Source: Bugula neritina (lineage: Eukaryota > Bryozoa > Gymnolaemata > Cheilostomatida > Bugulidae). From it: a stretch of DNA of 64,000 nt. The notes beneath the pieces are model-generated. The model searched no databases and had not been told where the DNA came from. It saw only the letters and a program-made list of their open reading frames with translations. The stretch is taken from contig OZ037769.1 of NCBI GenBank assembly GCA_964035545.1, forward strand, positions 14,564,633-14,628,632, read 5' to 3'. Positions 1-64,000 of this stretch are shown in pieces (the stretch's first letter is position 1; every line of letters starts with the position of its first letter). Position numbers and translations under genes: made by a program.

Positions 1-2500
1 TAATCATGACTATTGAAATTACTTTATATACTATACTATGATAATATTTAGATAACTTTAAGTATTTATTTATGTTGAGATTGTTTTTAATTATTGTCAG
101 CATTTAAGTTATTTAAATAATTTTCTCAAAAAATAATGACATCACTATTAACAGACATGAATCTTGCAGACAGTTAACTCAGCTAGAGTTGGTTCACTTT
201 CTGCTAAGTTTGTTTCTATATACTGCACATATGGTAAGTAAATCCACGTAAATAGATGGTATATAATATATGCTTTAACTTTATTATAAATAAAGTCTCA
301 CACCTAATTTATATACTGACACACTTGGTCGCATATTATAATATTATCATATTATCTTAAATAAATAAAATAATTTTTTAGCCTCATCTGTTTTGTGTTA
401 TAGCTAGTGTGTAAGTATATAAAATTAGACTTTTCCATCGGCATGCTTAAAATTAGCTTTGCATTAAAATTTACTGTTATTTTTGTTGCAAGAAAATATT
501 TGAATTTTTTACTTATAGATACAGATTTTAGCAAAAGCCAGTTGTTGTAACACCTTTTTCTGTACAAGACAAACTGACGCATCACCCAGTGATTCATTTT
601 GATTTACATGGTTGAATCATACAGTATGAGTTGTGTCTCCTTTTTTGTACTTCTCAGTCATGAGTGTAGCTTCTGGTAAGTGATGGTTTTGTACAAACTT
701 GATGTAAACAAGATAACTGTGATTATTACTTTAGTTTGCTAATATAATAATAATATAGTCCACTTGTATATGCAGCATGGTCTAGTACAACTTATATATA
801 TACAATATTCTGTATACTATTCATTTTGCTGACCAATGTTACTGTAGTTTTCAACTTTTATCTTGTTTGTTATTTTTTAAAGTAACTATATAAATAATAC
901 TAATGCATTTGTTTCTATAAGTTTATTTTATTTGTCTCAACTACTTGCTGTAAGTGAAAATTTTTTCTGAATGCTTATAATTCAACAGAAAATATAATTT
1001 CCTTTTAACTCAACTTATTTACTATTTTCAACAATTTAATATTAAGCCAGAATTAGGTTTATTAAATATTTTGTAAAAGTTATAGAATTCCATAGTAGAT
1101 TTACTAAAATAGAATATTCAATAATATAAAAATGACTGCACAAAAGTTAATGACATCATAATATTTTTATGAAGTATATTAAAACTAAAATATCACGAAT
1201 AAATGCTTGTAATGTTTGGTTTTCATCCTTTAGCAAAAACTAGCATTTGATGTTTAATATTGATTTTATTGACTAAATATTTTGCAGGCAGTCATTATAG
1301 TCAGAAAAACTGCTGATGTTGACATCAAATTATCCTTGAAGAATGTCAACTGAAGCTTTCCAGAATCTGATTGACCAAAACAGCATCATGAGTTTCCCTG
1401 TTTAAAAAATAATTATATAAGCAACATCTTGTGAGACAATCAGTAACAATTTCAATCCTGTTACAGTTACTACAGAGGCAATCCATTACAGGAACACATG
1501 GTTTGTGTAATGAAACAAACTGAAAGTGTTATATAACATTAAATAACAATTGTATATTGTGCGGTGGTGAATGCCAGTAGAAATGGTCTGTCTAAAAGTA
1601 GCCAAGATTTTATTGGCTGAGAAAAGTTTATTGCTAAAGAGAGTATCTTATAGACTGCATACCCTAAGACAATGACAGTTAAACCAGCTACAGCAGCTAT
1701 TCCAACTTTCTTCATAGTGCTAAGATTTTGCATGTTATTAACTAAACTGAGCTGAGCAAACATGTGTTAATGCATCAAAAATGTATTACAAAAATCATTT
1801 ACATATTATAGGTATGCTATAGTTACCTCTTTTTTGCATGAATAAATGAATTGAATCAGTAGTTATAATCTTTATTGGCCATTTTTTCAACTTCTAATAA
1901 GACTATTTTTTTTAGGATTTACTAAAAGGACTTAAAAAGAGAATGGTAATATGCTGATATTTCAAAAATTATTATTTCTTAAGAGATATTTATTTTTATT
2001 GATTTGCAAGAAAAAGCTGTATTCAATTTTATTTGAGGAAATTTATCAGCATGTTTTTCTATCAACTCTTTTTTGTGGGAAGACTCCAGACTGGTGTATC
2101 TCCTCTGGCAGAGTAGTGAATATATATACCACTTAGTCATATATCTTGTCTACCAGCAATTACTGGTCTACCCTCTTCCCACAATCTCCAATGCAGTTGC
2201 CTTCTGTCTAAGGTCTGCTCTGTATACACATTCACAGCCTAATTACCATTTATTTATTATAGGCATGTATAAAATATTCAACAGAGTATTCAATGCTAAA
2301 TGCTATTTACTGCCTAATACTTAATATAAAAGTTGATAAATATTTTATGCATGCCAACAAGTGGTACTATATTCTTGTTAGTTCCAAATATATTTTAATG
2401 GTTCGTATTTCATTGAAGTGAGCATCATTTGGCTTTAGGGACCATATTTTATCCTTAGGATTTTCTTTGGACTTTGATTGAAGTTGGTGACGTTTCTATA
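1..2500. other. AT-rich intergenic DNA, no firm gene
   Basis: The stretch is AT-rich with many short A/T runs. Apart from the weak minus-strand candidate at 1346-1763, no open frame resembles a known domain. I see no RNA gene, no long repeat and no transposon terminus here. From about 2500 rightward the sequence begins to match the 3' flanks of the other zinc-finger copies. Confidence 0.5.
1346..1763 (-). CDS. Possible small membrane-anchored protein, unrecognised
   Basis: Weak candidate. A minus-strand frame from 1763 holds a second Met followed by a hydrophobic segment (K-K-V-G-I-A-A-V-A-G-L-T-V-I-V-L-G-Y-A-V-Y-K) that would make one transmembrane helix. Just downstream, after a plausible acceptor (CACTTTCAG, exon starting about 1519), a second frame runs to a stop at 1346 with six cysteines in its first 30 codons. 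I could not find a donor that joins the two parts in phase, so they may belong to different transcripts or be chance. The short basic N-terminus plus helix resembles a membrane-anchored small protein, but I do not recognise the family. Confidence 0.2.
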
Positions 2501-2549
2501 TTACACTGCAAGCTTTCACTCTCTTATAATAAATGTTGTATTTAAAACT

Positions 2550-3137
2550 AATTAAGTTTGAATATATGAGGCTCATATAATGATAATCTTTTCATAACAT
2601 ATAATAAAAAATCTACAATATACTTTCAAATTATATGTTGCAGTATGTTATATTTTTTAAATGTGTCACACATGTTGAGTGTATATATATATATGCATGT
2701 TTTTAAACCTAATTTTAAAATTATTCAGACTCGTGTTCAGGTAATATTTTTATGAAATGCATCTAATAATGTTGAAACCTTATCCAATATGTGTATATGC
2801 GCATGTACTTTTTATTTATAAATACAATTTACATAAGCGTAATTTACTAATTTAAATACATTACTAAAGATATTTTTCCACAATACATTGACCAAAACAC
2901 TTCTCTCATTGTGCTAAAGTAATTTTGTGGTTAAAAGCTATAAAAGAGATCCCAAATACATTAAACTACTCCGTTTGTCTGACTAAATAGTTAGTAAAGC
3001 AAATACAATGATCTTGCAATTTTTTCAATCATATTACAGGTTTTAATGGTACTTCCCCAATATACAATGTTATATGATTATATAGCTAAATTTGATCTGC
3101 CTCTGCTTTCCCTGAAAGTCTGGTTACATAACTCACA
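2550..3137. repeat. 3' flank of duplication unit A
   Basis: This flank of ZNF-A matches the flanks left of ZNF-B (about 6660-7229), ZNF-C (27500-28017), ZNF-D (31440-32000), ZNF-G (60000-60850, interrupted by a palindromic element) and ZNF-H (63400-63898). A shared landmark is CCAAATACATTAAACTA, at about 2954 here and recurring in the other flanks. It shows that whole genomic units, not just coding exons, were duplicated. Confidence 0.75.
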
Positions 3138-4568
3138 TTATTCTCTGGAGTGTACTTTCATGTGGTTAGATAGATTTTGTTTTGTGGTAAAAGTCTGGCA
3201 ACAAGCTGCACATATGTATGGCTTTTCCCCACTGTGTATTCTCATGTGAACATTTAAAGCTCCTTTGTGGCTAAAATTCCGGCCACATGTCTCACATCTG
3301 TAAGGTTTTTCTCCAGTATGTATTCTTATATGAACAACTAGAGTCCCTTTGTGGCTAAAATTCTGGCCACATGTCTCACATTTGTATGGTTTTTCTCTAG
3401 TATGAGTTCTAATATGAACAGTTAGTTGTCCTTTGCGTAAGAAAGTTTTGCTGCAACTTTCACATTTGTAAGGTTTTTCTTCACCATGAATTCTTATTTG
3501 AACCAATAGACTGCTTCTTTGTGTGAAAGTCTTGTCACATAGTTTGCATTTGTATGGCTTTTCTCCATTGTGTATTCTCATATGAGTGTTTAGGTCTCCT
3601 TTTTGTTTAAAAGTTTTACCACAATTATCACATTAATTTGTAAAGCTTTTCCAAGTTGTGCTGTTTCACGGGGTGAGTTAGTTCATCCCTGTCTTTGAAA
3701 ATGGTGTTACATGTTTCAAATTCATATAATTTATTTTCATGGTCAATATTTTTGTATTTAAACAACTCCTGAGATTGTGAAACCTGTTCGCAATGATTTC
3801 TGAACGTGTCATTCTTTTCTAGTTCTATGCATGTTCTAAAGTGTTCTTCACACTTTGCACACCTTCCAGGCTCTTTATTATCTTTTTCTGTGTCAAGGTC
3901 AAACAACAAATAAATGAAGTCTTCCCCACATTCACTACATCTTCTAAGATTTTTATCGCTGTGCATTGTAGCATAGTTATTTGAAACTGGCGTCTGTGAA
4001 CAACCTTCTTCTTTTGTGTCATCTGCTTCAACTTTAAACTCTAAAAGAGGAGATTCCAGATTCTCACATCTGTCATTATTATCAAATGCTAAGTCTTGCT
4101 CTAGAATTTCAATAATAAACATTTAAAATTCACTCAAACAAAATACATAATTGAGTAGCTGTGGTCTAGGGGTTGAAGTGTTTGCTTTGTAAAAACGAAT
4201 TCATGACTTTGAACCTTGACAAAGGCCATTGGTGATGCTAGAAAAAGCATCTAGTCACAATTGCTCTTGTGTCTCATGTAATTTAAAAAAATTCTTAGCC
4301 TGTTCTAACAAAGAGCCGTTCCATCACACAGGATTCTCACAAGGATAGTGACTATTAACTTTCTTGAGTTTAAAATATAGAAGTTTGGGTATATATAGTA
4401 GTTCAAGCAATGCATGGGGAAAGCAGGAGAAATACATGCAAAAATATTGAATTAAAAACAAACTGTACAATTTACTGAAATAAAATTTCCTAAGAGATTT
4501 TTAAATTGAATCGAATTGTTTTATAAAAGGCAATAGAAAGCAACTCTTTACTCACCAACGATAGACAT
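3138..4568 (-). pseudogene. ZNF-A: C2H2 zinc-finger gene, frameshifted
   Basis: Two-exon zinc-finger gene. Exon 1 is 4568-4556 (ATG TCT ATC GTT G, then GTGAG donor); exon 2 starts at 4100 after a CTAG acceptor and continues M-S-I-V-E-Q-D-L-A. A leader with two CX2C pairs is followed by six C2H2 fingers ending at the stop at 3138. The frame breaks at the first finger: relative to sister copies there is a 4-bp insertion (TTAA or an equivalent register) near 3631-3635, after the codons for Y-K, giving an immediate stop. The rest of the array is open in the shifted frame. The second finger has Gln where the first zinc-binding His should be. By family, the protein would be a nuclear DNA-binding factor. 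It is most likely a young pseudogene; a sequencing indel is possible. Confidence 0.8.
4153..4352 (+). mobile_element. tRNA-derived SINE in the ZNF-A intron
   Basis: About 200 bp starting GAGTAGCTGTGGTCTAGGGG, which fits an RNA polymerase III A box, with a degenerate B box (CTTTGAACCTT) about 45 bp later. It lies in the ZNF-A intron, opposite to the gene, close to the acceptor. Four sister copies lie at the same place in other zinc-finger genes. The 3' boundary is approximate. Confidence 0.65.
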
Positions 4569-5881
4569 CTTGATATTTTAGTATTTCTACTAAATCCTGA
4601 TAAAATAATAAAATACTCTAAAAGATATCCTGGCCAATAAACAGAAGTACTAAATTAAAAGTGTTTCAGCTTTAGAAAAACTTGGAAATTTCAAAATATA
4701 AGATGTCTTAGCTTAAAAAGCCATGGAAATGGTATAAAAGCAAAATTAAAAATCAAAATACAAAACATAAAGACTTGCTATTTGGTTGCTGAAAGCTTTG
4801 AGGATGAGAAGGTATTGGGGAAGCAGCAATTGATAGACATATTTAGCCATATTAATTATTCCTTGAAATTTATTCTCAATGTTTGTGCAACTGGGTGGAT
4901 ATATATAGGTATATATATATACCTATTTTAACATCACCAAAAACTTATAGATTAAATCTCTCTCTATTATTCAAAGTGACAATAGGAATCCTAATAAACT
5001 GTCTAAAAATCCTAGATACATAGAACGATAATGGCAAACATTTGTATTTTTTCAATCTTGCGTTTCTTCAAATTTAAGAATTTGACTTCTAGTATAACTC
5101 AACGTCATAAAATACTTTTTGTAGGCAGATGTCTATAAAGCTTACCCAGCTGTGAGTTCATAAAACAGTCAACAAGTGGAAAAATATCTTGCATATAATA
5201 ATCTGTATCAGTTATCAAATATAATAATTTCTTTTTATGTTAGAACTATAAATACAAGTTTTAGATAAGCCTTCAACTAAAAATATTAATTTAAAATCAT
5301 ATAGCACATTTAGTATTTATTTATTTTGTTTCAATATGTTATGTGCAAGAATGATATATTTATTACTGTTTTATATAGTTGTGTATATAACTAAAGACTT
5401 GGCCTCATAATTGTGAGAATGACACGAAACACCGTGTGATGATTTTACTGAGTTATCTTCTTGCAATGATCATGTATGTTTTGCTCCTGATAATTCTACC
5501 AGAGTTACTTTAAACAAAAAATCAACTAATACAAAGGACTTCAAATATATTAGTTTCCTTATTACCTTTTCTCCACAGAATTTTAAAACTGCTCATAAGA
5601 ATGTATGCTTTAAATTTTACTCGTATATAATAGTGTTTTGCTTGATATTCTTAAACAATTAATCAGCTTTTACAACATTTCTTCAAAACCTTTCTATTGC
5701 ACCTCCCTCCATGGAGCATTTTACTAGTGCTAATTTATACCTTTATATTAGCCTTTTAAACATATTAGGATAAATCTCTTCTGATAAATCATTCATAAAA
5801 TTTTAAAAATTACCATGCATGAGGCTTTTGTTACTAAAATTTGAGACATTATGTAATGGTATTTCTGCATTATTATGCCAC
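4569..5881. repeat. Upstream flank of ZNF-A merging into 3' flank of unit B
   Basis: No coding region is supported. 4570-5550 matches 29816-31090 (upstream of ZNF-C), including the landmark TATTTGGTTGCTGAAAGCTT. 5550-5881 matches 31100-31430 at very high identity, stopping exactly at a TTAA where the next element begins. Any promoter for ZNF-A should lie here, but I see no convincing TATA or initiator motif. Confidence 0.7.
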
Positions 5882-5885
5882 TTAA

Positions 5886-6654
5886 AGGATTGCTCTATCT
5901 TGTCTAATAAATGGCCATTTAGGTCAAACACACATAATATTGTGTTTTTCTAAGCATGCATTGACAAAAAGCATTTGACCAAAGGTAGAAAAAGTTAGTT
6001 GAAGTTGAGGGTGTAGATTGGTAACAGCCAAAACGCCGATTTTGAAATGAGCTGGGAACTGTGACGTAACAGCGCCAGCATTCCTGCTGGTCACGTGACT
6101 ATACAAATGAATAACTATAGAAATATGACTGTGAGATGTGATCTTTCAGCTCGAAATTTGTATATTTATAGAAGTGCAAATGTGAATTATCTTAATCTAT
6201 AGTTTTTTGGCATTTTAAATAACATGTATGTAATAACATTAGGCTATATTTTGCTTGTAACCATTAGAAAAAAGCATTGCAAAAGCATGCATTCTTTAGG
6301 ATGAATGCCTGCGATCGATCTAAACTAGGTCAGATTGTGCAATATTACGGGCGCACCAAAGTTGACCTATATAGCGCACTGTAACTGCTTGAGCGTTATT
6401 GGTTGATATTGTGCTCAGCAACCTTGAATACTAGCGTTATAGTTAGCACGTGCAGCATAGTTACTGGCGTTCACACGTCACGTATTAGGCTATTCTTTTT
6501 CATGGCTGAAAATTTTACCGCCCTCAAAATTGGAATTTTGAAAAGCTGTTTTCTAGGCACATATCCCTTTGCAAAGTCACAATTGTTTGCATACACATTT
6601 AATTATAGTTCATAATTATAATGTGATTGTAATAAACTAAGATTGAGCAATCCT
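5886..6654. mobile_element. 769-bp TTAA-flanked inverted-repeat element
   Basis: The element is bounded by TTAA at 5882-5885 and 6655-6658. It begins AGGATTGCTC and ends with its complement GAGCAATCCT; the inverted match extends to about 16 bp with one mismatch. The paralogous unit near 31424-31438 has the uninterrupted site (CACTTAATTG), so the insertion and the target duplication are read directly. TTAA targets are typical of piggyBac-type transposases. The element is too short to encode one and has no recognisable ORF, so it is non-autonomous. Its interior is noticeably richer in GC than its surroundings. Confidence 0.8.
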
Positions 6655-6658
6655 TTAA

Positions 6659-7229
6659 TTGTACAACCTGAATACATAACATCTTTACACAAACCCATAT
6701 AAATTGTGTATTATAGATATTAAAGTATATGAACATAATTTATTATATATAATAATGATCAAAAATTATACAATTACTAATAATAAAACTTACAATACTA
6801 TAAATGAATAACTGAAAACTCTTTGTTTCCGAGTTAATGATACATTTATAAAAACAGTTTTCCATGCACTGACCAAAGCAATAATTAGACCATTACCATT
6901 GACCACGAACGCATTAAAACAATAATCTAAATGTTGATGTGATTTTACGGTTAAATAAGGGCTAAAAGTTATTCCAAATACATTAAACTACTCGGTTTTT
7001 CTCACTATTTGGTCAGTAAAACAGATGTAGTTATGCTAAATTTTCTTGATTATATTTCATGGTTTAATGGTGTTTCTTCTCCCCCTTTCCTATGTAATTT
7101 TGTATATGATTATAGTTGAATTAGAATTGTGTCCTAAAGTTTTCACAAGTTTACATTTGCATTTTCCATGCTATACTTTCGGATAACAGTATGTCTGCTT
7201 TCTCTGAAAGTCTGGCCACATATTTCACA
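6659..7229. repeat. 3' flank of ZNF-B
   Basis: Continues the duplicated flank interrupted by the TTAA element; it matches 31432-32000 left of ZNF-D. No gene is seen. Immediately after the ZNF-B stop in gene orientation lies a remnant finger start (CX2C), about 7205-7229, common to all copies. Confidence 0.7.
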
Positions 7230-8906
7230 TTATTCTCTAGAGTGTAACTTCATGTGGTTAGTTAGATTTTGGTTTGTGATAAAAGTTTTGCTACAAGTTG
7301 CACATCTGTATGGCTTTTCTCCAGTATGAGTTCTCATATGAACAATTAGATGTCCTTTGTGGCTAAAATTCTTCCCACATGTTTCACATCTGTAAGGTTT
7401 TTCTCCACTGTGTATCCTTATATGAACCAATAGATTGCTACTTTGTATGAAAGTTTTGTCACATATTTTGCATTTGTGAGGTTTTTCTCTAGTGTGAGTT
7501 TTTATGTGAAGAGTTAGGTGAGCTTTTCGTTTAAAAGTATTGCTACAAAATTCACATCTGTAAGGCTTTTCTCCAGTGTGTATCCTCATATGAACAGTTA
7601 AAACTCCTTTTCGTTTAAAATTCTTCCCACATGTCTCACATCTGTAAGGTTTTTCTCCACTGTGCATCTTCATATGAATAAATAAACTACTTCTCCGTGT
7701 ATATGCTTTCTCACACTTTTCACATTTGTGTGACTTTTCTCTAGTATGAGTTCTCATATGGACAGTTAGATCTCCTTTTCGTATAAAACTTTTACCACAA
7801 CTTTCACACTTGTATGGTCTTTCCCCAGTGTGTATTCTTATATGAACAGCTAGAGCTCCTTTGTGGGTAAAAGTTTGCCCGCATGTTTCACACCTGCACA
7901 GGTTATCTCCACTATGTATTCTCATATGAATAGATAAATTACTTTTTCGTGTATATGCTTTGTCACACTTTCCACATTTGTATGGCTTTTCCAAGGTGTG
8001 TTTTATCACAGGGTGAGTTAGTTCATTCCTGTTTTTAAAAAAGGTGTTCGATGTTTCAAATTCATAAAAGTTTTCTTTATGGTTTATGTTCATATATTTA
8101 GGTAACTGTTGAGATTCTAAAACCTGTTTGCAATGATTTCTGTATGAGTCATTCTTTTCTAGCTCCATGCATATTCTTAAGTGTTCTTCACACTGCGCAC
8201 ACCTTTTGGGCTCCTTACTATCTCCTTGTGTGTCAAGGCCAAACAACGAATAAAAGAAGTTGTCCCCACATTCACTGCATCTTTTAAGAGTTTTATTGCC
8301 GTGCATTGTAGCATAATTATTTGAAACTGGCATCTGTAAACAACCTTCTTCTTTTGTGTCATCTGCTTCAGCTTTAAACTCTAAAAGAAGAAATTCCAGA
8401 TTCTCACCTCTGTCATTATTCTCAAATGCTAAGTCTTGCTCTAGATCTTCAATGTTAAACATTCAAAATTTACTTAGATAAAATATATAAGAGAGCAGCT
8501 GTGGTCTAGGGGTTAAGTTGTAGTGTTTGCTTTGTAAAAACGAATCTATGGCTTTGAACCCTGACAAAGGCCATTGGTGATGTTAGAAAGAGCATCTAGT
8601 CATAATTGCTATTGTGGGTCTTATTTAAAATATTTCTTAGCCCATTCTAACAAAGAGCTTTTTCATTATGTAGGATTCTCACAAGGATAGCCACTATTAA
8701 ATTTCTTGAGTTTAAAATGTAGAAGTTGAGCTATATATAGTAGTTCAAGCAATGCATGAGGAGATAAAAACAAATACATGAAAAATTGGTAAGTAAAATA
8801 CAAACTGTGAAAGTTACTAAAACAACATACCTAAATAGATTTGTCCTTATAACTTGTTTTATAAACGATAATGGAATGCAATTCTTTACTCACCACTGAT
8901 AGACAT
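7230..8906 (-). CDS. ZNF-B: intact nine-finger C2H2 protein
   Basis: The only fully open copy of the cluster. Exon 1 is 8906-8894 (ATGTCTATCAGTG, donor GTGAG); exon 2 is 8440-7230 after a CTAG acceptor, giving about 407 residues starting M-S-I-S-E-Q-D-L-A. An ATG at 8462 also opens the frame but lies in the intron by comparison with sister genes. Residues up to about 140 form an acidic leader with two CX2C pairs and a degenerate finger; then nine C2H2 fingers with TGEKP-like linkers run to the stop. Predicted helix contact residues (-1,2,3,6) read RSNI, HGAV, RGDV, RSSI, RGVV, RAHL, QSNV, HGHV, TQNN. Role by family: nuclear sequence-specific DNA binding; targets unknown. The leader matches no named domain I can recall. 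Confidence 0.88.
8493..8700 (+). mobile_element. tRNA-derived SINE in the ZNF-B intron
   Basis: Starts GAGAGCAGCTGTGGTCTAGG (A-box-like) with a B-box-like GCTTTGAACCCTG about 50 bp on. Same position and orientation as the SINE in ZNF-A, so it was inherited through duplication. The end is approximate. Confidence 0.65.
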
Positions 8907-11331
8907 CTTGAAATTTTAGTATTTCTATACTCAACTAAATAAAATAATAAAATCCTCTAGAAAATATTACGTCTAATAAACAGAAGTACTAAATTAAAAG
9001 TTCTAAAGTTTTAGAAAATCTCGTAAATCTCCAAATTCGGAATAATAGCTTAAAAAGCTATAAAATTAGTACTAGCAAAATTTAAAACTCATGATGAAAA
9101 TATAAAGACTTGCTATTTGGTTGCTGAAAGCTTTGAGGACTAGAAGCAGGGCAAGGATTACAGCTAGTTATAGATCTATTAAAAATATTTGATAATATAT
9201 AAACACTGCATAGTGGCACACAATGAGCACAGCATTGTACCTCTGTAGCCCTAAGTTCTAGCACATACAAGGCTGTGTGTATACAGAGTGGTGCAGCTAC
9301 CACCCCTAACTCTTGCTGATTAGAAGTAGAACTCAGTGCTTATACATAATTGGCCATGTATTATATCGTACAGAGCTGCTAATGGAGTGTTTGTAATTAT
9401 TAGCTTGAAACTGTGCAGTGATTATTTGTGGGGGTATTGCCATACGCCCCTATTTTTATTGCCAATGAAAGTTCACAGTCTACTTTAAATCAGATGTAGA
9501 AATTAGGCCAATAATTTAATAGTTTATAAAAAGAGGATGAAACTGTGTACTTATATGACATATGATGTAATCGTAAACAATGTCATACTTTATAGCACAT
9601 TGTTATCTATTATAATGCACAACATACTATGTTATATAAAATATATTATACCCAACATCATAAATTGTCCTCTTAATTAGGCTTTACTAAATTTTACTTT
9701 ACTTTGATTTTTATTTTGTTATGCTTCAAAAACTGTATATTTTTGGGCACTTTTGGTCACTATAGCTTGGTGTCAGAACTCCCAAACCCCCTTCTTTAGT
9801 TGAGCTAACTCTGAAAAGAATATATTGGTAGAATCCTAAGAAAATGGTGCCTTGGAAACTTTTTGATTTTTAGCAAAAACACAAACAGGTTCATGCTGTG
9901 AAATATTCAAGCATTTTAGCAATGGCTCCTCTTGTTTGCTTAAGTAAAGCTGAGCTGGTAAGTTTGTCTTTGTTACATATTCTTTGTGACATCTTTACCC
10001 TTGCTACTTGGAATTTGTAATAAAGTAGCCATTTAAGTCAAGACTTGTTATTTAGTTACTTGAAGCTTTAACTTCTAGTTGCAACAGCTCTCATGACTAT
10101 TTGACTAAACATTCATTTTGACTCACTTCTAGTAAACTTAGTAAAGTATATGTGTTAATACTGCTATTTATCTTTAAAACCTGGAGTGGATGAAAAGACC
10201 TCAGGATATTTTTATTTGTTTATTGACAATTCACCAGCTCATGTAATAGAAAGAGTCACAGCTCTACTACAGTGTGCTCTGTTAACTTTAACCCTTTGCT
10301 CTAGTACAGCCAAACTTCTATTGTTACAGCTTAGCCGTGAATTAGTTAGTATTTTATTGAACAGCACCTAAACCACCCATAGAGCACATTCACTATAGAT
10401 CCAAGGCTACAATTTGAAGAAGGGACTAACCCTATTCATGCTGCCTAGCTACTGTCTCACTATTCAAGTTTATTGATATACTCTAATGACTACAGTCTTT
10501 GCTATTGACTAGACAAGCTTAAACTAAATATCAGGGATTATATTACAAACTGGGCAGCTATAACTTGTGTAATATAACCAAAGCTCTTTCCATGTATGTA
10601 TTCATCTATTCTTTATAACCAGCACCTTATTATTAGCTAACAAAGCCTTTTGTTACAAGCTATTATTTACATATTCACTAGTAGACTACAAACTTTCCTG
10701 TTGGGTGATTGCCAAATGTTATCAATAAACTAGAGCCAATACCAAAGAGCTTTAGTAAATGTGATTATTCATAACAGCCAATACCAAAGAGAATACCATT
10801 TTAGTAACCTATCACGTGATCATGTAACAACTATTACTTGCAGCAGCAATACTAACTAGCTCGCACTAAGAGGGAAGTCACTGTCCCTACCTAGTCATAG
10901 TGAGAAGATAATCAAGTTAGTTTATGAAGGATATTATGTAACATATGCTGATGGTGAAGAGTATCTCAACTCACCTGCTGACTTCATTTGAATTCGCTGT
11001 AAGTAAAATTTATTTATTATATAAATGTATATGACTAAAAAGTAAGTTCCCTTTGGTACATATAAACCTGTAGAGGGTAAAATTAGGTTGAATATGAAAA
11101 CAACTCAACCCTTTTGTGAGTGCACGAAACACAACACACGGAATAATACTTTGGTGTTATAAAATCTCTCAGCATACAATCTAACAGTACAGGTCTTGCT
11201 TGGGTTTATATTCTTTCTAAATTGCTGGCACATGGTATCAGTGGAGATATATTAAAGAAATGGCAAATGCTAGCTGTAGTTTGTATAAGTGTTTCACCAT
11301 GTATTTAGTTTAGCGAGATAAACTAAATAAA
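8907..11331. other. Intergenic; duplicated flank ends near 9140
   Basis: 8907-9140 matches the upstream flanks of the other zinc-finger genes (landmark TTGGTTGCTGAAAGCTTTGA) and then similarity stops, marking the right edge of the first duplicated block. The remainder holds no recognisable gene. A short open plus-strand segment at about 10911-10998, followed by GTAAGT near 11000, could be a noncoding or lost 5' exon of the downstream Roco gene but contains an in-frame TGA, so it is not called. Confidence 0.5.
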
Positions 11332-14300
11332 ATGGTTGTTACAGATGAGAATAAAAATGTTAGTATAGCTGTAACCAGATACTACAGAATGGGTCAACGT
11401 AAATCTGTCCCTCAACCTCCACCTCAACCTCCAGGTCAGTCAGTCTGTGATAAGTTGGTAAATTATATGATTACAAATACTACAACTAGTGACTACAGAA
11501 ATTTTTATGTTCTGAAAATAAGGTGCAGTAGCGGAGAAATTGAGATAGCCTAAGTTCTTTAAATTTTCTAACAAATTTTGAGTTGAGGTGCAGTTTGAAG
11601 TTCTCATGAAAGCATAACTTCTTTTGCTACATTTCTGATCTAGAAACACAGGCTTTTTTCACTTTTTTCATTACAGTACACCTACCTCTGTTTTGACCAC
11701 AGCTGAGTATTACATTGCTTGTGTTTATTATATAATTTTATATACTGAGTATAATGTATATAACTATTATACTGTACCTTATATTATGTTATTCTATAAC
11801 TATAATTAGATTCACCCAAAACATACTCTATTATATAGTATATTTTATTAAGTTACATTATAGTGCACTATAACCAATTATAATATTTTATAATATAATA
11901 TAACACATGCTGTACAGATCCATACTTAATTACTTCAATACTGTTTATAGTGTTGAAGCATATATTATTCTGTTATTTTATATCAACGTTATTATTCATA
12001 TAGTGGTGCAAATTTTGTAGAAATTTACAAGGTGTGGTTCAACACATCCAGTATAGATAGAGCTGATGATGAGTGGATGGGGAATAGGACTACATCCTAC
12101 ACTATAGAAGAGATCAAGAATAAAAGTAGACATCATACAGTGACTCATGTTAAACTGAGGAATGACATTCCTCCAAATATGAACACACTGTTCCCTCATC
12201 TCACACATCTGAGGGTACATGGAGCAGACAATGTTGACTGGACCAGGTATACTAGTGTTATATTAGAAAACTATATTCAATAAGTGACATATTGTCTTGT
12301 AGTAGAATGTGGAGTAATCTCCTCTCACAATAACACTATAGCTTTGGTAACAACTGTTGTATTATTTACCTTGTTTATTGTATTTCTATTTATTATTCAA
12401 TTTAATGTGAGTGAATCTCATTCAAACTAATATGTGATGATTATATTATACAGTTGAATACTTCGATATACCTGTGCGTTATGTTACAGCATATCTTCAC
12501 TGAAGAATCTTGAAGTATTGAATATATCATATAATGGCCCATCTGAAGGTCTACCTGACAATATATTCACATCCTTACTATCATTGAGAAAGTTGTACAT
12601 GAGTAGCTGTAGACTACCAACTATACCAAACAGGTGTGTATTATATGATAGTGTAGAATGGTCAGCTGAGAGTATTCCTGCTATCAGTAAACATGTAGGC
12701 TGATACAAACTATCAGGTCAAAATGTCGGCTACTAAACTCATAATCCATCTGAATAGCCTACCAGATAGAGAGATGATCTGATCAGCCTGGCAGAACAAA
12801 AACAGGATCTGTCTCAAAGGCCTGCAGTTGGTCAGTTCAGAAAGCAGTCTGTGACACCCTCAAGAGCGGAAACTGATAAACTGGTTTCATTAGGCAGGAA
12901 CACCCTGACCTGATTGATTATATAATTTAGTGTATAGTTAAAGGGACTTGTGTAGTGCATGTGTGCTTCACAAAGTGTTTAATATGTTGCATGAAGTAAT
13001 TATATTATTACTAAAATCTTATAAAACATTTCATATGGTATGTTACAGCATCTCTTCACTGAAGAATCTTGAGGTATTGAATATGTCATTGAATAAGCTA
13101 TCTGAAGGTCTACCTGACAATATATTCACATCCTTACTATCATTGAGAAAGTTGAACATGGAGAACTGTGATTTTTCAACTCTACCAAACAGGTGTGTAT
13201 TATATTATAATGTAGAATGGTACTGTAATAAGTATAAGTTATAAATATATTATAGATATGATTAGGTAGAAGTGTATGGTATTTCTTGATATACAACATT
13301 TCACACCTATGTGTTATGTTACAGCATATCTTCACTGAAGAATCTTGAGGTATTGAATATATCGGAGAATAACCTATCTGAAGGTCTACCTGACAATATA
13401 TTCACATCCTTACTATCATTGAGAGAGTTGAAAATGAGGAACTGTAAACTACCAACTCTACCAAAGAGGTGTGTATTATATTATACATTATGAAGTTGTC
13501 TGCACTATCTTTAGTGAGTCAACTAGACCCTGTGTATTCTACATGTCATAGGACAACTACTTTATTCTATCAGATATACTCAGATAGAAATGGTACAACA
13601 ACTTCTCACTTATTATTCTGATAAAATTATTGAAAATTAAATGGTTTGGCTATGAAATGAAATATATATTTAGACTTATCTGAGAGTTGTATATTGTAAC
13701 TCATAAAATTTTTAAGGAAGTTAATGACAGTTAAAACAACTAACAAAATATAATGATTTTCAGCTGTAATAGCTTATTCAGACGGTCAACCAATTGGACG
13801 AATAGCGGACCAAAATGGCACGACGATTGCGAATTTTGTTCGTTTTGGATCACGTGATTCGACCAATGCCTGTATTGCGCCAAACTAACGTCCTTTGATT
13901 AGTCTGACAGTAGAAGAATTTGTTTGTTTGGATCACGTGATTGACTTTTCAAAATTTCATTGGAACCTGACCCAGCTAGGGTCCAGCTGATGAATTTTAT
14001 TTGATTGCACTCCATTGGCTTATTTCAAAAAGCAAAATGTGTGGACATAATTTGCATGGCAAACAAGTTGCTCATTGCTTGTAACTAAATTAAATAAGCA
14101 ATATTTAATAATATTATTAATAATAAATAAAAATTAACTAAAATAAACAAATTTATAAGAAGAATATTTATTTTGCTTTAGTGAGCAGTGTTGTAGTTTT
14201 GTGCACTACTATAGTTTGTGGGGTTTCAGTGTGTATTATCGATTTAGCACATTAGCTCTAAGTTAATCAATAACTCTTGGTAGTAGCCGAGTAATAAAAC

Positions 14301-17300
14301 ACTTTGTTATCCAAGTTTAGTACAAAAGACAAACATTACAATTACTAACAATTTACAGCAGTATACATTCACAATACGTGCATTCAACTCGAGTCCTCGC
14401 TCACAACAACTCTAGACGCGGGAACTCTCACTTATTATTAGCCTGACCCCAGACTCTTCTTATTGGATAGTCCCATGTGACCCGTCACCTGCACGGGTAT
14501 GTTGTTCCAATATTCCCAGAACAGAGGAGAGACAAAATTTATCATTATTATATTATGTAAACCACCACATCGCTCCCTCCAGCAGAAAGTCCTCTTTCTG
14601 ATAATACATGTAATAATATAATGATATAAAAGAAACATTATAGCATAGAACGCCACATATATAAAACTCTATTTTAAGAAATAACCTTACATTGATAAGA
14701 AAAATAACACACATCAGGTCAGTTATAAAGAGAGGAGTAGCGTCACAGATAAAATAATACACAGCGAAGAATAGTGTAGACGATATTACAACGTTGCCCA
14801 CCGAGATCTGAAGCCGAGGAGGCAAGGTGATTAACTATGGATTCTGAGAGCAGTGTCTAGCCTGTCGGGCCCTCAGCCGCCTCTTGATTCGCCCCACAGA
14901 ATCTTTCAACTGATATAGTCCAGTGGTTGTGTTAAGTAAGTCTGGTGCTAACTGTGTAAAGTCAGCCTGGAGGCGCAGGAGTTGCTCTTTGATGGTCGCT
15001 AACCTGGTAGGCTGCTCTGGCGGTGGTGTGACTGGTCGGGGCGGGGACACTGCCACTTCTTCAGTTACTTCCGTACCACGGGTAGTCCCCGTTCCATTTC
15101 CAGTTCCTCCTCCACAACTGGTCTCGTGACCGGGAGGTGGCCACTCGAGTATTGCCTGAAAGAGTTCAACAGTGTTAGTGATGATACATTGAAGTACCGC
15201 CGGCATGAAACAGCCTGACAAGTGCTCTGTTCAGTTAAACACTCGTGAGATTTAGAGTAATGAATAGTTGGTCGAGAACACACACTGCAATGGCAAATTA
15301 CTAGAATCTCTAAGTCACTATACACATGTGTTTTCACCACTATGCTTCATCAGCAAGTATCTCCAGCTCTTTTAACTAAGGAGTTAGAGCCGATTGTTGC
15401 AGTCTAGTTTCCGTACCAGAGAATATAACTAACTCACCCTTCGATTCAGAATAGTAAGACATTTTGAATGCTAGGAATGATAATAATTATTTATTACTGG
15501 TACGTCTACTCTTAACTCCATCAGCATAAGAAAAGACTGGGTAACGTGTTTGCGAAGCGTGACTAGGGCACTGTGCCTCCGGCGGATAAATCTTATTTGT
15601 GATTCCGCCCGGGCGAAAGTTGATTTTTTTGTGATGCTCACAACTCCCACACTTTGTTGCCAGTCTCTCCGTATGGCACCCGATGGACTTTCATATTTGC
15701 CGCTTTCAACGCAGTCACATACGAAGTCTTTTAAATATGCTGGGGGGTGCCTAGTTCGCTGTCCTCATTCCAGGAGAAGCGGTGTACTCACAGGTGGACT
15801 ATTTAGTTCCACGGGTGGTTTTACCGGCCTGTCAGTGACTGGTATTCCTTCGTTTTGTTCTTCCCTGATTTCTCCAAATGGAGCCCCGCCCCCGGGGGCT
15901 TTTGCACTTCCGGACTCACTTCGGGTTCTGGAAGCGATGGCGTCAGATCTGGTGCTGGAGACGGCGAATGCACTTCCACTAATGGAAGTGGTCGTTCATC
16001 TCTTGCCAAGTCTTCTGCCCGCGGCACGACCACTTCATACTCTGGTCCATGCCGCTGTTGCCCACGCGTTGTTGTCTGCCTCCAGGGCTCCAACAATGGC
16101 GAGGCTTCTCCTACTGCATCCGGGCTAGCCCAATACGGTTTCAAGCGAGCCTCATTCTGGATGGACACAATTTAGCGCTAATTTTGAAATTTAGGGATTA
16201 AACTGAAAATCAAATAGCTGGCTTGGTAGCTATTCATTTAATCAAATTTAATGGCTATAAGTATCCAAAGATTACTAAGCTGCACCATCAACATTAATTT
16301 CAAAAACTTTTAGACTATTCGGGTGGAAACTGGAAGTTGAAAGTAAGCGCTATTGTTTATATACGCGAAAGACAATATATGGTCCATTGATCTGTGGATA
16401 GTGTCGCTTTCAGGGACATATATGGTCCATTGATCGCGTACGGGTTAATACTAGGATTCAGCTGTTTCCTCTGGGTGTTGGGGGCATGGGTCCGACCAGG
16501 TCAACAGCTACCACTTGCCACGGCCTTCCAACATATAACCTCCGTCGTCCCGCTTCACCAGGGAGACGACCATGCTTGCTGGCCTGGCAGACTTCACACT
16601 GTTTTACTCTGAGCCGTACATCACGCCCCATACTGGGCCAGTACCACCGGAGCTGTAATTTGGCGAGCACCCTTTGGACTCCTGCGTCAGCCTGTTTGTG
16701 GATGTCCCATATCACCTCTCGGCGTATGGCTGTCGGGCAGACCCCCCTCTTCCTTTCTGGGTGTCTGTCTGTCGCTGCTAAAGTCATGATCAGCAGACCA
16801 TCTTGCCCGATCCTCAGCGAGTCCCAACGTTGACGGTATAGCCGTAACTCAGTGCACCCCTGTCTTAGCTGGGTCGCCGCCCTTCCTTTTTGGCCCGATG
16901 TACGTCGGCTACCACCCTAGGTAGGCTTTCCTGAAGTCTCTTCAGCTCTCTTACGTTACCGGCCAAAACAGGGTTGGCGCGGAGGTTTTTTTACTACCTC
17001 CGGAGGCGCATCAGCCTTCTGTTTGAGTTGACCCTGGTCCCAGTCATACTCAACTCCCGGATGGACCAGTGCCGCCAACGCGGACAGGGGAGGACCTCCA
17101 TCTCTCTTCTCAATGTTGAAGCACTGTTTACATCCCCCGTCTGGTCGCCGGCTCAGTCCGTCTGCATTGCCGTGTTTGTTACCGGGTCGGTGTTCGATCC
17201 GGTAAGAGAACTCGGCTAGAATCTCGAGCCACATGGCGACCTGGCTAGACGGTTCTGCTCTCGTGCACAACCAAATCAAAGAGGCGTGGTCCAAACCTCT

Positions 17301-19089
17301 CTCGCCCCGGGTTGAGGAGCTTGTGGTTGGCAACGGTTGCGGCCCGGTCGCGGAGGGGGAAACGGCTTGCCTCTCGGCGTCTGCGCCGGTTCCCTTTCAG
17401 GCTCTCAGATCGGAAACCTGTCGAATCTGTTGTGGAGTGGCATAGAGAAGGCATTCGGCGGGTGGCGTTGGTAGCCTACTCGCCGTGGATGTTGCCATTC
17501 CGATGTGTCAGTACGCGGCACCCGGCGGGGTGATTGGCGTCTTCTCTTCCCTCTAGGTTTCATCATCGGCCCGCAATAGGCGGGAACATCTGCGGGCCGC
17601 GGTAGTTTAACCCTTGGAGAACAAGAGGGCAGTATCTCTGGAAATGTCCAGGTCTTCCGCATTCCCAGCAGAGGTTTTGTCCAGTGCCTGGTAATTGCAC
17701 CGGCAGCCCTAAAGGCTCACAGGCGGTATCTACCTGGTCTTGAGGGATTAATATGGTGACTAGCTTGGCTAACATGTCGGTCAGCTGCGCGACCTTCGAT
17801 GCGGCCGTCTGTTGTCTCACATTAACAGACGCGGGGGGGGGGTCTCGCCATTAGATCGGCCAGAGCAGCGGAGGGCTCCAGGTCTACTTGGCGAAAGGCC
17901 CCGCGGTTTTTATGCATATGATTTGCTAGGAGGTATGCTTCTCCTTCGGTGAGAGTGCCCTCGACCGTGGTGATTCCCCTCGCCAGAAACTGGTGATGGA
18001 GTCCCAAGTCGTTGATGGACCGCACAAAGACATCGTAAGTGTACCTTTCACGGTTCGCTTGAGGCAGGTCACTGTATGCGATATGCGCCAGCTTCATCAC
18101 CGTGGCAGCATGCTCTTGTAGGGGCATGTGAGGATTACGCCGTAACCTGAGCGTCAATGACGGAGATGCCAAAACGGGCCCGCAGAAAAGCAAAAATACT
18201 GTTAATGTCAGGTCCCAACCTGTAGGGTTTGGCCTTGTCCATTAACAACATTCTAAGCTTAAGCAGGGCCACCCTAGGTGGCCACTGTGTGACTTCCATC
18301 ACATCATTAAATTCTTGGATGAACTGTTCTACTTCTTCTTCACCTGTGAAAGTAGGTGCCTTCAGCCGGTATCTATCTTCATTCAGCTCCCTAGGAGCTC
18401 TCACTTCTTCTATTGCTGTCGGATGTACAGGAATAACATTATCTTCATGCTCACCTTCACTATGTTTGTTAGTTGGGCATTCGTCGGACCCAACGAATGA
18501 AGATTCTTAGTGTCTGAATAAGCTATAATTATGAAAATCTCACCGATTGTTATACTGAGATATATTATAATATTATACTGGGATATAATATAATGCTATA
18601 CTGAAATATATTATAATGTTATATTGAGATATATTTCTATAGTGTCATACTGAGATATATTATAATGGTATACTGAGATATAATATAATATTATACTGAG
18701 ATATATTATAATACTATACTGAGATATATTATAATGTTATACCGACATATATTATAATGTTATACTGAGATAATATATTATAATGTTATACTGAGATATG
18801 TTATACTGAGATATATTATGATATTATATTGAGATATATTATAATGTTATACTGAGATATGTTATACTGAGATATATTATAATACTATACTGAGATATAT
18901 TATAATGTTATACTGAGATATAATATAATGTTATACTGAGATATATTATAATGTTATACTGAGATATAGTATAATGGTAGTCAATCCAATGTTACTGCAT
19001 TATATCATTTACCTGCTCTTTTGTATCAAATAACTGGGAGTATAACTCCTAACCTATCTATAAATTTTATACAATACATTGCACAATCT

Positions 19090-19120
<31 letters not shown>

Positions 19121-22100
19121 TATGAATTGTGTTATGGAACTTCAATATTCATTTTTTGCAAACCCCATTTTTAAAGCCTCAAATATATATATGTTTCATA
19201 TTTATTAGCATACAGAGTCTACAGAAGTTAGAGGAACTGGAGATATCATGGAATAAGTTCACCAGTATACCATATCCTGTGTACTCACTGAGTAGTTTGC
19301 GGGTACTAGATATATTTTCCAATAGATCCCTGACATCCTTAGACCCTGAGATACTACAGCTAACGCAACTTCATAAACTGGATGTTGGATCTTGTAAGGG
19401 TCTCACCTCTCCTCCACTAGAAGTATGTGAGAGAGGCGTAAATGCTGTGAGACAATACTACACAGACTTGGCTAAAGGTGCTGGTAGGAGTCTACCATTT
19501 GCTATTGTAGCTATGCTAGGTAATACAATGGCCGGAAAGACCAGTTTAACCAAAACATTACAGAATGCTGACAGAAAGAGAGTTTTGACCAACAGAGAGC
19601 CAGATGCTGTGAAAGATGAGACAACAAAGGTGTTTAATGTTGAAGAAGTGGAGGTGGATGGTACAGTACTCCGTGTCATTGATATGGGAGGCCAGGAGGT
19701 CTACCATATCACCTATCAACTGACACTGAGACAGAACTGCATTCCAGTCATAGTAGTCAACATGGAACAGTATGATAAGACTTCAAGTGAATCAACAGAC
19801 AGAGAAGCTGTTAGAAGATTAGCCTTTGATTACATGTCTCACCTCTACATGGCTAACCCAACTCTTGGTCCACCAAAACTTATCTTCACCCATAAAGATA
19901 AGTTTCAAGATACAGCATTTCAGAAGCTTCGAAAAAGCTTTCTTGAAACATCAAATAAACTGTGTGAGGAGATGATTAGAGAAGAGAAAGAATTGGGTGG
20001 AGAATTTGCTCAAATAGAACATTTCAGTGAATCAGCCGGAGGAGTCTTTCTTGGTGAGGACATTTATGAGGTCGGAAAGGATGATAAGTATGAAGTGTTT
20101 GACCTGATCAAGGAATCTCTTCTTCATAGCAGTCAACATTTTGTGAAACCTTTACCTCTTGTCTGGGAGGAAGTGAATGAAAATGTGCTGTCTATTCCTT
20201 CTGTGTACAGCACCTTTGATGAGATACTGAAATACGTACAAACAGAACTTCAACACATTGAGTCAGGTCAGCTTGACATAATCCTCACATACATGCATGA
20301 CTGCGGCAAAGTCTTGTGGTATAAAGATATCAGCTGTCTCAGGCCGTACATATTCCACAATATTTCAGAAGTCACCAAACTCCTCTGTGTCTTGTATCAT
20401 CATGATCCTAAGATCTGGCAGAGTAGAGTTGATCAGTTCCAGCCATACTATTCGCAGACTGAACGACGTGTTGAGAAACAGGAACTTGAGAAATCTGTCA
20501 ATGATCTCACTGACACTGGTTTGATGATGCAGTCACTTCTTGTTTATTTCATTGAAAAAGAGACATCATTCAAAAGTTCTAAAGATGTTGAAGTTGCCGT
20601 CTGCTTACTCCAGACGTTTCGTTTGCTGTACAGTCCAATACATGGCAAATCTGAAGAGCCATGGTTCATTGTACCTCAGTATGCTAAAAACTACTGCAGC
20701 ACTTCTCCTTCCCCACCCAATGGCATTTTGCTTCAAGTGGAGACACACTTCAATGGTCTAGCCCTGCCACAATATGTCTACCACCAGATGACGATCGGTT
20801 TGTTGGAATCGTTCCCAGATGAGTTTGCTGTGATGAAAGTGAAGAGAAACGGAGCTGATGTCTTTCAAGATAAAATCCACACGAAGCTGGTACATGATTG
20901 CAAATCTAGAAAAGTGTCACTCTACGTGTCATCTAATGCTGCCAACATTAGCAGAATGTGGGAGAGACTCATCACCACCAACAACAACATCCTTAGACAT
21001 GTTTTAGAAAATTGGACAGCAAGTAGACCAGTCACTACATGCTACTGTGCTCACTGCCTTCTGCTAGGACTTCCTTGTCCTAAGAAAGTGCTCAATCCTC
21101 CATGGTGTCTTCACTCCTTGAAACATTCTCCATCAAAGCCCAGATTGTGTACTGGATCCTTAACAACTCTGTGTGGTGATGAGAAGATAAGGGGTGCTCT
21201 TCTCTATCCATGTATGTTTGGTTACATTATGGTGCAGTTCCTGTATTAAGTTTTATTTCATTGCAGTTTACCACATTTAGATATGAATTGAGGTAATTCT
21301 CCCCATTCCTTGGCATAATTGGGGTTAGAAAAAGAATTATTTATATATTCTATTTCCAAGTATTTCAAAATTTCAGGTCAAACATTGTCTGAGAGAGAAG
21401 CTGATGAGTTGGAGAAGTTTGTGAATGAGCTGAATCGTCGAGGAGCTCAAGAAAGATTAGCTAATTCTGGTAAATACGGAGTTACCAGTTTGTGCAAGCG
21501 TCTGTTTTTTGAATGTTGATCAAGTTCAACTTGAACTGGTTAAGCACTAAATGATTTTACTGCAGTTTATTTCATACCATGTCACCATTTTTTTGCAAGA
21601 ATTTGGGTTCTTTAAAAGTTTTGCTTTATTTGGTAAAGTAATGAACGTATATTATTGCACCACAGCTGAGTACTAGTTTGCCGATCATTGTGATATTATA
21701 TTTCTTATTTATTCCGTGATGTGATATGAATTTGTACTTTATAGTTGCCAACAGCAGCCAATCAGATTTCCCGACCTCCACAATAACAGCCAATGACGCT
21801 CTCAGTGATCTCTCTGATGATGATGAGAATCTGTACCCTGATGAAGAGGAAGTTGAAAATATGAAGTTTATAAGACTCAGACTGATTCCCACCAGCAACC
21901 CGAATATAATACAGCTGTTCTCAAACACTGACAAGGTGATCACTTCTAATGTCTATGTCATTTATTCTTGCCAGTTGTTTAGTTCGGCAGTTACAAGTAT
22001 TTCTCTGTTACATCCAGGTGTTTAAAACAACCCCAAAAAGAGGAAGAGCTCTGATAATAAACAACATGAACTTTGATAAGAGACCCGACTTGTGTAGGAA

Positions 22101-24990
22101 AGGTTCAGATGTGGATGTAGAGAATCTTTCCACCATGTTGAAAACTCTCAAGTTTGATGTTGTGACACACGCAGACCTGAAGGCTGAGGTATGTTTTGCT
22201 GCTGTTTACTTATCAAGGTAAAAACTTACTCCTCTGTTTGTTTACAAACACTACATATGTATACAGAATACGGTGTAACGGTTTACAGGTGTAAGGCCAG
22301 GTTTACAGGTGTAAGGCTGGGTTTACAGGTGTAAGGCTGGGTTTACAGGTGCAAGGCCGGGTTTACAGATATAAGGGTTTACAGGTGTAAGGGTTTACAG
22401 ATGTAAGGCTGGGTTTACAGGTTTATGGGTTTACAGGTGTAAGGGTTTACAGGTGTAAGGCTGGGTTTACAGGTGTAAGGCCGGGTTTAATGTTGAGGCC
22501 TCTGGACACTGAAGCAGGGTTAATCCAGCACCACTTATTGACCATTTTTAATAAATAATGGTTAACAAATTAAGTGTTTAAAGTAAACAAGTCAAATGAG
22601 TCATTATTATTGTTATTAATAATTTTGACTTAAGAATAGGAATGGGTTTATATTCTATAACTGAATTGGCTTATTAATAGTTTTACCGGGGCTGATTAAT
22701 GCCGAAGTCCTTACTTTAACATAAATTGTTAAATTAAAATTAAAGTAAATGAGCTTTATAAGCTATTTCTTCACCTCATATGATTTTAGTTTAGCTAAAT
22801 GTTCAAAGATCTAGTACAAATTTTCATAAGTTTTAAAGAATCTTTGAAATTTAGATAAGACTTCCGCCATCCCATTTTCAATATTTTACTTCTTGTTGTA
22901 GGAAATGCTGTCTGCTGTAACATTTGAGGTAAAAAAAGAGGAATACAAAGATCTGGGATGTCATGTGTTAGTTATCATGACTCATGGAGGGTTGAACAAC
23001 TACATCTATGGTACAGACTTAAAACGAGTCAAACTAACAGATGTGTATGACCTTCTAACTCCTTTGAACTTCCCAGGAATGGCTGGCAAACCAAAGGTTG
23101 TTATACTGGAAGTCTGTAGTGGAGGTAATCAGTTTAAAAAATTATTTGTGGTCACTGTAGAGTTGTGTTCTCTTGAATGCTAGTATTTGCTGGAGTATGT
23201 TAACTTACAACCCATTTCACAATTATGTAGATTAATTCTTACATATTTGACACTGTTTATGTTCATCATATGAAAATTAAATATAATTTTTTTATATCTC
23301 TCACAGAGAGGAGTGATTATGGCCAAAGAGGTATAGACAGATTTGATATCGGAGAATCACAAAAGGAGGGGGAGAGTATCTCACTTCCACTTGCTAAAGT
23401 TCCAGGAGATAAAAATGCGGAGGCTATGAATAGACTGAACTATGATGACCTGCTAGTAGTGAAATCTAGCATGGAGTGTAAGTAAGACACATGTAATGGA
23501 GTACAAGTTACTGTATCCATGATATTATACTGTATAACTAGTCAACTAGTTGTATTTCCAATAGTTGAATAATTTATATGATCGATTCTACTTGTAGCAT
23601 TCATATCAAAAAGCCACCCTGAGTATGGATCTCTAATGGTTAGAGCTCTTGTATCTTCCATATATAAACATGCCTGTCACCATGACCTCTTCACCATATT
23701 CAAACAGGTGAATGTATTGCACTTTGTTACACTTATAAGCATGGAGAACTGATGAAATTGAAAATGGCACAAATTAATGTTAGCTGTTGGCAAACTTTAT
23801 TAATTTTAGGAGTAGATATTTATAATTATTTTACAGTTTGTTATAGACTATAGAGTATTCACAGTTTACTTTTGTTATAGTGTAGGTATTGTTACAGTGA
23901 AGGTATTGTTATAGTGAATGTATTGTTATAGGGTAGACATTGTTATAGTGTAGGTATTGTTATAGTGTAGGTATTGTTATAGTGAAGGTATTGTTATAGT
24001 GTAGGTATTGTTATAGTGTAGGTATTGTTATAGTGAAGGTATTGTTATAGTGTAGGTATTGTTATAGTGAAGGTATTGTTATAGTGAAGGTGTTGTTATA
24101 GTGTAGGTATTGTTACAGTGTAGGTATTGTTACAGTGTAGGTATTGTTATAGTGTAGGTATTGTTATAGTGTAGGTATTGTTATAGTGTAGGTATTGTTA
24201 TAGTGTAGGTATTGTTATAGTGTAGGTATTGTTATAGTGAAGGTATTGTTATAGTGTAGGTATTGTTATAGTGTAGGTATTGTTATAGTGAAGGTATTGT
24301 TATAGTGAAGGTATTGTTATAGTGTAGGTATTGTTATAGTGTAGGTATTGTTATAGTGAAGGTATTGTTAGAGTGTAGGTATTTTTATAGTGAAGGTATT
24401 TTTATAGTGAAGGTGTTGTTATAGTGTAGGTATTGTTACAGTGTAGGTATTGTTATAGTGTAGGTATTGTTATAGTGTAGGTATTGTTATAGTGTAGGTA
24501 TTGTTATAGTGAAGGTATTGTTATAGTGTAGGTATTGTTATAGTGTAGGTATTGTTATAGTGAAGGTATTGTTATAGTGTAGGTATTGTTATAGTGAAGG
24601 TATTGTTATAGTGAAGGTAATGTTATAGTAAAGGTATTGTTATAGTGAAGGTATTGTTATAGTGAAGGTATTGTAATAGTGAAGGTATTGTTATAGTGTA
24701 GGTGTTGTTATAGTGAAGGTATGGTCATAGTTAAGGTATTGTTATAGTGAAGGTATTGTTATAGTGAAGGTATTGGTTATTTAGAATAATCTGGTATAGA
24801 GTAGTAATAAGATTTCAATGTTTACTTGCTTAACATTCTTCAGGTGCAGACGAAAGTGAGAAAACTGTGTTTAGACAAAAATCTAGAGAGTGGAGGACAG
24901 TTGGTTGTAGTTTGGGATACTCTCACTCATATGAGAAAACTTTACCTCTTTCCTGGTTTTAATGGCCTCAAAAGAGAAGATGACTCTTAG
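11332..24990 (+). CDS. LRR-Roc-COR-caspase fusion protein (Roco GTPase with C-terminal caspase)
   Basis: Thirteen inferred exons: 11332-11434, 12021-12246, 12490-12633, 13049-13192, 13325-13468, 19209-21211, 21377-21469, 21745-21935, 22018-22188, 22902-23124, 23307-23477, 23598-23707, 24844-24990. All junctions are GT-AG and in phase; total 3870 nt, 1289 residues plus TAG. Domains: proline-rich start (1-34); leucine-rich repeats (about 85-345); Roc GTPase with P-loop GNTMAGKT (358-365), switch DMGGQE (412) and THKD (481-484); COR to about 920; acidic linker; caspase from 1017 with His1101 (MTHGG) and Cys1145 (EVCSGG), 44 residues apart as in caspases, and a p10-like end. Inferred role: a cytosolic sensor whose GTP-driven COR dimerisation activates a protease, perhaps in cell death or immunity. 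Exon 1 and the start codon are the least certain parts. Confidence 0.87.
12490..13468 (+). repeat. Three tandem 144-nt leucine-rich-repeat exons
   Basis: Exons 12490-12633, 13049-13192 and 13325-13468 are each exactly 144 nt, begin and end in phase 2, and encode two LRRs (48 residues) with the core I-S-S-L-K-N-L-E-V-L-N and G-L-P-D-N-I-F-T-S-L-L-S-L. They are nearly identical in nucleotide sequence, and the acceptor side (TATGTTACAG) and donor side (GTGTGTATTATAT) of the introns are shared too. Because each exon is a phase-symmetric module, the LRR array can grow or shrink without breaking the frame. Confidence 0.9.
14217..14569 (-). repeat. Probable 3' LTR of the gypsy relic
   Basis: Read on the minus strand this 353-bp block begins TGTGG and ends CCACA, the TG...CA ends typical of LTRs, and is preceded by a purine-rich tract (GGAGGGAGCG) that fits a polypurine primer site. 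It lies downstream of the degraded integrase in element orientation. I do not find a matching second LTR on the other side. The assignment rests on position and termini. Confidence 0.55.
14570..18511 (-). mobile_element. Ty3/gypsy retrotransposon relic (gag, RNase H end, integrase parts)
   Basis: Minus-strand, in intron 5 of the Roco-caspase gene, much richer in GC than its surroundings. From right to left: gag-like frames (18404-17822), a retroviral-type zinc knuckle CX2CX4HX4C (within 17820-17563), the C-terminal end of RNase H (H-R-P-G-N-K-H-G-N-A-D-G-L-S-R, near 17150), the integrase zinc-binding region and first catalytic Asp (V-D-L-V-G-P) within 16787-16458, which runs into a stop, an integrase C-terminal tail (R-L-K-P-Y-W, near 16140), and a C-terminal frame at 15221-14835. 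Reverse transcriptase is essentially missing between 17405 and 17333, and the element is cut at its 5' end near 18511 with no 5' LTR. It is dead. Confidence 0.8.
16173..16352. mobile_element. Possible 180-bp MITE nested in the gypsy relic
   Basis: An AT-rich block inside GC-rich retrotransposon sequence. Its ends are imperfect inverted repeats (TAGCGCTAATTTTGAAATT against TAGCGCTTACTTTCAACTT, 15 of 19 matching). It falls where the integrase core should continue. The target duplication is ambiguous (TA or TT). Just right of it an 18-bp motif (ATATATGGTCCATTGATC) is repeated in tandem at about 16376 and 16418. Confidence 0.45.
18549..18975. repeat. Minisatellite, about 23-bp unit, in Roco-caspase intron 5
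   Basis: Imperfect tandem copies of TTATACTGAGATATATTATA plus a short variable tail, some shortened to 15-16 bp, for roughly 425 bp. It directly abuts the right inverted repeat of the gypsy insertion, 230 bp before exon 6. Confidence 0.9.
19209..21211 (+). other. Exon 6 of the Roco-caspase: last LRRs, Roc and COR
   Basis: One 2003-nt exon after acceptor ATTTATTAG, ending at the strong donor GTATGT. The open frame extends upstream to 19129 and downstream to 21249, but both extensions are intronic: LRR homology starts exactly at the acceptor, and the next exon (21377) completes a Cys codon in phase. The Roc part carries GNTMAGKT, DMGGQE and THKD. The COR part ends with a Cys-rich segment (C-Y-C-A-H-C) as in MFHAS-like animal Roco proteins, recalled from family knowledge. 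Confidence 0.88.
22280..22489. repeat. 20-bp minisatellite in a caspase-domain intron
   Basis: About ten imperfect copies of GTTTACAGGTGTAAGGCTGG, between caspase exons 22018-22188 and 22902-23124. Some units lack the GCTGG part. The rest of this intron shows nothing recognisable. Confidence 0.9.
23878..24774. repeat. 17-bp minisatellite in the last intron of the Roco-caspase
   Basis: Around fifty copies of a 17-bp unit (GTAGGTATTGTTATAGT and GAAGGTATTGTTATAGT variants) filling most of the 1.1-kb intron between the two p10 exons. The GTA/GAA variants are interspersed in a way that suggests unequal exchange. Confidence 0.95.
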
Positions 24991-25397
24991 AGTAGACTAT
25001 AGAGAAAATGACAATTTAAACATAAGTGTATAACTTTTGTATATCTTAGCCCCATAGATATGCCGGTATGCAAATATATTGTATGCAGTTCGTCTAGTTT
25101 AGATGTGTCATTGTGACACTACAGAGTAGTTTATACACAACAATGTTATATAATATACAGGTATACAGTGTTATACTATTATTCTGTTTTACTTCTGTTT
25201 ACTAGTTCAAAATGTATTATAATCTGAGAGATATACTAGTAGTTCTCAGGTTATTCTACTATATGTGTGATACTCCATGTTTTACTAATAGAGTTTGTAT
25301 GTAGAAGTTGTATTTCTATGATATTACTAGAGAGAGACTTGGTAAATCAGATATCAGCGTAGTTATGTAATCACGTAATAGTATGAATTATAAACAT

Positions 25398-25403
25398 AAT
25401 AAA
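25398..25403 (+). promoter_or_regulatory. Candidate polyadenylation signal AATAAA
   Basis: An AATAAA about 410 bp after the TAG of the Roco-caspase gene, just before a large CA/TA microsatellite. It is the first perfect copy I noticed downstream on the plus strand. Confidence 0.4.
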
Positions 25404-25440
25404 TCACCAATCTTTTTGCTTTAATAATTTCTTAATATAA

Positions 25441-25725
<285 letters not shown>

Positions 25726-28017
25726 ACATTATGTTTACATATTTCTATAATTATATATAATATATATAATAGTTGCAAAATTTTATTTTATTCGATTTAA
25801 AATTTTTTTCTTCATAAAATCTTTAATAAAACACTTGTTGTATTACTGTTTTTTTAAAATAAGTTTTGTGAGTTTCTATTAGAATATGTGTATTCTGTAA
25901 AAACATATTTGACATTTCTTTTATATTTCTTTTGTTTTTAGTGCAATGCCTTACAGCTCATAAAATTAGTTTTAAATCTATTTGAAAATTAAAGCGCAAA
26001 AAATGGAAAGGGAAGTCGCATTTTTTATGAACATTTATTCTGTTTGGTTGCCAGAGTTTTAACAAAGTTTGTAATATATTCAATTTTTAAACTATATATA
26101 GCTATACAAAGCATCTTTTTACTCAAACAAATTATTTTTTTTTTAGCCCACAAATTTGAATGTATTTTGTTGAAAAATAGTTTTTTTATTCTGCATAGCA
26201 TATAGATAGTATATATATTATGTTATCTTAAGACAGCGATATAACAAAGGGCGCCATAAAGTATACAGCTAACAGTAGCTTTAATATATTAACTTCTGTG
26301 TGACTCCTTAAATTGTGATCCTGAGCTGCTGTAAGCTGAAATATGTTTTGTACGGTACACTTGATCAGTCACATTCTTAACAGCTAGAATTGGTACAAGT
26401 TCAGAGGTCAACAGAAAGTAAAGAAAAAGCAGCTTCATCAATTGAAAATCACAATTTTGCAGGCTGAAAGCATTTGAGTGACTTATAGTAGGGTGCTTAA
26501 TTGTTTCTTAGCCAGTATTCACTTTATTGTGAATTTATTATTCCCTTAGCTATCCTCATGGTCAGTGACTGATCTGAACTGCATTAAATATTAAAAAATT
26601 CAATAACATAGCTATCGTATTGAGGGTATTTGACTGCTATAAGTGATATAAACAATAAAAGCTCTCTTTTAAAACTGCAGTTTTCACATGCAGTTCAGTA
26701 AAATCTATCAGTTTTACCCAAATTCAATTCGTTTGTCATCTCAAAAAAGGCTCATCGAAATAAAATTCATCAAACCATAAGATTATGCAGGTCAAAGGTC
26801 AAAAGAATGTAATTTCTGCATGTAAAAAATAATTATTTTTGAAAATGAAATTAAAGAAACCTGATGCATAATTTAAAATAATATAGTAATTATGCTGAAT
26901 GTTGGACCCTACTCTAGCTAGCTGTTTATACATAGTTCATGAGTCTCTGTATGTTTTGATGCCATGCAGCCATTATTGTTTTATATTATTCAACCACTTT
27001 AATAGATTTTTTGTTAGATGGAAAGACAATTGCTCCATATATATACTGTCTATAAGCAGTGAATTTAGACCATGCTATTACAGATGCATCATCAACATTT
27101 GATTTGTAAGATTGCTCCAGGGTTAGCTTAACAAAAATCAGTTAATAAACAAGACTTCAAATATTAGCTTTCATATAACCTATAACTCTACAGAATTTTA
27201 AAACTGTCCTTTGTGCTTTAACTTTGACTGGTGTAATAATATTTTGCTCTACATGTATATTTACTCTTCAAACTTTAATCTGCTCTAGCTTTAATGTTTC
27301 TTCAAAGCCTATCTGATGCACCTCCCCCATGTAGCACTTTATACGATAGTGCATGTATACATTTCTGTAACTTTTTAACATATCAAGGTACATATTTTTT
27401 GTTAAATCATTCATAAAATCTTAAAAGCTACCATGCAAGCTTTTGTTACTAAAATTGGAGAGATTATGTAATGGTATTTTTTGAATTATTACGCACAACA
27501 TGAATACATAGCACCTTTTCACAAATCCATATAAATTTTGGATTAGATATTGAAGTATATGAACATAATTTATTATATATAAGAATGATCAAAAGTATAC
27601 AATTACTAACAATAACACTTACAATGCTAAATGAATAACTAAAAACTGTTTGATTCAACTTTGAAAATACATATTTAAAGATAGTTTTTCATACACTGAC
27701 CAAAACAATTATTTAATCTTGTTAAAGCAATTTGACGGTAAAGGGCTAAAAGTTATTCCAAATACATTAAACTGCTCAGTTTGTCTCAATAAATGGTTGG
27801 GAAAACAAATATAACTTTGCTAAATGTTTTTAATTGTATAAATTTCATGTTTTAATGTCGCTTCATCTCATGCAATATGCAATTTTATGTAGTTATATAG
27901 CTAAATTTGAATAGCTTCTTAAAGTGTTCACAAGTTTACATAATTTGAATTTTCCATGCTGTGCTTTTATATAACAGTCTGTCTGCTTTCTCTGAAAGTC
28001 TGGCCATATATTTCACA
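25726..28017. other. Intergenic DNA passing into the 3' flank of ZNF-C
   Basis: 25726-26750 has no recognisable gene or repeat. From about 26750 the sequence matches 59070 and 62600 (landmark CATCAAACCATAA), and further right it matches the other zinc-finger 3' flanks. It includes a DR1-type site at 26789-26801. Confidence 0.6.
26789..26801 (+). promoter_or_regulatory. DR1-type nuclear-receptor half-site pair
   Basis: AGGTCAAAGGTCA is a perfect direct repeat of AGGTCA with one-base spacing, the consensus bound by RXR/HNF4/COUP-type nuclear receptors. It lies 1.2 kb downstream of the ZNF-C stop in gene orientation. Sister units keep related sites. Function is inferred only. Confidence 0.4.
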
Positions 28018-29815
28018 TTATTCTCTAGAGTGTACTTTCATGTGAAAAGTTAGATGGTGTTTTCTGGTATAAGTCTTGCTACAAGTTTCACATCTGTATG
28101 GCCTTTCTCCAGTGTGAGTTCTCATATGAACAATTACAGTTTCTTTGTAGCTAAAATTCTGGCCACATGTGTCACATCTGTATGGCTTTTCTCCAGTATG
28201 AGTTCTCATATGAACAATTAGTTCTCCTTTTCGTCTAAAAGTTTTACCACAAACTTCACATCTATATGGCTTCTCTTCACTGTGTGTCCTCATATGAAGA
28301 GATAGAGTACTACTTTGTTGAAAAGTTTTATCGCATACTTTGCACCTGTAAGGTCTTTCCCCAGTGTGGATTCTCATATGAATATTTAGAGTTCCTTTGT
28401 GGGTAAAAGTCTGACCACATGTTTCACATCTGTAAGGCTTTTCTCCACTGTGAATTCTCATATGAACAATTAAATGTGCTTTTTGTCTATAAGTCTTGCC
28501 ACAACTTTCACATCTGTAAGGCTTTTCTCTACTGTGAATTCTTAAATGACTCAATAGATTGTTTTTTTGTGAGAAATTCCTATCACATATTTTGCACTTG
28601 TAAGGCTTTTCCCCAGTGTGTATTCTCATATGAACAATTAGAGCTCCTTTGTGGGTAAAAGTCTGGCCACATGTTTCACATTTGTATGGTTTTTCTCCAC
28701 TGTGATTTCTCATATGACTCAATAGATTGCTTCTTTGTGTGAAAGTCTTGTCACATAATTTGCATTTGTATGGTTTTTCTCCACTGTGTATCCTCATGTG
28801 AATAGATAAACTACTTCTCTGTGTATATGCTTTGTCACACTTTTTACATTTGTATGGCTTTTCTAAGTTGTGCTTTTTAATGGGGCTATAAGTTAGTTCA
28901 TCCCTGCTTTTGAAAATGGTGTTACATGTTTCAAATTCGTAAAAGTTTTCTTAATGGTTGATGTTCATATATTCAGGTAGTTCCTGAGATTGTGAAACCT
29001 GTTCGCAATGATTTCTGTATGAGTCATTCTTTTCTAGCTCCATGCATGTTCTAAAGTGTTCTTCACACTTCGCACACCTTTTGGGCTCTCTACTATCTTC
29101 TTCTGTGTCAAGGCCAAACAATGAATAAACGAAGTCTTTCCCATACTTCCTACATCTTTTAAGATGTTGATTGCTGTGCATTGTAAGATAGTTATTTAAA
29201 ACTGAAGTCTGTGAACAACCTTCTTCTTTTGTGTCATCTGCTTCAACTTTAAACTCTAAAAGAGGAGATTCCAGATTCTCACCTTTCTCTCTGTTCTCAG
29301 ATGCTAAGTCTTGCTCTGGAATAATAACATCAAAAATATACAGTTTATTTAGATAAAATACAAAAAGGAGCAGCTGTGGTTTAGGGGTTTGCCTAGTAAA
29401 CACAAAGTCAAGGGTTTGAACCCAGACAAACGCCATTGGTGATGTTAGGAAGAGCACCAAGTCATGATTGCTCCCGTGAATCATTTAAATGGGCCCTTAA
29501 TAGCATGCTTTAACAAAAACAGTTTCTATAAAGGGTTTCTTCCAAGAACATGCGATTCTCACGGGGATAGCGACTATGAACTTGTGTGAGTTTGAAATAT
29601 AAAATATGAATATAAAATATAAAAATTGCTGTATATATACAGTAGTTCAAGCAATGCATGGGGAGTTAAAGACAAATACAGGCAAAAATTATTAACTAGA
29701 AGCAACCTGTAAATAACTTTACTAAAACGAAATCTCTTGGTAGATTTTTAAATTGAATCAGAATGTTTTATAAAAGACAACAGAAGACAACTCTTTACTC
29801 ACCACTGATAGACAT
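28018..29815 (-). pseudogene. ZNF-C: ten-finger C2H2 gene with one internal stop
   Basis: Exon 1 is 29815-29803 (ATGTCTATCAGTG); exon 2 starts at 29315 after acceptor TTATTATTCCAG and continues E-Q-D-L-A-S-E-N-R. The frame is open except for one TAA at 28953-28951, where the sister ZNF-B has AAA (Lys) and ZNF-F GAA (Glu) after N-I-N-H. After it the same frame stays open to 28018 and encodes ten intact C2H2 fingers with TGEKP/SGEKP linkers. The product would be either a 120-residue leader fragment or, with re-initiation, a finger-only protein. The array shows no decay, so the stop is recent, a polymorphism, or a sequencing error. The upstream ATG at 29484 lies in the SINE and intron and is not the start. 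Confidence 0.82.
29368..29577 (+). mobile_element. tRNA-derived SINE in the ZNF-C intron (best boxes)
   Basis: Best-preserved copy: starts GAGCAGCTGTGGTTTAGGGG (A box), with B box GGTTTGAACCC at 29413-29423. A shared non-tRNA body (GATGTTAGGAAGAGCA) follows. Same intronic position and orientation as in the other copies. Confidence 0.72.
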
Positions 29816-32000
29816 CTTTATATTTTAGTATTTCTACTCAATGCTGATAAAATAATAAAATACTCTAAAACATATCATGTCCAATAAACAAAAGTACTAA
29901 ATTAAAAGTGATAAAGCATTAGAAAAACTTGGAAATTTCCACTCAATCCAGATAAAATAATTTAGAAGATATTATGGCCAATAAACAGAATTACTAAGTT
30001 AAAATCGTTTTTAGCTTTAGAAAAACTCTGAAATTTTAAAATATAGAAAATTGTAGCTTAAAAAGCCATGGAATTGGTACAAGCAAAATTAAAAATTAAA
30101 ATACACAACATAAAAACCAGCTATTTGGTTGCTGAAAGCTTTGAGGATGAGAAAGTATTGGAAAAGCAGCAACTGATAGACATATCTTATAAATTATTGC
30201 TTGAAAATTTGGTGAAGGTAAAGCCTCTCAGTCAAAGTCTTGTAAATTATTCTTTGAAATTTATTGCTTATAATGCTTGTGCAACTGGGTGGATATATAT
30301 AAGTATATATATACACCTATTTCAACATCACCAAAAAAATATAGAAGAAATCTCTCTATATTATTAATAAACCCTTTGAAAATCCTAGATACATAAAACA
30401 ATAATGGCAAACATTTATATTTTTTCAACCTGAGTTCCTTTAAATTTAAGAATGACTTATAACATAACTCAACGTCATAAAATGCTTTTTGTAGACATGC
30501 AGATGTCTATAAAGCTTACCCAGCTGTGAGTTCACCTCAAACATCAACTAAATTCTAAGAATACTTTTGTTAATAGATAACTTATGGTGCCTATTTAATA
30601 TATCTAATAGTTTATTACAATCTATTAATAGAATAAGTAAATATCAAATTTTAAAACAATCATGATACTAAATATCAACTGGCTGTAAAATTTGTCGACG
30701 TGAATTTCATAAAACAGCCAACAAGTGGAACACTATCTTGTATATATAATTATATATATCAGTTACCAAATATAAATATTTTTGTGTGGTAAGACTATAA
30801 ATACAAGTGTTAGATAAGTTTTCAACTAAAAATATTAATTTAAAATCATATTGACCATTTAGTATTTATTTATTTTATTTCAATATATGTTATGTGTGAG
30901 AGTAACAGTTTAGTTACTGTTTTATATATAGTTCCATACTAAAGACCTGACCTCATGATTGTGAGAATGACATGAAATTCATGTGATGATTTTAGTGAGT
31001 TATCTTCTCGTTGTGACAATATATGCTTTGCTCCAGATATTTTTATCAGGGTTAACTTAAATAAAAATCAACTAATACAAAGGACTTCAAATATATTAGT
31101 TTCCTTATTACCTTTTCTCCACAGAATTTTAAAACTGTTCATAAGCATTTATGCTTTAAATTTTACTCGTATAATAGTGTTTTGCTTGATATTCTTAAAC
31201 AATTAATCAGCTTTTACAACATTTCTTCAAAACCTTTTTATTGCACCTCCCTCCATATAGCATTTTACTAGTGCTAATTTATACCTTTATATATTAGCCT
31301 TTTAAACATATATTAGGATAAATCTCTTCTGATAAATCATTCCTAAAATTTTAAAAATTACCATGCATGAGGCTTTTGTTACTAAAATTTGAGACATTAT
31401 GTAATGGTATTTCTGCATTATTATGCCACTTAATTGTACAACCTGAATACATAACATCTTTACACAAACCCATATAAATTTTGTATTAGATATTAAAGTA
31501 TATGAACATAATTTATTATATATAAGAATGATCAAAATTATACAATTACTAATAATAAAACTTACAATACTGAATGAATAACTGAAAACTTTTTGTTTCC
31601 TCGTTAATGATACATTTATAAAAACAGTTTTCTATGCACTGACCAAAGCAATAATTAGACTTAACATTACCATTGACCACAAACATATTAAAACAATAAT
31701 CTAAATGTTGATGTGATTTTATGGTTAAAGGGCTAAAAGTTATTCTAAATACATTAAACTAATCGGTTTGTCTCACTAGAATTGGTTGGTAATATAAAAC
31801 AGATGTAAATTTGCCAAATTTTCTTGATCATATTTCATGGTTCAATGGTATTTTTCTAGTATGTAATTTTATGTATGAATATAGTTGAACACGGATTGAG
31901 TCCTATAAAGTGTTCACAAATTTACATTTGCAGTTTTCATGCTATACTTTCATATAAAAATATGTCTGGTTTCTCTGAAAGTCTGGCTTCATATTACATA
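29816..32000. repeat. Upstream flank of ZNF-C and 3' flank of ZNF-D
   Basis: The left half matches 4570-5550 (upstream of ZNF-A) and the right half matches 5550-5881 plus 6655-7229 (left of ZNF-B). Near 31424-31438 it carries the empty TTAA site that corresponds to the 769-bp insertion in unit B. No coding sequence is supported. Confidence 0.75.
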
Positions 32001-32489
32001 TTATTCTCTAGAGTGTACTTTCATGTGCTTAGTTATATTTTGTTTTCTGGTAAAAGTCTTGGTACAAGTTGCACATCTGTATGGCTTTTCTCCAGTATGA
32101 GTTCTCATATGAACAATTAGATCTCCTTGTCGTATAAAAGTTTTACCACAACTTTCACATTTGTATGGTCTTTGCCCAGTGTGTATTCTTATATGAACAA
32201 CTAGAGCGCATTTGTGGCTAAAATTCTGGCCACATGTCTCACATCTGTATGGCCTTTCTCCAGTATGAGTTCTCATGTGGACAATTAGTTGTCCTTTTCG
32301 TCTAAAACTCTTGCTGCAAATTTCACATTCGTAAGGTTTTTCTTCACTGTGACTTCTTATATGACTCAACAAATGGCTACTTTGTGTGAAAGTCTTGTCA
32401 CATAATTTGCATTTGTATGGCCTTTCTCCACTGTGTATTCTCATATGAGTGTTTAAATCTCCTTTTTGTATAAAAGTTTTACCACAAAC
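32001..32489 (-). pseudogene. ZNF-D: 5'-truncated C2H2 zinc-finger gene
   Basis: Five complete fingers and one partial finger on the minus strand, ending with the family's H-S-R-E stop. Finger homology ends abruptly at about 32489 inside the CX2C of the first finger (C-G-K-T-F-I-Q-K-G-D-L-N-T-H is left). No leader, SINE or first exon is present to the right, where unrelated sequence begins. The flank to the left is nearly identical to that of ZNF-B, so this is a truncated end of a duplicated block rather than a degraded gene. It could be transcribed only from a foreign promoter. Confidence 0.82.
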
Positions 32490-35400
32490 TCAGGGCATAA
32501 TTTCACAGTATCTCGTCTTCAGACATAACACTTATGTGCCAATACGAGATACATTACATCATAAATAAATGTTGTCTATCGGCAAAAATTTTGCAGTAGC
32601 CAATCATAGTACTATAACAGGGCAGTCTGAGTGTAGTATCTCGTTTATCGGCATAATTATAATAGCCCGTAGTTGAAGATGGAGTTGGAAGCTTTTCAAA
32701 TACCTCCCACATATAATAGCATTTATGCTAGTCCCTACAGCTAAATAAACATTATGGTAGACCAATAATCATGAAAGCTCTACTCATTTGTAACTGGAGG
32801 ATTTGTAGCACCACAATACTAAATTTCTTGCATTGGAGGTGCTTAGGCTGTGTTGTCATAGTGATATGTACTTATTGGGGCTTGGTATAAAATTAAACCT
32901 GATAATTATAAGGATTAAAGTATTATTGCTGTGGTTTCAACTGACCAACTTTGGAGTTATTATCTCGATTCTTCGTCAGGAATGGTTAGATAATTTCATG
33001 CAATAATGAGTTTTGGCTTTATATCATTATAAATAATGAGTTTTGGCTTTATATCATTATAAATATCTACATTGATGGCAGCACTGAGCTAGAATTCTAA
33101 TATCTTTTCAAGCTCATTGGGTGGCAGATTATTGGCTAAATTTTATGCAGATATTGAATAAATAATGTGGTTTGATAGTTGTGCTATATTGTTAGGTTCA
33201 CAAGCATCTTTAAAAAGTTATAATTATTGCGTTGACCATAGGTCAAAAAACTACCTAAAGAGAGGGCAGACAACTCCAAAAGATTGTTTTCGCAGAAGCA
33301 AGTAAAATTCAGCTAAACTGAATACTCCAACTGATCAACATTTTCATCTATTAAAATTGAAGAAAAGTTAAATATTAGTATACTATTCTAATCATGAATA
33401 GGCACAAGCTAAAAAGATATTTATTTCAAAAAATATAAAAAGTAAAGTAACACAACAATGTTTGCAAACGCAGACCTAAAAATGTGAATATTCTCGCTTG
33501 AAATTAAGTCTGAAATTCAGACTTTTCTAGGTTGAATTGACTTCAATTGACTCACCAGAAAAAACAATTAATAAAATTATAAAGACAAGCATGTAATGAA
33601 ATATGTAATTCATTAGCAAAACTGGAGGAAAGCACTTTTTTTCTAGAAATTGTTCGATTACATAATACATTTTGGGCAAATGATGTTTTTTAATAAAATG
33701 AAACTGTTGTATTGTTTGGCTAGATGAATTTTCAAAAGTATTTTTAATATTTTCTCAAATAAAGTAGACATGCACTCCATTTTCACATTTTTTGGCAAAA
33801 CATGATTGGGATTCAGTAGTCAATCAGTTAAGTTTGACACAAGGAGTTGTCACATCCATTCCAAAGAACAAGACCATCTACAATAACAAACATGGAAAGT
33901 ACCTAAAATTACGTTTAAGTTTACAACAGTCCTTAAAATAAATGTTGCCTTCTACCAATGTTAAATAAGAACATGATGTAATGCTATGTTTACTTAGACT
34001 AAATCTTGCTGACTTACAATGAAATTCATTCATTTCAATTTGAAAATTCCTGTCAATAACTTGACTCTATGCTAACAACTGATTGTAATACCAAAATCAC
34101 ACTGCTACTTTTAGTTTAGGGAATTCGTTTTCATTATTAGTTCAATATTCAGCAGAGGTTTTTCTTTAATGAACAAACAATAGGCATACATGCAGATGAA
34201 AGATTAGGTCTAGTGAATACTAATTTTGTGCCTAACAAAAAAAAAATGAAAGATTGCATGAAAAATTAACAACTCTAAAAACTTGCAATTTGAATGAGGC
34301 TCAGGCTTTTAGGTGAGCAAGGGTAACCAGAAGAGCTACTTTAATGGAAGAAATTACTGACTCATTGTGTAGTTGCAGGCTGCATGATGCGTTTTGATTC
34401 TCACAACCACTTTTGAAAAGGGAAAATCCATTAAATTAAGACTACTGGCAAACAACAGAACGATAAGGAAAAAATACCAAGTAGAAATTCACTTCTCAAA
34501 GCAAACTGTAGTTAATACATTATAGATGCTTAGAAGAAGCAGGCAATAGTGAATGCTATATAGTGTAGATCAGGATTCTATACAATGACAAGTAAACTGA
34601 AATTCCAGTGCACTTTGAAACTACTTGTAAGAATGGGCTTAGTGCTTTATAGTGCCTTGAAATTTTTTTAAGTCTAATTGGCACCATGCTATTAGAATTC
34701 GCAGAGAGATGACCCTTTAAACTTTCACTTTAAACTTTAATACCTTCACGATTTTCAGTAAGAAATTCAATTCATCTAGGTCTAAAATTTCACCGAGTTG
34801 CATTGCAAGCCGCTGGTCAAAATGTTTAGTTTGTGATAACTTAATCAGCTGATTTCAGAATAACAATCATTGGGAATGACATCTTCATGTAGATATAGAT
34901 ATTTATGCTTATAATTATATCGGCTGCCTTCATCAATCATCGATACTATGCTGCCAAATCAACTAATTAATTACAGTTGGAAACTTCAAAGGGCATTGAA
35001 TAGCAATTAAGCAAGTTATACTTTTAATATTACAAAAAGAACTTATGCATCAATATGATTTAAAATATAGGTGGGCACTCCGCTAGTGATATTAACTGAA
35101 ACTGGAACTTTTTTCATGCAAGAAAAGCAAAAACGCATCTCAACAGAAACCTAAAAATGTTCAGCACACTTTATGCTTTGGCAACACGCACACAATAACT
35201 TCGTTTATGGTACAAACCTTTTTGTTGATTGTTTTCCAAAATTTTCACTAGAGCAAAGCCGAAAGATATTTGGAAACTGCATAATGATGCCAGCCACCGT
35301 GGCATCATCTTCTCTGGAAAATTATTGACAAATCATCACCCAAAAACTTCAGCAAAGCCTCCATCAATAGTATGTAATACTTTAGGTGAAACTAAAAAGA

Positions 35401-37480
35401 AAGAGACAATATTTTCGTGTAATTTAACCCATCAATAAACGCATCAATAGTTAGTGTGGCCACGGTTTAAACCTCATTAATTTCATGCTATTTAAGGCTT
35501 TTACAACTTAAAAGATGTAATTCATCTGCAAGAGAAATGTTAGGTATATGAAATGAGTAGAAGTGCAAAAGCAAGCAGGTATTAAGGAAGGAAGAGTTAG
35601 TAGGTGTACTTTGACTTTCGATAAATCAATGTGATACCAGATGTGAATTTTGAGGTGTGTTTACTCCAATCTCACTGAAAAGGTAGAAATAGCTAGATTT
35701 ACGAGACACACAATATTTTATAAAATACTGCACATTCATTAAAACTTTATAAAACTCTAGTGTGAAGGGTGACTCACACTTTTAAACCGTAGATGAGCTA
35801 AGTTGTAAAAGTTTGATGAAAACCTTTTACTCTATAAATTTATGCAACAGCTACGAAGTTTTGTTGAAGATAAACTTCCTCAACAAATATACAGAAAAAA
35901 GCTATTTGAAAGCCAAATTTCATTAGCATATTATAAGATTATATTTGTGTTTTATCTTTATAAACAGTGATTTAGTCATTTAACGGATAACTAATGATTT
36001 CACTTTGTTTTTCATTCAATAAAAACTAAGTGTAGTTGGTATTAAAAACAGCTTTCATTTCTCACTTTTTTTCTCACCCTAATCTGCGTAGGCAAACAAT
36101 TGGTTTGTTTCAAACACCACAACAGTAAAGCGTGACAGCATAGCCAGTGGAGAAAACAATCATCTATACTGCTGGATTAGTGGCAACTTGTGAGTGTGTC
36201 AGAGTAGTGTCTTGTTGTGTGACTCTACAAATAAATTATGAATTTGAATATACTACAAAGTTGCAAACATTGTTTTAACAAAACACAGCATTTATTTGAT
36301 ATTATATGTAAAGCTCAAGTTGATATAATATATATTAAATAAATTTTAGCTTTCCTTTTGGATACTCTGAAACAAAATAAAAAAATAAACCAAAATTGGG
36401 TAAAGCCATGCAAACTAGAGAGAGAAAGGTTAGGAGAGAGGATGGAAGAGAGATGGGGTAGAAGAGAGAAAGGGAGAGAGTCAGAGAGATAGTGGAAAAG
36501 GGAAGAGAGAAAGGTTAGGAGAGAGAGAAGGTGGGAGAGACGGAGAGTGGGAGAGAGAGGGAGAAGGTGGGAGAGACAGAGGGTGGGAGAGAGGGAGGGT
36601 GGGAGAGAGGGAGAGAAAGAGAGAGAGGTTGAGTAGAAGGTGTGGGAAAAAGAGACAGAGAGAGGAGTGAGAGAGCTTCCAAACTAACACCATTGACTTA
36701 AAAAATGTTGATAAAAACTGCAGCAAGTCTTTAAAAACGATGCTAGCAAGTTCAAAGCTCACTATAACTTTCGAAATCAATAAAATGTCAAGTTCAAAAA
36801 ACTTATCTGCGAGCAAAAAATAGTTACAGAGACAACCAGGTATTGGGCAAGAGCCAGCTAATAGGAGTACCTTTTTAGGTAAACTGCATGCAGGCACAGT
36901 GAGATAGCATCGGTGCTAGTAATGCTAGTAATGAAAGTTTTCAGGGTTATTAAGGGTGCAATTTTATCACTAAACATCATAGCAATAGCAAAAATTGCTC
37001 AGTACAAACTTAGGAAAAATTTCTTTCATCCATTACATAATACCCGAAATCAAATCCATTTATTCAATTCATCAAGCCGAAAAACCAAGAATAATCAGAA
37101 AGACAGTAAAATCACTTTCTAGTAAAAAACAGCTTTAGATCATAATTGTTGGGTTCAGCTCTTAAGCTAAGACACCGATGCACTGAAATACGAAAAAGAT
37201 CAGCATACTTTTGACTGTCACAAAATTTATTTTACGCGCAACAGACATTTTAAGGTCACCCGCCACCCGCGCAGGACCACGTTGGTGAAAGGTGACCAGA
37301 TATTTTAAGGTCAATCAAAATCAAGCAAAGTTCATCGTCATATTGCTTACTGCTTAATGCTGCAGCTTATTTTTGCTTACCAAGTTTCTTTCTGCAGAAT
37401 AATTGTAGCTAGCTTCTCGATTTGCCATCTTTATTCCAGTCCAGGTTCAAATGACATCTTGATCGTTGCAAATATCCATG
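32490..37480. other. Intergenic, no recognised gene
   Basis: No frame here resembles a known protein. A 30-bp tandem duplication lies at about 33003-33062, a purine-rich block at 36410-36660, and a small GC-rich islet at 37236-37310, where ATTTTAAGGTCA occurs twice around a CG-rich core. An open frame at 35229-35438 is unrecognised and begins without a convincing context. Nothing else is evident. Confidence 0.5.
36410..36660. repeat. Purine-rich (GAGAGA/GGTGGGAGAGA) repeat
   Basis: A strongly strand-asymmetric tract of G and A with repeated GGTGGGAGAGA-like units. Such polypurine runs can form triplex DNA. The minus-strand open frame through it (Leu/Ser/Pro repeats) is a by-product. Confidence 0.85.
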
Positions 37481-40400
37481 CAATCTAAAAAATATTTATC
37501 AACCAGTACAACAACAGAAATACTTACAATGATCCAAATATTACTATTACATTACTATAACATTACACAGTAACACTATGTTTATAACTGTAATACGGAA
37601 GCATGACTTTGTGGTAGTTTGATATGCTATAGCAAAAGGTAGAAAAATCAACTGAAAAACCGACAGAAATAATCAAGTACAATTAACTAAAGTAAATAAA
37701 CTTACTGAATAGTAAATATTTTACTATACTTAGTGAATTGATTTACTTCCACTAGGTTTACTTTCATGATTAAATGCTTCTGTCTATTTTCCAGTTTATA
37801 GGAATATATTAAAAGTGAAACCAATTATAATTACTATTACCTTATCTAGTTTTGACTATATATTTTTCACAAATATAAACATAGTTATATGCGTATTCCT
37901 ATTGTGACTGCAGATACCATTGCGGTAACTGAAATCAAACTTCATTCTACTTCAAGTTTCAAACATTGTCCTAGTTCAAAGACTAACAAGTGAATAATTA
38001 ATAACTGTGAAAGCTCCAATAAGTTACTTCATTATTAAATAAGATACAACTGATTCTACTGTATATGATACTATGGTATCTGTATTAAATTAAAACATAA
38101 TTATGAAAATCAAAAGTTGTATTTTGAGCACTTATATTATAGTAATTAAATTAACAGCTTAAAATAGGCACATTAAACCATGATTGGAATTTTTATCCAT
38201 TTATCTTTATAATTATATTTATTCTTTATTCTGAAAGTTGACCCAACACTGGTAACAAAACTAAAAGTAATTGATTAAGTATGATTTATTCTTACACACT
38301 TTACCATTATATTTAGTCTTCCTGATTTTCAGTCTGTCATAGTGATTACTACTATATGAAAATGACTTTGACTTAGGAGTCATAATTATAGTCACAGTGT
38401 TGATAAGTCAACAGTGTAGGATTAACACAGCACTAGACTAGTACTACCTCCAGCTTTCAAGTTTATGTTAGGGTATCTCTAAGACTAAAGAGTAACCCTA
38501 ATAATGTAAGCAAAGAGCAGTGAGTAATAAGCATGCTATTCAACTTCAAGTTTCACTAGTACTATAACCAATACCACATGTATTTTAATAAAATTAGGTA
38601 GCTGGTGAGTGAACTATAAAATTAAATAGGGATCAAACTTTGAGCAATATTAATAGAAATAATATTAGGACAGAGGTTTCCAATTATTAGTATGTGAAAC
38701 CAAAGGGGAATGGATAACTACTATTAGTATTATTACATTTACTTTATATTTAGTTTTACCAGTTCGTATTATGATTATCTTACTTTGAATTGTAAAGTAT
38801 AATAATTATAATATTCATAGTAGTATATTTATATTAGTAATTAATATGTATATTAGTAAAAACATTTGTTTTAAGTTGCTTGTTTATTAAATTATTCTAA
38901 ATCCTAATAACGATAATCCTAATATTAGTGATAATCATTATGCTCATCACTGTCCCCAAGTGCTATCAGTATGACCATCGCAATATGAACCTAGACGTGC
39001 ATGTAAAAAGGCACTGCAAAACAGAACATGGGATGGAGGCAGATATCCATACCATAATACAAATATCGATATTGAATTTGATAAACATAATTATTATACA
39101 AATATAATGATAATAACTACAATGATCAAAAATAAATAATACCAAAGAGTTTTCGAATTACTATTCATAAAATCAAATATCACATTTATAAAGATATAAT
39201 CATATCTATTATTAAATTTAAGTCAATTATACTAATAGCAATAGTAATATAAATAGAAAAAAGAATCATTGACCAGGAGTAGGTGCAAAATAAAAGTCAA
39301 TTTTAAGACAAAGAGTAAGAAAAATACTAAATCGATATTTAAAATTACTTATTTTTAATCTTAGTCACTTACAGTCAGTCTTAGTTTAATTTTTACTACT
39401 AAGTCTTTAATTTCAAGTTCATTTTGACAATAAACTTGAAGACTTTAACTAAGAATATGTATAATTCAAAATTCCAAACTGGTACAAGTAAAAGTTGCTA
39501 CTGAAGCTTTGTAATATTATTTTAAATTATTGGTATGATAGCATTATATTTTGATTCATAGCAATACTGATAGTGACAATTTCAAACATACCCATACCAT
39601 TACTGTTACAGTTTAAGTTACTATTGCCATTGTGATTGCCGGTAATGAGTGAATATAACTTAAATTTATATGACTATTACTATTACTATTAGTATTACTA
39701 TCACTTTCAGTACCGGTCTAGTATCAGTATCACCTTAATTCAAAATCAATGTATAATTTATCAAATTACTTTTATATTATCATTTATCAATAATATGTCT
39801 ATCACTATGATATTATCATGATATTGATTTTTAATTTAAACATAATAAAATCATAGGTATAATCATAATGATAATCATAATCATAATGCTTAATTTTACT
39901 TTTAGTTCAGGTTCAATGATTTAAGAGTAAGTGAAAGTTACTATAACTATTGCCATTGTGATTGCTAGAAATATAATTTAAATTTATATGACTATTACTA
40001 TTACCAACACTCACTGCTCAGACTTACTCGGACTCACTCTGTCTCTAACTCTAAGTCTGAGTCTCACTCCACCAGAGTGAGAGTGACACTGAATTACTAT
40101 TACTATTAGTATTAGTATTAGCAAAATATATCAACCTTATGATTATCTTATTAGTTATTACAATATGTTCGGCATTGATGTTGAACTAAAAATATTAATA
40201 GTTATTACAATCACAATGACAATGCCAATATGATCAAAGACAAATGATTCCAAGCAGTTTGAGTTGAAGGTAAGTTATAAGTTGAAGTAGTACGTAAGTG
40301 GTAGTTGATACTGATACTATCAGTGATAGGTTTATACTCCATACCAATGAACTCAATAATATTACCTATATATTACAATAAATTATATTACTATTAGTAT

Positions 40401-42380
40401 TACCTATAATTAAAATAAATTATATTATTTCTTTTCCAGCTCAGTGCTTTATACCCTCTACTTAGTCTAATGCCGCGCACATGACGAGAATGTGAGGTGA
40501 AGGTCACTCACAGCTAAAATCGCCAAGGATCCATCACTAGTAGTAGTAGTTCTAGTAGTCGTACTACCAGTAATCTGGCTTCGCTATGGCACTACGAATT
40601 GAATGTTGACAAGACGCATGCATGTTTGCTGTTGGTAAACTAATTTTTACTGAATTTTAATCATGCTAAGCTGCAACCTATTTTCTAATGAAATAATATA
40701 TTCAATAATAATATAATAAATATAATAATTATCATTATGATTATGATATTTTATCATTTAATTTTATAACTTTTACTTTTAGTTTTAGTATTTTGGTTTT
40801 ACATCAAAATTTACATCAAAATTTACATCATTATGATTATCATTATGATTACAAAATAAAAATAATTATCATTAATCATTACCTTTTAATTTATGATTAT
40901 AATTAATGTTAGAATTACCACAATTACAATCATAATGATAATGGCATAATGCCAATGATAATCACAATCGTAACACTAATAATAATAGTAATAGTCAAAC
41001 TCGAGGATTGAGCCAATGATTCAGATTGTCTAAATTTAATTAAATAAATTTCAGCCTTGGGTTTAACTTTACAGTTCACAATTTTATTTTACTTTACGAC
41101 TGAGAGTCACAGTAAGACTAAGAAAAAGAGTAAGTCATACCTTTCTTGCAGTTATTTTCAAAGTTTGTAGTTGTACTAGTACACTAGTAGACCTAGTAGT
41201 AGTACTAGTAGTAGTAGTAACAGTACTATTAGTAGTAGTAGTAGTAGTACTAGTACTAGTAGCAGTACTAGTACTAGTTGTAGTACTAGTATCAGTGGTA
41301 GTAGTAATAGGACTGCGATCTTAGATGTAAGTCTAATGAAATACGAATAATAATAGTATAAGTATAACTTTTACATATTTAGTTTTACTATAAGTGTAAA
41401 TATAATGAGTAATAGTAAAACTCAAAGTGTATACATTAACTCAGTTGAGCATTAATGATTAAATATAATAATTATAATAAAGTAATATGATCACCATTAC
41501 GATTATAATTAAAATTCTTAGTAACACTTTTATGATAGGCCTACTCAGTTTAATTTATTAATATTAAACATTAGTTTGGCTACCACAAATAACTAATAAG
41601 TGCTACTATAGGTAACTGTAAAGATAAGTATAAATTTAACTATAACATAGACTATCAGCAATAATAATATATCATATTGATATTAAACTATATATGGATA
41701 ATGCAAATCATAGATCATACCTCATGATAATTATTCCTAATGATCTTAATTTTTATATGCTGATGCTAATAAGTAGTAATTTTAAATTTGATAACTCATG
41801 AATGATGAATAAGATAACAAGAATAATACTGGACGTAGTAATACTATTAGTCCTACTACTAGAATTTTATTATCTTATATGTGTAATACGCTTCTTTTAG
41901 TAATACTGCTGGTCAAAGTTAGTGTTAATCATATTTATAGTTAAATGTTGAAGGAATAAATTAGTTCATAACATAAACATTGCACTATGTGAATATGAAG
42001 TTTAATATGAATATCCCAATTACACTTGCTGTTGCTCTTTAGAGACTAGAGTTATAACTTATAACTATGATATAATAATGAATACCATTATTTTAACTAA
42101 TCATATTACTCAGCTAATGTTAATGATAACTGTAAGTCTAAAAACCATTACGGTTATAGGTATCACTGACTAATATTATTAATAATATAATCATTCGTTT
42201 TATACTTATACCTATATTTATATTTATACTTATACCTATTTTTATACTTATGATCATATCTATACTTTCACGTATGCTTGTACATTTTACTCATAGTATC
42301 AGGGTGGCAATCGAAAAGTCATAATCGATATGCTAATCTAATAATAGAACCAACTGCACTAATATAGTTGTATATTATTA
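37480..42380. other. Extremely AT-rich low-complexity region
   Basis: Almost five kilobases of A/T-dominated sequence with recurring degenerate triplets (TATTACTATTAG, ATAATCATAATGATAAT) suggesting worn simple repeats. A cleaner AGT/ACT triplet array lies at 41173-41311. I find no coding region, RNA gene or transposon end. Confidence 0.6.
41173..41311. repeat. (AGT)n/(ACT)n triplet repeat
   Basis: Repeated GTAGTAGTACTAGTA-type units about 140 bp long; because AGT and ACT alternate, many short self-complementary ACTAGT motifs arise. Confidence 0.85.
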
Positions 42381-42399
42381 TTATTGTTGATTGACCGTA

Positions 42400-45240
42400 G
42401 TTTTTTAGCTGGTGTAACCTTTTACCATTGGCCTAGTTATACTAGGCTGAAATGGATAGAACTTTCCTCAGGATGTGAGCTTATCCTGATCCTAGTAAGG
42501 GTGTCTGCTGAATTAATGAGCATTTGTTTTCAGCTACTCCAAGTAGTGTCAGCCAGTCTACAATCTTGTATAAAGCTCCAAAGGCTCCAGTTACAACGGG
42601 ATGACTTTTTTGATGTTTTCCAAAGGCGGGTTTATTCTAGTGCTAAATTCTGATATTTTCCTAACTTTTCGAATTTTTTTTCTTTCACTCTGTAGTTAAC
42701 AGGGACTGTGATATAAATTATCGTTGTTTCAGCATTATGCTTGTCAACTACTAATATATCGGGTCTCCTAACTTTGATGACTACGTCAGTGTGTATGTTA
42801 AAATCTTACAAGGTTTTTACATTATCATTTTCCAGTACGGATTCTGCTTGATGGCCGTACCAATTCTTACTTTTCTGAAACCCACGAAGTTCACACAACT
42901 ACTATTGAAATTATCAATGCCAAAAGGTTGTGTTTTTTCTTATATTCTCCTTCTGCTACCTTCTCAAACTCACTCAATACGTGCATCGAAGTTTTGTCTC
43001 TTGCGTTACACATTCCACACTTCTTGCTACCCTGTTCTCTCATCATAGCCACTTCATAATTTCTAGTAGTGAATAGTTGATCTTGCGCAGCTGTCAGCAG
43101 TCCTTCTGTTTCCTTTTTCAGCCAACCATACTTCAACCAGTTCCAGGAAAATGCTTTCATGTCTTCCACCATTTTGATGTATTGACCACGTGAAGCTTTT
43201 TCTTTACACTCATCAATTCTTTCTATCACTTTATCATTATTTAGTTCTACCGCTGTTTTGTCTTTTAGAAAGGTATTCAGTGTGGTGTTTCTATCAGTCT
43301 GTGTTATATTTATGTAGTCTGACATGCTGCAGTTTTCAATCTTTATGCATTTTTCAGTTGACAACATTCTTCTACCGCCTTCCCTACTGCTAAAATACAG
43401 CCTGCCTACATCTGCTCTCGGATAGGGTGCACGGTTTGTTGTCATTAGCTTCCTTGTCTTTCAGTCCATATTTTTTAGCTCATGAAACAGTTCAGTCAAG
43501 TATTCTAGCTGTGTAATGCACTGCTGTTACTGCCCATGTGTTTATTGCTTTGATTGTGTTCTCACCATTCAGTTTTGAATCCAGAACTTTTCTTATTTGT
43601 TTGTAGTACTCCTTGATCTTATTTTTCATTTCATATATTTGTATTCTATCAATCTCAAGAACTCCTAGATATTTATACGGCTTCTCACCCAGATCTTTAA
43701 TTACCTGTTCCTCAGGCAAACTGATTCCTGTGTCCTTGATTTTCTTTCCCTTTCTCATAACCAGTGTGGCACATTTTTTAATCCAAATTTCATTTCTATA
43801 TTCCTTGTGAAGATCCCGGCAGTGTTTACCAAAGCTTCCAGTTCTGACTTTGATTTCCTATTTACCTTCAGGTCATCCACATATAGGAGATAGTTTGTTT
43901 TCTGTCTCGTCGAAATTTGCATCATTGAGCCGCTTCTGTCATGCGAATCGGTAGTTGGAGAAAAGGGATAGAGATAAAGAGTCTCCTTGGAAAATTCTTA
44001 GTTTGATCTTTATTTCTCCTATCTTTTCTTCCAGGTATTTCAGTTGTGTTTTCCAGGTTTCATGCTTTTTCTTATCAACCTTTTGACATTAATTGCTATT
44101 CCAGTTGTTTGCATCGTTTCTAAGATCTAATTTCCTTGTCTTTACATATGCTCCAATTTGTTGCTAACTTTATTTAGTCATTCTGCATTGGTATTATTTT
44201 TAGTTGGCTGACCCCATAATTATATTTTATCAGAATGCTTTTGATTTCCTTGTCAGGTGCCTCTTTAGATGTACATTCATTTCCTCGTAATTCTTGATAA
44301 AAGCGCTTATCATTGTAAACATTGTGTTCTGATTATATTGATCAACTCATTCTGTATATCTGTTTATCTTCTGGCTTACAGCTCTCAGGTTTTGCTTCAG
44401 TTTTTCAATCACTACACCACACTCTTTGTTTTTTATCCTATATTTTTCTTCAACCATTCTTCTCAATGAATCATTGTAAGCTCTACTTTTTCACTCTGCT
44501 ATTTTACTTAAGTCTGATCTAATTTTTTTTATTTCTTCTGCAGTCGTATTTTCCATACTTGTACATTGTCAGTTTTTCTTTTTCCTTTTTGTTACACACT
44601 TGTTCTGTTACTATTTTTCGCACAAGCCATGGTGGTGCTATTAAGCTCAATGGTATTAATAATCTCAACACAGTTTAGCACATCATTAATCTGTTTTACT
44701 GCCTGTAGTAATTTGACCCTCTCAATGTGCCTAAGGGCTCTTAGTGTTGGTCGATCATTAGATAGTTTGTTATGCTCATTTATAATTTTTCTACTAACAC
44801 TTTTTCTACCTCTGAACTAGGTACTCTTAAAATTCTCATGGCTGATTTATATGCTATCTCATGTTGTACTATAACATCCTCTATTTGCAAATTTAGCTCT
44901 TCTTCATCAATTGATGTGCCTAATTTTTGCAAGGTTCCTTCTTCAATCTTATGGAGTTCTCCTTCCATAAAATGCTTGTGTTTCTTCATAGTTCTTGCTT
45001 AATCCGCTAGTCTCTATTCGCTGATGTTAAACTCTCCTCTGTTTTCCAGCGTTTGCACATTCTTTTTAAATAATTCTTTGATCCGGGTCTACAGAGCTCA
45101 TACATTGTTTTTCTATGACCTCTCAATTTGGGTGTACTTTTGAAGCAGCATTTCATGACAACTTTGTTGTCTTCTCTTGAGTATCTTCTTCTAGTTGTGC
45201 CAGTAACGGGTTGACGGCCGTAGGTTGCCTGGTCCTCCAC
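42400..45240 (-). mobile_element. RLE-type non-LTR retrotransposon relic (R2/R4-like)
   Basis: Minus-strand, broken into several frames. In element order: an N-terminal basic segment resembling the Myb-like region of such elements (R-R-R-Y-S-R-E-D-N-K-V-V-M-K-C, 45240-45007); a reverse-transcriptase motif like I-F-Q-G-D-S-L-S (near 43990); the catalytic box YVDD (43883-43872); the RT thumb (43758-43492); a region with CX2C and His (within 43445-42891) whose final Cys is Phe; and a restriction-like endonuclease core R-R-P-D-I-L-V-V-D with a following I-T-V-P (about 42763-42660). Several frameshifts and stops show it is inactive. The clade is uncertain; the endonuclease excludes APE-type LINEs. 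The 3' end is approximate. Confidence 0.75.
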
Positions 45241-47386
45241 ATACCCACTGCCAGACGAGACATGCCATGTTTAGTTAGACATACCATTAACGTCGTTGGC
45301 TTTATTAGTTCTATTTTAATGGATCATATTATTATTTTTAATTATTATTATTATCACTATCAGTAGCAAATAAATAATTTTATATTTGTTATTAGTTACT
45401 ACTTATATAAATTGAGTGCCACAGCTTGAGGGTTATAAAGTCAGTCTTAGTCAATGTAATGGGGATGCTGATACTGACATTTGGCTTCGAGCTCATAGTT
45501 AAATTGCTAACAACTATACCTAAGGATAAAAGGAGTATTAAAATATTAATTTATAATGATTATAACCTTAGAGTGGAGATATTATTCTCAATTTATTTAG
45601 TTTTTACTTTACTAACTTTTATTTTATTCATCAACCTCACTGTCTATTTAAATAGCAAACTAAAGATTAATTATGAAGGCCTTTGAATTGAAGTACTTTT
45701 CTGTAGCTGATTAGATTTCAAGTATTAAAATAACATACTAAGACAGAATACCATTATATGAGCTAGATTAATAAAGTAAAGAAGATTTCTTTGTTAATCA
45801 AAATATAGGTGTCACATATGCCTATTTTTAAGATTATGTTCTTATATGTGCTGTCTTTTTAATATTTTTAAAGTGCTACATTTTGAGGGTACATCAATAT
45901 GACTGCCCTGTAATTGCTTGTCAACTATAAGAGTTAGACCTATAAACTGTCTCATTTTCAAATTATCTTTACTTTTCTAATTGATGTTAACATGACTATT
46001 CCTATTAGTATTTTGGTGTTTACCATTAGTAATGTTTGAACTAACATCAATATCATTGTTAATTTGTCTAATTATTCAAATTTTAATATTCATCATTTGT
46101 GGACAGTAATAAAATTTTGTCTTTCTTAAATTAATGTGATTCTAGATTAGCTACTCTAGCAAGTGTGTATTGTGCAATGAGTACTAATGCCATATTTTTG
46201 CACTTCTTGTTCTATATAATTTAGATTTAAGGTAACAATTCTTAAAGCTATCACATAATGCTGCTATCAGTTATAAAGATGTCACTGATCCAAACATTGA
46301 AAACCAGCTGAGTGCATGCAAGGTTGAAAACTTATTTTCTCTGGTTAGGTAAGTAGAAAGGTATTTGCTGTAATTTACAACTATTTTGTTTTCAACATCC
46401 TTGATGTTCATCTCTAAAAGATAAGTAGCACATAATGGTACCTGTTTTACTTAGCAGAAGAAATTATTGTCAAAGCTCTATTACTACATTTTAAATTGTA
46501 TGACACTCTTTTGACTACATTTGATTTCATATCTCAAATAATTATATTTCTGACTCATGAAACTGTAACCACACACTTGAGAACAAAATAAATAATGATA
46601 TGGAAGCTTTCTTTAACTTTGTCAATTTAGTCACCAGCCAATGACTGAAAACATGTTTTGTACACTATTGATTGCCTCTCTATTTCCGCTATAAGGCAGA
46701 AACTTTAATCTCAAAATTTAAGACACTGGCAATTCTTCCCAATAATAAGTTGTTCAAAACAAATATTTTTTGCCAAGTAATATAGTATTTAATTATATTT
46801 TTTAGTCAAAGAAATTTGTTTGGTTTCTTGTGTCATCTTGAATAGCTTGTTATTCATTATTTTTTTCTTCGTGTTATGACTATGAGTGTATATAACCTTT
46901 GCTGACAGGTTTTTCCCCCATCACTATATGTTTCTCTGTTTACTCTCTAACAGTTTTATTTCCGTTCATTTTTTAGAGTTTACTAAAATGACATGGGTGT
47001 GCTTTGTTGTGGCTCCTAATTGAGCGCATCCGTTGAGATTATTGGAAGTTTTGTTGAAACTGAGCTGAGGCCTCTTACTCCTAAAGGCAAGAATTTGAGT
47101 CATCTTAGCTACTTGTAGCATATCAACATCGAACAGCACCATTCCACTACTCTAAGCTTAAGGTTTTGGCTGCATTAGATCAACAGGTAAGTTTAATAGT
47201 TTGTATTTCGTACACTATTTCATGATGTCTGTTCAGCATTTACTTAGTAGCACACATTTATAGATTTTGCATTCTTTTAGTTTTTTGCAGTACAACTTTT
47301 CCACGCAACTATTACACTGTTGTTGCTGTTAATTGTAGTTTATTCTGCTTGACCATGCAATTATTGAATTATGTTGCAAAGGTGAT
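45241..47386. other. Intergenic, no recognised gene
   Basis: AT-rich sequence. A frame at 45426-45686 contains two hydrophobic stretches but opens with TTG and resembles nothing known. No repeat or RNA gene was recognised. Confidence 0.5.
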
Positions 47387-47784
47387 TGAGTCCTTTTATT
47401 TAATTTAGTACACACTGGAAATCTGCAGTTTTTAGCCATTTTTACAATTTAGCTGCTAATGAACAATGCTTTTTGCTTAAAATTAGTGAGACATCAAGAA
47501 ATACACCTAAATAATCAAGGTTCTTCTTAGTTTTGCATGATTTCTCATGTTTTTTCCTATTTATTCATTTCATTTGGATTGCCTACTGTTACAAACTAAC
47601 CGTGGCGATCCCCAGTCAGAAGTTGCTGTAATTAGAAAAAAGCATAGGAAATCAAAGAAAATTAAAAAGAGCCTTGATTATTTAGGTGTATTTATTGATA
47701 TTTTTTTAGTTTCGGGCCAAAACTCATGTTCATTAGCAAAAACTTGAGATCTTCAGTATGTACTAACTTAAATAAAATGAACCA
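47387..47784. mobile_element. Old copy of the palindromic TA element
   Basis: Begins TGAGTCCTTTTATTTAATTT and ends with its near complement. The two arms pair imperfectly along their whole length and match the young copy at 60232-60654 (landmark TTTAGTACACACTGGAA and AATTTAGCTGCTAATGAACA). Divergence between its arms is much greater than in the young copy. Confidence 0.8.
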
Positions 47785-50700
47785 ATTGCAGTAAATTTCT
47801 GCATTTTCTAATACTTCTCAAATTTACACTTAAAATAGTGCTGTCTTAAGAAAATGACACTAGCTGCTGTTTTCATGTATGTGCCCCAATTGTATATAAT
47901 GCTGTTGATTTGTTTAGTGCTTTTTCTATTTGTTTGTTATATAACTTTTCTTTTATGGTTGTTGCCAGCACCTAAAGCATTATTCATTAGTGTCAATTAA
48001 TTTCTACTCACAGTTTTACTGTTACATAGTTTATAAAGCCCTTGTGTCAACTTTTCTAGATATCCTGGTTAAAATTGTTCCACTTGATGAATGGCATAAG
48101 GCATATGCAATAGCAAAACAGTTGCAGGCTGTTTTGGAAATAAAATTGTGCATATAATCTTTATTTTATACATGTTATTTAGGCTTTGGTAGAACTGTTG
48201 GAGAGCCTTCCTCTTGAATAAAGCTACTCAACTTCCCGGATTCTACTTTATTGACATTAACCCACTACCTACAAAACGCCTTGAAATTTAGCTAATAAAT
48301 TATGTATTTTGTGAGTTTTTTTAAATGTACAATGTTATGTATAAATTACAATCAGTTTATATATATATACATGTCTTTTGCTACTTAGTATTACAGTGTA
48401 AAAAGCATTTCAGGGTTAACAATTTAATTAATTGGCCCTAACAGTAATTATGTATAATACAGATTTGCAGATGCTTTAAATGAACCCAAAAAGCTGATGT
48501 TGTTAAACAGTGTACAAAATAGTCACCTCATATCAGCCAGACATGCTTAGTCATTACCTAGCATTAAAATCATAATATTATGAATGCAGTCAAGTTTTGA
48601 TATGCATCCCTATTATTGATAGTTTGTGAACCAGCAATTAAATATCAAGAAGCAATATTACTAACCAATGTGCCGGTTAAAGAGTTTCAAGTTGTAGTTA
48701 TAGTATCAAACTATTATAATGGCATAAAAACTATAGTTAAAACATCTTATTAATATTTACTACAGGAATACATATTATAGGTGTGCTAAAAATCTGGTAG
48801 AAGCATCAATTATTTTAGATGTTTTGGATTTAGTATCTCTGTACTATAATGTAATATACAGAACATCAGGTGCTGTCTCCACAGTGCATTGATGGCACTA
48901 ATGAATATTAATACATGCAGGCAGTGTTGGTAATGATTTATTGAAATAGGAGTTTAAAAACTGTTTAAACAACAACGAAAAGCCTGAGATTAGTCCAAGG
49001 AGAGGGGTATTTCAAGCTAGCAGATGAGCAATATAGATGCGAAAGTCTTGCCTAAAAATCATTATTGTTATATCTAGTCATTAATTTCTTGCAATAGATC
49101 TATTTCACTATTGAGAAGAACAAAATTAGCTAGTAAACAGTGTAATAGAGTCAAGGCACTTTGGCAGTGCTAGTTTAAAATAAACCTGGGATAGTCGAAT
49201 AGCAGAAGTACTTTTTGATGCATAATATAATTATGTGCAGCTTAAGATTTTGCAATACTGTGTTTTCAGTGAGATATTAATTTCAATAGCTACATTAAAA
49301 TAATGTACACAGTGATGCAAGTGATGCAAAATCTTCTAAGATGCTATGACTGTAGCAGTTTGCTACTAGTCTCAGGTAACAAACCAAATAGCCTTTCTTT
49401 GTGCCATCATCCAAATGCCAAACAAATAACTCATTCACTCTGTAACAACAAGGTGGTCTCCCAAGTAGATTGTTAGACATTTCAGGCATTAATAACCAAA
49501 GGCTTTTCACTTTGGCATAATTGTATAGTTACCCAGCTAAATAAATAATGTATTCATGGTATTGTAATTCCAAGCCATGCATTTATCTGTGAATGCAGCT
49601 AAGTATTTAATACGGCCATACATTTATGTACTATGTAGCAATGCCTAATGTAGCTGTCAAGCTTCTACTTATACTCATTTTACTGATGCTTTACTTCTGA
49701 TTACATGATTACAAACATAGCAGTTCAAACAAAATTATTTTAGATAGGAATAAATATAATGCTCCTAGCAAATGTTGTAAAACTATTTTCCAAAAACATA
49801 TACTTTGCAAACAAACTTTTCACAAAGTTATAATGCATTTATCATATTATTGTTTCATTTAAAAGTTATAATGATAGAATATTATACTTAAAACACACCC
49901 AAATTTTTAGATTCTTGTAATACTGTTAAACAAGAGTTAACAGTAAGATTGGCTGTAGAGTAGAATGTTTAGCTCTTTGTACTGAAGCTAACAAGTAACT
50001 GGCATTAAAAAGAGATGTAGATAAAAAGTGACAGAATAACAACTGGCTTGTATATTGGTAGTGCAAAAAGCTGTATATAACAGTTTAAACAAATACCCAT
50101 TAGAATAAATGGTAACCCAGTACTTAAAATGTGGTATGTCATAATACATATTTGTGGTGTATTAACTAGGCTAGATCAACACATAGCACTATATAATTGC
50201 TTTAGTATTTACAATTAGTTTGTGGTCTGGTGGGATTTGTTGATAGCCATTGTCTTTATCAACATAACAGTTTCATAAAATTAGCAGTTTTCCTTATTCA
50301 CCTAGTTAATTTTTAAGATTTATGTACAATATTTACATATTAGGATATAAAAAATATCTTTAACCAGTGAATATCAAAATAATGATTAAAGACATATTTT
50401 ATGTCATATTCTTGTGGCAATCTAAATAATAAGCTGGTCTAAATTGTACTTGTGCAAACAGAACCAGCTCATGAATATATGTTGTCTTTTTTTAACTTGA
50501 CAGTTAATCTAATATGGATGTGTATTTTATACTTGCTTTTGTGTTTAAGGTGATAAAATTGCACTGGTAAGGTAAATAAACGTTGCTTGTTTGGCATGCT
50601 TTTGCGTGGCATTGCATATTATGCTAAACTAATGGCCAGTTTTGCAGTAGCTTCACCATAACCTTCAAAAGAATGCAAATATCATCTAATTATTGTAAGC

Positions 50701-52845
50701 TTTTTAGGTTAACTTGACTAGCTATAAACACATGTAAAACTATTAGGCCATTCTAATTTCACGATATACATAGCTCTATAATTCTGAAAAACTGCTAGGT
50801 AGAGTGGAAATTAAACATGATCTATTCATTGCTAAAGTATTACAGCTATGAATAATATATATGTGATTACCTGAGTGATATCACAATCTTCACTTGCTAA
50901 GTTAGTTTAAATACAGGAAAAAAATTAATCTGGGGAAAGATTATATATGAGAAGCTGTTTTTGTAATAATTCCCTGCTCTAGGGTGGTTTAGAAGAATTG
51001 TTTTAAAGCAAAACTTTTGCATACATGAGTTGAATAAAATCATCGAGAGTTTTATGAAGGTCTATTTGTGTATAGGTAGCCCTATGTCACAACTCAAGTT
51101 TTTAGATTTTATGTAATTTGTGGTGCAAAGTTGCAAATAAAAACCTTATTTTAATAATACTTAGACATATGCAAGCAATAAAGATAATGAAAAAAATGCT
51201 ATAGTTGCTAATTAGCTAATATTATTTGCACATGATGCAAATATTTGTATGCATGCATGTTTAGTTTATTAGCATTGGTTAGATATAATTGAATATATAG
51301 ATTTGATGTGGAAATTGAAGAAAATCAATATGTTGTGTTCTATATACAACAACAGTTTTTACATTGGTTTGTTAATTACTTCATAAATCATTTATTACTT
51401 CATGCAATATTTGTTCCTGCAACTTTGCAGAGTGGCAAAATGCATTTCAAAGACATATATTAAGTGATTTTAATTATACTAGAAGTTTCAAACTAAGAAT
51501 TTTTGGGGAGTTTTCTTCTTCCTAAGACATATGTGGTAATTGAACACATAATAAGTGGTGGGCCACAACTCCTTTATACAACCTTGCAAGAAATTATGCA
51601 GCCATTTAAATAGAAAAGGAATTATTGAATTTATTTATTCAACATTATTAGTATTTTATAAATATTTGTTGCATTTAATTAATGAGCATAAAATTTGTCT
51701 TACAAATACTGTAATTAACAGCATGGTAAAAATATATTATATATACTGGTATATGTTTTGTATTGTATTAGATTTAGGCTACATTTCTAATTAAAATGAG
51801 TTAATGGCTAAGTTTAAATATCTTCAACTTATAGATTACATTTTTATGTGCTATAAAAATTTAACTCGTTTGTTACGACATTTCTCCATGCATAAAAGCA
51901 AAACCTACGGCAAGAAATCCTTAGCTAGAAAGATAAATAATAATTTACTTTAATTACATCAAAAGCTAATATCAGCAAGCATTCTATAAATAATGGTAAT
52001 TTACCTAGTGTAATTTTTCTTAAACTAGCTAAGCTTGCTTGGTACTTTAATAAGTTTATTGGCATAGTGTATTATGTTATACTTATAATATATTTTTAAG
52101 GCTTTAAGGAAAATGATGTTTTAGCTGCGTTATTCCTAATGCAAGCCTTATAAATTTACAATATATTATACTAAAATATTATGTTTGTAATTAGAAAGAA
52201 AACAAATTACTTTCATAAACTTATAATTATTGCATTCTGTTATTGTTAATGCTAGAATAACAAATTGAACACGGCATATGCTTCCCTAACCAGATGCTTT
52301 TAAACGGATTAAAAATAATTTGTCAATTTCTAATTATGAGGAACAAACTCCTCGATAGTTTCTACATTTGCGCATGATTTTATCAAGATAGGCTTGCTTT
52401 TGTGTCAACCTGTAGCCAGTGCAACTATACTTTATGTAACGAGTAAAACAGACTCATTTCCAAGTACACAGTCTAAAGGGTAGGAATTACTACAAAGAAA
52501 AGTGCCGGTTAAAAGTTAATTATAATTGGAAATAAGGTGAAATATCAGTCAGAAATTAAAAAGTGTCAACTAAAAAGGTGTATTGTTATTTCTTTTTGGC
52601 TTAATGAAAAAGTTTTTTGAGGAAGAAGTACGAGAAACATCTAGGAGGGGTTCATATCCACCACTGGCGACTACCTGTTTATTGATGAAAAACTATCCAA
52701 TGATAGTACAGTATTATGGTCTTTTGCCTTATAATTGGCTTTGATTTTTTTATGTCTAATTACGAGATACTAAACAGATGCAAAGTATGTTGTGCATAGG
52801 CAGTTTTTTTATGTCTCTAAACAACATTCTAGGAAAATATATACT
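47785..52845. other. Intergenic, no recognised gene
   Basis: Five kilobases without a frame, splice pattern or repeat that I can tie to a known family. It is AT-rich and not obviously low-complexity. Regulatory or noncoding RNA content cannot be judged from sequence alone. Confidence 0.5.
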
Positions 52846-52891
52846 GCACAAACTTCACATCTGTAAGGTTTTTCTCCAGTGTGTATCCTCA
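52846..52891 (-). pseudogene. ZNF-F 3' fragment beyond the 4.3-kb insertion
   Basis: On the minus strand this short piece continues [15 protein letters not shown], the next part of the zinc finger interrupted at 57212. Homology ends in the CX2C at about 52846, so the rest of the finger array is lost. It proves that the intervening DNA was inserted into the gene. Confidence 0.82.
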
Positions 52892-52893
52892 TA

Positions 52894-55800
52894 CACAGTT
52901 AGTTTAAGGTCATACTTTTCATTTTCTGGCTCTTTGCCAGGTGCTTTATGTTCTATATGAACAATGTTCCACTGATAGCTCGAACAGGTTGAATGTCACA
53001 GGAACAAAAAAAATATGAAAAGATAAAGAAACTTATGTTCTCCAATATACTTTTTTATTTTTTTCAAAAGCCAATTCATGTTTAAGTTATAGCTTGTTGA
53101 AAAACATATTCCCCCTTCCACATTCTTTTTAATTTATACGCTCCTGACTTGTTATTGCGTCTCAATATGCCTTGTATTTGAGTGCTTGTTAGTCTCGCTT
53201 CACTAACTTTGCCTATACTTCACAAGTGCCAGTGCTGCTGGCTCAAAAGCTAAATGTTATAAACTGTCAGCTAAAACCCAATCTTGTATTCCTAGGTTGG
53301 TTGGCCTAAATAAAACAATAGTCAAATCATGATTTCATGTTTTAAAAATTTACTCTATTCTAACCTGCTGCCTAGCTATAGTTCTATTTTTGATTTATAA
53401 TTACAGCATTTGTGATACATTTTTTTGGCAACCATGTGATTTATAAAATGCAGTAATGGTACTTACAATATTATATTATTACCATTATAATATATTATAT
53501 AGTATTATGTGTGTTTTTATTATACTGCATAATATCTATTTTATTATTGTTGTTGTGCAAACAAGTGCAATTAACCTAGTTTTCAAAATGTACCTCTAAA
53601 TTATCAGAATATCAGTTCAGATATTTTCATGCTTTGTTAGGTAAACCTAAAAAAAGAGGCTGTATTCCCAAAGTAAAGGGTGTTGAACTATGAACTATAT
53701 TAGATTAGCCACTCTGCTACCAAGTGCATCAGTAAAATATTATATGAATAGCTCTGATGCTTTGTCTCCAGTGGCTGGCTGCGATATGATAACTTGGCCA
53801 ACTTCCAAGAGTTTAAAATTGGTGCAATTATTCAAGAGGTTACATACTGCACAGAGCTAGCAGTGATAGTAACCTTGCTATTGGCAGTACTTATTACAAC
53901 TGCCAGCATATAAGCTGCATTGTAGAATGCAGTTGGGGTAGGCTAGTAAAACCAAATTCTGCTCTCTAATATACCTTAGACACAATGCAGCAACATAATT
54001 GTTCGTTTCAAATTACATTGCCACCCTTACACGAGCTGTGGGCTTCATAAAGATTCATATGATTAGAGATTTATGCTATAGGCTAGCTATGATGAAAATA
54101 ACACACCATTGTCAAAGTTAACTTCAAGTATGTTGTTTTCCAGAAACTCAGTAATGTCCATTTATCTCTCGCATACAAATACTTATGCAATAGCATACAG
54201 TTTAAGTTTTATTTTAGAGCACACCTGCAAACTCTACAATAAGAGCTTGCTTTAACAGTCTATTTCAGACCTGTTTTTGTAGCTAGTAATACGCAAGCTA
54301 CTTATTTTTAAACTTTTGGGTTATTTGTTCAAAACAATTAGCTTTGCTAGTAACCCGAGACTATCGCAACAGTTGACTGCTATCAACATGAATTGACAGC
54401 CTAATAATAGACGATGTAAATTTGGTACATTTAGTACCTTGTACCAACTCTAGAATACTCACCACTATAACTTATATAAACTTCTGCAAGTTCAAATGCA
54501 AAATGCATACTTTTAGAAAATAGCTGTGCAACTTTTATTACATGCATTATTTTATTTCATATCTTAAACTTATGAACCATGAGTTCATTTTTCAAAATGT
54601 TTAAATTAAGTGCTCAAAAAATGCAATTAAAATTTTTATTCTTGCACAAATACCCTGGTGCAGTTTGACCACAACCCCAGCTGTTTTGACAAACACATTT
54701 AATGGTTTTTTTTATTGACATAGTGGTGAATGAGCTGGTTGTTTTTGGCAGTTGGGTAGACTTGAAGCTTGGCAGCTTTTAAACAATTCTGATTGGCAGA
54801 ATTTTACACGATAAGTTGATGTTTGTATCTGATTGGCCTAATAATGCATTTGCATTTGAAAATGTAGAGTTTTATTTAAGCTATAATGGTGATATTTTAG
54901 AGTTGGCACACACCCCTTTTGGGTTGAGTTTTATAGTCTGTTCCTGCTGTAGTCATCTACAACAACAGTGTATAGGGAAATTATTAGTATTACGAAATCT
55001 GTTTTGGCTTACTTTGCTATGCCAGTATTCTGACTTAGTTTGTAATCAACTATGTTGGCAGTTAAAACTGAGGGTGATTTCATCAAAGGTGGACATTGCT
55101 GAGGCCTTAGAACATCAAATCAACCAGTGCTGTTACTTGGTTGTATTGTAAAGCAGTAGTGAGAGCATAGCACACTATCACAGTCACTGAGCTGCAATGA
55201 CAGTGGCTACACCAAACTCGTCAGTTCTATTATATTATCTTATGTAAGGCACGTCAAAACAATATAGACCCACATGCAAGGCACTACATGCTAATACTCA
55301 TTTTTATACAAAATTTCTACATTATCTATTGCTAATAGCTGTGCATTTAAATCCAATGCAGATGAATATGTGACAGAGTAAAAAGCTACTGTTTTACAAA
55401 TTTAAAATAAAATAATAGTGCGGGTACACAAGCAAATAATTTATAGTTAGCGTAGGCTAATGCATTTGTAATGTGCATGTTAAACAACTTTTTTATAATT
55501 TATTACATTAGACTATGAGAATGTATTTAGTAGTATGTATTGATTTAAAACTAAATCATGAAATGATTATCATTATTGCAACCTCTGTGCTTGGTAGACA
55601 GGATAGAGAGGGGTGGTGTGACTGCTGTAACTGTGCTACTGCTCTACATACTAACAGAGACTAGGCTAGTGTTTTGACGTGCCTTACATACTGTCATTGC
55701 AGCTCAGTGACTGTGATAGTGTGCTATGCTCTCACTACTGCTTTACAATACAACCAAGTAACAGCACTGGTTGATTTGATGTTCTAAGGCCTCAGCAATG

Positions 55801-57209
55801 TCTACCTTTGATGAAATCACCCTCAGTTTTAACTGCCAACATAGTTGATTATAACAAAACTAAGTCAGAATACTGGCATAGCAAAGTAAGCCAAAACAGA
55901 TTTCGTAATACTAATAATTTCCCTATACACTGTTGTTGTAGATGACTGCAGCAGGAACAGACTATAAAACTCAACCCAAAAGGGGTGTGTGCCAACTCTA
56001 AAATATCACCATTATAGCTTAAATAAAACTCTACATTTTCAAATGCAAATGCATTATTAGGCCAATCAGATACAAACATCAACTTATCGTGTAAAATTCT
56101 GCCAATCAGAATTGTTTAAAAGCTGCCAAGCTTCAAGTCTACCCAACTGCCAAAAACAACCAGCTCATTCACCACTATGTCAATAAAAAAACCATTAAAT
56201 GTGTTTGCCAAAACAGCTGGGGTTGTGGTCAAACTGCACCAGGGTATTTGTGCAAGAATAAAAATTTTAATTGCATTTTTTGAGCACTTAATTTAAACAT
56301 TTTGAAAAATGAACTCATGGTTCATAAATTTAAGATATGAAATAAAATAATGCATGTAATAAAAGTTGCACAGCTATTTTCTAAAAGTATGCATTTTGCA
56401 TTTGAACTTGCAGAAGTTTATATAAGTTATAGTGGTGAGTATTCTAGAGTTGGTACAAGGTACTAAATGTACCAAATTTACATCGTCTATTAGAGAAACT
56501 GAAAGTACACCTGCTGCGCTATAGACAGACATTTACTGACAAGACTGTAAAGTGAAGTGATTTAGCTGAAATTAACTTTGCCAAACAAACAAAGAATTAT
56601 GTTGTGCTGAGGCATTTTCAATATATTATTGTAACATAGTGAGATGATTCAGCTGAGTGCTAAAGTAAAACAGGGAGCATTATATTGGCAGAAATCCAAT
56701 AGATTGCCAATTTGTGCGAGAGGGTACTATATGTTATTGTGATAGCGCAGAGCGGCAAACTACTAGGAATGTTATAATTAGTCACAGGAGCGTAGTTAGA
56801 ACCACCATATGAAGAATTTAGAAAATTGCAGTGAAACTTGCAAAATGGTGTATGTTTTTACCAAATTGTGAAGAGCATAAACAGAATTTCAAAAAACAAA
56901 GAAAGTATATTAGAGAAAACATATCAAGGAATGTCAAGTTTAACATTTAAACTTTGTAAAATGAATCCCCTGTGCTACAGCAGTGGAACATGGAGGGTGT
57001 AAAATTTTACTTATTATGCAACAACTTTCTCAGAAAATTTTTTATTGAAAAATTAAAAAAGTATATGAAAGAGGAATGCAAGAGCTATCTTTTCATGTAA
57101 AATTTATTAATGTGAGACAAAAACTGTTCGAGCTATCTCCTGGAAACTGTTTATATATAACATAAAGCAGTGCCTGAATCTGGAAAGTAATGACCTTAAA
57201 CCAACTGTG
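52894..57209. mobile_element. 4.3-kb TA-flanked inverted-repeat element inserted in ZNF-F
   Basis: Starts CACAGTTAGTTTAAGGTCA and ends with the inverse CACAGTTGGTTTAAGGTCA. Weaker inverted similarity continues for roughly 200-250 bp, including GATAGCTCGAACAG in both ends. A TA dinucleotide is present on each side (52892-52893 and 57210-57211). Removing the element and one TA restores CATATGAGG, the exact family sequence. TA duplication suggests a Tc1/mariner-like transposase acting in trans, but no transposase frame is seen inside. It contains a nested palindromic element (54407-56490). Confidence 0.82.
54407..56490. mobile_element. 2.1-kb palindromic (foldback) element
   Basis: The left arm (54407 to about 55261) and right arm (about 55671-56490) are inverted copies at very high identity, separated by about 410 bp of unrelated spacer. 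Termini read ATAGACGATGTAAATTTGG and its complement, each bordered by TA. The arms differ by a 37-bp indel near the spacer and a 4-bp indel in the middle. A frame in each arm (54816-55151 plus, 55849-56082 minus) gives the same start because of the palindrome and resembles no known protein. A transcript would fold into a long hairpin. Confidence 0.85.
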
Positions 57210-57211
57210 TA

Positions 57212-58197
57212 TGAATAGATAAATTACTTCTCTGCGTATATGCTTTGTCACACTTTTCACATTTGTATAACTTTTCTGAGTTGTGTTTTTTTACGGGGAG
57301 AGTTAATTCATTCCTGTCTTTGAAAATGGTGTTACATATTTGAAATTCATAAAAGTTTTCTTCATGGTTTATGTTCATGTATTTAGGTAACTCCTGATAT
57401 TGTGAAACCTGTTTACAATGATTTCTGTATGCGTCATTTTCTGCTAGCTCCATGCATGTTCTAAAGTGTTCTTCACACTTTGCACACCTTTTGGGCTCCT
57501 TACTATTTTCTTTTGTGTCAAGGCCAAGCAACGAATAAATGAAGGCTTCCCCACACTCACTACACCTTTTAAGATGTTTATTACTGTGCATTGTAGGATA
57601 GTTATTTGAAACTGGCGTCTGTGAACAACCTTCTTCTTTTGTATCATCAGTTTCAACTTTAAACTCTAAAAGAAGAGATTCCAGATTCTCACCTTTCTTT
57701 CTATTCTCAGATGCTAAGTCTTGCTCTGGAATATTAATAATAAACATTTACAATCTGCTGAGATAAAATATAAAAGAGAGCAGCAGTGGTATATAGGGGT
57801 TAAAATGTTTGCTTTGTAAACACAAAGTTAAGGGTTTGAACCCAGACAAAAGCCATTAGTGATGTTAGGAAGAGCATCCAGTCATAATTGCTTTCATTTA
57901 AATAAGCTCTTAGCCCAATTCATTAAAAACTCTTTTCTATCAGGGATCTCTTACAGAGACAGTGACTATAAACTTGTGTGAGTTTAAAATATATATATTC
58001 TTCTATAGAAGTTGTGGTATGTATAGTAGTTCAAGCAATGCATGGGGAGATAAAGACAAAAATACATGCAAAACCCTGAATAAGAAGCAAACTGGGAAAT
58101 TTACTAAAACAAAATGCCTAAATAGAATTTTAAACTGAATCAAATTTTTTTTTAAAAGGCAATAGAAGACAACTCTTTACTCACCACTGATGGACAT
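57212..58197 (-). pseudogene. ZNF-F: zinc-finger gene split by a transposon
   Basis: Exon 1 is 58197-58185 (ATGTCCATCAGTG); exon 2 starts at 57725 after acceptor ATTAATATTCCAG and gives E-Q-D-L-A-S-E-N-R. The Cys-rich leader and the beginning of finger one ([19 protein letters not shown]) are open until 57212, where the 4.3-kb element begins; translation then stops at 57196. A short continuation lies at 52846-52891. The leader is undamaged, so the insertion is probably the primary lesion. It would yield about 175 residues with no complete finger. Confidence 0.85.
57778..57975 (+). mobile_element. tRNA-derived SINE in the ZNF-F intron
   Basis: GCAGCAGTGGTATATAGGGG gives a degraded A box; B box GGTTTGAACCC lies at 57833-57843. 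Same intronic position and orientation as the others. The end is approximate. Confidence 0.65.
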
Positions 58198-60229
58198 ATC
58201 TTGGTATTTTAGTATTTCTACTCAATCCTGATAAAATAATAAAATACTCTAAATCATATCATGTCCAATAAACAAAAGTACTAAATTAAAAATGATAAAG
58301 CATTAGCAAAAATTGGAAATCTAAAAGCAGAAAATTATAGCTTAAAAAGCCATAGAGTTGGTACTATATATAGCAAAATGTAAAACACAAAATACAAAAA
58401 TTAAAGACTAGCTATTTGGTTGCTGAAAGCTTTGAGGATGAGAAAGTATTGGGGAAGCAGTAATTTATAGACATATCTTATAAATTATTACTTGAAATTT
58501 AATCCTAATGTTTGTGCAACTGGGCTGATATACATATTATATTATATATACCTATCTTACCATCACCAAGAACTTATAGATTAAATAGATATAATACATT
58601 ATTCAAAGTAGCAATTTGGGCCTTAATAAAGCATTTAAAAAACCTACATCGAAAAATAAAGGCAAACCTTTATATTATTTTTCATCTTATTTCAACACTT
58701 AAAAAATAATATTTAATATAACTTGACATTAAAAAAGATTTTTGATCAGTAGCAGATGTTTATGAAGCTTACCCTGTGAGTTCACCGCAAGCATCAACTA
58801 TGATCTCAAGATACTCTTGAAAATAAATAACTTTTAGTGCCTATTTAATATATCTTATAGTTTATTACAATATATTGGTATAGAATAAGTAAAATCTAGT
58901 TTTAAATCAATCATGATATTGAATTGCACTTGATTATAAAAATGTGAGAAAAACAAATTTATTATAAAGCAATCCAAAAGTATAGAACCTAATTTTGTAT
59001 ATAATTATATGTGTATGAGTTGTCAAATATATTTTTTTTATAATATATAATAAAAATTATCAAAAAAAATTGCATCAAACCATAAAATCGTGCAGGTCAA
59101 AAGTCAAAGGTCAAAAGAATGTAAATTCTGCATGTAAAAGAAAAATAATAATTTCCTAATAAATTAAAAATAAATAATAAAATAATAAATGATAAAATAA
59201 TAAATAAAAAAATAGATTTAACTGAGCAAAAAAGCTTAGCTAGATTATAACAATAAACTGTAATAATTTAATTGAATGCTGTATTTTACTATGTTAAGAA
59301 AGTCATGAGTCTATGTACGATTTGATGCTAGCCATTATTGTTTTACTATGCAACCACTTTAATATACTTTTCATTGGACAATTGGCACATATATTATACT
59401 ATGAGCAGCGAATTTAGAATGCATGCTAGTATAGATTCATCATCAAAATTTGAATTGCAAATTTGCTCTATGCTTTTCTGAGATATTTTTATCGGGGTTA
59501 GCTTATATAAAAATTATTTACTCAAAAAAGACTTAAAATATTATAAGCTTTCTTGTAGCATACTCCACAGAAATTTAAAACTGTTCATTGTGCTCTAAAT
59601 TTTAGCTCGATAATGATATTTTGCTCCATATTCTTGAATATTCATTTAATCTGTTTTTTTAATGTTTTTTCAAAGCCTATCAAATGCACTTCTTTACATA
59701 TATGTGTCATTTAACTTATAGTGCTTTAATTTATACATTTATATTAACATTTTTAACATAATAGGGTAAACTGTTTCTGTTAAATCATCTATAAAGACTT
59801 GAAAACTACCATGAAAGCTGTTATTTCTAAAATTATAAATATATTATGTAATGATGATTCTTGCATTATTACTTCACTTTATAGTACACTTTGAATACAA
59901 AACATCTTTGCACAAAATTATATAGATTTAATTCATTAAGACATTAAAACAATACTATGTGCAGTTTATTTATTATATATAAGAATGATGAAAAGTATAC
60001 AATCACTTAAGAATTCAGATGAATAACTATAAACTGTCTGATTCAGTATTGATAATACATTTCTAAAAATAGTTTTACATACTTTAATCAAACATCTTAA
60101 AACAATAGTCTAAATATTAAAGTGACTTTACATTAATGGGCTAAAAGTTATTCCAAATACATTAAACTACTCCGCTTGTCTCATTAAATGGTTGGTGATA
60201 TAGATTTAACTCTGCTAAATGTTTTAAAA
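58198..60229. repeat. Upstream flank of ZNF-F and 3' flank of ZNF-G
   Basis: The left part matches the upstream flanks of the other copies (TATTTGGTTGCTGAAAGCTT at about 58411). Around 59050-59150 it resembles 26760-26840 and 62610-62660, including a DR1-like AAGTCAAAGGTCA at 59101-59113 preceded by another AGGTCA. No gene is seen. Confidence 0.7.
59094..59113 (+). promoter_or_regulatory. AGGTCA cluster (DR1-like)
   Basis: An AGGTCA at 59094-59099 followed by AAGTCAAAGGTCA at 59101-59113: three half-sites, with the last two in DR1 spacing and one mismatch. It sits in the duplicated flank left of ZNF-G. Function is inferred. Confidence 0.35.
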
Positions 60230-60231
60230 TA

Positions 60232-60654
60232 TGGGTCATTTTACTTAGTTTAGTACACACTGGAAATTTCCAGTTTTTAGCTATTTTTTACAATTTAGCT
60301 GCTAATGAACAAGGGTTTTTGCCCAAAAGTAGTTAAATGTCAATGAACACACATAAATAATCGAGGTTCTTTTTAATTTTGATTGATTTTCCATGTTTTT
60401 TCCTAATTATTCAACTACTTTTGATTGCAGGCCGTTACGAAAAAACCATAACGGTCTGCAATCAAAAGTAGCTAAATAATTAGGAAAAAACATGGAAAAT
60501 CAATCAAAATTAAAAAGAACCTAGATTATTTATGTGTGTTCATTGACATTTAACTACTTTTGGGCAAAAACCCTTGTTCATTAGCAGCTAAATTGTGAAA
60601 AATAGCTAAAAACTGGAAACTTCCGGTGTGTACTAAGTTAAGTAAAATGACCCA
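60232..60654. mobile_element. 423-bp near-perfect palindromic TA element
   Basis: TGGGTCATTTTACTTAGTTT at the left end mirrors the right end; the arms are about 205 bp each and pair almost perfectly around a short centre near 60443. TA flanks both ends (60230-60231 and 60655-60656). It interrupts the duplicated flank of ZNF-G, which is continuous in other units. It has no coding capacity: a MITE or foldback element. Confidence 0.88.
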
Positions 60655-60850
60655 TATATTTTGAGTTTTAATATGGTGTTTTATCTCAATATGCAATTAA
60701 TTATACTCGATTATATCCCTAAACTAAACTATGAACATTTGAATTGTGTTTAAAATTAATCGCGAGCTTACATTTGCATTTTTGATGCTGTGTTTTCATG
60801 CATACAATAGTCTGTCTGCTTTCTCTGAACATCTGGCCACATATTTCACA

Positions 60851-62128
60851 TTATTTTCTATAAGAGTGTACCTTCATGTGATTAGTTAGATTTTGTTTTG
60901 TGGTATAGGTCTTTCCACAACTTTCACATCTGTAAGGTTTCTCTCCACTGTGTATCCTCACATGAACATTTAGATGTCCTTTGTGGCTAAAATTCTGGCC
61001 GCATGTCTCACATCTGTATGGCTCTTCCCCAGTATGAGTTCTCATATGAACAGTTAGTTGTGCTTTTTGTCTAAAAGAATTGCCACAAACTTTACATCTG
61101 AATGGCTTTTCTCCAGTGTGTATTCTCGCATGAACAGATAAACTACTTCTCCGTGTATATGCTTTGTCACACTCTTCACATTTGTATGGCTTTTCCAAGG
61201 TGTGTTTCTTCACAGAGTTAGCTAGTTTGTCCCTGTTTTTGAAAATGGTGTTCCATGTTTGAAATTCATAAAAGTTTTCTCCATGGTTAATGTTCATGTA
61301 TTTAGCTAACTCCTGAGATTGTGAAACCTGTTTGCAATGATTTCTGTATGAGTCATTTTTTTCTAGCTCCATGCATATTCTAAAGCATTCTTCACACTTC
61401 GCACACCTTTTGGTCTCTCTACTATCTTCTTCTGTGTCAAGGCCACACAGCAAATAAACGAAGTCTTCCCCACATTCCCTACATCTTTTAATATGTTTAT
61501 TGTTGTGCATTGTAAGATAGTTTTTTGAAACTGGCGTCTGTGAACTTAACCTTCTTCTTTTGTGTCATCTGCTTCAACTTTAAACTCTAAAAGAGGAGAT
61601 TTCAGATTATCACCTCTCTCTCTATTCTCAGATGCAAAGTCTTGCTCTGGAATATTAATAGGAAACATTTGCAACTTGTTTATATAAAATATATAAAACG
61701 AAGCAGCAGTGATCTAGGGGCTAAAGAGTTTGCTTTGTGAAAACTAAGTCATGGCTTTTAACCCTGACAAAGACTATCGGTAATGTTAAGAAGAGCATCT
61801 GTGGTCATAATTGCTTTGATGCCTCATTTAAAAAGTCTTTAGCCCGTTCTAACAAAAAACCCTTTCCATGATGGGATTCCCACAGGGATAGCGACTATAA
61901 AATTATGTGAGTTTAAAATATATAGAAGTTGTATTTTATAATAGTTTAATAATACTTTAATTAGGCAATGCATGAGCAGAGCAGGAAAAATACATGCAAA
62001 AATCGTGAATCAGAAGCAAACTGTATAATTTACTAAAATAAAATGTCTTTATAGATTTCTAAAATGAAACAAATTGTTTTTTATAAAAAGCAACAGAAGA
62101 CAACTCTTTACTCACCACTGATGGACAT
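60851..62128 (-). pseudogene. ZNF-G: four-finger C2H2 gene with early frameshift
   Basis: Exon 1 is 62128-62116 (ATGTCCATCAGTG); exon 2 starts at 61646 after acceptor ATTAATATTCCAG. Codons for E-E-G are followed by a 2-bp insertion (AA, near 61546-61550) that creates TAA where sister genes read G-C-S-Q-T. Beyond it the ancestral frame is open from the Met at 61510 to the stop at 60851: CX2C pairs of the leader and four intact fingers, fewer than any other near-complete copy. The last residues are H-S-Y-R-K instead of H-S-R-E owing to a small insertion. A 219-residue protein could still start at 61510, so the four-finger product may survive. Otherwise this is a young pseudogene. Confidence 0.8.
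61700..61905 (+). mobile_element. tRNA-derived SINE in the ZNF-G intron
   Basis: GAAGCAGCAGTGATCTAGGGG start and a worn B box (TTTTAACCCTG). Same place and orientation as in sister genes. The end is approximate. Confidence 0.6.
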
Positions 62129-63898
62129 ATCTTGATATTTTAGTATTTCTACTCAATCCTGATAAGATAATAAAATACTCTAAAACATATCATGTCCAAT
62201 AAACAAAAGTACTAAATTAAAAGTGATAAAGCATTAGCAAACATTGGAAATCTAAAAGTAGAAAATTATAGTTTAAAAAGCCATAGAGTTAATACTATAT
62301 AGCAAAATGTAAAACACAAAATACAAAAAGTAAAGACTAGCTATTTGGTTGCTGAAAGCTTTGAGAATGAGAAAGTATTAGGGAAGCAGTAGTTGATAGA
62401 CTTATCTTATAAACTATTCCTTGAAATTTAATCTCAATGTTTGCTCGACTTGGTGGATATATGTATATATATAATTTATATTTAGGCTACCAGTATCAAA
62501 AACTTGTATAGATTAAATTTATCTTTAAAAAATTAATTTTAAGCTGCAATTTATTATTATAAAATGGTACACACGACATCTAGATATCATACAAAATATC
62601 AAAATAAAATGCATCAAACCATAATGTCATGCAAGTTAAAGGTCAAAGGTCAAAAGAATGTATTAAAGTATCTAAAAAAATTTTTTAATTATAAATTTAA
62701 CTCAATCAAAAAAGTCTTATATCCAGTTTATGACAATATTATAGTAATTTAGCTATTATATATGTTGGAGTTTCCGCCGTTGAGTACTCATGTGTCTATG
62801 TGTGCTTTGATGCCAGCCATTATTGTTTTACTATGCAACCACTTTAATAGACCTTTCCTCAGAAAAAAAGATAATTAATACATACTATAAGCAGTAAATA
62901 TAAACTGCTGTTATAGAATCGTTATCAAAATTTGAATATCAAAATTGCTCTATTTGTCTGATTTTGCTCCTAATATTAATTTATCAGGGTTAGCTTAATT
63001 ATAACAATCAGCTACTAAAAAAGCTTTCCTATAGCCCAATCCACAGTATTTTAAAACTGTTCTTCGTGCTATAAGTTTTTCTTGTTTACCTATAATAATA
63101 ATATTTTGCTCTATATTATTGAGCATTATATCTAATTTTTCACTGTTTATTCAAAGCCTATCTAAGGACGCTTTCGAAAGCGCCCTAATTAATTCATCTT
63201 CCCACAAATATATGTAGCATTTTAATATATAGTGTTTTTATACATTTATATTATTTTTTTAAACATATTAGGTAAATATTTTCTGTTAAATCATTCGTAA
63301 AATCTTAAAAACTACCATGATGTCTTTTTTTACTAAAATTGAAGACATTATATAATAGTATTATATGCAATATTATGACACTTTATAGTATAATCTGAAT
63401 ACATAACATCTTTGCACAAAGCCATATAAATTATGCATTAGACATTAAAATAATATCATATGCAGATAATTTATTAAATATAAAAATGATAAAAAGTATA
63501 CAATTACTAATAATACTAATTAAGATATATAACTAGAAACTGTCTAATTCAGTATTCATGATGCATTTCTAAAGATAGTTTTCCATGCCTTAAGATCACT
63601 CGTCTTGAAATATTTGTCTTTTAATTGTGTCAAAGTAATTTTCCGGCTAAAAATTATTCCAAATACATTAAACTACTCTGTTTGTCTCACTAAATGATTG
63701 GTACAACAGATATAACTCTGCTAAAATTTTTTAGCTATGTTTCATGTTTTAATGGTGTTTCATCTAAGTATGCAATTTTATATCATTTATATATAGCTTA
63801 TAAAATTGAAATTTTCGTTTTACATTTGCAATTTTCTTGCCGTGATTTGATATAACAACCTATAAGCTTTCTCTTAATGTCTCGCCATAAATTTTACA
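62129..63898. repeat. Upstream flank of ZNF-G and 3' flank of ZNF-H
   Basis: Matches the flanks of the other copies (TATTTGGTTGCTGAAAGCTT at about 62341; CCAAATACATTAAACTACTC at about 63659). No gene is supported. It contains a DR1 site at 62640-62652. Confidence 0.7.
62640..62652 (+). promoter_or_regulatory. DR1-type nuclear-receptor half-site pair
   Basis: A perfect AGGTCAAAGGTCA, the same 13-mer as at 26789-26801, in the equivalent flank of another duplication unit. Confidence 0.4.
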
Positions 63899-64000
63899 TT
63901 ATTCTCTAGAGTGTACTTTCATGTGAAGAGTTAGATGGTGTTTTCTGGTATAAGTTTTGCTACATTCTTTACACCTATATGGCTATATGGTTTTTCTCCA
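63899..64000 (-). pseudogene. ZNF-H: last finger of another zinc-finger gene, cut by the window edge
   Basis: The minus strand encodes the final C2H2 finger ([21 protein letters not shown], stop at 63899), closest to the last finger of ZNF-C. At 63975-63990 an 8-bp duplication (CCATATAG twice) shifts the frame relative to the upstream linker, so the copy appears broken here. The rest lies outside the window. Confidence 0.75.

Follow-up and report, generated by a model that had tools for sequence, protein, structure and literature searches.

Roco proteins are known for ligand sensing by leucine-rich repeats (LRRs) and for nucleotide-dependent dimerisation. MFHAS1 and the C. tepidum Roco have the domain order LRR-Roc-COR and end after COR, whereas at the Bugula neritina locus described here the same order is followed by a caspase. 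In LRRK1/LRRK2 and DAPK1 (Roco groups 2 and 3), Roc-COR and an enzyme are present on one chain, as here, but that enzyme is a kinase (accompanied by a death domain in DAPK1) and the enzyme of the Bugula protein is a protease (PMC6337361). None of the three Roco groups given in the available text of this review has a protease, and the words 'caspase' and 'protease' do not occur in that text. LRR-caspase and TNFR-caspase hybrids were described from amphioxus in 2008 and, according to the text available, proposed to provide a shortcut from recognition to death that bypasses adaptors (PMC2575513). An earlier note on this DNA limited the effectors of known animal Rocos to kinase and death domains, or none. 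This is too narrow, as the amphioxus Roco P0051 has a trypsin-like domain at its C-terminus, a peptidase as at the B. neritina locus, but not a caspase. Our preferred reading of that locus, held with moderate confidence, is that one gene of a large family encodes a single protein with an LRR sensor and a Roc-COR switch followed, after an acidic linker, by a caspase at the C-terminus.

The gene is on the forward strand of the window, the 64,000-nt stretch of B. neritina DNA that was analyzed, where a splice model joins 13 GT–AG exons into a single open frame of 1324 aa, with no stop or frameshift across the 1324 codons. The 13 in-phase exons and single frame claimed in the earlier note hold up; the 1289-aa version is likewise in phase, and the 1324-aa model is preferred. 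Exon 1 (11332..11522, with 11332-11434 also possible) is an open frame with the start codon and a GT donor, its 5′ end is uncertain, and its relatives are nearly absent from the B. neritina genome. Exon 2 (12004..12246, with 12021-12246 also possible) is N-terminal, ahead of the LRRs, and 26 of the 66 Roc-COR exons identified in this genome (see below) have a same-strand relative of it no more than 10 kb upstream, a count based on 76 of 79 matches, the three to exon 1 being omitted. Exons 3 (12490..12633), 4 (13049..13192) and 5 (13325..13468), identified by the splice model, Pfam and exon comparison, are LRR cassettes of 144 bp, each phase 2 to 2. They are 85-90% alike, their 60-bp flanks give no ungapped alignment, and their length and phase suit exon duplication. 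The available text on brown-algal Rocos documents phase-2 LRR exons with shuffling (PMC11378527). Exon 6 (19209..21211; 2003 bp) encodes the last LRRs, the Roc GTPase and COR, as indicated by Pfam, a fold match and the 66 genomic exons. It is followed by exon 7 (21377..21469), encoding linker, and exon 8 (21745..21935), encoding the acidic linker that precedes the caspase (LSDLSDDDENLYPDEEE), for which AG/GT borders are present in 8/8 and 10/10 full-length copies, respectively, the window's own included. The p20 part of the caspase is divided between exon 9 (22018..22188), with Arg1078, supported by the splice model, Pfam and relatives, and exon 10 (22902..23124), with His1136, Glu1178 and Cys1180, supported by the splice model, solved caspases and relatives. 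Based on the splice model and relatives, exon 11 (23307..23477) encodes the p20/p10 linker and the start of p10. Exon 12 (23598..23707), supported also by solved caspases, encodes p10 sequence with Ser1245 where Arg is usual, and exon 13 (24844..24990) encodes the end of p10 and the stop codon, which is 41-48 codons into the exon in 13/13 copies, the window's own counted. Other exon choices were rejected as stops arise, and the donor of exon 11 was placed at 23477. An Rfam scan at gathering scores returned no match.

The predicted 1324-aa protein has, in order, LRRs, Roc, COR, an acidic linker and a caspase. A Pfam scan identified Roc (PF08477, 29.5 bits versus a cut-off of 27), with P-loop, DxxG and T/NKxD motifs at residues 393, 447 and 516, and a caspase domain (Peptidase_C14, 121.6 bits) at residues 1059-1282 that is homologous to solved caspases (best E 2.3e-22). 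COR-A scored under its Pfam cut-off, and the COR directly after Roc was recognized by fold, the Roc-COR fold matching structure 6hlu. No match to NACHT/NB-ARC or to a death-fold Pfam family was present in the 1324-aa protein at E up to 1. Group-1 (MFHAS1-type) Rocos have no effector after COR, and the caspase encoded by exons 9-13 separates the Bugula protein from them.

The earlier note treated the gene as single, but it is one of 66 scored members of a family. A search of the B. neritina genome (215.85 Mb in 295 contigs) with the exon-6 protein found 66 Roc-COR exons, the window's own counted, a number that is a lower bound as 66 of 152 candidates were scored. The other Roc-COR exons are 61-85% identical to exon 6 of the window, and an internal stop is lacking in 64 of the 66. 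Among the caspase matches listed (the best 150 of 176 plus the best 150 of 158), at least 60 of the 66 are followed on their own strand by a match within 10 kb, and at least 58 by one within 5 kb, with a median distance of 1.3 kb; an upstream match within 10 kb accompanies one of the 66, and matches on the opposite strand accompany none, on either side. Four of the six Roc-COR exons that lack a listed match (L005, L015, L018 and L019) have caspase exons detectable by tblastn, for L019 the first p20 exon only, and among the matches listed there is no caspase within 10 kb of those at C6:2539429 and C6:2607458, the nearest downstream being at ~10 and 15 kb. An earlier tally placed a caspase match within 6 kb of 53 of 58 merged Roc/COR anchors, based on 39 of the 150 Roc matches listed (open frames of at least 460 aa) and 21 of 23 COR matches; the remaining Roc matches were set aside, many of them being interrupted by stops, split or located on small contigs. 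Genome-wide, the strongest match to Peptidase_C14 is G000 (C4:5000994-5001812, minus strand), where a single frame of 345 codons encodes a complete caspase domain.

A Roco gene and an adjacent caspase gene that were wrongly joined would be in keeping with the caspase matches that are also present in the genome apart from the 66 Roc-COR exons, and with the conservation of the sole Met of exon 8 in close relatives. That two genes are involved is, nevertheless, very improbable. A GT is present directly after exon 6, at the same position, in 25 of 27 members (26 loci plus the window), whereas read-through past exon 6 in these 25 meets a stop 4-45 codons further on, its position differing among members. 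For the two exceptions, the distant members L023 and L024, the alignment does not reach the exon 6 boundary. The Met of exon 8 is substituted in L021, L025 and L026. Homologous AG/GT borders were found for exons 7 to 12 in 8, 10, 15, 21, 12 and 13 copies, respectively, 79 of 79 when the window's six are counted. In addition, all eight of the proteins scanned from a second bryozoan, Watersipora subatra (P0003-P0005, P0122, P0123, P0125, P0127 and P0128, which are NCBI gene models and so predictions, though produced independently of the splice model described here), unite LRRs and a caspase with traces of Roc or COR in one model, although all of their Roc and COR matches are under Pfam cut-offs. 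Genome relatives and W. subatra gene models together give good support to the LRR-Roc-COR-caspase fusion predicted in the earlier note.

The W. subatra models P0003-P0005 align with 88% of the query length at 33% identity. Of 11 W. subatra relatives, 8 have a P-loop pattern; the models for P0124 and P0126, two of the three without it and in which only the caspase was detected, start inside the Roc region. Several of the relatives are annotated as MFHAS1 homologs. In P0127, the Roco-caspase part of the model is followed by fibronectin type III domains and a C-terminus that is hydrophobic, and P0122 and P0123 start with MG and may have lipid anchors. The predicted structure of a whole Watersipora homolog had a pTM of 0.47, with the linker at pLDDT <50, much of p10 poor and no domain contacts. 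PF00656 is present in four of the best 120 of 269 protein matches, all four from Watersipora, and of the 12 proteins returned by a search with the Watersipora caspase region, all are from Watersipora except one prawn protein. A search with residues 610-1324 returned one metagenome protein and so says nothing on absence elsewhere; given the limited sensitivity of these searches, restriction to bryozoans cannot be inferred.

The Roc-COR and caspase halves are both under purifying selection. Of 325 pairs for each half, 246 were usable for Roc-COR, with a median dN/dS of 0.27, and 127 for p20, with a median of 0.21, and no value is >1 in either; the pairs are not independent, and those for which dS could not be computed or was outside 0.05-1.5 were omitted. 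These values argue against decay of either half. In the DNA examined, no match to exon 12 (p10) is present at L012, L019 or L021. The window copy could be a decaying duplicate of an otherwise active family, given that its introns contain a retroelement fragment and long satellites and that exon 1 is weakly conserved. We consider such a pseudogene highly improbable, as its 1324 codons have neither stop nor frameshift and dN/dS relative to its closest relatives, L001-L003, is about 0.2 to 0.46. The retroelement-like frames are in intron 5, the largest, at about 14835-18506 on the minus strand; of three scanned, one is an Integrase_H2C2 match and two had no match. Satellite arrays are present at 18548-18976 in intron 5 (23-bp units), at 22280-22489 in intron 9 (20-bp units) and at 23872-24780 in intron 12 (53 copies of a 17-bp unit). 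On both sides, the Roco-caspase gene is flanked by C2H2 zinc finger-like genes on the minus strand (3138-4122, 7230-8462, 28018-29484, 32001-32489, 57196-57747 and 60851-61564). Several share an N-terminal region, and the shared N-terminal piece at 28951-29484 has no Pfam match. Frames at 42891-43857, also on the minus strand, look like what is left of a reverse-transcriptase element, and Pfam gave no match for the one scanned.

Roc-COR exons that are 79-91% alike can carry very different caspase types. In the 25 most unequal pairs, p20 parts that are 37-43% alike follow Roc-COR exons that are 83-91% alike, and of the 190 pairs whose Roc-COR exons are at least 78% identical, 107 have a p20 identity <55%. 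For three pairs with unlike types, L016/L015, L004/L013 and L005/L008, DNA likeness drops where exon 6 ends or shortly beyond it and never recovers in the stretch compared. In the control pair with a like type, L016/L012, likeness also drops in the intron, but across exons 8 to 10 most blocks are again 94-100% alike. The type B caspases, from eight loci, form one clade with 100/100 support on a caspase tree of 136 columns that has several long branches. L019, which has no Cys-exon match, is in neither this tree nor the Roc-COR tree. On the Roc-COR tree, type B requires four changes and is united in 0 of 200 bootstrap trees, and a constraint to a type B clade was rejected (AU p 5e-69). The Roc-COR tree nonetheless shows clustering by caspase type, with 6 changes versus a shuffled mean of 9.8 and a value as low in 1 of 200, and exchange is thus occasional. 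We interpret this pattern as the linking of a Roc-COR cassette with differing effector cassettes through recombination or conversion, in which either side may have moved.

The S1-pocket residues Arg, Gln and Arg bind P1 Asp in caspases. In the window copy, the catalytic His1136 (in MTHG) and Cys1180 are both present and Arg1078 is kept, but two of the three usual Asp-pocket residues differ. Glu1178 is located where the aligned solved caspases have Gln, the pentapeptide is EVCSG rather than QACxG, and Ser1245 aligns with the p10 Arg of CED-3. Of the complete caspase described in the earlier note, the domain and the His/Cys dyad are therefore present, with Glu replacing the Gln of QACxG and Ser at the p10 Arg position. 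With these two changes an Asp-cutting enzyme cannot be assumed, and the window copy probably combines an intact dyad with an altered pocket for which the usual cleavage after Asp is unlikely. Among 26 sequences with a Cys exon, EVCSG occurs nine times, HACSG six, ETCSG four and QACSG twice, with single occurrences of EACSG, EAASG, ETYKG, QAC end and VAC end. Glu is present two positions ahead of the Cys site in 15 of 15 type-A members, which marks it as a kept feature rather than random decay. All 11 W. subatra relatives (P0003-P0006 and P0122-P0128), which have the same architecture, have QAC(S/A/G)G in contrast to the EVCSG of the window copy. Metacaspases and paracaspases cut after basic residues. 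The acidic residue at the Gln position recalls these enzymes, but the presence of Arg1078 precludes predicting specificity.

In cFLIP, a caspase-like domain acts as a decoy or inhibitor. The window caspase could likewise be a non-working decoy, scaffold or inhibitor of family members, a reading that is unlikely but has appreciable weight. The Glu two places before the Cys and the Ser at the p10 Arg position are in its favor, as is the loss of the Cys in two members (Tyr in L005, Ala in L026) of the 26 caspases compared, 24 of which keep it. Counter to this, His and Cys are both kept in the window copy and in 13 of 14 other type-A members, and p20 is under purifying selection.

Returning to the preferred reading, the protein is likely a sensor, switch and protease in one polypeptide, as judged from its predicted domains. 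Initiator caspases are activated by being brought together. Here, LRRs would bind a ligand, the dimer state of Roc-COR would shift with the bound nucleotide, and dimerization would join two caspase domains, activating them by proximity without a death-fold adaptor. A family this large, with swapped caspases and in some members no catalytic Cys, suggests a diversifying repertoire for defense, self-recognition or cell removal. More tentatively, and with less than even confidence, bryozoans may possess one-polypeptide 'inflammasomes', dozens of LRR-Roc-COR-caspase receptors in which a fairly constant switch is recombined with varied caspases, some having a new specificity and others being inactive decoys, for defense or colony self-recognition. 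The zooids of bryozoans undergo cyclic breakdown, and the same protein could instead function in developmental cell removal, for example in this breakdown. Caspases do act in animal development and the sequence names no ligand, but the 66 scored members, exchanged effectors and separate LRR exons would seem to resemble recognition genes more, and we consider a solely developmental role rather improbable. In the B. neritina genome, a NACHT search gave a single match, covering 45 positions (E 6.5e-6), and gasdermin-like sequence matched three times above cut-off, over 65-71 positions. As the NACHT search was exon by exon and had no animal control, these NACHT and gasdermin results are suggestive for the role, not strong. 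If the preferred reading is correct, the locus would provide a natural design with sensing, switching and proteolysis on one chain, and a testbed for whether the nucleotide state of Roc-COR controls an attached enzyme through dimerization, of relevance to LRRK2-type proteins. The family would then amount to a large caspase repertoire with exchange of modules, in a phylum that has received little study, and its members would form a natural series of caspase substrate-pocket changes.

An NLR inflammasome is assembled from several proteins, with a NACHT switch and death-fold adaptors. With caspase-1, it is analogous to the predicted Bugula protein in having an LRR sensor, a nucleotide switch and a caspase output, and the comparison with an inflammasome is a fair analogy. 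In the amphioxus hybrids, a recognition domain is joined directly to a caspase, as here, but QACXG is kept there, and 'roc' does not occur in the available text of that report (PMC2575513). Brown-algal group 3 Rocos have, according to the text available, a C-terminal trypsin-like peptidase and not a caspase (PMC11378527). The metagenome protein P0032, presumably bacterial, has LRR, Roc, COR-A, COR-B and CHAT matches, all above cut-off, with CHAT in place of Peptidase_C14. CHAT is a caspase-fold relative. No published description of a Roco-caspase was found in the open-licence literature, surveyed mostly as titles and the starts of abstracts; 'roco' and 'caspase domain' both occur in the available text of PMC13229695. 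The novelty that the earlier note attached to a caspase effector survives to that extent, but the amphioxus LRR-caspase hybrids and the CHAT domain of P0032 precede it. Family size and cassette exchange are likely to surprise specialists most; given the hybrids, the peptidase Rocos and the CHAT protein, together with the literature survey, the architecture itself is best described as a variant on a known theme.
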